Positions 1 to 64,000 of a DNA stretch of 64,000 nucleotides are shown piece after piece. The stretch lies in the NCBI GenBank assembly GCA_903813345.2, contig CAIIXF020000001.1, positions 3,472,001-3,536,000 of the forward strand, written 5' to 3'. Every line of letters begins with the position of its first letter. Position 1 is the stretch's first letter. Source of the stretch: Owenia fusiformis. Lineage: Eukaryota > Annelida > Polychaeta > Sabellida > Oweniidae. Below the pieces are notes generated by a model. That model ran no database searches and was not told where the DNA came from. It worked only from the letters and a program-made list of their open reading frames with translations. The position numbers and the translations under genes were made by a program.

Positions 1-102
1 AAGCACCTGCATACAATGCCAATGCTTCTGTACCACAGACCCAAGCTGCTGATGACACACCTCCCCAATATGAAGAGAAACCAAACCTGAATAATCAATG
101 AA
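1..102 (+). CDS. C-terminal end of unidentified protein (partial, 5' end outside window)
   Basis: Reading frame 3 is open from base 3 to a TGA at 100-102 and encodes about 32 residues rich in Ala, Asn, Gln and Pro. Near its end is PPQYEE, a PPxY motif of the kind bound by WW domains of NEDD4-type ligases, common at cytosolic tails of membrane trafficking proteins. There is no upstream sequence to identify the family. The piece lies on the opposite strand within the intron that follows the last visible FAF2 exon, so it would be a gene nested in FAF2, or a sign that FAF2 continues far to the left. It could also be a chance open frame; the codon composition and PPxY tail are the only support. 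Confidence 0.4.
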
Positions 103-429
103 CTCAATCATTGAAGACACCAACAATAAATGTTCCCAACCAAATCAAATTGCATCAAATTGTTGAAAAATGACCGTGGTCAATTAAATGATGAGAATAT
201 ATATCCAGGAGATACAGATATTAAAAATGACATTTCAACAATCAAAAGTAAATATCATCATAAGCTTACTGTATAACATATGCCATAACATTCATATAGA
301 AAATTCACTGTGATCCATTGTATTAAATGAATAATAAGAATAAATTTTGAAATTAATCAATTTGATGAATATGTTTGAGGTAGAACTATTATAACATTGG
401 GATGGGAACATTGAGCCTTCATGTAAATG

Positions 430-640
430 TGGTGACAAGAACAAACAAATAAATATTACACGTTTTATTGAAAAATTCCAAATTACTGCCAAGTAATTTA
501 CCCAGCATGCACAAGACCCAATTAGATCTTGGCACTTTTCTGCTCTGGCATCTGTAAAAAAATCAAGTTCAACAGGTACAAGGTTTTCTTTGAAATGAGT
601 AATACAACACCAACTCACTCTGACGGATCGATGTCCGATT
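430..640 (-). repeat. Fragment of the dispersed repeat also seen at 30348-31772
   Basis: Read on the - strand, this matches the unit repeated at 30430-31740: a 'ttcaacttgaaatttttacag' type segment, then 'gcaagagcagact', 'gatctgattaggtt' and 'catgctgggtaaa'. It is diverged and truncated. The 118-codon open frame over 292-648 on the - strand is a product of this repeat, not a gene. Confidence 0.7.
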
Positions 641-807
641 GAATACAAGAACGGACAGCTTCTTCATATCCCTACCCAACTTGTTTCAGTTGGATAAAAA
701 TATAACTCATATTTGGTAGAACTGTGACATTGAGAAAAAGTCAGAAACAAAACTGGAACCAAGAGATGGACTCTTCAAAAATCAAAGATCGAAAAAATGT
801 AAATTAC

Positions 808-3800
808 CTCTATATCCCTCTGGACTATTTGTATTGCACGCCCAAAACAGCATGTGGCTGTTTATAAACTCTATCACCTCTGCATTACCAAGGCATTCCC
901 TGAAAAACAAAACATTTATTTAAAGATTTCAAAGCATAGCGGCAAAAGGTTCACTACAACTTTGATTTCTCAGCTATCTCAAGTCAGCTATTACATTTTA
1001 AGAATAACCTTTTTACAAAACAACCCTTGAAGCCTCAGTAGAGTACAGATGTTGAACAAAATATAGTGTTTTTAACATTAGTTCAATTAATTTAATAAAT
1101 GTATGTTCACATTTGTAACTTTAAAATTATGTACAAAGAAGGGGTTATTTACACTTTGCAAACATTGGTCTTTCAAAAATGTTCTGTTACACTATTTTGG
1201 GATGAAAGAAGTCAATCTGTTATGAATTAACATTTTGAAACATTGAAATATTGACTTTGTTCTTATACCTTGCAAATGTTGCAGTATCTTGGTGGTTATC
1301 TCCATGGAGGTAAACTAGGAGAAACTTCAGCTCTTTTTTGGCATCATTGAGGGCCTGGAAAACAGTAAATCAAATTCAATAATTAATTGATTAAATTGAA
1401 TCCATCTTGGATTAAGTATCCTAAAGGAAATATATATTTTTCTTATTCATAATTAACTAGTATACAAATAGTGACTGCCATTGAGGGCAATAGGGTAAAT
1501 TATTTCCCCGAGGGAATATCCTCTAAAATGTACTATTCCCGAAGCTACAGGGAAATCATTTACACTATTGCTCGAAATTAGGCAGTCACTATTTGTTTTA
1601 TTATATACCCTATACTGACTCTTGTCCCGTTTCCTCAGCGAAGGCCAAAAGGGCTTACAAAGCCCCCTCCCCAGGTCCATTGTTAGCATTATAAGCTGTG
1701 ACGTCAAAATATACTCTTGAAATTTTTTCCTAAGAAATTTCCGAGACTCTCACTTGACAAATTCAATTGCGTTAAACACTTGAAATTACACAGACGTATT
1801 GAGCTTAGGGAACTTTATCCACGTTGCTTATATTGTATTGTTCACGCACCTATCATGGTGAACGGAGTTGATTTGTGTTTGTGCTTATCCTCAATTTATC
1901 TTTTTTTCATCTGCGCAGTGATGATGCGCAGACGTTTCCAAGGGTAATAGAAGTTGCAACTTTGACGTCAGCGGGCATAGTTCAAATGTATATTCCTGCT
2001 TCTTTCATTTGAGGGAATATAACTTTCGAAGGGAAATAGTAAATCTATTTCGGGACAAGTGACTAGGTATTGACCAATCAGGATGTTACATATTGGGTAT
2101 ATAATACAGCGCTTGCATTAGGTTAGAATTATTTGTGAGTCCCAAGGACGTAATTTTTTTTAAAAAGTGTGTCCTTTGAAAAAAAAGTGTGTCCCCTATT
2201 TCTAGCCTGTTTTGAGGTATACCTTTATTTTAAAAGCATTTTTTACCAAAACACCTTGAAGTTAATTTTGTCACATGATTGTCTTTGCTTCAACACAACA
2301 CATAAATATGTAATGTGTATTTTCTTGTATCATCAATTGACAAGGTACATGAAACTATAATTTAGAGTCAGGCTTACTTGACTGTATGATCCTTGGTAAA
2401 AGGTTGGGTGGTTTTCACCATACTGTTCATTATAATTGCGTATAAATGATATAACATCTCCTACTGGATCTGTGACATCTGGAATGAATATATTATGCGC
2501 TCAATAAAAGTTAAACATTTAGTTTCTTTTAACAGTGTTTTGTACAAGATTTTTTCTCATATCACTTTTGATTGAAATTCTCACTTATCAGTCCCAGTCA
2601 AATTAGGTCAAATCGTGCCAATATTTCTTTTTTTAGTTTTGAGTAAGTGCTACTGGGTTTATAAGTGATTTGGCAAAATCATTACATAAACATATTTAAA
2701 TCTTGGATATGATTTTCACAATGCATAAAATACAAGTGCATAAATTCAACTTACTCCGCCTTGGGTCTGGCCTTAGTAGTCTAACTGAAAATATGAAAAC
2801 ACAAATAATTAGCATGACAGTCAGTGTACATACATAGTACCCCGGACAGGTTGAATGATGCAGTTGTGTTTTTACTCTATATTTCCAAAAGAACAGCCTT
2901 TCTTAATGAAATTTTTGTATTCGATTCTGGAGAAATATTTTAACAAAATTCCAAATTCTATGATTTTTATCAGTTTATTTCAAAAAGATGTCACTGTCAA
3001 TAAAATACAGGTTTTTTCTTGAACAATTGAACTTTTAACATCATTTCAAAGATTGTCAAGCTATTGCACTTTTGACCGCCTAAAGTCTTTCCAGATGTAT
3101 TTGATGCCACATTAATTACGGCTGATTATTGTTATTCATTTTTGTCATATTCAATAGGCCTAATGTTATTACAGTGCATTAGGCCAATGAAAAACATGTC
3201 ACTCTGGGTCAAGTTTCCTCGGATAACACACCTTTTTCGCCACTGGGTTTTTCCGCCGCTGTCACTCAGCATGCAACCCTGTGGCACGTAAGTAGTACCA
3301 TGCTTTGAATATGTCAGGTTTCCCTGACAATTTCATGAATGTGACACAGCTATATTAACATCTCTGAAAGATCTAATGCCAGAAACACTTGAAGTTGGAG
3401 ATTTGTAATGTTTTACCTCATTTTGGACAGTATTGAACAGTTCGATCAGGTTGAACTCCTGTCCATTGACAAGAAGATTGACCTCCTCTATCTGGGCCTT
3501 ATCTACGGAATGCTTCACAAAATGAGACCAAGAGCAACAAGTTTTTTATTGGTCTAATGCACTGTAATAATACTGAATATGACTAAAATGAATAACAACA
3601 ATCAGCCATAACCAGAACAACGGCAACGCCAAAGCGTAGCGAATCCCATCGAACAGAAATGGCTGGCATTTTACAAACGAAATAAATAGCAAATATCATA
3701 AAACAACACACCAGAAAGGCCACCATTTTCAAAATGGTTAGCCAAGTTGTCATCAGAAGAAATAATATGCTTTTAGTAGCCATCTATAAAATTTTTGAAA

Positions 3801-6800
3801 AATCGCACACATGTACTTGTGAAATAAGTAAAAAATGTAAAAATGACAGCCATTTTTTAAAATGGCTGCCTACTATCCAAGTGTCATGAGACAGTGTGCA
3901 AGGCTCGTGAGTATTCACATATCAAATATGAACAAAATCGCTTCACTACTTTTCAAGTTATAGTAAAAACGTAAAAATGGTGGTCATTTTTCAAAATGGC
4001 CGCCTACTACCCAAAGTGTCATTAGACAATGTGCCATGCTAATAGTATTCACATATAAAATATGAAACATACCAAATATGAACAAAATCGCTGAACTACT
4101 TTTCGAGTTATAGTAAAATACGTTAAAATGGCAGCCATTTTTCAAAATGGCCACCTTCTACCAAAAGTGTCATTAGACAATGTGACATGCTTATAGTATT
4201 CACATACCAAATATGAACAAAATTGCTTCACTACTTTTCGAGTTATTGTAAAATACGTTAAAATGGCGGCCATTTTTCAAAATGGCTGCCTTCTACCAAA
4301 AGTGTCATAGGACAGTGTGCCATGCTTATAGTATTCACATACCAAATATGAACAAAATTGCTTCCCTACTTTTCGAGTTATAGTAAAATACGTTAAAATG
4401 GCGGCCATTTTGAAAAATGGCCGCCTTCTACCAAAAGTGTCATAGGACAGTGTGCCATGCTTATAGTATTCACATACCAAATATGAACAAAATCGCTCCA
4501 CTACTTTTCGAGTTATAGTAAAATATGTCAAAATGGCGGCCATTTTTCAAATTTTTTTTCAAAATGGCCGCCTTCTACCAAAAGTGTCACAGGACAGTGT
4601 GCCATGCTTATAGTATTCACATACCAAATATGAACAAAATCGCTCCACTACTTTTCGAGTTACAGCAAAAATCGTAAAATAACGAGTAAAGGCCGCCATT
4701 TTTCAAGATGGCTGCCATGTGCTTTTTTTAATATCTACATTTGTAGCTTTATTAATGTCCTTTATAATTTTTTTACACTTAAAACATATTGCTATTACAG
4801 TTTTACATATTGTACCTAAATTACTGTAAAATCGGCACTAAAATGGCCGCCATTTTAAAATGAGCGGCCATTTTGAAAATCGGCTTTCGAGCAGAACTTC
4901 TACCCCCATAGGGTATATGTGTACAAAATATGAAGAAAATCGGGCCAACGGTATTTGAGTTATTGCCCGGACGGACGGACAGACGGACGGACGGACGTAC
5001 GTACGGACGGACGTACGTACGGACGGACGTACGTACGGACGGACGGACGGACGGACGGACGGAGGCGTTCCCTATATCCCTCCGAACTTCGTTCGATGGG
5101 ATAATTATTACTATGGCAACAAATATATCTGGAAAGACTTTAGGCAGCCGAAAAGTCTATAGCCAGACAATATTTAGAATGATGTTATAGGTTCAATTAT
5201 TCAAGCAAAAACCTGTATTTTATTGACAGTGGCATCTTTTTGAAAAAGCTGATAAAAATCATAAAATTAAGAAATTCGTTAAAATATTTATTTTCCATGT
5301 TGGAAATTGTCTCTAGAACAAATCTTTAAAATTTCAATAAGAATGGTTGTTCCATTGCAAATAAAGAGTAAAAACACGACTGCATCATTCAACCTGTAGG
5401 GGGTACTATTTTAGTTGATAAACCAGAGATTAGCTCTGTAAACATGATGCTAAACACACAGATTTCCAAAGACTATATTTTATGTAGATGTTGAGGTATT
5501 AACCAATAGGAAATATTGCTCATGTTTCTAGCATTATTTTTGATAAGAACTTCATGCATGTTAGTAAATTAAAAATCTCAATACTGGTACCTGTATATGA
5601 AATGTTAATAAATATGAAAAACAGATTTCCATGGAGTATATCTAAGTAGATGATGGGGCATTAAACAATTGGAAATATTAGTTTTAATTGAATTCCTTGC
5701 ATTATTTTCATGCATGTCAGCCGTCAGGACATTAAAACAGCCTCAAAAGTTTACTCTTGTAAAAAAGTTGACGTACTTTTAAAAAATTAATTTCTTTGTG
5801 TTTCCTACCGATTAAATTCACCATATTTTATAAGATGTTTATTTTCAATGTTATAAGAATTCATTAGTACGAAAAATATGAAATAATTCGTAGGAACTGT
5901 TAGAAATAAGTGAATACTTATAGGACTTCTTTGCAAGGACCTTTTGCGATCAGAAATTGTTCATTACACCTTTGTTATGCAGTTCGATTCCACCAATTCT
6001 AAATCAAAAGTGCCCTATACCAAATTCCATGGCGATCTATGATGTAAGAAGAGAGGGCCATGGTATTCCATGATGTCAGTACTGTTGGTACTTGTTAATA
6101 AATACGAAATCATCTTTATCTCTAATTGTAGACATAAAATGTGTATACTTACATATGAAATTAAATATATCAAAGAAAGTAATGTACACAAATCTAAATG
6201 GGAAGAGGATTATATGTGTGCCCCATCCTAAGAGGCCTTGAGGTTGGCGACGGTTGGTGATTATAATTCTGAAATAAAATCAAAAAAGAATATTCAATAA
6301 ATGGTTGTATCACAACATAAGTCCAACCTAAAATATAAATTCTTAAATCCTGAATGTTAGTTGTAAATTCCCAGTATTGAAGAATGTGTTAAATTATTGC
6401 ATCCACAAAAAGACTAGAATCCACAAAAAGATCAGACATAATGGGTCTGCAATTGGAGGATTTAAAAGATGATAGAAAAGATGGGGTTAACATACCTTTG
6501 GTCTGATGGGTTCATATTTACAGGTGGTGTGGGGGGTTCTACCCTCTCTGGTTGGTCTTGTACTATGCGGTCTCTTCCCTCCTCTTCATTAAATGTATCT
6601 TGAACAGCCATCTACAAGACAGCAAACTCACATAATTCAATAACAGGAACACAATTACAAAGCTTGATTAACAGATGACCAGTACGATTCAGGAAAATTC
6701 CACAGCACCTCATGGCCAAATGGCTCTCTATTTATACAATTGAGAAATGTTTCCAGCAACCCACTTTGAAAAAATATGTGAAAAAGCCTGAGTTTAACTC

Positions 6801-9800
6801 ATGAGTATTATTTTTATATCATATCAAAAATGATCTATTCTAAAGGTGAAAGTCAGGAGAACATATACCTCAATATCCCAATTGCATCTTTCTAAGCGCT
6901 CACGACATCTTTCCATGTCTTCAATTCCAGTCAAATCCTGAAGATAAAATGAAAATAATATAAATTCAACATTTTAAATGCACATACTATTCCACAATGC
7001 TTTGATTTCATCTATTTTTTTGGAATTCTGCAATCAATTAAATCATGATGGTTCAATTGATTTGTGAAAGCCCAAGATTACATCAAGTCACAGAATTTAA
7101 TCTACCTGATTACAGTCAAAATCATTCAAATCGTGTTTGAACCCAAAAAAATGCGCTCATACTCATTTAGAGCAATATATTGGGCACAATTTACTGATGT
7201 TTCTGAATTCAAAATGTTCTGTTTCGTGACATTTCCGAAAGAAAACTTTTTATTATTTTTCTGTCACAATCCCGGCAAGACCTTCTTTTCTTTTAGTGAG
7301 CCTAATTTATTTTGACAAAAATTGATTCAACTTCCATCAAAATTGTCCTACAAGCTTCAATTAAAAAATCTTTTAAAGCTCTTTTCTTGTTCTATCTAAT
7401 GGGTCGCCGATATATACAGTTAGGGGAGGGGATGCGTTCGCCCCCGTCGCTCTCTACCCTTGCTACGCCAAGGCACAGGAGAAATATCTCATTGGAATAT
7501 ATCACTGTTTACTTTGCGTTTGGTAGCTCTCTCATGCGAGATGGAATCGTGGCAATTAACTAAGGGAGCCAAATGCAACTTCCATCAAAAATTGTGCTAT
7601 AAGCTTCAAATAAAAAACATTCTAGCTATTTTCTTCTATCTAATGGGTAGCAAACACCCCTTTCTACGCCTGATCGGCTCATGAGAAATATCCTGTCTGT
7701 TTAGAATATATATAGCCGTTTACTCTGCATAAATAGCTCTCTCACGTCTTACTTGTTCATGTTTTTTATTGCGTTTTCAACATTTACTACCATTCCCTGT
7801 TCCCGGGCTACCATTTTTTGACTGGGTTTGGTAATCCCCGGGTAACCGGGGCTAATGCCCTCCCCGGGTTTTGCACTTGTTCCCAAAATATCCGTATGAT
7901 ATCTGAAATATCCTCCCGCCTATTGCGCCTGCGCCAGAAAATTCGAAAATCAAAAATATTATTTGTCGGTCCTCTAGTGTGTAAACACAGCATATCTCCC
8001 GTACCGACAATTTATTTGTCGGTCCTCTAGCGTGCCACCACATCAGAGTCTAGAGTACCGACACTCTACCGGTACTCTAGCCTTTACGTTAAAAATTGAA
8101 CCCTTCAAAGACTGTATCCCAACCCACATACGACATACCTGGGTATGAGGTACAAGGTTTCTTATACAAAACCAAGTGATGTGGGTAAAAATACCAAGCA
8201 GCTTTAGAATCATGTTAAATAAATTTAACGACCCATTAGACAGATAGATTTTCTTGTATATTCACACTTCAGAGTTATTTTCGCTGAAAGTAATTTGATT
8301 GGTCACTACAATCACAAAATTAGTAATGAAACAGCCGGGGGATTGGAGACTTCTTCGTTGGTAAGTAGATAGGTGAATATGTGGGAAAACTCAATATGCA
8401 AAAAAATTCCAGAGGGTCTTGATTGTGCCACAGATATTGGATATATCACTGTTTACTTTGCGTTTGGTAGCTCTCTCATGCGAGATGGAATCGTGGCAAT
8501 TAACTAAGGGAGCCAAATGCAACTTCCATCAAAAATTGTGCTATAAGCTTCAAATAAAAAACATTCTAGCTATTTTCTTCTATCTAATGGGTAGCAAACA
8601 CCCCTTTCTACGCCTGATCGGCTCATGAGAAATATCCTGTCTGTTTAGAATATATATAGCCGTTTACTCTGCATAAATAGCTCTCTCACGTCTTACTTGT
8701 TCATGTTTTTTATTGCGTTTTCAACATTTACTACCATTCCCTGTTCCCGGGCTACCATTTTTTGACTGGGTTTGGTAATCCCCGGGTAACCGGGGCTAAT
8801 GCCCTCCCCGGGTTTTGCACTTGTTCCCAAAATATCCGTATGATATCTGAAATATCCTCCCGCCTATTGCGCCTGCGCCAGAAAATTCGAAAATCAAAAA
8901 TATTATTTGTCGGTCCTCTAGTGTGTAAACACAGCATATCTCCCGTACAGACAATTTATTTGTCGGTCCTCTAGCGTGCCACCACATCAGAGTCTAGAGT
9001 ACCGACACTCTACCGGTACTCTAGCCTTTACGTTAAAAATTGAACCCTTCAAAGACTGTATCCCAACCCACATACGACATACCTGGGTATAAGGTACAAG
9101 GTTTCTTATACAAAACCAAGTGATGTGGGTAAAAATACCAAGCAGCTTTAGAATCATGTTAAATAAATTTAACGACCCATTAGACAGATAGATTTTCTTG
9201 TATATTCACACTTCAGAGTTATTTTCGCTGAAAGTAATTTGATTGGTCACTACAATCACAAAATTAGTAATGAAACGGCCGGGGGATTGGAGACTTCTTC
9301 GTTGGTAAGTAGATAGGTGAATATGTGGGAAAACTCAATATGCAAAAAAATTCCAGAGGGTCTTGATTGTGCCACAGATATTGGCCAGATCGTTTTGTAG
9401 TACAGTAAAATTTCAAATGTTAGGTCCTACTTTGAATTAACAAAATAAGCAATCAAATGACTATATTGCAACAGTATATAAAAAAATAGAAACATATGTA
9501 CTTGTCCTAACTTTTGTATATTTCAGATAGTTATGTAAAATGTGCAGTAAAGCTGTGGCCTTTTGTAATTTAGGGAGTTTCAGCCATGTTAATTTTTCCG
9601 AAAATGACATGGCGGAGAAGCATCAAAATATGAGAGAGCACAGACATGATAGCTAAACTACAAAACAAACTAAAATATACAAAAGTTAGGACATGTATAA
9701 ATGTTCCTATTTTTACATATACTGCTTCAATATGGTTCTTTGATTGCTTATTTTTCAAATTCAAAGTAGTTACTAACATTTAAAATTTAACTGTAGGATC

Positions 9801-12800
9801 TCATAGGCTCAAAGAATAATTCACAAGATACGACACTAAATTGGAAAATTTCAAAAAAATATGACCACCTTTTAAAAATGTCCTTATACAAAATGGTACC
9901 TGCTTCCCCATGACAGATTTTGCACTTATAGCTGAGATCTTCATCTTTCTATTTCTACTTGTTTGGTTCGAGTAAATAACCTATGGATGCAGTTATTTGA
10001 CTTTTAATACGGCGAATATGTTTCACGAGATCCGGACTCTTGCGTGTCCAAATATCATTGTAATGATGACGTCACATTTCTGGAACCACGGGAGCACCAT
10101 TCAGATTTGGACAGACAAGAGTCCGACGATAAATTATCACTGTTTTGGCCTCTTATCAACGCAGCATTGCTTGAATAACGGTCATTGATGATAAAAAAGT
10201 TAAAGAATAACAAGATGCTTCGAATGAGGTATGATTTGTCTCATATTTTTCAGAAATGGCTCCATAATCGTCATTTTAAAATTTGAAATTTTCATCTAGA
10301 TGGATATAATTTCATAAACAAACTGAGGTGTCTCATCTTGAGGAATATTTATTGAGCTACTGATCCAACTACAAAAGAATCTGGCCGGGATCTATGGATT
10401 GTGCTTTCCTAGAGGCACAGGCTGGTATCGAAAAATGTGTCCGCTGTGACGGAGCGTGCTATTTTGCATAGAAACACTAAGAAACCCAGACAATTTATTT
10501 TTTTACTCATATGTTTCGCTATTCCAAAGAAAATTTCTTACTCCATGCAATGGGTATATCATTTGTGGGTAACTTTAACTTTTGTTTGAAGTCCAACAAC
10601 GCTAAGAGTAAAAGCTATTGAAAACGGCGCCGGGGTATCATACTCCAAAATGTACCATTTCTTTTATTTCTTTTTAATGGTACAATATATTGATACAATA
10701 ATATTTACATATGTTTTCAGCATAACTCTGAAGGTATTAATGATATCTTGATGTATTGGGTATTTTTAATATTTTTTATAAAAAAATAATGTTTACATTT
10801 TTTGTCTGCTGTGACGGAGCAGCTTTAACTGTGAACTACGTTAAGAATTTAAGATTCAAATTATATCTTTTAAAAGTACCCTTAGAAGAGAGAACGTCGC
10901 AAATCACTTTCCTAAATTATGACAAGTAGCCTCTTGGAGATCTGGGGTAATGTAAATCTGAGATATAAAAACGACCACGGAGGTTTGTACTGAAATCAAC
11001 ATGGTGTAAACTCAACATAATATTTCTAATACGTTTTCGCCAAGACGTCTTGAAATGTCACGTGTAGTGTAAATAGGGCTAATATGAATTTATTCGAAAT
11101 AGCGCACAGACATCATGCATTCCGACAGATGTTTAACCTTTTACCACATAATATTACTGTATATAAGATGATCCCAATACAGATGTGATTTGTAATTATT
11201 TGAGATTCATGAAATTCATCGTTTTGCATAGACTAAAATTATAAAATAAAAAGTCTTGGTAAACGTGCTGTACTGTAAAGCCTGTATCAATGAATATCTT
11301 TCTCTAGTGAACACCTCTTCTTATCAAATATTTCTCTGACTTCTGTATGAAATTGCCTGTATGGAGTAAACAAGACCAACTGGAAACACATTTTTGGGCT
11401 CCATATGTGTCCACTATACACATGTTTTACTGTAGTTGCATCAGATAGCCATAACTCTTATTCAAATAAAGAACGATCATAAAATCAAATTTTGCATTTT
11501 CGCATTTCAAGATACACTCAACTTAGCTTTTGGAACAACTAAAGAGGGTAGAACAATCTACAGCCCATATCATCATATGTATTTAGCCTCATATTCAGCA
11601 AATCATTTTACTTCAAATAATCAAGTTACCGTAAAAAATGACCATGTCAGGCCGATGGATCCACGGAAGCCACTACGAAAGGCAAATACCCGATACTGAA
11701 ATGAAGTTGACTATCATTTTCATGATCACCATGCATAAGTTGGATTGCAGTACAAACTGAGAAAAGAAGCTTAAAGAGTGGTCGTATATACATCTCAGAA
11801 TTTGAATTGTGTACTTTTATTACTTTTCATTTTTAGAATACTTTACGAGATTTGACACGCTCGCTCCTCTAAAGTGTAGTTGTAAAGAGATATATTATAA
11901 ATCTAAATTCTTAAGGTGACATTTAAGATAATCAAAAGTACAAAAACATGGGAGCCATATTTTTTTGATAAAGTCAGAAGATTTTGTATACTGTTTTCCT
12001 TGTATGTGAATGCATTTCCTGACTTAAGAGACACATAAAAGAAAACCTCACATTTAAACGCATTTTTCATAACTATGAATTGGAGGTGTATGGCTCCCAA
12101 AAGCTAGCATGAAGAGTGCGAAGTGAGGCTATTTTTTGAAAGTTTCAAGGAGTAGCCTTGCAACAGTCACACATTTGCAAGAATTCAAAATTTCCAGATA
12201 TAGTCTTACCTTACCAAGGAACAACGAAGGAGCACGAAAATGTGCACTTCTTGCATTGTTAGAGTATAATAAAGCTCAAACCATTGTGAATCCTAAATAT
12301 TTCATGTCCACCACTTTGTTTCCTGGAACTATTTTTTAGTCCAGAGTTATCTTCATTCATGTTTCCATTGTTTATCATTCATAAAGCCTCTATCATGTAT
12401 CTATCATGATAATTACACTGTAATAGATAAAACATACAAGTGATAATCCATGCCACTTGGTGTAGTCACAAAACTTGCATGAGGATTAATCAGGAAGTCT
12501 AGAAGTAGTTCCGGCAAACAAAATGTGGACAGAAATATTTAGAATTTACAATGGTTTGAGCTTTATTATACTCTAACAATGCAAGAAGTGCACATTTTCA
12601 TGCTCCTTCGTTGTTCCTGGGAAAGTTAAGATGATTTGTGGAAATTTTAGACTCTTGCAAATGTGTGACTGTTGCAAGGCTACTCCTTGAAACTTTCAAA
12701 AATTAGCCTCACTTCGCACTCTTCATGCTAGCTTTGGGGATCCATGCACCTCCAATTCATAGTTTGGAAAAATGCGTTTATGTGTGATGTTAACTTTGAC

Positions 12801-14288
12801 ATGTTTCATTTGTCAAGATACACAATTCATATACAAGGTAAACAGATTTTAAAAACATCAAAAAAATATGGCAGTCATTTTTTGTACTTTTTATTTAATA
12901 TAGCGTCGCCTTAATGTATTTCAGATTTGAAACTGCTCCGTCACAGCGGACAAAAAAATTTAATTATTATTTTTTATCAAAAAAATTAAAAATACCCAAT
13001 ACATAAAGATCTCATTAAGGTGCTATGGAACTTAACAGGAAATGACAAAACAGGAAGTGACAATTTTTTTTGCATTTTTAGATATTTTTTGAATAAAGAT
13101 AACAGAGTTCTGGTTTGACCTCCAGTCAATTTAACTATTTCCACATATCATTTACATGACCAGGATCACAATGTGCATGGTCAGAATGACCCTAAACATG
13201 ATGAAATAACCTTTTTAGCCCTTTGAAAGTGTGACTGAAAAAAAGCTAAAAGTAGGAGCGTAGGGAAGGTCACTGAACAGAATCTTTTGAATTTTTCAGA
13301 AAATGTGCCCAATATATTGCTCTAAATGATACAATCTTTGAAAATTTGATATCATTCATAGAAAAAGAAAAAAAATGAAAAAACTGATTTGAAAAGCGAT
13401 CTATTTTCCTTTTTATGACTGCCATTTTTGTTTAAGACAATTTTCCAAAATTTCAAAGATTGTACTAGTAAGAGCATTATATTGGGCACATTTTCTGAAA
13501 AATTCAAAAGATTCTGTTCAGTGACTATCCCTACGCTCCTACTTTTAGCTTTTTTTCAGTCACACTTTCAAAGGGCTAAAAAGGTTATTTCATCATGTTT
13601 AGGGTCATTCTGACCATGCACATTGTGATCCTGGTCATGTAAATGATATGTGGAAATAGTTAAATTGACTGGAGGTCAAACCAGAACTCTGTTATTTTTA
13701 TTCAAAAAATATCTAAAAATGCAAAAAAAATTGTCACTTCCTGTTTTGTCATTTCCTGTTAACTTCCATAGCACCTTAATACCTTCAGAGCTCCGACGCC
13801 GTTTTCAATAGCTTTTACTCTTAGCATTGTTGGACTTCAAACAGAAGTTAAAGTTACCCGCAAATGATATATTCATTGCATGAAGTCAGTAATTTTCTTT
13901 GATAGACTAGTCTATAGCAAAACATATGAGTAAAAAATAAATTGTGTGGATTTCCTAGTGTTTCTATGCAAAATAGCACGCTCCGTCACAGCGGACAAAT
14001 TTTTCGATACCAGCCTGTGAGAGGCTCATTAAACATTTAGGTCGCTGACTCAAAAAACGAAAAAGTTCAAGACTGGAGAACGAATTAGACTAGATCTAGT
14101 CTAGTTCTTACACATTTGTCATTCTTTCTGAACAAACAATTGATCAAAAAGATCAAAACTTTGCGTAAACATTTCAACCATATTTAATTTAAGGAATTCG
14201 GAAGAAAACACGATTAGCTAATGTTTACCTGGAAATGCAGGAGCTTTTCAGTCTGTTCCGAGGTAATTTCAGTGTCGTTGTCCGCCAT
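808..14288 (-). CDS. FAF2: FAF2 (UBXD8), N-terminal half; 3' exons lie left of the window
   Basis: Eight coding exons on the - strand, GT..AG throughout: 14229-14288, 6869-6937, 6496-6611, 6153-6268, 2755-2784, 2378-2478, 1269-1354, 808-899. They join in frame to 223 codons. Residues about 8-43 form the UBA domain (EQTEKLLHFQ, then a second helix with NWDIE). Residues about 80-115 (GLLGWGTHIILFPFRF) are the hydrophobic hairpin that inserts into the ER and lipid-droplet monolayer. From about residue 130 (NVTDPVGD, YNEQYG, HPTFYQGSYSQ, LVYLHGD, MLFWACNTN) comes the first part of the UAS thioredoxin-like domain. The coiled coil and C-terminal UBX domain, which recruits p97/VCP, are not in the window. 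In known animals FAF2 links ubiquitinated ER clients to p97 in ERAD and regulates lipid droplets. Exon 5 is a 30-nt microexon. Match to the family is recognised residue by residue, so identity is firm. Confidence 0.95.
3118..3610. mobile_element. Nested ~490-bp inverted-repeat element
   Basis: About 75 bp at 3118-3195 (TACGGCTGATTATTGTTATT onward, through GTGCATTAGGCCAAT) is repeated in inverted form at 3540-3610. The interior (3330-3530) includes an exon-like - strand open segment that reads as ordinary protein and ends at a good donor (see findings). Confidence 0.65.
3607..5105. repeat. Composite repeat with ~140-bp tandem units
   Basis: From about 3900 to 4700 a unit of roughly 135-145 bp recurs about six times. 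Each has 'caaatatgaacaaaat', 'acttttcgagttat', 'aaaatggcggccattttt', and 'gtgtgccatgcttatag'. The block starts with 'gccaaagcgtagcgaatccc' and ends with 'cttcgttcgatggga' after a GGAC microsatellite. A shorter relative with the same two ends is at 40515-40860, and an end fragment is at 21330-21395 on the opposite strand. The 88-codon open frame at 4277-4543 is a translation of this repeat. Confidence 0.8.
4968..5062. repeat. (GGAC)n/(GTAC) microsatellite
   Basis: About 95 bp of GGAC units interspersed with GTAC, forming the 3' part of the composite repeat. A short relic of the same tract is present in the copy at about 40787-40805. Confidence 0.95.
7497..9384 (+). repeat. Near-identical tandem duplication, unit 944 bp
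   Basis: 7497-8440 and 8441-9384 are direct repeats with an exact offset of 944 bp. I saw only a few substitutions, for example at about 7992 versus 8936 (c/a), 8155 versus 9099 (g/a) and 8332 versus 9276 (a/g). Within each unit is a GC-richer core with short repeats ('tgtcggtcctctag' twice) and CCCGGG-rich hairpins. The second unit runs directly into the inverted repeat of the element at 9376. Identical short open frames in both units are not genes. Confidence 0.95.
9403..9793. mobile_element. 391-bp foldback MITE inserted at TA
   Basis: The element starts CAGTAAAATTTCAAATG and ends with the complement CATTTAAAATTTAACTG. The arms are about 120 bp and also share 'aagcaatcaaa' and 'cctaacttttgtatat'. 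It is flanked by TA on each side (9401-9402 and 9794-9795). The empty site 'gcag TA ggatct' survives at about 50011-50022, so a TA duplication on insertion is directly visible, as expected of Tc1/mariner-type transposition. Confidence 0.85.
9824..10340. mobile_element. ~517-bp inverted-repeat insertion
   Basis: The ends CAAGATACGACAC and the complement of GTGTCTCATCTTG are imperfect inverted repeats. The block is absent from the related element at 49987-50102. The interior has a second pair of inverted segments (ccggactcttg...gtccaaat near 10030 and atttggac...caagagtcc near 10104). No clear target duplication was seen. Confidence 0.6.
11912..12912. mobile_element. 1.0-kb foldback element with TTAA ends
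   Basis: TTAAGGTGAC at the left and its counterpart GTCGCCTTAA at the right bound arms of about 400 bp. Shared blocks include 'ttggaggtgtatggctccc', 'gcatgaagagtgcgaagtga' and 'gttagagtataataaagctc'. TTAA at both outer edges fits piggyBac-like or Kolobok-like target use. No transposase frame is present; the 87-, 65- and 67-codon open frames in and near it are not genes. Confidence 0.75.
13015..13779. mobile_element. ~765-bp foldback element inserted at TTAA
   Basis: TTAAGGTGCTATGGAA at the left and its complement TTCCATAGCACCTTAA at the right enclose arms of about 360 bp. It sits in the right arm of the 10416-14019 element. The left arm keeps the empty version (ggtattaatgatatc at about 10732), so the insertion used and duplicated TTAA. 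Its first eight bases resemble those of the element at 11912. Confidence 0.85.
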
Positions 14289-15297
14289 GTTGGAAATTTT
14301 CAATAGAGGCATCACTCCGCTAATTTTACAAAACTTAGATTTCATCAACATCAACATACTTGATTCGGTGGCAGAACTCTGCTTCAACAGTCGCCTTGCA
14401 GATTTTTTTAGTATGATTGCTAATTGCTTTGTTGTCTACCCTTGCTTTGTTCTTGAGAATCTGACCAAAGTTTTTATTGTCATGACTTTAGTATGAATGA
14501 AGTGTCCCTAAGTGTTATGGTCCCGAATTGTGATAATGGTACTTCTATGGTTGGGAGGGGTTATATTAAACCTTGTTTCTTTTCACTTTGATCATGGTTT
14601 TGGATAATTGGGGTTCGTTTTTCATATGACTGGACTCTTAAATGCTTTTTCTTGCTGTGTGTTTGTAATAATTCTAGTCCTTTCCTTTTGGCACTAGTGC
14701 ATACATATTTTTCCTTTTGACTCTGGTTTTATTTTGGCAGGGTGCCATGGTATTATATCATATGGCATAGGCTAAACTGCCCCATATTTATGTAGATTAT
14801 GATTCCCCTTTAACAAATGTCTACCCTTACATTGTTTTTGAGCTTTTTACTAAAGTTTATATTTTCCATTTCTATCTTAATCTTGAAGCCATATAGAACA
14901 AATTTAAGTTTTGTCAAAATCTCAGAAATATCAGAAATATCATCATGAAGATCACTATTTTACCTTGATACTAGGATAATCTCAACTCATATAACTGTAG
15001 GATACTGGAGATTTTTCATTTTGAAACCTAAATATCAGTTCTGATAATTCATCATCCAAATTCAGAATTGTGAACTGACTTTGATGACATCATCAAAAAG
15101 TGTGTACAATTCCTTCACTGGTTTACATTGAGAGGACAAAGCCTCAATCTGATATATAGATCACATGATCTCTAAATGGAAGTTCCAACACAATGCAGAT
15201 TATTCAAACCCTTGTAGTTGAACACCTTTGCCTGGGGAGTTAATATCTCAGCTATGTAAGTAATATTTTAGATGTTCTATATGGCTTTAAAGTGACT
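14289..15297. other. FAF2 5' flank, no gene seen
   Basis: This is the upstream side of the FAF2 start codon and probably contains its promoter, but I see no convincing core element. A short inverted pair (AAGCCATATAGAACA at 14885 and its complement near 15275) may mark a degraded MITE of about 400 bp. Confidence 0.4.
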
Positions 15298-15909
15298 TTT
15301 AAAGGAATATTCCTTGCCAAATCATCTCTCTCCTAATATGGTAGCTATAACCATATATATGCTTGCCATGTTTATCAAAACACGCAAAAATGTTTTGATA
15401 TGGTCAAATTTGATCACTTAGAAATGTGATGCTCAATTCCAGTAAGCTGCCATCTTTTAAAATTTCACACAGGAAGTGATGTCATCGACTCTCAACTTTG
15501 CATATAGCATTAGGTGAGGAGCTATTAAGAATTACAAAACCAGCTAAATATTCTTTTTCAACTTTGTATCTTATTTAATCCTTCTGAAAATCTCTTCTTT
15601 TATTCTAAGTTGACAAGCCCTGAAAATATTTTTGCATAGAAAGTAATGATCACTTGTCTAGAAGTGATTTTGTGCTACTTTCCTATACTGTTATGGGCAA
15701 GGTTATAGAAGTTGAGAGTTGATGACATCACTTCCTGCAAGAAATCTTATAAGATGGCAGCTCACTGGAAATAAGCACTCGATTTTTAAATGATCAATAT
15801 TGACCATATTAAAACATTTTCCCATGTTTTGCTAAATATGGAAACTATATATATGATTATAGCTACCATATCAAGAGAGAAAGGGTCTGGCAAGGAATAT
15901 TCCTTTAAA
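15298..15909. mobile_element. 612-bp foldback element
   Basis: TTTAAAGGAATATTCCTTGC at the left edge is inverted at the right edge. The arms run for about 215 bp with shared 'atggtagctata', 'agatggcag' (opposite sense) and 'aggaagtgatgtcatc'. No coding capacity. Confidence 0.8.
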
Positions 15910-16079
15910 GACATAGAGGCTAAAATGAGGGATTAAAAGAAATACTCCTCAAGAAAACAGTCTTACTTTTCTATTAGGATGAGTTCAGGAGCCAAAAACA
16001 GCTGATTTATGGATATATATCATTATGAAAATTGGAAGCAAGAAAACCTTTTTTTGAGGCCATGTTTTTTTACTGTCAT

Positions 16080-16887
16080 AACAGGAAATAGATTATCTAT
16101 GTCTATGTCAATAATCTGCAAAAGGCTAATAAGCCCATATAAAGCAGATATATAATTTAACAGTGATAGAATTTGAATAGAATATAATTTAAAACCTTAA
16201 CATTTAAAAATAGATCTATGGTTTACAACTCATTTTACCTGGGGAGACTGTCAGGCTACCGCGTTGACATCACCCCTCTTTACCAGTAGTGCAGGCTTGT
16301 TGCTGTGCACTGGGGACCCTTTACATTAAAACATAGATCTATATTAAAAACACACCTATTTAATTGCAGTTATTGACATAGGCATAGTATGATGATTTAA
16401 AACTACTTAGACTGTCACAGTCTAAGATGTCACCAGGTAGAGTGTTCCATTTAGCTATTGTCCTAGGGAAATAGCTAAATTTGTATGCATCCGTTCTAGT
16501 TGATGGTTGTATGAACTTAGAAGGATGATACAACCTAGTGTTGGTATTGATCTGTTGGCAGAAGTATGGAGGCACGTCGATGGCTGCTAGGTTCTGCTTT
16601 CCTTTGTAGAAAAGGAAAACTCTAGCAGCCTCTCGACGCTCCTTCAGTGGCTCCCACTGTAGGTCTTGAAGAGCTTTGGTGACGCAGCCTGGTTCCCTTG
16701 AGTGACATTTGGTTACAAACCTGGCTGCTCTTCTCTGAACCTGTTCCAACATATCAATATCTTTTTGTCGGTAAGGATCCCATGCCGAGCTGGCATACTC
16801 TAAATTAGGCCGGACTAGTGACTTATACGCCTGAGCCTTCACTTTTTCAGGGCATTGATGGAGGTTGCGCCTGAGAAATCCAAGCAC
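16080..16887 (-). mobile_element. 3' end of a non-LTR retrotransposon (LINE), truncated
   Basis: The - strand frame 16887-16360 (175 codons to the stop) is the C-terminal tail of a LINE reverse transcriptase [31 protein letters not shown], then a segment ending near [14 protein letters not shown]. These are the conserved post-palm blocks of CR1/jockey/RTE-type elements. The polymerase core is absent, so it is a 5'-truncated dead copy. The sequence just 3' (about 16350 down to 16080) is its untranslated tail, and it recurs at 48510-48915 ('gactgtcaggctaccgc', 'gcaggcttgttgctgtgcac'). Confidence 0.85.
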
Positions 16888-17059
16888 CTTATTATATCAA
16901 AACGAAATCTTAATTAACATCATTAATTCTGAATTTGGCAAAGAATACTTACTCAGTTATGTATTCTCATATTTTTAGTATAATTATGGACTATTTTTTA
17001 ATAATTGCACTGTTGTGGATAAAAAATATTTTCAAAAATTGACAATCTGACAAGCTGAG

Positions 17060-17129
17060 GCCGTGGCCAAGTGGTTAAAGCATCAGATTTGTGGATACAC
17101 TTTTCCAGGTTCGAATTCCGGCCATGGCA
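17060..17129 (+). tRNA. tRNA-like sequence, probably a pseudogene or SINE head
   Basis: GCCGTGG at 17060-17066 pairs fully (one G-U) with CCATGGC at 17122-17128, followed by A as discriminator. An A box (TGGCCAAGTGGTTA) and a B box (GGTTCGAATTC) are present, and T-runs follow. The D arm resembles tRNA-Ser/Leu, but no clean anticodon stem or long variable arm can be drawn in the 70 nt, and the T stem has a mismatch. A working tRNA is therefore unlikely. Confidence 0.45.
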
Positions 17130-18047
17130 AATCTTTTTCTTTTTTCTTTATTTCATAGCCTGAGCCACTATATATTTTTTATCTCATTTTAATTTAACAG
17201 TGTCATATTTATTACTTTTTAGGGGTTTTGTAATATAGGTGAAATGTCTGTGTGTGCCTTTAATTGATCTCTCCATGAATGATAGTCTTCCGAAAATATT
17301 TTTAACCCTTGCAAAATTTTTACATTCTTTACTTTGTTACAAATTAAACCACTTTTAACCACTTTTAAATTAAAGAATGTCTCAATCTTAGAGTATACCA
17401 GTCATAAGGAAAACAAACCCCATCTATCCCTAATCATAATCCCCGGGTCATAATCCAACGTAAAAAGAAATATTTTCAACTATCCCCTTCCCAACCATTC
17501 AAGCACCTATTTCACAATTTTAGACCATGAGACCATAAGACATGATCTCTAATTATTCATATTCCATAGCCGGGATCAACTTTAAACGGTGCCAATTGAA
17601 AAAATCGTCAGTTCGGTGAAAGAGAAATATAAATAAACAAAGATGGATTACCATGCCATTTCTATTTCTATCGACTCTAGCCTATGATCATACAGGAGGA
17701 GGGGTGTATATTTTGGAGGAGGCAGGAAGGTCGCTCGTAATTTAAGGGATCTTTCCCACTTCTTTAATTTAGTGTTCAGATACCATCCGGAAATTCTAGG
17801 ACGCATGCGCATAGCAATTTTTGCAAATCGAGCGCCAGAGTTCGAATCTTTATTTACCTGATCGTTTATCATTGTACGCTTTAGCGTGATCAAAGTTGAA
17901 CTCATTAATGCAAGGTACGTACAAATTCGTTTACATTTAGCCCATTTTCCCTGGATTACTAATTAGAACAAGATGTGATTTCGTTCATCATTTCACGATT
18001 CTGAATGAATGTGACAGGTCAAGTGTTCAATTTTGCACAAGTTGAAC

Positions 18048-19176
18048 CATAGGCTGAGGTTAAGTACTATTGTAAACCATATAAGAATTAACAGGTCAAC
18101 AATTGGGATTGAAAAATTTTCAAAAAACTTGCCGTCTTCAGGCCTGTCAACTGTCCCGCAATTTGCGTATTTGTCACGCATTTGCTGAAGAATTTGAAGT
18201 CACGCCAGTTATTTTTGCGTGACAGAAAATGTCACGCAAATACGCATTTTACCTGGTAATTGTCAAGCAAAAATGTTTCTGTAGAAAAATTTCTAAAGAT
18301 CGTCTTAACAGCAAAAATACGAACGCCGGAAAAAAATGTACGCATTTCGTTCGGACTTTTCACGCGAATTGCGTATATGTCACGCATTCCGTTCGAAATT
18401 TTTTCGTACCATGTAATAAAATTGAAACCAAGGTGTTCAAAAATTGGATGAAGGTGTTCAGATTTGGACAAAGGTGTCCACATTTTGAGGGGAGGTGTTC
18501 AACATTTCCAAGTCACTCATGTTAGGTGTTCCCAAGTTGACAGGCCTGCGTCTTGGTACGAGTTCTCCTTACTGGTATCGAGTCGTACCACCAAATCTCC
18601 CAAGAATCTTCTCCAAAGTGTTTTCGAAACGTATATTTTTGAATATTTCAAATCTATATCCTAACTCTTCGATAATGGTTGTAATTAGAAGTTTAAAATT
18701 CCAAGAAAAATGTTAATTTCACCATTTAAATTGGGTTTAAAAAGATATTATATGAAACAGATGTTTTGATAAATAATTATTAAGTACACCTTTTATAGTT
18801 TTGTACACTTTAATTGATTGTTATTTCTAGAATATGAATTACATTTTAGAGAACCAGATAGGTGTCACTGGCGGCGGTTAGCAGGAACCAATCAAATTCC
18901 TTGTTTCAAACTTCCATTTAACACGGAAATCCGGGTAACTTGTAGGTTTTCAGAATATCTCGCCTCAAGACGGCTTTATTCACTCTATATCACTTGAATG
19001 GGGTTGATTCATAGGTAAGAATTGCGAACTATCAATTTTGGATCAACTCTGCATTGTTTTTTGAAAAATTATACACAAATAATGTTAAAATCGCCATGTT
19101 AACAAGTGGCCTAAATCCTAGTTGTTGACCTGTTAATTCTTATATGGTTTACTATAGTACTTAACCTCAGCCTATG
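18048..19176. mobile_element. hAT-like non-autonomous element, copy A
   Basis: The ends are CATAGGCTGAGGTTAAGTAC and its complement, flanked by perfect 8-bp direct repeats AGTTGAAC (18040-18047 and 19177-19184). Terminal inverted repeats run for about 55 bp. An 8-bp target duplication fits the hAT group. It has no transposase frame. A related copy in the opposite orientation is at 50563-51393, and a 68-bp end-only version is at 49754-49821. It carries an insertion at 18139-18548. Confidence 0.85.
18139..18548. mobile_element. 410-bp element with 6-bp target duplication, inside copy A
   Basis: The ends are CAGGCCTGTCAAC and GTTGACAGGCCTG. CGTCTT is present on both sides (18133-18138 and 18549-18554) but only once at the same point of copy B (about 51301-51306, read on - strand). 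The interior is full of the motif 'cgtgacaaa/tttgtcacgca' in both orientations. A diverged relative is at about 43870-44140. Confidence 0.85.
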
Positions 19177-19199
19177 AGTTGAACACACTAAAATTAGCC

Positions 19200-19420
19200 T
19201 ACAGACAGTGAGTGCAGGGCCGGATCAGGGAACCAACAAGGGGGGCAAACTTCTGGTCTGAGAAAAAACTTTGTGAAAAAAAATTTTGGGTACCTAAAAC
19301 CATAAAGTGGGCCCAACTTTTGAAATTTTGAGGCCCATTTTCTTTAAAATTTGGCCGAAAACAATAAGTTATATCTGTGAAATCCTAAAACCAACTAATG
19401 ATATATGAATGGGTAGGCAC
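19200..19420 (+). repeat. 'Cggatc..gggaaccaac' repeat fragment
   Basis: The segment 'ccggatcagggaaccaaca' followed by 'agagaaaaaact' and 'ggcccattttctttaaaatt' recurs at about 49200-49445, 51585-51638 and 52015-52268. Full copies end near 'ccgccagtg', suggesting a degraded inverted-repeat element. Confidence 0.6.
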
Positions 19421-20231
19421 GCATCTAGTGATGTAGGATACCAGGAGAGGATATGGGGGCAGGGATGGGCGTCCTACCATGGGCTTTCACATCTAGTTAG
19501 GGGGAGGGGTTGTTAATTCATTTGTGTGAGGGGTAGCCCAAGAGGGGGTTGCTTTTTAAAAATTGCCAAAAGGTAAAATAGTTCGGTACAACAGCTCTTA
19601 TTTCTGATTTAGGTTGAAGCCATCTTTTCATCAAGCATGGATCAAGATCTCACAAGATTTTTATTTTTTCAAAATCAACTATGGCCTACCCTTTGCCCTA
19701 CCTTCTTCTAAGGCCTCCACTTCTATATTGCGGCCTTACGCTAACAAATAATCCTCGAGTAAGTCTATTCCACTTTCAAGATGACAAAATTATAATATAT
19801 AGTTTTGGTTCATTGGTTCCTTGGTAATCACAACGTCACGGCAACCATAGGATTCTTATGTAAACAAATAACAAAACATCTCGGCATTATGACGTCATGA
19901 TTTAATGGACCAAAATGGGCCACGTTGGGACCAGTGAGAGATCGCGTGGGGGCCATTAACTTCACAACCAATACGAATATTGCTTATTAAACAGCTATAA
20001 CGATCGTTAGAGTGAAATAATTTTCAAAATACTGATGAACATTTATTAAGAAATTATATGGATTCCTTTAGGTAAAACATACCATTTCATATCTGCTTTA
20101 AAGATGAGAGCAATAATTAGAAATAGTCTCTCATGGGAAAACATGCATTTTTCTTAATATAGGTGATTGAGTGTTGAAATAGATGATTATATTGCCTTTT
20201 GTGTTGCTGCAGGTAGCTAGAGTGCTGCACT

Positions 20232-23200
20232 ATGGCAGCAACCCTGAAGTTCCCAGTGAGCAGGGTGGCACTGTGGGACCATTGTAGCAAGGGAGCAGCC
20301 TCATACAGTCATCTTGCATATTATAGGTAGGTGCATGGGTTGAAAAATAAACTACATTGAAACATGTATATCCGAACACCTTTCTAATTGGAACACCTTC
20401 CAATCTGAACACTTTTTTCATGTCTCATTTTTTCCTCCCATGGACTTTCATGTTTAAAAATCTTGAAATCTGAGCACCTCTTAATTCGAACAATAAACAG
20501 TCATATTTGAAAAATTAATCGTGATAAATCTTGCTATCCTATTTACATGCTATTATTGTGCATTCAGTCAAATATAAACTGGAAACAATCATGATTAACC
20601 AATATGTTGTGGTAGGAGCTCGGACACTTTTAGCTAGTCCCATTGGTATTCTGTTTAGACAGGTTTTACTGTTATGAGGGTAGCTAATTGTCTTGTCATT
20701 ACTGCATGTTGTAATACATAACATGGACTTTAGTTACAGATGGATTTGTTAATCTCTGTAATACCATGAGCTATTCGCTAACATGGACAAATATTGACAT
20801 TTCCAATGTAGAAATCAATTTCATATTGTTCAATAGGATGTTCTGCCACTGAAACTATTGTTTAGTTTTTTTTATTTTATTTTGTTGATTTTCAGAAACC
20901 CAACAATCCTATTGGAAGAAAAGGCACTAAGATTAGCGCATAGATATGCCCAAGATTCTGGTGATGACAGCTTCAGGTGTCTCTTGATAGGGAACATTAA
21001 CATCACATCAGGTACATATTTTCTAATGTCTAGTTTGTTTGTTTGTTATATTTGAGAGTAATCTTCATTGATGCATCAATGATACTGTAATGTCCCCAAA
21101 ATTGGACCAAGTGGATGCTGCAACCACTTAAGATTATAAGGCTTATAGGCTTGTATTTTGTACTCACTTGAAAACCCATTTGCACCCACTTTCCAATTTG
21201 CACCCACTTTGAAATCCAGACAAATTGTGAACTTGGCCACAGATGTTAAAATGAGAGATTGCAATTTTGTGTACTACACCTTCTATTTCTAAGTTTTGCT
21301 ATTTGAAAAATGGCCGTCATTTTTACATTTTTTCCAAAAGTAGTGTTCGATGGGATTTCCTACGCTTTGGCATTGCTGTTGTCTAGTTAGTCATAAGTTC
21401 GCCTACTTTGCCTTACAGATGGTGAGGGAGTGATTGTCACTCTAGACCAGTTCAAGCCATTAGAAGGTCCAGTCAGCTTCGAGGCTCAATTAATGCCAGG
21501 GGAGATCAGGTCTCCATGTGAGGTGAGTGGTCTGGTCAATGAGTCGTTTCAATATTGGTAAATTACAACAGTGAAGTAGTTTATTATCCTGTTAACAAAA
21601 TAACTGTTGCGATTCCTATTGTTCAGCAGTGTTTGAGTTTCTAAAAAAAGGTTAAATGTTTCTAATGTTAACAAGATTTTGTTATTCATATACATATACA
21701 TATACAGGTGTTTGTTATTATTTCCAGTTAAACAACAACCAAACCCATGGAAAGATAGAAAAACCTCTCGATTCATATGAAATGGCATTAAAGGTATGTT
21801 CTTTGTTAAAAGCTTTGTTAAAATCATCTCATCCTAAAATGAAATACCTGTGCAATTTTTTCGTTCAAAATAAATACTGTACTAGGTGTCCTCTGAAATT
21901 TTTTTTTGATGTTGACAATACAAATGTTCAGATGACCCAATTTTTGATCATTTAGCCCCAGCACCATTGCATAAAAAATATATGCAAGCCGTTTTGCCAT
22001 AAATATATGTCTCTGTACAAGTACCATTGTTTCTAAATCCAGAGTGAACATGTTATGCTAAGAAGTTTAGGGATGTGCCACCGTTATTATCAAAATCTGT
22101 GATTACCGGTATATTAAATTATGACATGATAACATCTTTTTGTTTCGTTGTATAGTAAAGTATTTATTTTATAAACTGAAGGCCTTGTTTTGTAAAACAT
22201 AAATGAAATGATGTGGCCATTTTGCATGTACTGGAATTGTTATAGAAAACAATAATGTCAAAAAGTTCACTTTACTCAAATTAATTATAACTCTCAGTTT
22301 ACATTCAAATATGAGAGATACTGTACAAAGTTCATTGATTTGATTTTAGCTTCTTACACAGCAATGCAGCTCAACCAGACTTGACATGAATGATGCTGTG
22401 TGTCTACAAGCCTGTATCTCATATACCCAGGAGAAGCACACAATAAACCTGGACATTGACTTGGACCTAATGACATTCAGCACACAGTTACAAGCTGTTC
22501 CAGTCTCTCCTGTGCCCATTATACAAACTGCATTGTCCAAAAATCTTGCTAGTGGACAGAGCATGAGTGCTCTACAAGGTCAACCAAAGGCTGGGTATGT
22601 TCTGTGTATGCTTTCTCTACTAGCTATACATAAATCTATTTACTTTGACATATCTTAACTGACTGATATCTTATGTTCCACACTCTAATATTACAGTAAA
22701 ACCTGTTTATTCGAACACCTCGATCTCTAATCCAAACACCTCTCAATGACTGTGAACACTTTTCCTCTGTGTTCCAATTTTCCAGTGGTGTTCGGATAAG
22801 ACAGGATTAACTGTATATATTAAGTCAGGTAGTAACCATTGTGTTTTGTATTAAGTATGATACGGTAAGTACCCATTCGTGTAATGTATGCTCAATACGT
22901 AAACTTATATCTAATGAAATTATTGACTTGCAGATATTTGACACTGGACCAAACCAGGAAGCTGCTACTAGTTTTAGAATCAGACCCTAAAGTCTCCACT
23001 CTTCCCCTGGTTGGAGTGTAAGTAGTGTTGAATATATAACAGTTCATTTATTCATTATATGAGTTTTATAGTAAGACACATTATTTCATATTAAAATATT
23101 TACAGTTCAGCAATATTGCGATCCGGTAAACAGTAATTGTTCAGATTTCGTATGGAAGTCATTTGTAATTTGAAATAAATTAATTTTTGTCATTGTTTGA

Positions 23201-26200
23201 TATTAATATCATATTAAACTTTGCATGAATTTAATGTTTCTCTATATTCTAGATGGTTGAGTGGAGTGTCATATGTCTATGATCCATTTGTGTGGACAAT
23301 GTGTTTGAAGTATCTCTACAGCTCTGTCATACAAGACAGGTAGGTAGTCATACATAAGGTCTCTTTCTGCACATTACATATCTGTTGATTCATATTTTTC
23401 TCAAGATCAGAGGCACAGTATAATGTCCAGTGTACTGTCAAATAGTTGAGGTAGAATGTAACACTCAAAGCTAAAAAAATAAGATATTTGTAATACTATA
23501 TGAGCTAACCTTGGGAGATATAGCATATCACTAAAGTTTATGATAAATGATACTGAATAATTGTATAACTGAACCAATTATTTTATACTATATAAAGAAT
23601 AAAAAAAAATTAATGATTGAGCCCATGCCCATGTGCAAAATAAAGTGAAATATAAATATCTATGATGTCTACATTTCCAGAGTGTGTAAATCTAAAGAGC
23701 CGTTCCTAGTTGTATTGTACAGTAACCTACATCCAAAGCCAGAGTTCTATGAATGCATACCTACTGGCAATAATACTTGCTTGGATTACTCACTCTACAC
23801 TTGCTTTGAGAAAGTAGAGATATATAAGGTAATGTATTCTTTGGTTCAATGTCAAATGAATGTCATCAGACAAATCCTAAAATATATTTCTCCATGACAA
23901 AAAGAATATAACCAAAAAATGATGATATACTACAGAGGGATATCCTTTATACTTTTTATTTTAATCATGAAAGAAATGAAAAAAATGATCAAGAAACTGA
24001 AAGTAAAATTGCTCAGACTTTGGATTGATTGATTGATTTACCAATTATTGTAGTGGTATATTCAGGTTTGAACGACGTTAAAATATATCCATTTTGCTAT
24101 TGCAGGGTCAGTCTGATCAGAGATCAAACCTCATAGAGCTGGAAGTCATCAAAGTAGAACAAGGACCAAAACTGGAGAAATTCAATGAAGCCAAACAGCT
24201 TATAAAAGATACCCCTGTGTTGCCGAAGTAAGCAATTCTCTATTTTTAAGTATTCAATACATAAACAGCTGTGTATTGTTGTTATATAGTGAAACCTTGT
24301 GATTACAACTGTTACTATATTTACAATTCACCTTCATTTATTTGGGTACAAATAATGATTTTGATTTTTTTTTGTTTTCTGTTTGTCCATGTATGTGGCC
24401 TATATGAGTATATGACTATCTTTGTGAGATGGTAAAAATAAGAAATTGAAATTGTGAGAATACATGTATTATCAACATTTACTTGGCATGTAAAACTTCA
24501 CTTGTAGTATATGTTTCCTTTGTTTCATTTAGCATTTATTTGAGACAAAAGCTCTTTTATTTCAAGGAGAATTCCCAAGTTGAAGCATACCCCTGTTAGG
24601 CCAAGTAGAAAAGAGGATCTTGACATGACCCCCAGAGCCTCCCCCTCCCCACACCAGACCAAGGTACTGTACACTACACCAAGTATTCAATTTTGATAAC
24701 TGGCAATAAATATTACTGTTATGTGTCTTAGGCAGATGAGCACCTAACTTCTGAGATTTTAAAAATAGACTTGCAGTTGTCTCAAAATGAGAAAATTTGG
24801 CTTCATATTTTGAACAACTGTGTTCAGAAATGTTAATTGAGAAATCCTGGGAAGATCAATTATTCGTGCATATTTTTTTATTCTTAGGTTCCTGTAATTC
24901 AGCCATCTGTTCCTGATGTATCATTAATATTCGAGGATGAAAATTTAAACTGTATGGATATCAACAAAAATACCCCCGAGAACATGAATATTCCAAGCAG
25001 GCCACCATTACAGGTTGTTAACAGGGTGCTCCAGGCCCCTGGGGTGCCCACACATACACATACTAGGCTAAGTGGAGGGAAACCAGGAATGCTGGAACAC
25101 ATGTATAAACCTATGGTGACAAAATCAGGTGGTAAGGTATCCCCACATTTACAAAAGGAAAACCAACCTGATGATGGGACTCCGAGAGCCCCTGTTCACC
25201 AAAGACCCCAACATCCTGAGGCTCACCATGGTACATCACAACATGGCCCTGGGTATAACGCACACCAGCATGGTCCAAGTGGAGGTGTTAGGGCACACCA
25301 TACAAGAGCTACACCACCCGCTATGTCCCCACAATGGGACTACACCACAGCACATAGACAAATGTATAGGGGTTATCCACCAAATCAAATGAGCCCCATG
25401 CCTGTTAATATGAACTACCCACCATATCCAGGTATGTACGCAAGTCCACCTTTTATGCAAACAATGCCAATGCATCCCTATTATGATCCCCGTCTCAGTC
25501 CTCAATATCCTGGCATATCTCAAGGCTACATTTATGGACAACCCTCCTCAGGACCAAGGCAACTTTCTGACAATGAAGATATACACCGCAATCAAAGGAG
25601 AAAAAGAACATCCGTTAAATCAACTGGTGTTCAACCAAATAACTCCTCCGCTGCTACCAAACAGGTCACATCCGTTGCAAGTGATCAAATAAAATCAGGA
25701 GATACTAAGAGTGGTGCGTTAACTGAGATTTCTGAGCAGTCTGTTTCACCAAATTCACATAGGAATGCACAACCACCAGGCCCATCAGCTGAGGAGCCAA
25801 ATTTAAAACCACATTCGAAATCTAACCCTGCAAGTCCAGAAAACAATGGTGCCCTTGGTGTTGTTTCCACACAATCAATCTCCAACTCAAATCCTGCCAC
25901 CCCTACAATATCTATCTCAAACCCTACTACCCCTGTATTTGGAAGCACAAACCCTACCACCCCTGCAATGTCTGATCAGAATTCACAAGTTGCATTCTCG
26001 AGCCCCGCACTATCTGAAGTGAGTGCCATGACAACCCCAGAAGTTTATAAGCTACTCATGCACCAAGATTCCCAGCTCAGATTACTACAAAATCAAATAC
26101 AACAGCTGTTATCTGTCACCAATGCCTCCCCATCACAACCAGCTCTTCCCAGCATGCATGATAACAAACCTTCCCAACCGACAGAGGAGGTCATTACCCA

Positions 26201-28723
26201 AGCATGTCTCAACACAACTCAGGACACAAACCCGAAACAACCACCTGAAAATGCTCAAGCTATGGTAACACAAGAAATCACTGTTGCCAGCAGCCCTATA
26301 GCTCAAGATGAGGCTTCCGTTACTCCAAGGGAGGATGTATCCCCATTCTCAGCTGATACATCAAGTGATGACACATTATGCTCCACAGATGATGACCCCC
26401 AGCCAAGGCTTCCTGGGGACATCACCATGGAGAGTATGATGTCACAGATGATAGTTGACATCCCCAGCTACCAATCTACCCCTGAAAGGTAAGACACACT
26501 ACACAGCAGTGTAGCAGTGTTTTAAATAACACAAATTGTCAAGTTTGAATTGTACATTGCTATTCCACTTGCTCATGATACCAGTATATTGTATCACATC
26601 ATTGATGAGTATTGTCACAATGACAGCTTGGTCAAAATTTTGACGCCTCTCCACTTGTTAAAAAAAGATCATATTATGTTTCCAGGTATGGTGACCGACA
26701 GGCAGATAGTCCTCCTGTGGAGAGTGTCAGTATGTGTGCAAACATGGCAGACTCCAGTACCAGTTCAGAGTCTGAAGATGAGGATGAAAGGGAATCTGAA
26801 AAGTATCTTGACAACCAGAAGGAGTACTTTCAATCACTACTGGTGAGAAATTATGATCTTGTTACTTCACCAGTAAGAAGTACCGTTTGACATTGCTGTT
26901 TGACATTGTTGTTAGTCAGCATCTGTCACAAATTGTTACACTTTTGTAACAACTCTATCACCATATGGCATTCTGTTGTATAAATGCCTTGTATTGTTCT
27001 TACATATATGATAAGGAACAAATCATATCAAACTTTGAAATCTCACAATACTAATGCCATATCAGTCTTATTGTTGTTTCATCTCTTTCTTTTTTTCTGT
27101 ATTCATTTATTCCACCCAGAGTATTAAATAATGCATATAATACATACAATAATACAGGTCAGTTTAGGTCGTTTCTAGCAATAATCTTCATTAATTTACC
27201 TAACTTCACGGAATGCTTAACATTTGACAGTAAACCTTTAAATTTGAACATGTTCGGTTGTTTAATGAAATATGTGTCTCCAGAGCAAATCATTCTTCTG
27301 CATTAAAATCTCCACTGTTCATTCTCAGATAGTTGCTAATGTGTTGAACTCCTTTGTTCTATAGCATATGATGAGATAATAGCAGCCACATACATGAATA
27401 AATGAATTCCTGCATTTCAGGGTAATGTTCAGCAACTTCTAGCTAAACACGCAGAGGAAAAAGGAAAACAAAACCCCAGGCTATCATTACCTGCTGGGAA
27501 AGTTACCTCCCCTGTTCAGCAAACCAGGCGTCTTTCAGATCTTCATGAGCGACCAAAAGAAAGGCAGCATGACCCACCCCAACATAATGTATTCGATTCC
27601 ACAATGAAGCAGTTGAAGAAGATGGGAGTTGAAGTCTCTCCTGAGAAAGATGCAGCTGAGAGGTGGGTAACATTTGTTAAACTTAAAAGGGCTGTTATAT
27701 CTCTAAAATGTCTCAATTTTTAAAATTCAAACAGCAACCAATTTGAACAGACTTTGATACAAAGCTCCTTTACTGACATAACAAAGGCTTGGAAAATGCT
27801 CATCTAGTGAAGTGTATAGCATATGCAAAAAAATGTTAAGCGGTGCCTATTAATTCACAAAAACTATGGGAGTAATTTTATTTTGATGATCTTTAAAATG
27901 GTGTTTCTTACCATCAGAAATAGGCATTGAGTCCTAAAGTATATTTATCTTCATTTCGGAGTTTGTCTATCACGCACAGTACATGATAATATGCAATGCA
28001 ATTAAGTATTTAGTAATAAAGTCTTAATAAAGTTTATCCCTTTACAGGCTTGGTGAAGGAAGCTTTATGTTTGATCCCGCTTTGTTGCCCAAAGTTAACT
28101 ATGTCTCCATGATGTTAGAGTCAACTGAGACAGATCTTAGTGCAGATGTCAACACTATAGCTATGAAATACCTTAAGGATGACCAGCTCACTGAACTTCA
28201 GAGGTTCTCATCCAAAGCAAGAAAAAATCAGCGTGGCAAATCAGTTATGTTTGAGCATATAGCTGAAAAGACTACAAGTGATATGACTATGTATGCAAAT
28301 AATATGTCATTCGCAACTAAAAAATATATGCAGAGATATGGACTGATGAGTTGGGGAGAGGAATCAACAGATTCTTCTGGGATAGAAATGCAATCACCAG
28401 TAACTGTACAGGAGTCACCAGTGACTATAGGTGAATCACCAGTGACTGTAGGTGATATCATGCAAAAGGTTCATGAAAAACTAAGTCCAGAAAGACCTGA
28501 AAGTGTTTGTGATCAACGTATTAATTCAGATAAGGAAAATAAAAAACTGGACTATGCAGGAGATGTTAGTCTTCCACATAAGGATAACAGGCGATTGACA
28601 AACAGTGAAAAACCAGTCATGATATTTAATAAATCAAACAGAAAATCGTTAGAGACTGGAAAAAAGTCATCTGGGAATATTTTGGATGTTGAAAGATTAA
28701 AACAGTTGCCTAAATTGTTGTGA
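20232..28723 (+). CDS. STIL: STIL centriolar assembly protein, complete
   Basis: Fourteen coding exons: 20232-20326, 20896-21011, 21419-21522, 21728-21793, 22350-22594, 22934-23017, 23253-23339, 23681-23828, 24106-24227, 24567-24663, 24888-26488, 26686-26842, 27421-27662, 28048-28723. They join in frame to 1279 codons; human STIL is of similar length. The ordered N-terminal region is recognisable ([31 protein letters not shown]). A proline box (TPRASPSPH, about residue 380) corresponds to the CPAP/CENPJ-binding stretch. A coiled coil ([18 protein letters not shown], about 775-797) corresponds to the PLK4-binding segment. The STAN domain spans about 1085-1156 ([17 protein letters not shown]), and the C-terminus is [17 protein letters not shown] bridges PLK4 and SAS-6 to start procentriole assembly. 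Exon 1 may have more 5' untranslated sequence; the first ATG after the acceptor at 20211 was taken as the start. The long exon encodes a low-complexity linker with NPTTP repeats. Confidence 0.97.
21330..21395 (-). repeat. End fragment of the composite repeat (3607-5105 family)
   Basis: The sequence 'tcgatgggatttcctacgct' followed by 'ttggcattgctgttg' is the inverse of the left end of the composite repeats at 3607 and 40520. It lies in a STIL intron just before exon 3. Confidence 0.7.
22692..22815. mobile_element. 124-bp MITE in STIL intron
   Basis: The ends are inverted: TACAGTAAAACCTGTTTATT at the left and the complement of TACAGTTAATCCTGTCTTAT at the right. The interior repeats 'cgaacacct'. 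It is related to the element at 37321-37917 and to loose copies at 20360-20420. TA-bounded ends fit a Tc1/mariner-derived MITE. Confidence 0.75.
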
Positions 28724-30347
28724 ATTGTTGTAAAATGTTGTATTTATTTATATCAGTCTAAAACATGTTCTGCTGTTTGTGCTGTATATATTATTTTTGT
28801 AAAAATGGTAATTGTATTATAATAATGTCACCACCAGAAGTGGTGTTCGGAGATCGGCGTCTGTCACAATTTCCAATAACTTACAAGGTGATGACATTTA
28901 GTCATTTTAATGCCTTGGTTTATGTATTGTAACAGACATGGCATTTAAAATGTGTTTATTGAAATTGGAGGAGGAAGGAAAAATTGATTTGCTAAATATA
29001 TTTTGATAAAATCCCCATTATTAGTATACTCTGAATTAACTATTGATATATTATTGTAGACATAAATCTGAATTCTCTGTAGAATGTATTATTTATTTTT
29101 ATGCTTGTTGTAAATATGCTTATTTATTATTATGTCACCACCACAAGTGGTGACATATTGTTATGGTCTTTGCGGGTGGCAGTTGGCGTCTGTAACAGAT
29201 TCTTACAACCTCCAATAACTTAACAAATACTCCTTAAAATGACTTCAAATTTTTCCAAAATCATCTCCAAGTTCTCAGAAGTTCAAATCTGACTTTAGAT
29301 TTGAGATTTGACCTTCAATGGCCTTCTCAAGGCCAAAATAGTTCAAAAAGGTCTTTTTTCAACCTGCTTCAAATTGACCATGTTTTTTTTTCAAAATCAT
29401 CTACAAGTTCTCAGAAATTCAAATCTGACTTTGAGATTTCATATTCAATGACCTGCTCAGGGTCAAAAAAGGTCTTTTTCAACTTGTTTCTAATTGACCA
29501 ATTTTTTTCAAAATCATCAAGTTCTCAGAAGTTCTAATCTGACTTAATATTGAACTCAAAATATTGAGAGCAACAAGGTGGTAACTTGTTAATGCCTTAT
29601 CTAGATCATTGCAAAGGCTCATTAAAAAGGAAGTGCTATAATCAGACACATTGTACTTAGCAGTACTGTAGTAATCTGATCTAATCAATGGCTCCTTCAA
29701 TTATTAACAAAGATTTTGACATATTACATACCATGAAAATAAAAAGCAATAATTATTATGAATTATTAATAATATTTGAAAATGATTTATTGCTATAGCT
29801 GGTTAGTATACATATAGATTTTATGGGATATGCCAAAACAGGATGCCATTTTAGAATATATCACTAATTTACTATTTCAACAAATTTCTCTCAAGTTTTG
29901 AGACTCCTATTACTCTTAGCAAACTAATTCAACTTGGTAATCAACTTAGGAAAATACTTTTATTAAACAAAAATGACCCGAGTCTTACCTCAATATTCCA
30001 GATCCCCTTTATCTATTTCACCACCAGATGTGGGAGGTGTCTAGTTAGGAGAGGTTATGGGAGCTTGTAGCTAGACTATAATGACCACTAAAGGAGGCGT
30101 TTATTAGAGAGAGTTGTTTACTAACACAAGTTTCACTGTATTGTCATTAACATATGGTGTCATAGCATGCTACTAACTGACTGCAGCATTAAGTTCTGTT
30201 TTCAATAACATAAATAACTTTTAATTTTGTTCCCTGTACAACTTACAAAGTATTAATTGTGCTTCAATATTTCTGAGATAAATACACATCAATGGTGCAT
30301 ACTACATAACACCATGTTCAGATGTTAGAGTATTGTTTTGTATTTTT
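28724..30347. repeat. STIL 3' region and 'caccacaagtggtgacat' repeat copies
   Basis: No gene was seen. Two partial copies of a repeat begin at about 28825 ('atgtcaccaccagaagtggt') and 29132 ('tatgtcaccaccacaagtgg'). The second runs to about 29560 through 'tcaaaatcatctacaagttc' and 'aatctgactttgagattt' blocks. The same family occurs in reverse at 44155-44880. The open frame at 29301-29537 is a translation of this repeat. Confidence 0.65.
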
Positions 30348-31772
30348 ATCGCACTTTGAAAAAGTGCTATATTGTCGTCGTCTTGTGCTGTTGGGCGGGC
30401 GTTTGGGCGTGCGGGCGGGCGGGACATAAACTAAATCTTGTCATCAAATTTCCAGGATAACTGCTTACCTGTTCAACTTGAAATTTTTACAGATGCAAGA
30501 GCAGACTAGTACCAAGATCTGATTAGGTTAAGGGCATGCTGGGTAAACTATGTGGCGGCCATTTTGAATTTTTCAACAAATCTTGTCATCAAAATTCCAG
30601 GAAAACCACTTATCCGTTCAACTTGAAATTTTTACAGATGCAAGAGCAGACTATTGCCAAGATCTGATTAGGTTTTGGGTATGCTGGCTGAATTACATGG
30701 TGGCCATTTTGAATTTTTGAATTTGGCGGCCATTTTGAATTTTTCAACTTGCTCCAAATTGACCAAATTTTTTTTTTTAAAATCTACAAGTTCTCAGAAG
30801 TTCAAATCTTACCTTAGATTTCAGATTTGACCTTTCATTCACCTTCAGTGACCTTGAAAAGGTCAAAAAAGTTGATTTTCTAAATTGATATTTTGGATTT
30901 AAATTTAGGTCAGCTTAATTACAAAACACCTACTGAGGTCTGAAAAAGTGAAATTTTAAAGGTCGAAAGTCAAGGTCATTAAACTAGGTCACAAATGATG
31001 TTATCCAAGTTTCTCAAAGTTTGAGACTACAAATCAATTCTTGTCATCAAAATTCCAAGAAAACCGCTAACCTGTTCAACTTGAAATTTTTACACATGCA
31101 ATAGCAGACTAGTGCCAAGATCTGATTAGGTTAAGGGCATGCTGGGTAAACTACGTGGTGGCCATTTTGAATTTTTCAACAAATCTTGTCATCAAAATTC
31201 CAGGAAAACCACTTATCCGTTCAACTTGAAATTTTTACAGATGCAAGAACAGACTATTGCCAACATCTGATTAGGTTTTGGGTATGCTGGCTGAATTACA
31301 TGGTGGTCATTTTGAATTTTTCAATTTGGCGGCCATTTTGAATTTTTCAACTTGCTCCAAATTTACCCAATTTTTTTTTTAAAAACATCTACAAGTTCTC
31401 AGAAGTTCAAATCTGACCTTAGATTTCAGATTTGACCTTCAGTGGCCTTGAAAAGGTCAAAAATTTAATTTTCTAAATTGATATTTTGGATTTAAATTTA
31501 GGTCAGCTAATTACAAAAGACCTGCTGAGGTCTGAAAAAGTGAAATTTTCAAGGTCGAAGGTCATCAAATTAGGTCACAAACAATGTTATTTAAATTTTC
31601 CCAAAGTTCAAGACTACAAATAAATTCTTGTCATCAAAATTGCAGGAAAACCGCTAACCTTGTCAACTTGAAATGTTTACAGATGGAAGAGCAGACTAGT
31701 GCCAAGGTCTGATTAGGTTTTGGCCATGCTGGGTAAATTGCATGGTGGCCAGTTTGCTCTTCAAAGTGCGAT
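30348..31772 (+). repeat. 1.4-kb repeat with two ~600-bp tandem units and inverted ends
   Basis: ATCGCACTTTGAA at 30348 and TTCAAAGTGCGAT at 31760 form short inverted ends. Inside, units starting 'cttgtcatcaaaattccag' and 'ttcaacttgaaatttttaca' recur at about 30435, 31035 and 31625, with extra half-copies at about 30582 and 31183. A G-rich tract (gggcgggcgttt..., 30391-30422) lies near the left end. A reverse fragment is present at 430-640. Confidence 0.75.
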
Positions 31773-32774
31773 ATTTATCACTGTGTGTCTTGTTATTGTT
31801 TTGAGTTAAATCATTTTTTTTAAATGCAAATCGGGAATTATTGCTATTAAATTGTACTTAGTGCAAATGTATTTTAATGTGAGGAATTATTAGCAAATTA
31901 TAGGCCTATATGTTTTTATTAGAATCCAGTTAAGATAAGAGTTTTCAAAGTGGTGGATGTCAGTGACTGCATTTTGTAGTTTCCTCTTATTATACTCATT
32001 GGTCGACTAAAAGTGTGAAACTCAACATTCAGTTGGGGGGGTTAAAGTTGGCTCTAGTTACCATAAATACTGTGTTGGACTGTCAGAATAGCTATGGGCC
32101 TACATCAGGTGTTAAGAAAGCCAGAAAAAAAGAAACTTGAAGGTCCCTTCTGGTGCAGATTAAGATAAATTATTGAAAGTGAAATCGACCTCTAACATTT
32201 GGGTGCTAGATTAATAATTTATACTCAGGCTTCCATGCTATAAGACTATCAAGTTCCAACTTGAAAAAGTGTATAAAAACTTTTGATTTATGATGCTAGG
32301 GATTTACTACGCTTATAGTATAGAAATCAGAAGTAGCGGATTGATAAGCCACATCAATAAGTCCTAGTTTTGTTATGACTAAATGAAATCAAAACTAGAA
32401 AAAAAGATTTATGAATCATATCTCTGGCGATCGTTAATTAATTAGAGTATCAGTATATAATTATGGTTTAAAAGACTTACCAAATACTATAACTGATAAC
32501 TCGAAGAAGGATTACTTTGAAAACTGAAGCATTTTGTGCTTTGATGACGCCAGATTAATAAATGAGTTTTAAGTTTTTAGCAAAATTGAACCAGATAACC
32601 TTGAAGGCAACTTTGAAGACAGAAGATTAATGAAGGAGTTAATGAAAGAGAAGTACATTTGTATTTAAAGTGCAAAGTGAAGTTGGTATGCAGAGGACAA
32701 AAAAGAGACTTATTTTGTATGTTGGAACTACTGATAGTAATTCATTAAGATAATTATACAAGTTTTCAGAAATA

Positions 32775-33923
32775 ATGCTTAAACAGTATTTTAACAAGCT
32801 AAATCTTCTATATTGTATCGTCATTTTAATGATAATAATGAATGGAGTTTTATACGGCTTGTATTTAACAGGAAATAATTATAACATTTTGCCAACTGAA
32901 ATAACTTATAATTCATCTAAACAAAACGCTCTTCCAAATTTATTACTTATCATAAATATATCATCGAAGAAGCCTAATCAGTTTGACACAACTGAAATAG
33001 ATGAAAGTATTACAAGAGCATCAGGCAGCATCGTAAGAACAGAGGCTACTTCAAAGGAAATTATGGATATAACAAAAGAGCCAGTGTTAATACAAAATGG
33101 GGGTGACAATTTATCATTAACGCAAACTATAACAGATCTGCCTTTTGAAAATGTATCGTTTGATGTAACAACAACAGGTGGAGCTACACGTATCACAACT
33201 ACTCAAATTCCAAGATCATATCCTGATGTGTTCAAACCAAAGATGACTGACATTGAGAAAAAAATAGTTGTTGAAATGTTAGATACATTTGACAAAATTA
33301 CCAAAACTTACAATTTGACATATTTTATATATGGAGGAACTATGATAGGATCCTGGAGGCATCATGGAATAATACCATGGGACGATGATATAGACCTCAT
33401 GATGAATGCTTCACAGAAGGCACAAGTCTACACAGCATTGTCATCTCAAAATCCACTGTATCAGGTGTGGAGACCACAGGGGAAGATTTTCACACAGGAC
33501 TTCCAGTGGAAATTCTACAGCGAATCATCTAGGACAATACCCCACTATCCTTGGTGGAAATGGCCATTTTTAGACATTTTCTTCTTTAACGAAAATGCAA
33601 CTCATTTATGGGACCATCATTCCAAGAACCATGGTTTTCTGCTCAAGAAGTCTGAAGTGTTTCCATTATCACTTAGACCATTTGAATCACTGTGGCTTGC
33701 TTCTCCCAGACAAATATCAACAGCCTTAGACAAATGGTACAATATGTCGATATGTGCCTCTCCAACATGGGATCATCAAACTGAACGTTATACCACAAGC
33801 CACACAAGCGTTTCTTGTGAAGAACTTTATCCATATTTCCCCTTTGTTACTAGGACAGTAGATTGTATTGAGACATTGAAGCTTGGAGGCCATGTTCTAC
33901 ATTCTAAATATGTACGCTGCTGA
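32775..33923 (+). CDS. LicD/fukutin-family type II membrane protein
   Basis: One uninterrupted frame of 382 codons. Residues about 12-33 are a single hydrophobic segment near the N-terminus (YCIVILMIIMNGVLYGLY), typical of a Golgi type II anchor. A Ser/Thr-rich stem of about 120 residues with several N-glycosylation sites follows. The catalytic LicD-type region starts with YFIYGGTMIGSWRHHG (about 178) and PWDDDIDLMM (about 201), where the Asp cluster binds the metal and nucleotide. A Trp-rich block (YPWWKWPFLDIFFF, about 256) follows. Family members (LicD, fukutin, FKRP) transfer phosphorylated alditols or phosphocholine from CDP-linked donors to glycans; the substrate here is unknown. The C-terminus ends in KYVRC. 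A putative acceptor (tttcag at about 32770) just before the ATG suggests an untranslated first exon upstream. Single-exon LicD genes of this kind are often expanded in invertebrates. Confidence 0.85.
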   Translation: MLKQYFNKLNLLYCIVILMIIMNGVLYGLYLTGNNYNILPTEITYNSSKQNALPNLLLIINISSKKPNQFDTTEIDESITRASGSIVRTEATSKEIMDITKEPVLIQNGGDNLSLTQTITDLPFENVSFDVTTTGGATRITTTQIPRSYPDVFKPKMTDIEKKIVVEMLDTFDKITKTYNLTYFIYGGTMIGSWRHHGIIPWDDDIDLMMNASQKAQVYTALSSQNPLYQVWRPQGKIFTQDFQWKFYSESSRTIPHYPWWKWPFLDIFFFNENATHLWDHHSKNHGFLLKKSEVFPLSLRPFESLWLASPRQISTALDKWYNMSICASPTWDHQTERYTTSHTSVSCEELYPYFPFVTRTVDCIETLKLGGHVLHSKYVRC

Positions 33924-34033
33924 GATCCAAGATGGGTATTTAGTATTATTTATGGTGATGTTAGAATAGGAGTATCTATTCTATTTAATGTATTTATAAA
34001 ATATTACATCATGATGTATACTAGGAATATATA

Positions 34034-34480
34034 CTAGGACACAAAAAAGATCTTGTGTTGAAACTCATACATGTAGCTTTTCCTTGCGTCCCTATCAAGT
34101 AATATATCATTGTGTTCCTTATGGACAGTTACATAAAATTGCAAGGTTTCAGAATTCAGTGGTGTCACATGTATCAAAGGATGTTGGTACGGGTCATTTA
34201 AAGGGCAAGTTATGGTCATCACGGCAGAAGAGTTCAGTCCAAATGTCTGTGACAGTTATGCACAAAGGTGTATAGACAGGATTCGTGCAGTGGCTTATAG
34301 GGAGGCCAGGGACCGTTCTACCTTTATCATTAAAAAAAGGTTGGCAGACTTTTTTCGGGAACACCCTTTGTTTCTTAAACTGCAATCTCATGTAACTTTT
34401 CATAATGTACAAAATTATATCATGCTTCATGTAAATGAGTTTGGAGGGGGTGCATATATATGAAACACCCTGTACCATGT
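34034..34480. other. Unrecognised region with overlapping short open frames
   Basis: Open frames of 62-94 codons overlap on both strands. None matches a family I recognise, and there is no convincing splice pattern. The + strand frame at 34212-34463 has ordinary amino-acid composition but no upstream exon. The right edge 'gaaacaccctgta' resembles a transposon terminus, so a decayed mobile element is the likelier explanation. Confidence 0.3.
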
Positions 34481-35209
34481 GATGTAAGTGTAATATGGAT
34501 TATAGATGATGTGCCTAGTTTAGTTAGAGTGATTTATACTGTTATTAATATTTTAAAAGAATGGATTTATATGATTTCTTGGTATTAGATTGGGGTATCT
34601 GTATGAAAGCTTTCCTTTTGACGTGTTTTATGGATATGTAGATATTTATTTTTTCTAAAGGTTTGCCTAGAAGACGTGATGTTACATCATGTCGTTGTTC
34701 ATTGATATCATTCTTAAATAGGGGGTCAGAATGTTCTCGATAGTGTTTATTGAGTATGAGTCGAATGAAATGTTTTACGGGTAATTAAATCAGAATTTGA
34801 CAGCAAACACTAATAAAAAGAATTTGATATTCTCCGTAACATTGACTTTAAATAGTATTGATACTGAATGTGAGGCTTCAATAAAGTTGATCATATTACT
34901 GTTTGGTTTAAAAAATAATGGTGAAGAAAATTCTTTTGTTGTATGACATTACTAGTAATTGCCTCAACGAAGTGGACATACTGTCATTGTAATGTACAGA
35001 CATGGCATACTCAAGCAAAGTGTAGTTTGGAGTGGAATATGCTAAAATTACAATAAATGAGATTTGTATGAGGATGCCCCGTTTCATTTTGAATACAGTA
35101 CCAAATGCTCTCATAAATGATCAGTTCAAAACACAAAATAAAATATTGAACATAATTTATTTTCACTTTCACCACAAAATCTTCCAAATGTGCTTATAAT
35201 GTCATCAAT

Positions 35210-38200
35210 TTAACTTTTACAATAAGGTTTATATCCCTTAGTATCAAGGTAATATCCACCACGGGCCTTGGTATCTGCATTATATCCCATTGAGGTACAG
35301 CGCAAACCACTGCAATTTCTTGAACACCTTCCCTGAAAGAAATAACAGGTCTGTCTTCAATCTTCTGAACTAAAGAATTTTTAACATTACATCAATATAC
35401 GGATAAAAATACTGTTTAGTGTATATGTGCTCAGACTGTCTAAAACACATATTACCATGTTTTTGGCCAACAAGAAGGCAGTTAATGATATTCAATATTC
35501 TGATTGGTGCACATATTTTACATATCCTTGGACAATTTGAAAATTTTAAACAAAGAGTTTATGTTGATCAGAATTGTTGATCAATTTGGTATTTGCTGAG
35601 AATTGTATAATATTATACATATGTCTGATATATTCTACATATGTCTGATATAACATACAGTTCTCCAATTCCTGTAATCATCACATTTGTTGGCAGTGAA
35701 CTTGCATCTAGAGTTGATTGATTCGGTGAACAGCTCACAAACTCTCATGTGACTGCAGCCAAACACCTTGGCCACTGCAACAATATCATTAATTCATTAA
35801 GTCCAGCAGAATCAATTATAATCTTTTGAGACCATGCCTGGATGGAAAGTCATTATACAGGGTGACACAAAATAAGTGCCACCCACATAATGTTGCATAA
35901 CTTTTTGTCTTATCTGTTTAAATTCTGACTTGTTCCTTTGCACAGTAAGTAAAAAAAAAACAATACTACATGGAGCAACTCCACGAGAAGTTTCAGGATG
36001 ACTAGCTCAACTAGGTGCACTTTTATGACCATTACAAGATGTGCTCTAAATATCGTACATTTCATTGGAAGCACACTTCTGGATTCTATTGGCAAAGTTA
36101 TTGACCACATTCGCCTGCAATAAACTATCCAGATTTTTTATCCAGGTGTGCCTGACAGTCAGAGTACATCTTATAACGCTCATAAAAGTGCATCCAATTG
36201 AGCTAGTCATCTTACACTTCTTGTTGAGTTGCTCCATGGTGCTAAAGAACAAGTCAGAAATCATACAGGCAAAAAAGGTCATGCAACTTGATGTCAGAGC
36301 ACTTTTTGTGTCACAAATAGTAGTATATAAGCGCATCATTGTTTCACACTTTGTATAGAAACTTTTTAGTAAGAATTCAAAAATACTCCAGAGTAGAGAA
36401 TTCCAAAATGAGTGGGCTGCATTTTTGTGACACTCTGTATTCTACTTACAGTCTATGTTTCCCCTCTTTTCTCTGGCACTGTACTGCAGACAACCAGGCT
36501 GTCTGGTGCCACCATTAGGCCAGAAGTCAACATCACCCAGTCTAAGTTTATTGCCAAATTCAGGTAGATTTCCAGCATTTGAGTGAATCACATCAACAAA
36601 ATCGGCATCCCTGGAGTCCAATCTTGCATTCTTTTGAGCCACTGTGAACAAAGGACCAGCTGGGTCTAGACCTATAATGTAATAATGTAACCTATAATGT
36701 ATCAATTCATTCATTTGTCATATTTTAGAAGATTCTACCATATCATTTCCATTCAAAATATGATTTTCTCTAAACTGATTGGATTGATTATGCAACATTT
36801 TTTCTTAAAGGGGTAACAAAAATAGAGAAGAGTTAAAAATTGTCACTACTGCTCACGACATTGCATAATTATGCATATTTTGTTAAAATTCACTCGTTTT
36901 TCAAGATAATCCTTTGATTGTTAATTTCATCTGGCCAACATTTTCACAAAATCTAATAATAAACCTGGAATGGTTTGATTGTTAAATATTACACTACATA
37001 TACCTAACCAAAAGTAATGTAGAAACCTCTTGCATAAATCTCACCTGTAATTCTAGCAAACTTATACCTCTTGCCTGCAAAGCCACATACATGAGAGCCA
37101 AGACTGTGACCAATACAATGCACTTTGCTCCTTGGGACACCCCTTGCCCTAAGCATTTCTGTGAGATGGGCTCCTATCACACGTGTGTTTGATGCACATT
37201 GGTCAAATTTCAAAGGAGACAGAGATGATCCTTTTGACCAATTCACAGTAATTACATTAAAATCACCCTGTAAGGTAAATCAATTCTGTAAGTCTGTGGA
37301 TGAATATTATAAAAAATGGGTACAGAAAACCTCTCTAAGTGGAACACCTTTGGTACCTAAAAAGTGTTCCACTTGAGAGATGTTCCACTTCTAGAGGTTC
37401 ATTTAACAATAAGTCAATAACATAGATGCGAGTAGGAAGTTACCAGTTTCACCACCAGGTGGCTTGTTCGGGTCAGATAACATGGGGGTATAGTAGAAAG
37501 TTCTCTTAACTTAAATTACATCTGTTTTAGTGGTTCAATTTTCATATAGCCCCTATGTATCGAAAAGTTATGTAAATCAAAGTATGTCCAGTAAAAGAAA
37601 ATGGTATATGTCCAAAACAAGAAAAGATATTTCACTTTTTGTGATTTTGTAATATGGGGTCTATGGGGAATCAACCCGAACTAGAAGTCACATTTTCAAA
37701 ACAAATTTAATTTTCAAAGTTAATGAACAATTTTCGAAACCATATTACGAGAAGTACTTTTACATGTAGATTTCAAATATGACATCAGTTTGACTGAATT
37801 TTGAATATTTAATGACGCAAATTAAGATTATTTCTACTCGCACCTAGTCTATTGACCCTGGGACTCTGAAAAGTGTTCAACTAACAGAGGTGTTCCACTT
37901 TACAGGTTTCACTGTATATTTGACCATGTTGACCAATTTCCCAATTTCTAAGATGGGTTTAATGGAGCTGAAAAAAACCTCCCAAATCTTATGCAAGTCC
38001 AGATAACTGTAAAGCAAGTATTCCATTTATTGAACATGCATCTTATTTACCTTTCTCAATAGTTCTTTGACCATATTCAAGATCCAGGGCTCTCTGCTGC
38101 CAGAGTTGAAACCATGAACAATCACCTTTACGTCATTACGAATATTGAATGTTGAGCTGCAGTATATAGATACATGTAGAATAGTGCATGTATAGTACAA

Positions 38201-39003
38201 TTAGTGCCTTTGATTTTGGAGGGGTATATCAGGCATCTTTAAATGCTTCTTCAATATGTCTAAAACAATATTAAGAGAAATATTTTTTGAATGATTACAT
38301 ATTTCTAATTTGCGCTTTTAATCTTGTTTTTGTTTTTTGGGGTGGGATAGGACTTTCTCTTTTCTCCCATTTTAATATGTGGTAGTGTTGACAAGAGTAC
38401 ATATAAAACAATACAATATATGGGGCACTCATACTCCTATAGTCCCCTTCCCAAATTGATTTAAAAATATCATGGAAGGTGGTCTTGTCAATTGTAGACT
38501 TACGGTACAGAACTCTTACTGATGTGACCAGATCCTCTACGAGTGTTAAGTGTGTAAGTTATCCCTGCCTTTGATGGACTCCATGGTAACGGCATGTTAA
38601 GGAATGATCCAAAGTTGTCGAAACATCCAAGCGATCCATGACAAACTCTGAAATGTAAAATATCATATATTTCAAGCATGGGTTCACAATCTCCAGCACA
38701 CAAATAATTGCAATATCAATGCCAAAGATTTTTTTAACACATTTTTCAAAGAAATTAACCTTTCAAAATTGAAAAACAATGACAGCTTTGGTTAAAAAAT
38801 TGCCAAAAATGTCACCCGGGTCTCTCTTTAATTTTGTCCAATATGATACCTCTTATATATTTTGATGGTATGGACCCTCCACATTGAATAAAGGTAAAAA
38901 TATACAAAACCTATTTTTGAACTAAAATAATTTTGAAACCTCACCTGGCAGCCTCGAAAGAAGCAACTTGAGCAAGAATTACTAACAACACTGCTGACCA
39001 CAT
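35210..39003 (-). CDS. Secreted lipase of the pancreatic lipase family (lid and PLAT domain missing)
   Basis: Seven coding exons on -: 38945-39003, 38504-38647, 38051-38156, 37045-37267, 36450-36671, 35659-35774, 35210-35332, joining to 330 codons and a stop. Residues 1-19 are a signal peptide ([16 protein letters not shown]). The N-terminus of the mature protein ([11 protein letters not shown]...PWSP) matches the start of pancreatic lipases. The nucleophile Ser lies in GHSLGSH, the catalytic Asp in GLDPAGP and the His in GCSHMRV, so the triad is complete. The segment between Asp and His is short ([14 protein letters not shown]), leaving no room for the long lid, and there is no C-terminal PLAT domain. 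Both traits are seen in phospholipase A1-like members, so the substrate could be phospholipid or galactolipid rather than triglyceride. The C-terminus is Cys-rich ([10 protein letters not shown]). A TTTATT at about 35156 is a possible poly(A) signal on the - strand. Confidence 0.92.
35858..36437. mobile_element. 580-bp inverted-repeat element filling a lipase intron
   Basis: The ends CAGGGTGACACAAAA and its counterpart TTTTGTGACACTCTG are bounded by TA on both sides. A second, internal inverted pair (about 35968-36050 and 36160-36245: 'atggagcaact', 'gatgactagctcaa', 'tgcacttttatga') makes most of it a foldback. It occupies most of the 675-bp intron between 35775 and 36449. No intact transposase. 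Confidence 0.8.
37321..37917. mobile_element. ~600-bp inverted-repeat element in lipase intron
   Basis: The left end TACAGAAAACCTCTCTAAGT and the right end (complement of TACAGTGAAACCTGTAAAGT) are inverted, each followed by 'ggaacacct'. Same terminal family as 22692-22815. The middle (37400-37850) is unrelated AT-rich sequence. Confidence 0.65.
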
Positions 39004-42000
39004 GATACCAGCTGTGCCTTACACTGGGAAGCTGGCAACTAACTGACTGCCAATCTTGTGTAAATGAACGTGTTAAAGGATGGGTTTGTCTGAAGGATGT
39101 CTACTGATAGGGCAGCGGGATGTTATCATTCACATTGACAATGGCTGATAAGATGATAATCATGGTCATGATCAGTTAAATGACTGCAGTAAGGAACTGT
39201 CAAAATGATTGATCCAACACTGAATAGTACACTGTCAGAAAGTTGCCCACTCATTGTTTTTTCAATGTAAAGATGGCACCTGACAGACCCTTCTGTCAGT
39301 ACCCTTTTTGAACACTCATCAACAAGTTGATGACAATTTTAAATGCTATCTTTCAGCAAATGAGAGGAAAGTATTCATCAAAATGAGAGGAAAATTAATC
39401 TTCTATTGTTGTTAAACATGAAACATGAAGCTGATACTTGGAATCCATCAAAAATGATTTGGTGATATACTACATAATTATTATTTATTATAACATAATC
39501 GTATATAAAGAAATCACAGATGCAAAATATAACATTTGAAAATTACATTTATTAAATCACTATGGTGTGGTTGAATACAAATCAAAATAAAGTATTGCCT
39601 TTAGTCCATTAATAAATGATGCCACTTCAGAATATGAGAATTTGTATTATGGTATGAATACAAATATTCACCTGAAAACTAGGTTGGCATTAAAATCACA
39701 GATTAGTAAATGGATGATGCATATATACAGTAAGGTACATTATATAAACAGTTTTAAAAAAGGCCTTAGCATTTACATTTTACATATTCAAAGTCTATAT
39801 AATTTTTAGAACCTGTATGCCTTACAATGCTTACTATTCAAACTTATCAAAATAAATAAGGTAGAAAAAAGTTAATTTCATTAAAAGAGCTACTTTTTGA
39901 AATTTAATGTACTTGATGGGTTTGAATTGAGAGGATATATCCAGGGACAACCCACTTTTACAGAAGTATTATCTACCTTTAGGAACCAGCTGGATATTTC
40001 TACCATTTTTCTACCAGAATTTGACCAAAGTACCCAAAAACTTAATATAAACACCTCCCAATATGTAAAGATTTTACAGACTCCAAGCCATATTCACTTT
40101 AAACAGATTTCACTGTACATGTGTACTAAATATAATGCCTGGTCTTCTGTATAATCAATCTTATATTTGTTCATGTAGATTTTGATGAAAACTTATTTAT
40201 TTACATACCATATATAATATAATACACACAGTTGTAGTATTATTGTAATAATATTCTCTATAAATCACTAAATACAATATTATAGGGCATTTCATGACTC
40301 ATAATGAACCAGAGGAAACCTGTATACATGAAATGCTATAAGGCTATAAGTACCTTGATAGTGTTCCACTTTATTTCTGAGAGGCTTCACAAACAGATGT
40401 TCAAATCAACAGGTTTCTCTGTATGTATATACATTAAGCACCATGTATCACCCTGTATGTCTTATATTTTAAATGTTTCTCTAAACCATAACAACAAATT
40501 GAAGTCCTTTTCAGAACTAGACAACAGCAACGCCAAAGCGTAGCAAATCCCATCGAACAGCCATGGCTTGCATATTTACAAATAAAGTATATAGCACAAA
40601 TGGCAGCCATTTTTCAAAATGGCCACCTTCTACCAAAAGTGTCATTAGACAGTGTGCCATGCTTATAGTATTCACATACCAAATATAAACAAGTGGCCAT
40701 TTTGAAAATTGGCTTTCGAGCAGAAGAGGGTATATGTGTGCAAAATATGAACAAAATTGGGCCAACGGTATTTCAGTTATTGCCCGGACGGACAGACGTA
40801 CGAACGGATGGAGGCATTTCCTATATCCCTCCGAACTTCGTCCAATGGGATAATAAGCTACTTATACCTCAGTGTTCATATACATTTGCCTCAATAAGTT
40901 TGGAGCTGCATGCAAATATCGTATCTGTCTATTACATTAGTGAGCGAAATTTTAGTTTCCAAACTTCAGAGCAGGAGTGTATATGACATGTTAACTAAAA
41001 CTAATCTCATACCAGTGCATAATAAAACTTGAGGTTAATCTCTATATTATTCACTACCCTCTGTACATTGCAAGAAATATTATCAAATACTGTTTATAAG
41101 AAAATAGCTTCTAAGTTGGCATAAAAGAAAACATCCAACTGTCAGAAAAAATCCAGAAATAATATAAAGACACCACAATTTCATGATTTGTACAAAAGAT
41201 GTCATATCACAAAAATTGTTTTAATTTTTATGTGCTATTCTATAACAATTAAATTTCACATGTACATTGTAATTTAAACATTACGTTTGAATAATTGTTA
41301 AACAGTAGACCGTTATCTATTTAACATGTCCTATGATAGAGTTCAGATGCAAAGAACTGAAACTAAGTCCCTGGATCAGGTTTGACATTTTAAAGTCTAT
41401 GATACATGTATACAGGATATCCTAATGGTTTTTGAGGGATATCATTTTTATCAATGGGTTGATATGGTCCACCTCTACTAGTGAGCACAGCGAGATGGAC
41501 ATGATAACCTGAGAAAGTCATAGGATTAGGATATCATATTTATCCCATGGATTTCAATATATAACTCAAGGGTTCTAAAAAAGATCAACAATTTAAATAT
41601 TCCAAAACTCAAAGATTGACTCAAATTGAACAAGTCTTGTGTCAAGTTGTTGCATATATACATTAAAATCATTTTAATAAGCACATAATGGGTCAGAACT
41701 TTATAATGATCAATCAAGTAAGGCTGTTATATCAAACCATTTTAGGTGCAACATTTAAAACTAATAAAAAATTACAATAGAGCCTCCAAAGGGTGATATA
41801 ATGATGGTATCCATCAGATACTAGTGGATGTAACATCAGTTAGTCAGATACAATTTTACTAGCACATACCAAAAGTATCTTGTGTCAGGCTGTTATCCCC
41901 ATATATATTTAGTATCCATGGTATAAATGGAATATATCCAACCCAGGTCTCAGATATGCCATATATTCTCTGGCATATCTTCAAAAAACCCATTCAGGTA

Positions 42001-42681
42001 TGGGATAAATGTTTATAAGAACACTAAAACCTGTATACTAGCATTATTAAACATTTCCAGTCCATACACTTGTATTATATATTGTGGTGCCTGTATTAAG
42101 GGACACTACAATATTAACATAATAGACTCTGATGTTATAAAATATCCTCCATTCCTTTAAACAACTCCTCATAAGAAGTTTTATTTAATAGATGTATGAG
42201 ATAATATTGCCAACTGTTAACCTAGGTGCATTTCTCAGATCATTCCGAAAGATGATTCCATAGCAATGTTAAAAACTTTGCTGCCTGATTGCCAATGACA
42301 ACCAGTTTTTTCGCTCTTAGCATTGGGCTCAGAAAACTGGTTGTCTTTTGAACAATGGACTGAATATCAATATGTTTATATGTAATTGGGGCAATCATGT
42401 TTTACCGTAGTCTTGAGCCCTACTAGGACAATGGATTTGAACTTCTTCAAAGGTAAAATTTGAGAAATAGCTCTTGAGCACTATCATAGAAATTATAGAA
42501 ATAAAAATAGGACAAAATATGAATTATATGTACATATTTGGTACCAGAATAACTGATTTACAGTGAAAATTTTACTAAAATAAACCATACGCATGTATTT
42601 TGAGGTTTGACAGACCGTGTGGATTTAGGCATTAATCTAGTGTTCAAAGTAGTTTGAACATTGCATTGCATCCCTTTGGGT
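39004..42681. other. Intergenic region between lipase and BTB zinc-finger gene
   Basis: No gene found. The part nearest 39004 is the lipase 5' flank and the part nearest 42681 is presumably the 3' untranslated region of the zinc-finger gene. 40515-40860 is a short copy of the composite repeat, with 'gccaaagcgtagcaaatccc', 'ggcagccatttttcaaaat', a GGAC relic and 'cttcgtccaatggga'. The remainder is AT-rich with no recognisable structure. Confidence 0.6.
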
Positions 42682-45600
42682 CTACATATAGCCTGCATTA
42701 AGCAACATTTGTGAGTATGACTGATAGTGAGCTGCCAACTCAGGAGGTATAGCTTGTTGGCCTTGTTGCACTTGGGGAGCAGGTACCTGCACTTGTACCC
42801 CTTGGGGTGGGCCTGTCTGGGGGGAGGGGGAATTAATGGGCATGTGGGTAGGTTGAAGGGTGCTGACTGTAGGTATATACTGCTGGGGGAGGGAGGTGCT
42901 TGGGTGATGAGGGACAAGCATCGTTGGAGGCCCTATCACTTGAGAGGTCTCCATAGTAACCCCAATATCTCCACTCTCCAACACATCACGATGAGGCATT
43001 TCCATGTATGCAGACTCCACCTTCAGTTGATTTAAACTATCATGCTCAACCACTTGTGATTCAGCTTTATGGTCCTCATTATCATTAGCAATTCTAGGTT
43101 TATTTACAAGATACTCTGTTATAACTTTAGGTACAGAGGATTCCTCATCAGGTTTTAATACCTGACTAACATGATTATATGCTCGCTTGCTCTTAATCTC
43201 ATTTTCATTATAATTCACTGGGTTTGAAGAATAGTGTAAGAAAGGTTGCCGCTGACGCTTCCTTGGTTGCGACACAGTAGCTAGCTCACTATGATGTTTC
43301 CTCATATGTTCTGTTAGTTTATCCTTGCGACTGCAGGCAAATTCACATTGCTCACATTTGATTGGTTTATCAGGGAGATGGGTTTTCTCATGTCGAATCA
43401 GATTGCTTTTATCAACAAAGCCCATTCCACATGTTGTGCAGACAAACGAGCGAATTCCAAGATGAAATCTTGTGTGACGATCAAGGAGTGAACGCTTTGG
43501 TGTAGAGTAAGTGCATTCTGGGAAGGCACAGCGGAAAACGTCACCTGGAGAATATTACACCAAGAATATAAATTATGAAAAACTAATCATATTCAGATAC
43601 TGTAAATTGCTTTAATTTGGCAATTTTTGATTTGGCTGATTGGGCAAATTTTGAAATTTTGACTATATTTAATTTGTCAGATTGACTATCAGTACTCATA
43701 TTACTCACTTCAAAGCTCGCCATCAATAACGCAATTTTATCTCTCCTGGTATCAGATTGTTTTATCTAAACCAGAGGGGACTTTGGAAATACATATAGTT
43801 TAAAATTGACATTTTATCCATTTTTCAATCAAGATTTTCACCAAAATTTATCGTGCAAGGTTATACATTGAAAGCGCACTGGACTAAAGTTGGGGGGTAC
43901 AAAAAATTCGAAGCAAACGGGTGACATATACACAAATTTCGTACCAAATGCGTGACATGTATGGAATTTGCGTGAAAAGTCTGGTGTACATTTTTTGAAG
44001 TTCTTCTACAGAAATATTTTTGCTTGAGAATGTTATCAGGTAAAATACGTATTTGCGTTACATATTCTGTCACTAAAAATAATGCGTGACAAATACACAA
44101 ATGGCGGGAAAGTTGGACTCCCTGCACCACCTGGTTGCTCACAATATAACTAGTTCAATCCTAAGTCAGATTTAAATTTATGAGAACTCTGTAGATGATT
44201 TTGAAAAAAATAAATTGGTCAATTTGAAATTTTTTGACCCTGAGAAGGTCATTGAAGGTGAAATCTAAAGTCAGATTTGAACTTCTGAGAACTTGACTTT
44301 GAAAAAAAAATTGGTAAATTTGAAGCAAGTTGAAAAAGACCTTTTTGACCTTGACAAGGTCATTGAAGGTAAATGTTTTTTGACCTTGAGAATGTCACTG
44401 AAGGTCAAATCAATTTGAAAACTTGTAGATGATTTTGAAAAAAATTGGTCAATTTGAAACAAGTTGAAAAAAGACCTTTTTGACCTTTTTATGACCTTGA
44501 GAAGGTCACTGAAGGTCAAATCTTAAATCTTAAGTGAGATTTAAACTTCTGATAATTTGTAGATGATTTTGATAAAAATTTGGTAAATTTAAAGAAAGTT
44601 CAAAAAATACCCTTTTGACATTTTTTTTACCTTTTTTTAACCTTGAAAAGGTCATTGAAGGTCAAATCTTAAATGTAAAGTCAGATTTGAACTTCTGAAA
44701 ACTCTGTAGATGATTTGTAAGAAAATTGATGTCAGTCTAAACAGTATTTCGTAAGTTATTGGAAGTTTTAAGAATTTGTTACAGACACCAACCGCCATCC
44801 GCTGATCGTCAACTACCAATCGCCGCCACAAAAAATGGAGACCATAACAAATAAGTCACTACTTCTTGGTGGTGACATAAAAACTAATGGAGACTTAATT
44901 TGGCAGTTTCTATCAATCTGCCAAATTAAAACGGCCGTCAAATTAAAGCAATTTACAGTAATCTGAAGAATTCCTGAATTAGTAGTGCATCATTTAAATG
45001 ATTTCTCTGGAGAAGGTAACAAGATTTCAGAAAAACTTTATTTCAATTTTACCCAGCATACAGAATAGGGCAAATAATTTGTTATCGTTGTGTTTAATAG
45101 CTGACCTGTATGTATGCGCTTATGTCTCATCATAGTTGTCTGATGCTTGGTCGAAAATCCACAGGAATCACACAGCCACAAGCTCACCTGAATAATATAT
45201 GAAATATGTTCTAATCATAAACATTTTATATGCCCACAGATATATTCAATATATTACTTCATCTTATTTAAATCTCAGCGTCAAGTGCAACCACTCTCCA
45301 GACTGTGGCCTGAACTAAATAAGGGAGAATAACATTGGAATGAATTACAATTATTATGAAATAAAAACTCAATTTAACATTGTTCACACATCCAATTTAG
45401 CCCTAGTCTCTACAGAAAGACGCTCAGTCTAAATTCCAGATGTTAATGATAATGTTCCAATTACCTGGCTGTGCTTCTGACAGTGGGCCTGTAGCTCTTG
45501 TCTGGTATAAAACCTATCCCCGCACTGGTCACATGCATGACTCTTGTCCCCTGGAATAAAGAAAATAAACATTACATTGACATCTAAGCCCATTTAAAGC

Positions 45601-48101
45601 AGATACATAATTGAACACATTACATTAATTATCACATTTTCGATATTTCAAATAAATAACAGAATTAGGAGACTGTTTTATAAGTATATAGAGTTAAATA
45701 TTGCATATTAATACAATATAGAGGGTGGCCCAACAGTAGGTTTGCAATTTACAAAGAGATTGTAGAATAACTGCAAACCTACTATGGGCCACCCAGTATT
45801 CAATAATTGTAAAACTTCTAGCAATCTGTTTGACTCAAGTGATGTAAATACTTAATATATAGAGATTTTTCACACAGTGTGATACAGAATCTGTACACCC
45901 CGACACTACTTCAACTGTTACCTTGTGAAATACATGACAATATTTTCTGTGCTCTACTCTAATCATTGAATACCATATCATCTTGCTAAAGCGGCAGCAA
46001 CTTGCATATTACTTGATGACTGCTTTGAATATTTCACTCTCTATTCTTTGTTGCTACTTTAAATGAGCGTATTCCGGTACAGGTACATGCATTTTACAAT
46101 TATATACAATAACAATTACATACAATAACAATATATACAATACAATATATACCAACCTGAATGCCTTTTCATATGTGTAGTTAAGTTACTGGGTGTCCAA
46201 AAAGAAGCTTGACATAGAGGACACACACACGGTTTCACCCCTGTATGTCTGACCCTGTGATTCAATAGCATGCTGATTTTGTCAGTCGTGTAATCGCAGT
46301 CTTCAATATCACATATAAATGGTGGACCAGTGAAATGGAGCTTGTAGTGTTCATTTAGATCAAGTCGATTACTAAAAGTGTTTGCACAAACTTTACAAGT
46401 ACATGTTATACTTCTATTTTTATTTTTAGAGTCTTCGCTATGACGTGTCTGAACATGCCTTTTCATGTGATCTTTACGACGGGTTTTATATTCACATTCT
46501 GTGCATGATACCAATTGACCAGCCTCTCGAGAACGATGCGCTTTACGATTACTTTTTTCACGCTTCTTTAGTTTTTTAGCCTTTTTTTCTTCAGCAGCTT
46601 CCACTGTGTCATCATTATCTTCATTTACATATTCCTCATCAATTTCAGTTGCAGAGTCATCTGATATAATCGCTCTGGCTTTTTTAACAATTCTGGTTTT
46701 CACTTGCCGTTTTCTTTTTAACTTATAAGCCATCTTCGCAGGCTTTGCTTTTCCTATTTTACTTTCTGTGGCAATTTTCTTTGGTCTGCCTTTCCTAGTA
46801 CGTTTAGTGGAGGATGCTTGTACGTCTTCATTAATATCATAGTCCAAGTCATTTGCATCATCACCATTATTATCATCCTCCACTTCAGTGAACTCAGATT
46901 TAATATCATTTGGGCTATCATCTTTCTCATCATTTTGAGTATTATCTTTCTTGTCATAATATGTGGTGTCTTTATCAATCTTGAGCACTAATTTTTCAAT
47001 TTGTTTTTTGTTCTGCTTTTTTCTTCCCCTTTTCTTCTTCATAGGAGGTTCCTTAACAATCTCTTTACCATCAGACATTGAGGAATCACCTTGATTTTCA
47101 TCTTTGATCTTGATCTTTACCATTCCTTGTTTTTCTTTGGAAACTTGAACTTCTTTCATGCATTGATGATCAGTTTTTTCCTCGATGTCAGGGGCCAAAC
47201 TTTCAATATCATTGTCTAGGTATCCTGCATTAGAAAAGTTCCTTTTGATGAATTCTGTGAGACCTTGTGATAGTTCATTAAAAATGTAAAGTTTGGCCAA
47301 TCTCTGTAATTCAAAGATGTTATCCTCTGTAACAATGACTTGGCCAGAATAGATGTAATCCAAAAGCGCCTCAAATGCAACATGGTCTTCGCAGTCAATA
47401 CTGATCTGTTCAATAGCAATCATTGATGGTGTTTGTTTTAAAATAGCATCAAAGTAAGAGCTGCAAGCTGCTAAAACACAACTATGGGCGGGATACTTTC
47501 TATTCTGTAATACCAACACAACATCGCAAAATCGACTCAATTCCTTCTGTGTTTTGAATTTCTCAAGGAGGGACTTTCCATGGTTTTCATGTTGAACTAT
47601 TGTTGGAATTACAATCCGAGGATTGGCCTTTAATTTTGTCTCCACATCAGAGTTAGGTGGTACATTTTGAGGTGTCACATTGTTGATATGTGAGTGCATA
47701 TCTTCCCTAACACTTGCCTCTTCAGGTTGAACATTACTACTTTGAAAACTTTCTTCTGGGTTGACTTCTGAGGTTTGTTGTCCTTTCTTAGCAAAATCTT
47801 GGGCTTTTGAAGTTTCACCAGTTTTCTGAACTGTTGGTAGAGTTTCACTTGGTTTGTGATATCCATGTAAACTATCTTGCAAAATAGACCCATCTTTGAC
47901 TGCAAATGACGCTGATGTGTTATAAATGTGATCTGTCTGTTCAGATACATGCTGATAGGATGATGGGTTTGATAAATCAAGAGTTTCAGATAATATCCCC
48001 TGCTCAGCACCTTCACTTTTTAGAGGCTGTACAATGTGAACTTCCTGATGGGGAGTATGCTCTATGGCCCGCTCCTTGTCGTCTATGTCTTCACCGTCCA
48101 T
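42682..48101 (-). CDS. BTB domain, nine C2H2 zinc-finger transcription factor (paralog 1)
   Basis: Four coding exons on -: 46157-48101, 45465-45550, 45106-45187, 42682-43544, joining to 991 codons and a stop. An acidic, Gln/Ser-rich leader of about 170 residues is followed by a BTB/POZ domain at about 174-290 (RFCDVVLVLQ, AHSCVLAACSSYFDAIL, LLDYIYSGQ). Lys-rich linkers with an AT-hook-like RKGRPKK follow. The nine C2H2 fingers start with CTECEYKTRRKDHMKRH at about 531 and end with CEQCEFACSRKDKLTEH; fingers 5 and 6 are on small exons. A Gln/Pro-rich tail ends in MLLNAGYM. BTB domains dimerise and recruit co-repressors, and the fingers bind DNA in the nucleus. Layout (BTB, AT-hook, finger array) recalls ZBTB24, but I cannot assign orthology. 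A paralog lies head-to-head at 53897-57780. Confidence 0.92.
43870..44140 (-). repeat. Diverged relative of the 18139-18548 element
   Basis: Located in the intron 43545-45105 of the BTB zinc-finger gene. On the - strand it has the same order of 'tttgtcacgca'-type motifs, 'gtaaaatacgtatttgcgt' and 'ctacagaaatatttttgct' as the 410-bp element at 18139. Its ends are eroded. Confidence 0.65.
44155..44880 (-). repeat. Reverse copy of the 29132-29560 repeat family
   Basis: Repeated blocks 'aaggtcattgaaggt', 'tcagatttgaacttctgag' and 'gtagatgattttgaaaaa' end at 'cttggtggtgacata', the complement of the start of the copy at 29132. Four or so internal units of about 120-150 bp. Within the intron 43545-45105. 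Confidence 0.7.
45719..45799. mobile_element. 80-bp hairpin MITE
   Basis: GGGTGGCCCAACAGTAGGTT and the inverted copy ending in ATGGGCCACCCAG give arms of about 30 bp around a 20-base loop. Located in the first intron (45551-46156) of the BTB zinc-finger gene. Its end GGGTGGCCCA is also that of the element at 62350-62780. Confidence 0.85.
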
Positions 48102-48509
48102 TTCGGAATTCAGTCAAATTTATCATAAAATGAACTTAGACTATCTGCAAGTATGGCTATTTGATGTAAACATGATAATTCCACCTATTCTATCCAAATT
48201 TTAGAAGTGATTTGTTCGATTAAAGTTGTTTTATGGACCAGCCCCCATCACAAATATCTACTGCGCATCGCAATTACGCATATGTCGCTAACAATCGTAA
48301 CAAATAATAGATTGTCCACAATACGGGCTTCTGACAGTTCTACAATTCAAACACAAGCGTTCGTATTGCGTTTATAGCACGGGAAAACACGTATACTATT
48401 TTCGTATAGTACACAGGAAATACATCACAAAAAGCCTATCTAATTAAAAAAATCAGATAGGTGTGGTTTTATATTGTCGTCTGTATGCGATTTATAGTAC
48501 TTCCACATC

Positions 48510-49203
48510 TAAACTAGCTCTCAATGTCTGTCTATGTCACTAATCTGCAAAAGGCTAATGAGCCTCATCGTGGTAAGCCACGCCCTCTCCATCTCTATCC
48601 TTCTGGATAGATGCAATGCGATGTAACAGAGAGAGATACTATGAGTATCAGAATGCCGAATGAGCCCATATAAAGGACTAGGGATTTTAATAGAATTCAA
48701 GTAAACCTTAATATTTAAAAAATAGATGATTTACAACTCATTTTAAACTTGAAAGGAACCTTCTCGGTTGGCCCATGTTGTACCCCCCCCCCAGAAGTCC
48801 CGTTATGTTGAGATACCCTGGGACGACTGTCAGGCTACCGCAAGTGACACCTCGCCCTTCTTTGAGACTAGTAGCGCAGGCTTGTTGCTGTGCACCGTGG
48901 GCCATTTACATTCAAAATGGACGTATAAGATGTTCACGTGGTGTCTGATCTGAGACCAAGACAAAAACTCATTTGGAGAAGAGGCACAACTTCCACAGTG
49001 GCATCTTTGAGTATCCTTGCTGGGATCATCAGGTCTAAAGCTTTATTTGGGTTGACATTCAAAAGAAGCTTCACTATATCCTCTGTCTGAAATGTTATGA
49101 CAGGCGGTATGTCCAGCGATGGACATACCGCTGTAATGTTTCGGGATGGCTGCTTTGATGGGCAGCCATTGGTAAGGACTAGAAGACTTGCTATGTAGGA
49201 CAT
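48510..49203 (-). mobile_element. Rearranged LINE remnant
   Basis: The frame 49203-48934 on - contains a reverse transcriptase block (VKLLLNVNPNKALD, IPARILKDATVEVVPLLQM), the region before the catalytic palm. Sequence at 48510-48915 matches the 3' untranslated tail of the LINE at 16080. The central and C-terminal RT is missing between them, so the copy is internally deleted. Confidence 0.8.
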
Positions 49204-49445
49204 TTAGGAACGGATCTGGGAACCAACAATGGGGGGGGGGAAATTTCAGGTCAGAGAAAAAATGTCCCCTTAAACCAAAAAACCAAAATTTGGCCTAAAA
49301 TTAAAAAATAAGACCTTGAATGTAATGTAATGTAGTAATGACCAAAAGGCCCACTTTTTGGGGCATTAAGGCCTTTTTGGCCCAACATTTTTTGGGCCCA
49401 ATTTTTATCTGGGCCCACTTAAGCCCCCCCCCCCCAGATCCGCCA
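49204..49445 (+). repeat. Copy of the 'cggatctgggaaccaac' repeat
   Basis: Begins 'acggatctgggaaccaacaa' and ends 'ccagatccgccagtg', so its two ends are roughly inverted. Long G and C homopolymers are included. Same family as 19200-19420 and 52015-52268. Confidence 0.65.
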
Positions 49446-49753
49446 GTGCTATTTGTGTTATGGGAGCTGGTTAGGGCTTTGGAGATCTTCTTCCACAGTT
49501 GTTTTTACAGGGCACATTCTCCCTTCTTCACGCCTAACCATCGACAACGTACAGAGACAAAATGTACAGGTGTACACTTTATAGTTGTTTGAAGCAAGAT
49601 TTGTGATGTAGGTTTTAAAAGTTTTTTTTCTAAGGAATATGATGAAATATTTCGTGTTAAATGTCATGTGCACGCTCTTGGCAAGACTTTTAACTTTTTA
49701 ATTACGTTTACAGATTCTCAATCAGAGCACGAGTTTAAGTAATTCCACCCCGG

Positions 49754-49821
49754 CATAGGCCAAGGGAAAAGTAATGGTAAGCTGAACATACAGCTTACTA
49801 TTACTTTTCCCTTGGCCTATG
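49754..49821. mobile_element. 68-bp hairpin made only of the CATAGG inverted ends
   Basis: CATAGGCCAAGGGAAAAGTA and its inverted copy TACTTTTCCCTTGGCCTATG leave a tiny loop. The sequence corresponds to the terminal repeats of the hAT-like elements at 18048 and 50563. Flanks (attccacc before, with four extra bases; attccact after) may be an imperfect 8-bp duplication. Confidence 0.85.
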
Positions 49822-49986
49822 ATTCCACTCATGTCCATGTGAACATTTTATGGTTAGGCGTGTTCTTGTTGGTACTCTTGGATTTCCTGAACTGCCACTG
49901 CTTCTTGCGTATCATCGTAGAAAGCACGAAAAACGATACAAATCTGGTTGTATATCATCTTTTTGGCTTACCTGGGTGGGTGCTGG

Positions 49987-50102
49987 CATAGATGTTGGCC
50001 AGATCGTTTTGCAGTAGGATCTGATAGGCTCAAAGAATAATTCAGGAGGAATATTTATTGAGCCACTGATCCTATTACAAAATAATCTGGCCGGGATCTA
50101 TG
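49987..50102. mobile_element. ~115-bp MITE, uninterrupted relative of 9376-10397
   Basis: CATAGATGTTGGCCAGATCG and its inverted partner ending GGCCGGGATCTATG enclose 'aggctcaaagaataattc'. It keeps the empty sites of the two insertions present in the copy at 9376. Confidence 0.85.
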
Positions 50103-50350
50103 GGTGCTGGTAACCAGTTGCACCCCGTGTCTTATTGTATTTGGCAATGTCTAAGCAGCAGGCGCAAGTAATATGCGCACAAATAGTTTGGATCGAAAAT
50201 TCTGAAATATTTACAAAATGGTAAGGTAAAGTTTCGATTATCTTTGATTCTATTTGGTATCTTGAATTGTATAGTACCTTTGTAGCATCTAGAATTTGTC
50301 GAATTAATTTTGTTGTCATTTTAGGTTTGAAATATGGGCTTATGACTGTG

Positions 50351-52075
50351 AACAAGATCGCTGAAATATCGGATTTTTTTAGCGGGACAAAATGATAAAT
50401 CCCTTGCAATTTCGAAAGTGAAAACGTCAATCAGAGTAAAATCTCATGAGTATACTAGGCAACTGACTGTGGTCTATAGCCATATTTGTAGTTTTTCAAT
50501 ATTAGTTCTTACTTGGGTTAGTAACGGTGTATGAAATGTTAGTCCACAGTATCAGTTATGGTCATAGGCTAAGGGTTAAGTAATAGTAAGCTGTATATAG
50601 AAGAGACAGGTGAACAACTAGGATTTAGGCCACTTGTTAACATGGCGATTTTAACATTATTTGTGTATAATTTTCAAAAAACAATGCAGAGTTGATCCAA
50701 AATTGATAGTTCTCAATTCTTACCTATGAATCAACCACATTCAAGTGATATAGAGTGAATAAAGCCGTCTTGAGGTGAGATATTCTGAAAACCTACAATT
50801 GCCTGGCAAGTTACCAGGATTTCCGTGTTGAATCATGAATGGAAGTTTGAAACAAGGAATTTGATTGGTTCCTGCTAACCGCCGCCAGTGACACCTATCT
50901 GGTTCTCTAAAATGTAATTCATTTTCTAGAAATAACAATCAATTAAAGTGTACAAAACTATAAAAGGTTTACTTAATAATTATTTATCAAAACATCTGAT
51001 TCATATAATATCTTTTTAAACCCAATTTAAATGGTGAAATTAACATTTTTCTTGGAATTTTAAACTTCTAATTACAACCAATCAAATCAATCGTTACAAG
51101 ATTCAATCTTTCCATGTGTCCGGAAGTTTCAACTTGCCGGGCAATTGCAGGTTCGTGCAGTTGGTGTTTTTTTATGCTGTCTTATCGAAGAGTTAGGATA
51201 TAGATTTGAAATATTCAACAATCTACGTTTCGAAAACACTTTGGAGAAGATTCTTGGGAGATTTGGTGGTACGACTCGATACCAGTAAGGAGAACTCGTA
51301 CCAAGACGGCAAGTTTTTGAAAAAAATTTCAATCCTAATTGTTTACCTGTCTCTTCTATATACAGCTTACTATTACTTAACCCTTAGCCTATGGTTATGG
51401 TCATATTTCAATATTTCATTTCATCCATGGGAAGAGAGGGGGGGTGACTAATTACTCCATGTGATTTCAACATGCAATCCGGTTAGGTAAATGTGTACGT
51501 TTGGAAATTGTTATGCAATCGTCATTGAAGTCACCTGTTATTTTCAGGAACATGATAACTACTAGCGGATCTAGATGGGGGCAAGGGCGGATCTGGGAAC
51601 CAACATGAGGGGGCCAAATTTCAGGCCAGAGAAAAAAAATATCGGATTTTTTTAGCGGGACAAAATGATAAATCCCTTGCAATTTCGAAAGTGAAAACGT
51701 CAATCAGAGTAAAATCTCATGAGTATACTAGGCAACTGACTGTGGTCTATAGCCATATTTGTAGTTTTTCAATATTAGTTCTTACTTGGGTTAGTAACAG
51801 TGTATGAAATGTTAGTCCACAGTATCAGGTATGGTCATATTTCAATATTTCATTTCATCCATGGGAAGAGAGGGGGGGGGTGACTAATTACTCCATTTGA
51901 TTTCAACATGCAATCCGGTTAAGGTAAATGTGTACGTTTGGAAATTGTTATGCAATCGTCATTGAAGTCACCTGTTATTTTCAGGAACATGATAACTACT
52001 AGCGGATCTAGATGGGGGCAAGGGTGGATCTGGGAACCAACATGAGGGGGCCAAATTTCAGGCCAGAGAAAAAAC
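50351..52075 (+). repeat. Tandem duplication interrupted by a transposon
   Basis: 50351-50562 matches 51639-51834, and 51394-51638 matches about 51828-52075. The order is R1, transposon, R2, R1', R2'. The duplicated unit is about 435 bp and differs at few positions. The second copy retains the target site without the transposon (caggtatggtcatatttc at about 51826). Confidence 0.9.
50563..51393. mobile_element. hAT-like non-autonomous element, copy B
   Basis: The ends CATAGGCTAAGGGTTAAGTA and its complement are flanked by GTTATGGT at 50555-50562 and 51394-51401, an 8-bp target duplication. The interior matches copy A (18048-19176) in reverse, including 'ggtgtcactggcggcggtta'. It lacks the 410-bp insertion of copy A. 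Confidence 0.9.
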
Positions 52076-52268
52076 TTCCGCATTTGTGGGGAAAAAAAAT
52101 TGAGGCCCATTTCCTTCAAAATTTGAACTGAAATTAGAAAATAAGGCCTTACAAGGCCCAGTAATGATCAAAGAAAGGCCCACTTCTAGGGGCCTTTTTT
52201 GGCTCAATTTTTTTGGGCCCAATTTTTTAATTCTGGGCCAATCCAAGGGCCCCGCAGACCCGCCAGTG
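52015..52268 (+). repeat. Copy of the 'cggatctgggaaccaac' repeat
   Basis: Begins 'tggatctgggaaccaacatg' and ends 'gacccgccagtg'. The piece at 51585-51638 is the same element cut short by the tandem duplication boundary. Confidence 0.65.
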
Positions 52269-52479
52269 GGGGGTGTGTATCTCGTTCTTATCTAGTCAAG
52301 GAATAAATAATGATAGGCCATTCAATATGGTGAAATTCAGCACGAGTTGGACAGAATGTTGTACAAAGCATGAACTGAAGGTGAGTGCATTTGTAACGAC
52401 CCTTGGGCATGCTCGTCAGGGAGCTGTAGTGTACCGAGCCAGATACTAGACTCGAAAGAGAATGTGCTAAATTCAACGT

Positions 52480-52546
52480 CTTACGGGAATCGAACCCAGG
52501 ACCTTTCACTCTCAGAGTCAGACGCTCTACCCCTGAGCCATAAAGG
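52480..52546 (-). tRNA. tRNA-like head of SINE-type repeat, copy 1 (pseudo)
   Basis: On the - strand: A box (TGGCTCAGGGGTAGAGC) and B box (GGTTCGATTCC) at normal spacing, and a TTTATG/CGTAAG acceptor stem with wobble pairs. The loop GACTCTGAG recalls a tRNA-Gln anticodon loop. It occurs as part of a duplicated unit, which points to a tRNA-derived SINE and not a working gene. Confidence 0.6.
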
Positions 52547-52755
52547 CTAGCCACTACAGCTGAGATTGTAGTAGCGACTTGCTATTGAAGTCATTACACC
52601 ATCCCCCCTAGAAGACGACGTCCCGTCGTAACTCATTCACAAGGGCAATCCCACTTCTGACACCAATGTAACGACCCTTGGGTACGCTCGTCAGGGAACT
52701 GTAGTGTACCGAGCCAGATACTAGACTCTCAAGAGAATGTGCTAAATTCAATGCC

Positions 52756-52820
52756 TTACGGGAATCGAACCCAGGACCTTCTGCTCTCAGAGTCAGATGC
52801 TCTACCCCTGAGCCATAAAG
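52756..52820 (-). tRNA. tRNA-like head of SINE-type repeat, copy 2 (pseudo)
   Basis: Same A and B boxes as the copy at 52480-52546, with a few substitutions in the anticodon arm. Possibly transcribed by RNA polymerase III, but not a normal tRNA. Confidence 0.6.
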
Positions 52821-53896
52821 GCTAGCCACTACAGCTGAGACTGTAGTAGCGACTTGACATTTACTGACATTCTGTCCAACAAGTGTAGACTTTCACCATA
52901 TTGAATGGCCTATCATTATTTATTCCGATTCAAACATAAAAAAGAAAACCTTGTTCAGAGAATTGGGGCTTTAGGTCAATGAAATAACCAAACTTGCTGT
53001 TATTTTCGCCATTCCCAGGTGTGACGTCATAATAACACAATACGTGTACATAGATTCCTGGAAGCAGATTGAATAGAGCGCGACCGTGCCTGTATGGAGA
53101 AATAATGAATGTTCATTATTGGCTATGTTGCATTCTGATTGGTTTAGAAATTCAAATAGAGCACGGTCATGTTTGAATTCCAATCACATTCTACGTTTCT
53201 GATCTTTAACGCATACAATACAACCACACATTAGTAATTTAATGTATTTCAAAAGTTGAAAAATAAAGGCGCTAGCTTTGCACATATTTCTTACTTTAAT
53301 CAATTCTAAACACCAGTCTCAACATTCTCTCAAAGCCAAAAAGGTAGCGGCTGTCTCAAATTGCAGAGCTAGAGGTAAACACTTCAATCTTTAAATCAGC
53401 CATTATTTCAAAATGTCCAGCTTTAACTTCAGGAATTGATTTTGAGAACACTACGAGCATAACAGAATGACGAATGAGGTTACATCAGTGTGATCTGGTG
53501 TCTTCGGTAGCCGAGATACAGTAACATCCGGTTTCTTCAATATGATTTATTATGTACCAAAGTGCAACAAACATACATTAGAAAGGCCATAGCTAGTTAT
53601 AAATCATTTTATCCATCACAATTATGTATCAATATAAAGTAAAAAACTCATTTTTCAAAAGTGAGATATCACAAAATTTATGTGTCCTCAATAAAAGCTG
53701 CTTGTCAAATCATTGCTCTTATGCTGTAGCATAGCCATCTATTTCCAGGATTCAATTGATTCGATTTGTTTGCCACTACTAGTATTTTGATATGTTGGCT
53801 AAACTTATGTCTCACATGGTATAATTGCATTCTTTGGTTCTCCTTTCTAGATGCAGGACAAAGCACTGTTTGAAGCTAATTGAGAACAACCTCAAA

Positions 53897-56800
53897 ATGG
53901 ATAAACCAGAAACAATTTCCGGTGTAAGATCTGTCCCAGAGGCGGTCGGTCTGAAACCATGTAAGGATGCTTCACGAGAGGAATTTGAGGCCCAAGATCA
54001 ATTACTCGTTGTGGAAAGAACTCCAACATCTGCTGACACTAATACTGATTCCAATGTTGGCAACATTGTTGTCAATGAAGCCATAGAAAGTGCTGAAAAC
54101 ACAGAAAAATGTGTTGAAATGCCCAACAGTAAATGTATCAATGAAACGGAAGAAAATCTTGCCTCGGTTTCAGAACAATCGAAAAATACTGGCATGTCAT
54201 CACCAGTCAATGAATGTCCAACTTTAGTCGAAAACATAAGTCACCCTGCTGCATTGTTAGATAAATTGAAACTGCAGAAGGAAGCGGGACGATTTTGCGA
54301 TATTGAAATTATTGTTGGTGACAATAAATATCCTGTTCATAAATGTGTTTTCGCAGCGTCTAGTGCATATTTCGATGTACATTTTACAACAAGTTCTGTG
54401 CAACAGTTAAATATCGACTGTGAGGATACTCAGGTGATCGAGGCCCTTATTAATTATGTGTATACTGGGCAAATAATTGTGAATATAAACAATGCTATTG
54501 AGCTTCAACGTCTCGCAAATCTTTACATGCTTGTTGATCTGAGTAAAGGACTGGAGCAGTACATACAACAAACATTTACAGATCAGTTGAGAAAAGATTT
54601 AAACATTACTCCAGATATTTTGCCTGTGGCATCAAAACTCAATAAATCATTAAAGGAGCAGAATTCAAATGTAAAATTGAAGAAAGTGAAATCAGATCAA
54701 GAGCAAACTGGAAAACACAATATCAATACCAATGACTCGGAAGAACATGAACCTGTCATTAAACGGAAACGAGGACGTCCATTTAAGAAAGATAAGGTTA
54801 TAAAGGATGAGGAATCTGTGATACAAAAAGATCTTGAGAATGAAAAATTGGTGGTGAATCCATTGTCAGATGATGAAGACATAATCCAAGAGAAGACTTC
54901 AGTAACAACAAGGTCAAAGAGAACTGCCACCATGATATTGACTCGAAGAAAAGGCAAACCAATGAAACATCCAACATTTGATTTACTTAAATGTGAACAT
55001 TGTGATTTTAAATCACGAAGAACAGACCTTTTGCAACGTCATACACTTATAAAGCACAACATCGGTGAAGGTAACAGTAATTTTACCGCAAAGGTGAAAT
55101 TTACATATAAATGCCAAGAGTGCGAATTTAAGGCAGACTCTAACAAAGATCTTGTAGAACATTATAAAACTCACTTTGATGGACCACCTTACAAATGTGA
55201 TCAGTCTGGGTGCAAGTACAAGAATAACAATGTGAAGTATCTCCTTATGCACAAAGTGCGTCATGGATCAGTGAAGACGCATATATGTTCCATATGTTCT
55301 GCTGGGTTCTGGTCCATGTATGAGTTAAAGACACACATGATTAAACACACTGGTAAGTTATATTTTTGTCATCATAAAAAACTCAAAATGTTGAACAAAC
55401 GTTGCAAAAATAATGTAAAATTGTCAACGATTTTTAAAAGTCTCTATCCCAGCCTCAAGGGGTGTATACACTGGCAGGTGAAATGCTTGAAACGGGGGGC
55501 GAAAAAGCTGAAATTATTGAAATGAAAGATAATGTGATACCAGCTTAGGCGAATTGATTGAAATGCTTGAAACAGCGAAAGCAGCGAAACAGGCGAAAGC
55601 AGCGAAACAGTAATTTTATTTTTGGAGACGTATTGATTGAAATGATTGAAACGGTTGAAAAGCCCCGGCAAAATGCTTGAAACGAAAAACGTGCATGTTC
55701 CTTTTTCTTTTCAATCGTTTCGCCCGTTTCTTCATGAATTGGTCGTATGATTGAAATGCTTGAAACGGCGAAACAGGCGCAAACAGCGAAACTTTAAATT
55801 AATTTCAAAGGCGAATTGATTGAAACGATTGAAATGCTCAAAATGATGTAAGCATTGAAACATAGGAAATAATGCAGACATTGAAACCATTGAATTGATT
55901 GAAACGATTGAACCAATTGAAACGATTGAAAGCTATTTACAGTGTATACAGGGCTTCAGTCTCAGTTTATGAAAGACAGAAATCAAATGTTTTTTTATGG
56001 ATAATGAACGTTCAAAATTCAATCTGAAACAATAACCTGATAATTGCATTGTTTTGTATTAGGAAACAAGGATTTTGCATGTGACCAGTGTGAAAGTAAA
56101 TTCTACACTAGAAATGAACTTAGTCAACACAAGTTTGTCCACAGCAAAGTAAACTCATTCCTGTGTGATGAATGCGGCTTCTCAACTAAACACAAAGCAA
56201 CAATTATAAGACATAGAAAAATCCACACAGGTAAGTACACGATTGTAAATATATGAATATATGAATTATAGAGGCCGGCATTTGAAAAGCACATTCTTGT
56301 TTTTTGTTTGTTATATCAACCACTTTGTGACCACACCAGCGTTGATGTTGACATCTGTTTAAGATATTGTTACAGTCTTGCAATTACTTACCTAATGGTG
56401 TGTATTATTATGTACATGTTGTAAATTAAAAACATTTGTAAGTATATTATATATAGCTTAGGTTATTTATCATACAATCACAAGTAAACGGATCTTATTG
56501 TTGGAGATTTATTTGACATTCATCAATTTAAATTCATATACGTGTAGTGTATCATCTAAAATATATATTTTTGAATCATTTCTAATTCTATTTTAATATC
56601 TTTTGCAGGTGATTTGTTCCATTGTCAATTTCCTTCTTGTAAGTACTCAACGCCACGTCGTACATTGATGGATGCCCACACAAGGTGTCATCTGAACATT
56701 AGATCACACGTCTGTACAACTTGTGGCCAAGCATTTGTAGAGAAGAGTAATCTGAAACGCCATGAGAGAACTCATTTACCATACAAACCATTCCCATGTA

Positions 56801-57780
56801 CCATGTGTGACTTTGCTTGTTTCCGTAAGGACAAATTGAAGGATCACCTCAAGAAGCATCATGGTGTTGAAACGGAAAGTCCACCAAAGGCCAACAATAA
56901 CAACAAAACATTGCCGAGATTCAATCGTTTTGCTGTAAAAAAGTTCAGCTTGTCTCAGAATCAGGGGAAAACTGTTGAAGTAAGTGTCGACAGTGAAGAG
57001 AAAGTTACAAACCAAGTGAGCACACTTGATAGTCAAGAAAATGTAACTCAACAATCAGCTGTAACTGGGCAGACAATAACATCACTTGAGCCCCAACAAA
57101 CAATAGACCAGCCTTCTGCCGTTGACATACCCTCTAATGTGGTCATACCTGTCTCTAACAGCCTTGTGGCCACACAGGGGAACAACATGGAACAAGTGCT
57201 CCAGGGTGAACAATCCATGGGTGAAGATCAACTAATCATTGCCCAGAGTTACTCAGATGAGCACATCTATATAAGTCAGGGTGAAAATATTAATATTGCA
57301 GCCCAAGGAGGTCAAGATTCTCAGAGTCTTCCTATTAAAGGAGACACTGCTACTAATCAGCAAGGCCAACTTGATCAACCAAATCAGATCCTGATAGCTA
57401 CAACACCTGGTTCAACCTCCAACCAGCTACAGGAGTTGGTATCTCAGACTATTGGTACAATTGCTGACAGCCAACAGGAAGATGGTGTCATGAAATGGGA
57501 GATTGTAGCAACAGATGCAAGTCAGGGAGAGCTACAAGAAGGCCAGATTATACAACTACAGAGAGATAATAACGGGGAACAAAGTGAGGGCCACATTATA
57601 CATATACATCAGGAAGAGGGTCTTGCTCAAATTCAGCCAGATCCTAACAACCCACAGCATTTCATACAGGTCCCACTAATTCGCAATGCTGATGGGGTAC
57701 CTGTCACAGATCCTGCCATATATCAACAGCAATATGCCTCATATACACATATGTTACTAAACCCCAACATAATGATGTAA
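53897..57780 (+). CDS. BTB domain, nine C2H2 zinc-finger transcription factor (paralog 2)
   Basis: Three coding exons: 53897-55352, 56063-56230, 56609-57780, joining to 931 codons and a stop. The start is the first ATG (MDKPETISG) in the main frame after an acceptor at about 53850. An out-of-frame ATG directly after the acceptor opens a 10-codon upstream frame. The BTB domain is at about 118-230 (GRFCDIEIIVGDNKYPVHKCV, cut here to VGDNKYPVHKCV; LINYVYTGQ). An AT-hook-like KRKRGRP lies at about 295. Nine C2H2 fingers run from CEHCDFKSRRTDLLQRH to CTMCDFACFRKDKLKDH. The tail is long, Gln-rich and ends in MLLNPNIMM. Fingers align one-to-one with those of paralog 1 (for example FSTKH, YSTPRRTLMDAH, VEKSNLKRHERTH), so the two arose by inverted duplication. 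Fingers 5 and 6 share one exon here but are split by an intron in paralog 1. A sequence-specific nuclear regulator is inferred. Confidence 0.92.
55460..55950 (+). repeat. GATTGAAAC/GCGAAAC minisatellite in intron
   Basis: An unusual run built from 'gattgaaa', 'tgcttgaaac', 'agcgaaacag' and 'ggcgaaa' words in irregular order. It is flanked by inverted 'gtatacactg' (55463) and 'cagtgtatac' (about 55940). It lies between exons 1 and 2 of BTB zinc-finger paralog 2. Confidence 0.8.
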
Positions 57781-59600
57781 GTGTACCTCTTATGAACACC
57801 CCACTCATAAAGTTTGGCAACCCAAGTTTACCCTTATTGGACCATGATGAAGCCTGTTTATATTGGTCAGTTTAAAAATATCATATTTGCTTTTGTTACC
57901 TTATATTGAAATCATAGAAAACTGAATAGGCTTTAACATGCTATTCGATATGGAGTCGGGGGTTTGTCACAATTTTGGAGGGGTTTAGATTCATGTTATT
58001 AAAATCAATGTAAAATGATTAGTTAAAGATGATCAGTATATGTCACATCCAATCCAAGTGAGGATGTTAAAAGGCATTTTCTGTATATTTGTGATTCCAC
58101 ATGTATCTGAGTCGTGCATCTGAAGTAACTAAAATAATGCTATTTCAAATGTGAAATAGCACAAACTGTCCATGATTGTCACAACCACATAATTTTATTT
58201 TGCTTATTGTACAAATGTTGTAATACGCTGTATTTATCTGCTTCAGAAGTGACTTATGGAAGCTCAGTGTTGGGATCGTAACAGTATACATATTTGCCAA
58301 TCATAACAAGCAAAACTTTAAAATGATCCTGCTTTTTCCCCTTAAAACTCCCTAATTCTCTTCAATGTTTTTGAAAAGGCAGTGTCTTGTGTCATACAAC
58401 TATATACAAAAGGTTGGGTGGTATGTATTCTTCTGATGCACATATCACTTTTTGTAAGAAACTTTTGACTTTGTACTTCAATGTGCCATCTAGCATGTCT
58501 AGTAGCCACTCAAATTATTTTGCTAATAAATAATAATGCCATATTTCTGAAAACATGTATCAATAAATTTGAAATCTACATACATGTAATGCTGTATATA
58601 TTATTCAGGGAAAGTACATCATGGTTATAACCCTGTCTATCAGTGTATATAACTCTTATATTTTTCATTATTGAATGTTGGCTCTGTAATCTCTTGGATG
58701 GGGCCCTACTTCCATTGAATACAGGTATTTGTATTCATGGTTTTTGTAAATATGATTTTTGTTGTTGTGAATTGTTGATTACTGTATTTATATAATTACA
58801 AGTAGTATCATCCAAATAAAAGGATGGGTCATTTTTGTGGATGTAAATAATTTAAAGGGAGGCAGCTGGTTAGATTTAACATTATTTTAACCCAGAATAT
58901 TTTTCTGAATGAATACATATGTGTACTATACAGCAACCAACCAGCAATCAATCCAGAAATGAAAAATGATTTTTGATGTCCAGCAAGAATAATGAATGTT
59001 TGTAAAGTTTTTATAAATTCAACACAAGAGATGAAATCTGGGAGTTGGTATATGTTAATTATACTGGAAAACATGAATTACACTTAGCATGTAAAATTAT
59101 CAAGGGATACAAATATACCCAGTGTTTGTTAAAGTGAAAATGCAAGATATTTTTTAAATTTTAAATCTTATTGGCCTCCATTTACTGAAGAATTTTGATT
59201 TGTTTTCCCAAAGGATATTTGCAAGGCGAAGGTGAAAATGATAGATGCTTCTGTCTCTCTGTATCATAGTTTTAAGAATATCCATTAACATTTTGTTTTT
59301 GGCATTCAGCTCTAATAGGTGTTTTGGAAAGGATAGCTGACATGGGATCAGAATGGATAATGTTACTATGACATCTCTTTTGCAAAATGTCAAGCACACT
59401 AGCTCAAAAATGAACAGACATGTGATATTAAAGTTTTTTTTTATGTTGTTCATTAAGAGGCAGTGAACATCGTTTGGCCAAAATTGTATTTAATAGCTGT
59501 ATTTATGTTTATCTCATCTAGTGTACAATCTACTTTAATATACTTGAAATTGATGTCTGTTGTATATAAATTGACCACTGTTTATTCTTACATATGTACA
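57781..59600 (+). other. Probable 3' untranslated region of BTB paralog 2
   Basis: AT-rich with no open frames of note. AATAAA at about 58815 and the cluster near 59600 are candidate poly(A) signals. Confidence 0.4.
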
Positions 59601-59735
59601 ATAAACAGATTGTCATATATATTGGGCCTATTGTTTTTTTGTCCTTAAAGATGTACAATAAATAGATTGTTATTATAAATGTATATATTGACCTCCTGTT
59701 TATCCTAAAATATACGGTACAATAAATGGATTGTT
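59590..59735 (+). terminator. Triplicated AATAAA-bearing repeat
   Basis: Three direct copies, each with 'tacaataaa', then a short A/C/G variant and 'gattgt', occur at about 59598, 59650 and 59718, spaced about 55-65 bp. Each contains the poly(A) hexamer. They may serve as alternative 3' ends for the upstream zinc-finger gene, about 1.8 kb past its stop, but this is inference. Confidence 0.45.
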
Positions 59736-60635
59736 ATCAATTGTGAGTGAATTATTTCTCTTCATTAGTGGTTTTGGTTCAGGTTATCGGCACTCTTAAT
59801 TTTGCGTATAATCCTTTCAGTTAAGGGAGTAGATGGTATGGAGACGAGTTCAGAATAAGTTTTGAAAAAAATGTCAGTTTTACAATATTTTTTCCTCATC
59901 AATCAATATTCAAGGATATCTCTGTCAAGAAAGGACATGTCCTATTTTCCACTTCTAATGAATTAACTTCAGACTAAAAGGGAAATATGTTTTTTGAAAA
60001 AAATACTTCCAGCATTTTACACTATCTCTTTAAATCTTCCTTAACTATAACAACAAAGCCCTTCTAAAAGAAAATACATCTACATTGAACTTAAATTTGG
60101 AAAAAATGATAGACTTGGAAACAAATCAGTTAACCAGATAAGACTGCCACCAACCCACTCAATGAGACTTTGTTCAGAGTTATGTGTAAAACATTAGATT
60201 GTGCCTTACAAAAGAAACGAGACTACTTAGTATAATAATGGATACACAATACTGTACAGAATATACATTGTACTTTCATTTTATTTAATAATGGCTTTAT
60301 TACTGATTTATTCATATGTACAGGTATGCAAGTATAATGTGAAGAAAATATTTGAAATTATACAGTGCATATACATGTATGTATGGGCATAAATGTCAAC
60401 TAAATGTTGATATATTGATTCAAACTTGTCATTTACTTTTCGTATTGTCTTTCAAGCTAAAGACAGAATGTATGACAACTTATATTTTTGAGTTCTACAT
60501 ATTCAATCTGGATTTGGTTCTGGTTATTAAAAGTATGGTGTTATCAAATGGCAACATTTTGATTTATTCATAGAAGGCAGGATATGCATATGAAAATATG
60601 ATGCAAGTAATTCGATCTCTGTACTTTAAGTTATT

Positions 60636-60763
60636 GAATGATTTGAAGTGCAATACAGGATATATTTTGCTTGAGAAATTCTGTATTGGAACTAGACAAA
60701 GTCGAGTGCCAATACAGAATATCGAGAGCAGAATATATCCTGTATTACACTTCCAAATCATTC
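60636..60763. mobile_element. 128-bp hairpin MITE
   Basis: GAATGATTTGAAGTGCAATA and its inverted counterpart (TATTACACTTCCAAATCATTC, given here in part as CACTTCCAAATCATTC) give arms of about 60 bp with shared 'acaggatatatt' and 'ttctgtattgg'. Confidence 0.8.
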
Positions 60764-61132
60764 GACAATGTTTTTATCGTGTGATCCTCTGTACTGCTCC
60801 TGAGAATGTCCCCTCCGTACCAATATTTTCCAATCTGTACCAATCTCAGTAGCAATACAGTCTGGTCAGGACAAGAACTGATCAATCAGAAGGCTTCATT
60901 TTACAGATCATACGATAAAAGCAAGTATGAGATTCTCTTAGATCACCATATGCCTTTGTATCAAATCCATGTTTATGTTTGTCTCGGTATAATATTGGAA
61001 TATGGGTGGTGGAATTAAAGCAAGCTTTTCTCTAAAACAAAATAAATTCACCTGATGACCAAAGTTGATGAATATTCCTTCATCACTTACAGTGTTAGGG
61101 AGCATGTCAAAAGATCAATGTCACCAAATAAA

Positions 61133-61242
61133 CTATATATTATCAGTTAGGGGGGGGTGTCTGGAACCAAAAAAATAAGCATCCCCGACATTGATCCAGA
61201 GGGGGATCGAGGGGGGTCTAGGACTTAACTGATAATATATAG
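61133..61242. mobile_element. 110-bp MITE with 17-bp inverted ends
   Basis: CTATATATTATCAGTTA at 61133-61149 is perfectly inverted as TAACTGATAATATATAG at 61226-61242. The interior is G-rich (ggggggggtg, gagggggatcgagg). Confidence 0.8.
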
Positions 61243-61523
61243 CTTTTTGTGCTACATTGAACTTTTTATGTGCTCCCTTATTTCTTGTTTATTGTTGCAC
61301 ATGTATGTCACAAAAGTAGTACACTGTGTGGTTTATCATAACAGAAAGTGAGTCATGATCATAATTAAACACTCAATAATCTTCATCTGTATTACAATCC
61401 AGGCATTGGGAGAATGAATATTGGAGCCTGAATTCATAATTCTACTGGACGCATCTCAGCTGAATATCTTTTCACCCTACATTTATTGTGGCTTCATATT
61501 ATATGATTCACATCAGGCCAGAA

Positions 61524-63542
61524 TTATATCAGCAACTTAGAAAACATGATTAAGAGTGTAGAAAAAGTTTGCATCGTAGGCATAGTTGCTGTTGATTTGT
61601 TATTGTTGTTCTTGTTTTGTACTTGTGGTGAACGGTATTCTAGATCAATACTACGAACATCCACCCAGAATATTTTTGTTTCTTGGACAAATGTTGCCCT
61701 GAAATAAAGTCAAATTTCAAACATTAAACCATAGTTCCATAAATAGAAATATGTATGTACACGATAAAGAGCCAACAGAAAAATATTAAAATGCGTTACA
61801 AAACAAAGCAAGATGTTGAAACAATCAAGAATCAATCAAATCAATCAACCAGTCAAAAAGAGAACAAACCCCAAATATCCCAAACTATGATCTTAGAGTA
61901 TTATCAAACATGTAATGGGGAACTTCATGATGTTTACATTTTTATGAGTCAACAACTGTTGTCAGATTGATGATCTCAAAAACTACTTTTTTGATAAATA
62001 TAAAAATAAAAACATGTATTAGCATTTGAGATAATGTGTGGGAATATATTATGATTGGTCAGAAAGTGCTGATGCATAATTAGCTATGCACGAATTTGTA
62101 TATTGACCATACCTGAAAAATATGTGATCTTTTAAGCCCTCTGGTGGGTTCCATTGAACTTGTTTTTGAAACTTGTGAACTTTATTTGATTGTGTAACGG
62201 CACTCTGCAAGAGATCAGCGTCATGTATTATTACATTTGCACATTAGTATATAGTCATGGTTAATTTTAATTCATATAGTTTATCAAGCCCTACAATGAT
62301 GAAGTTGTAGTCAATTTTTAAAGATTTGCTCTGGAAAAATTCACACCTATAGAGTGGGCCATAAAATTGGAACATATTTTGGCTATGAGAGCCATGTTTT
62401 ACTTTTGGAGAAAACCTCAAATGCTTTAATCAATGAAATTTGAATCAAGATTATTTGAAGGGTAAACATGGTGATATGAAAAAATGTCTCTAATACACAT
62501 ATACTCAATGCACTAATAATTGCTGATGACAACTCAGAGAAATATACAAATTGTTAATTTATCTTTTTCATTTTCACAAATAATCAGGAGATCTTAATCT
62601 GAATATTTGTAGATTTAGCTCCCTTGATATAATACATTTTTATTTATTAATTGACACCACGTCCTAGTAACATATTACATAAATACATACATGGTATTGT
62701 CATGCTATGAAAATAATTGATATAATGAAGGAAGGTATAATCAATGGAAAAATTGTTCAATATTTGTTGGCCCACCCTGTTTGTGTAAAAGTCTTAACTA
62801 TATTTTATATGAAGATTAGCTATTCTACTTTGCCTACAATTAAATGCCATTAAGCTTACCTCTCGTTTTATACACCTCATTGTTTTCAGCTCATTGTCTG
62901 TCACTGTAAAGTTCCCTAGAGCTTGGTTTTGGTTCAAAGATGGACTTGCCCTCCTGGCTTGAAGGAAAACCCCTTCAAACCATATTTCTGATGTGTTTCG
63001 CATTGTCACTGAAATAAAGATTATAAGGTGAACTTCTGTGTTGCATTTATTTGTCCTCTCCTTCCAGATAAGAGCAGCTCATTTATATTTGAGAAAAATG
63101 TTAGGATCCAAATTCAAAAAGTATATCATCGTGAGTCTAAATTGTTATCGATCTCACAAAAATTGAGAGCTGGATAAATAATCCACAGATGCTCCAAACG
63201 GTCCAGATTGCACATCTTTCTCTGCCTACCTTAATCATTTAAAGATATTGACCAAGTTTACATTATAAACAAGGTATTTGTTATTAATTCTTTAGTTTAC
63301 TTAACCAAAATTAGTTCCTTGTATTTTTTCACTTGTAAATGTATACCTTTTACTGGTTTTCCTGGTGTATAGTACCCTCCTTCATTGATCTCCAACAGAA
63401 ATGGAGCTGCTCCTTTCTGAGCAATCGCAGCATGTCCTGATGGAAACATGTCTACACAAGATCCCTCTGGTGGTCCACCAGGATATGACATCACAATTGG
63501 TAATGCTACCATTAGCATAACTGAGAACGAGGCCAGTGTCAT
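61524..63542 (-). CDS. Reeler-domain secreted or GPI-anchored protein
   Basis: Four coding exons on -: 63347-63542, 62860-63008, 62113-62204, 61524-61698, which join in frame to 203 codons and a stop. Residues 1-19 are a signal peptide (MTLASFSVMLMVALPIVMSY). A Reeler/reelin-type domain follows: YPGGPPEGSC, the YTPGKPVKV strand, WFEGVFLQAR at about 77, LGNFTV, VQWNPPEG at about 130, and ATFVQETKIFWV at about 147. The tail is Asn-rich and ends in a hydrophobic stretch (STLLIMFSKLLI) that could signal GPI attachment. Stand-alone Reeler proteins are known from arthropods and other invertebrates as putative defense proteins, and the same domain sits at the front of ferric-chelate reductase 1 relatives. 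Here no DOMON or cytochrome b561 part follows, as the frame ends. Function is not proven. Confidence 0.85.
62350..62780. mobile_element. ~430-bp MITE in Reeler gene intron
   Basis: The end AGAGTGGGCCATAAAATTGG is an imperfect inverted match to the right end (complement ACAGGGTGGGCCAACAAAT). It occupies most of the 655-bp intron 62205-62859. The outer GGGTGGGCC block is also found in the hairpin at 45719-45799. Confidence 0.65.
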
Positions 63543-63734
63543 CGTGACTTAGCTTTCTCTGTCTGAATATATGAATAATCACATTTTTATGTCATAGTTA
63601 GTGTTAGGGTCAGCCAGCACATGATACATTTAGAGATTTTTGTCAAGGAAGGACATGGTCAATCAGAAGGGTGTGGAGTTCTTAGATTAACAGCCAAATG
63701 TATCCTCCATAATGTCAACACTATCATGATTTAC

Positions 63735-63860
63735 CATGTAGGTCATAACAAGGGGAAAAATTGAACAGGGGAAATGTTCAAACAGGAGCAAAGTTTAAAC
63801 GGGGGGGGAATGTTCAAACAGGGCAACGGGATAGTGTAAACAGAGGGAAAACAAGGGGAT
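63735..63860 (+). repeat. G-rich degenerate minisatellite
   Basis: Units like 'ttcaaacagggg' and 'aaacggggg' repeat irregularly ('attgaacaggggaaa', 'ttcaaacaggagca', 'tttaaacgggggg'). It lies upstream of the Reeler gene. No promoter element is recognised. Confidence 0.6.
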
Positions 63861-64000
63861 TAGTTCAAGAAATTGTGAAGATCAACATTATAAGTCAGAC
63901 TCAAAGCTAAAATGACCTAGTGCCTATTTGTAATCTTAAAAAATAACCTTTTTCCATTCACTTTCACCATCAGCTGTCTGTTTCAAACATGTTTTGTTAA

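Follow-up and report, generated by a model that had tools for sequence, protein, structure and literature searches.

A nest of foldback elements at 10411-14024 of the 64-kb window (the whole stretch of DNA analysed) very probably consists of four stacked nonautonomous DNA transposons of the cut-and-paste type, in which an outer foldback was inserted first and three Kolobok-type elements, here named A, B and C, came later. The inverted arms of all four elements exceed what shuffled sequence gives, A being the weakest of them. An earlier reading of this DNA made from the letters only (the sequence-only reading) had described a layered nest of foldbacks; the nest itself was recovered, with four elements and not three. 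Transposon nests are common, and this one is an ordinary transposon graveyard, though unusually readable, which leaves the knowledge of transposons unchanged. Within a single intron it preserves the record of four insertions and of two types of duplication. Moreover, the outer arms reveal two of the insertion sites, that of C and the central one occupied by A and B, with no need of a second genome, and the exact element ends can be used to retrieve the families from the host genome.

The outer foldback and its insertion site

The outer foldback occupies positions 10416-14019 and is flanked by AGAGG at 10411-10415 and 14020-14024. The two copies match exactly and abut the inverted ends; the duplication is exactly 5 bp, and the flanking bases beyond it differ. 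For a random pair of places in the window, an exact 5-bp match occurs at a frequency of 0.0017. The left arm (10416-10844, plus strand), which has the outer end sequence CACAGGCTGG and reaches up to the central TTAA, was delimited by alignment to the right arm without C, and the right arm (12911-14019, minus strand), an inverted match to the left one, is split by C. The arms measure 429 bp on the left and, without C, 348 bp on the right. Aligned from tip to centre after removal of C, they gave 308 matches and 29 mismatches, an identity of 91.4% over 337 ungapped columns, as well as 103 gap columns, 90 of which form one stretch that is present in the left arm only. The arm tips (10416-10633 and 13793-14019) are 93.5% identical over 217 ungapped columns and score 341, compared with a maximum of 37 among 300 dinucleotide shuffles. 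The sequence-only reading had proposed this foldback with its AGAGG flanks, and had named a tandem inversion without flanking duplication as one of the findings that would speak against it; the exact repeat is present at both tips.

With A and B taken out, the outer element is nearly all palindrome, with a TTAA at the centre where A and B sit. Inside the inner motif (see below) the arms align, more loosely, over 24 more bases, and both stop at this TTAA, which is the exact start of A and the exact end of B. The 90 bp confined to the left arm (10634-10723), delimited by the alignment gap, contain a weak hairpin, TGTACCATT...AATGGTACA; as DNA, the region 10640-10735 folds with a z of -2.92, and 3 of 200 shuffles fold equally well. 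No clear duplication was found at the borders of this stretch, and it is either a small insertion or a sequence lost from the right arm.

A comparison of the joined outer flanks with the window gave no unoccupied copy of the outer insertion site. By itself, the left flank resembles a different dispersed repeat, at 50046-50103 (93% over 58 bases), and this match stops before the insertion point; a looser alignment of the same flank reaches 10418 (84%, 79 columns), and the right flank has no continuation of it. That insertions of this kind are routine here is shown by other foldbacks: for one with an exact 8-bp duplication, the window contains an unoccupied near-copy of the site, with 97.6% identity over 245 columns.

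A repeated subterminal motif

Each outer arm holds a motif that starts at base 23 and recurs near the centre. In the left arm, the subterminal motif TGTCCGCTGTGACGGAGC is located at 10438-10455 and its inner copy, with 1 mismatch, at 10803-10820 (both plus strand). In the right arm, the core TCCGCTGTGACGGA is exact both at the inner position, 12937-12950, and at the subterminal position, 13982-13995 (both minus strand). The core, TCCG-CTGTGA-CGGA, is a short palindrome, and the motif is a possible candidate for a transposase site. Searched as letters, it had no match in the literature search. IMG/VR was also scanned with six patterns from the ends or cores of the outer element, B and C: 10 loci were obtained with the outer motif TCCGCTGTGACGGAGC and 0 with two further outer patterns, whereas one B pattern gave 1 locus and two C patterns gave 0. 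When the eleven loci were compared with 10300-14199 (E up to 0.01), the only similarity was one 19-base exact match, and they were taken as chance matches. The prokaryote genomes scanned with one outer pattern gave 0.

Three TTAA elements inside the outer foldback

Element A (10841-11914) has the ends (TTAA)GAATTTAAGATT and (TTAA)GAATTTAGATTT and the arms 10841-11006 and 11727-11914. Element B (11911-12914), with arms 11911-12364 and 12471-12914, has the ends (TTAA)GGTGAC and (TTAA)GGCGAC, and element C (13015-13779), with arms 13015-13348 and 13446-13779, has the ends (TTAA)GGTGCTATGGAA. TTAA is present at all borders of the three elements; A adjoins B, and the TTAA at 11911-11914 is common to both. 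The sequence-only reading had recognized one TTAA foldback in the outer loop, which corresponds to B, and had overlooked that the rest of the loop is A; the foldback it had reported within the right arm is C.

The arms of C are 97.0% identical over 334 columns (score 618, maximum of 300 shuffles 38) and those of B are 87.2% identical over 436 ungapped columns (score 518, maximum of 300 shuffles 41). The alignment of the arms of A has 152 ungapped columns, of which 82.2% are identical, and 50 gap columns; it scores 63 compared with a maximum of 37 in 300 shuffles. When the whole 201-base arms of A were considered, none of 1000 shuffles reached the observed score in any of three scoring schemes; among 1000 randomly paired stretches of the window, 0, 0 and 1 did so under the three. 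Without the outermost 30 bases the corresponding numbers per 1000 were 0, 0 and 1 shuffles and 2, 1 and 6 window pairs, and without the outermost 60 bases they were 19, 1 and 2 shuffles and 17, 2 and 6 window pairs. After removal of 30 or 100 bases A scored 32, not above the maximum reached in 300 shuffles, which was 35 and 32, respectively. Because the trimmed arms fall to near shuffle scores, the case for A depends mostly on its outermost bases, and its inner arm is not clearly above chance.

C lies inside the outer right arm, and the left arm retains the uninterrupted sequence GGTATTAATGA, i.e. an internal empty site, as the sequence-only reading had pointed out; according to the arm alignment, the undisturbed TTAA at 10737-10740 is the counterpart of the C insertion site. 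For A and B, the outer arms stop at one TTAA. As TTAA is palindromic, for A and B alone it could belong to the inverted repeat rather than to a duplication. In sequence, A, B and C are unrelated to one another and to the outer left arm, all six pairwise scores being within the range of 60 shuffles each, and no further complete copy of the outer element, A, B or C was found in the 64-kb window. A partial relative of the C arm (70-73%) is located at 7160-7268, and 12883-12987 has a weak AT-rich match to 58513-58618 (67% over 109 columns, E 7e-4).

Inside the TTAAs, the termini of A, B and C are GA...TC, GG...CC and GG...CC, respectively. Because all three read TTAA-RR...YY-TTAA, they are best read, from their ends, as putative Kolobok-type elements, nonautonomous and inserted into an older one; the sequence-only reading had assigned its TTAA elements to no class. 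A TTAA duplication is also made by piggyBac; however, TTAA combined with RR...YY ends is the signature that distinguishes Kolobok from piggyBac (PMC9587614, in part). The ends GA, GG and GG of A, B and C are RR; piggyBac was rejected on this feature, and we consider it quite improbable for these elements. The Kolobok-type reading can be compared with the T2-MITEs of Xenopus, nonautonomous Kolobok elements which likewise have a TTAA duplication, RR...YY termini and inverted repeats and lack coding capacity (PMC9587614 and PMC6004289, both in part). They differ in that their ends are AGGRR, whereas those found here are GGTGC, GGTGA/GGCGA and GAATT, and in that B and C consist almost entirely of their arms.

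Origin and class of the outer element

Large palindromes can arise via inverted duplication, and this general route, or an assembly error, could in principle have made the outer structure in place of a transposon. This is very improbable in view of the exact 5-bp direct repeat at both tips. Furthermore, the arms differ at 8.6% of ungapped columns, which indicates neither a recent copy nor a misassembly, and the inverted match ends at the tips, with no joining inverted repeat in the flanks; an assembly artefact was rejected on these three grounds. Taking the outer element as a transposon, we consider it possibly a hAT with 5-bp duplications (hAT5), or else a member of the CACTA/Chapaev/Transib group. 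The 5 bp of AGAGG agree with a nonautonomous hAT of the hAT5 type, which is defined by 5-bp duplications (PMC12730594, in part), a comparison made by duplication length. The window also contains a hAT-type foldback family (50563-51393 and 18048-19176) with exact 8-bp duplications, the ends of which start CATAGGCT and equal the outer CACAGGCT at 7/8 bases. However, this likeness does not extend past the 8th base and was selected from some ten foldbacks, the family duplicates 8 bp and not 5 bp, and a hAT transposase is absent from the six frames of the nest searched with Pfam. Repeated subterminal motifs are known at hAT ends (available text of PMC4763223), and the outer arms hold their motif twice each; the 133 hAT elements of a curated bivalve library, as against one Transib identified in the same mollusc survey (PMC10294476, in part), are relevant only if the host is a mollusc. 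An assignment to hAT5 is only tentative.

The terminal sequence of the outer element, CACAGG...CCTGTG, has CA...TG ends, and the terminal heptamer of Transib elements is CACWRTG. The first five outer bases, CACAG, fit CACWR, but CACAGGC agrees with the heptamer at 5/7 positions, having GC and not TG at positions 6-7. The hint at Transib in the sequence-only reading, which rightly left the class open, thus holds for CACAG, the CA...TG ends and the 5-bp duplication and fails at heptamer positions 6 and 7. Ends that are mostly CA...TG, with 2-5-bp duplications, characterize the CACTA/Mirage/Chapaev/Transib group (PMC12730594, in part), and the outer ends and AGAGG agree with both features. More narrowly, Transib and RAG-like elements have 5-bp duplications and ends that begin with CAC, like the outer element (PMC4411706 and PMC7204232, in part), and CACTA-type (CMC) elements were found in all mollusc genomes analysed in the accessible part of PMC10294476. 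On the other hand, besides the heptamer remainder, the A-rich positions differ: the protostome RAG-like consensus CACTWMCAAACKTYKBB (PMC7204232, same part) does not fit the outer end, which has its A-run at positions 16-20 and not 8-10. Compared with CACTWMCAAAC, it mismatches at positions 4, 5, 6 and 8-11, and of the first ten bases only CAC and position 7 agree. A nonautonomous member of this group, in the narrow case a Transib, may likewise be proposed only tentatively. It is unlikely, but conceivable, that the outer element represents a lineage not yet described, which would combine CACAGGCTGG ends and a 5-bp duplication with a palindromic operator twice per arm, bound by a transposase that would be neither a typical Transib nor a typical hAT. 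These ends are not described in the available portions of the literature on nested foldbacks, TTAA MITEs, 5-bp hAT and Transib elements, and may still be published.

Two further comparisons concern the outer element. KolobokP solo terminal repeats, which are bivalve-rich and in some families have 4-5-bp duplications, end in RR...YY (PMC9587614, in part), whereas the outer element ends in CA...TG, and KolobokP was rejected for it. Tetris of Drosophila virilis shares very long inverted arms and the lack of a conserved ORF, but has 8-10-bp duplications, in contrast to 5 bp and TTAA here, and was assigned to Mutator by its authors (PMC4079207, in part). A Mutator-type foldback was rejected on the duplication length.

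Host gene and order of insertions

The nest sits, as in the sequence-only reading, in intron 1 of a FAF2-like gene. Exon 1, read by eye on the minus strand, is MADNDTEITSEQTEKLLHFQ followed by a GT donor, and exon 2 and the later exons match human FAF2. With the six frames of the nest (X at stops), no Pfam family was obtained at E up to 1, in agreement with the earlier claim that transposase frames are absent, and Rfam gave 0 hits at gathering scores over 10000-14500.

The anatomy shows that the outer foldback entered this intron first, making the AGAGG duplication. A Kolobok-type transposase from elsewhere in the genome may later have placed A and B side by side at the central TTAA, in an order that is not fixed by the sequence. 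C would have entered another TTAA, in the right arm, and would be the most recent if arm divergence is a guide. However, the divergence of arms cannot be used here as a simple clock, because those of A and B (82% and 87%) are more divergent than the enclosing outer arms (91%). As they have no recognisable gene, all four elements would be movable only in trans, and since insertion they have probably only lengthened the intron. As RNA of the gene strand, C has a computed folding energy of -562.4 kcal/mol, with 0 of 20 shuffles as stable, and a hairpin of about 335 base pairs is predicted for it in the pre-mRNA.

The nested foldbacks of intron 1

The nest in intron 1 of the FAF2-like gene, made up of an outer foldback and three TTAA-bounded foldbacks inside it (A, B and C), is real and readable. 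Its four DNA transposons are nonautonomous; they are new members of an ordinary kind. The outer element extends over 10416-14019 (3.6 kb), is flanked by an exact 5-bp repeat, AGAGG, and has the tips CACAGGCTGGTATCG in both orientations. When its arms, the inverted repeat halves, were aligned from the tip to the central TTAA, with C removed from the right arm, 308 matches, 29 mismatches and 103 gap columns were obtained, 90 of the gap columns forming a single stretch found in the left arm only (10634-10723). The outermost part of these arms scored 341, as compared to a maximum of 37 among 300 shuffles. Exact 5-bp matches between two random places of the window occur with a frequency of 0.0017, and 78 of 59,900 window pairs at the spacing of the outer element share one; the AGAGG duplication is therefore good but, by itself, not overwhelming evidence.

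Both this foldback with its AGAGG repeat and its placement in FAF2 intron 1 had been proposed in the sequence-only reading, and both were borne out. By eye, exon 1 of the minus-strand FAF2-like gene is MADNDTEITSEQTEKLLHFQ, followed by a GT donor at 14228, and exon 2 starts at 6937, preceded by CAG, so that intron 1 spans approximately 6938-14228. The nest accounts for half of the intron and its edge lies 204 bp from the donor. A partial relative of the C arm (70-73% identical) is located towards the opposite end of the intron, at 7160-7268. The left flank of the outer element (10272-10397) itself belongs to a sequence that is dispersed and inversely repeated, related stretches lying near 9372-9900 and near 49984-50103.

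Inner elements and order of insertion

The two inner foldbacks already recognized, B (11911-12914; arms 87.2% identical over 436 columns) and C (13015-13779; 97.0% over 334 columns), are present, and a third one, A, had been overlooked. A occupies the remainder of the outer loop (10841-11914) and adjoins B, with the TTAA at 11911-11914 common to both. Between its arms, identity is 82.2% over 152 ungapped columns; a further 50 columns hold gaps, and the score of 63 compares with a maximum of 37 in 300 shuffles. The score of the whole 201-base arms was never reached in 1000 shuffles under any of three scoring schemes; among 1000 pairs of stretches drawn at random from the window, 0, 0 and 1 reached it. 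Removal of the outer 30 bases gave 0, 0 and 1 for shuffles and 2, 1 and 6 for window pairs; removal of 60 gave 19, 1 and 2, and 17, 2 and 6. In a separate test with 300 shuffles, A scored 32 with either 30 or 100 bases removed, the shuffle maxima being 35 and 32. A is thus a worn foldback, with most of its support near its ends.

No mutual sequence relation was detected among A, B, C and the outer left arm, each of the six pairwise scores falling inside the range of 60 shuffles. Folded as RNA of the gene strand, C reached -562.4 kcal/mol, a value as low being found in none of 20 shuffles.

At the site of C, the left outer arm reads GAAGGTATTAATGATATC, and the right arm is identical save for one base once C and one TTAA are removed. 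The left arm is thus an internal empty site for C, which confirms the earlier suggestion that it keeps the undisturbed site of this insertion. The outer arms remain alignable, less tightly, as far as the TTAA at 10841 and 12911, where A starts and B ends; the outer element was therefore nearly loopless and TTAA-centred before A and B, which would have entered the TTAA at its centre. By the nesting, the outer element is the oldest of the four. Arm divergence is lowest in C and highest in A, and it is no clock in this nest: the arms of A and B probably differed before insertion, because they are more diverged than those of the outer element that encloses them.

Classification of the elements

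All three inner elements have the structure TTAA|RR...YY|TTAA, RR being GA, GG and GG. TTAA duplications and RR...YY ends, the latter unlike piggyBac, are described for Kolobok (PMC9587614), and the passages cited on Xenopus T2-MITEs likewise give TTAA and RR...YY, with AGGRR ends (PMC6004289). By this likeness in ends and target, A, B and C were filed as putative nonautonomous Kolobok-type elements.

Viral and prokaryotic collections scanned for patterns of the outer element and of C yielded no copies, which, given the nature of these collections, is uninformative on the families of these elements.

The Transib end heptamer is CACWRTG, with which the outer end, CACAGGC, agrees at five of seven positions. 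According to the sources cited, Transib and RAG-like elements make duplications of 5 bp (PMC4411706, PMC7204232), and the CACTA/Mirage/Chapaev/Transib group has 2-5-bp duplications and, mostly, CA...TG ends (PMC12730594); both the ends and the duplication of the outer element conform to the latter description. The sequence-only reading had hinted at Transib and left the class open; the duplication and the partial heptamer still speak for it, whereas two heptamer positions are unmatched and, among the first ten bases, the protostome RAG-like consensus (PMC7204232) is kept only at CAC and position 7.

Assignment to hAT5, for which 5-bp duplications are also reported (PMC12730594), would in addition fit the repeated motif of the outer arms: subterminal repeats have been described in hAT elements (PMC4763223), and each outer arm contains two copies of TGTCCGCTGTGACGGAGC, exact or with one base changed, one starting at base 23 from the tip and the other near the centre. 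All four window matches to its 14-bp core (at most 3 mismatches) lie in the outer arms, with 1.05 expected and at least four found in 2 of 100 shuffles. At seven of eight bases, the outer end also agrees with the CATAGGCT ends of a hAT-type foldback family in the window, a likeness that is only suggestive because some ten foldbacks were available for comparison and CA is a common start; moreover, that family makes 8-bp duplications and the outer element a 5-bp one. We leave the outer element between hAT5 and the CACTA/Transib group.

Other foldbacks and frames in the window

A scan of the window for inverted repeats (arms of at least 25, separation up to 6 kb) found 39 pairs, the 25 longest of which were listed. 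The hAT-type family has two copies, 50563-51393 and 18048-19176, with CATAGGCT ends; their 8-bp duplications (GTTATGGT and AGTTGAAC) are exact. The foldback at 50563-51393 occupies one of two neighbouring near-identical flank copies; the other flank copy, at 51713-51957, is empty (97.6% over 245 columns). The TA-flanked foldback at 9401-9795, with TACAGT ends, sits within a dispersed repeat and has an unoccupied relative with one TA at 49984-50044 (91.8% over 61 columns). These and the other foldbacks of the window support the view that foldback insertion is routine in this genome. The joined flanks of 18048-19176 and of 15298-15909 revealed no unoccupied site in the window. The latter foldback has TTTAAAGGAATATTCC ends which, taken as TTAA|AGGAA, agree with the AGGRR given for T2-type Kolobok MITEs. 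A large foldback at 2834-5409, with ATAGTACCCC ends and an indistinct duplication, encloses a smaller one (3116-3611) in its loop; the nest in intron 1 is thus not the only case of nesting.

By eye, the translation of an open frame at 16360-16896 resembles the end of a non-LTR reverse transcriptase. Frames at 46116-48113 (minus) and 53825-55525 (plus), together with 42682-43554 (minus) and 56575-57780 (plus), resemble, also by eye, two genes of the BTB and C2H2 zinc-finger kind, which may be a duplicated pair.
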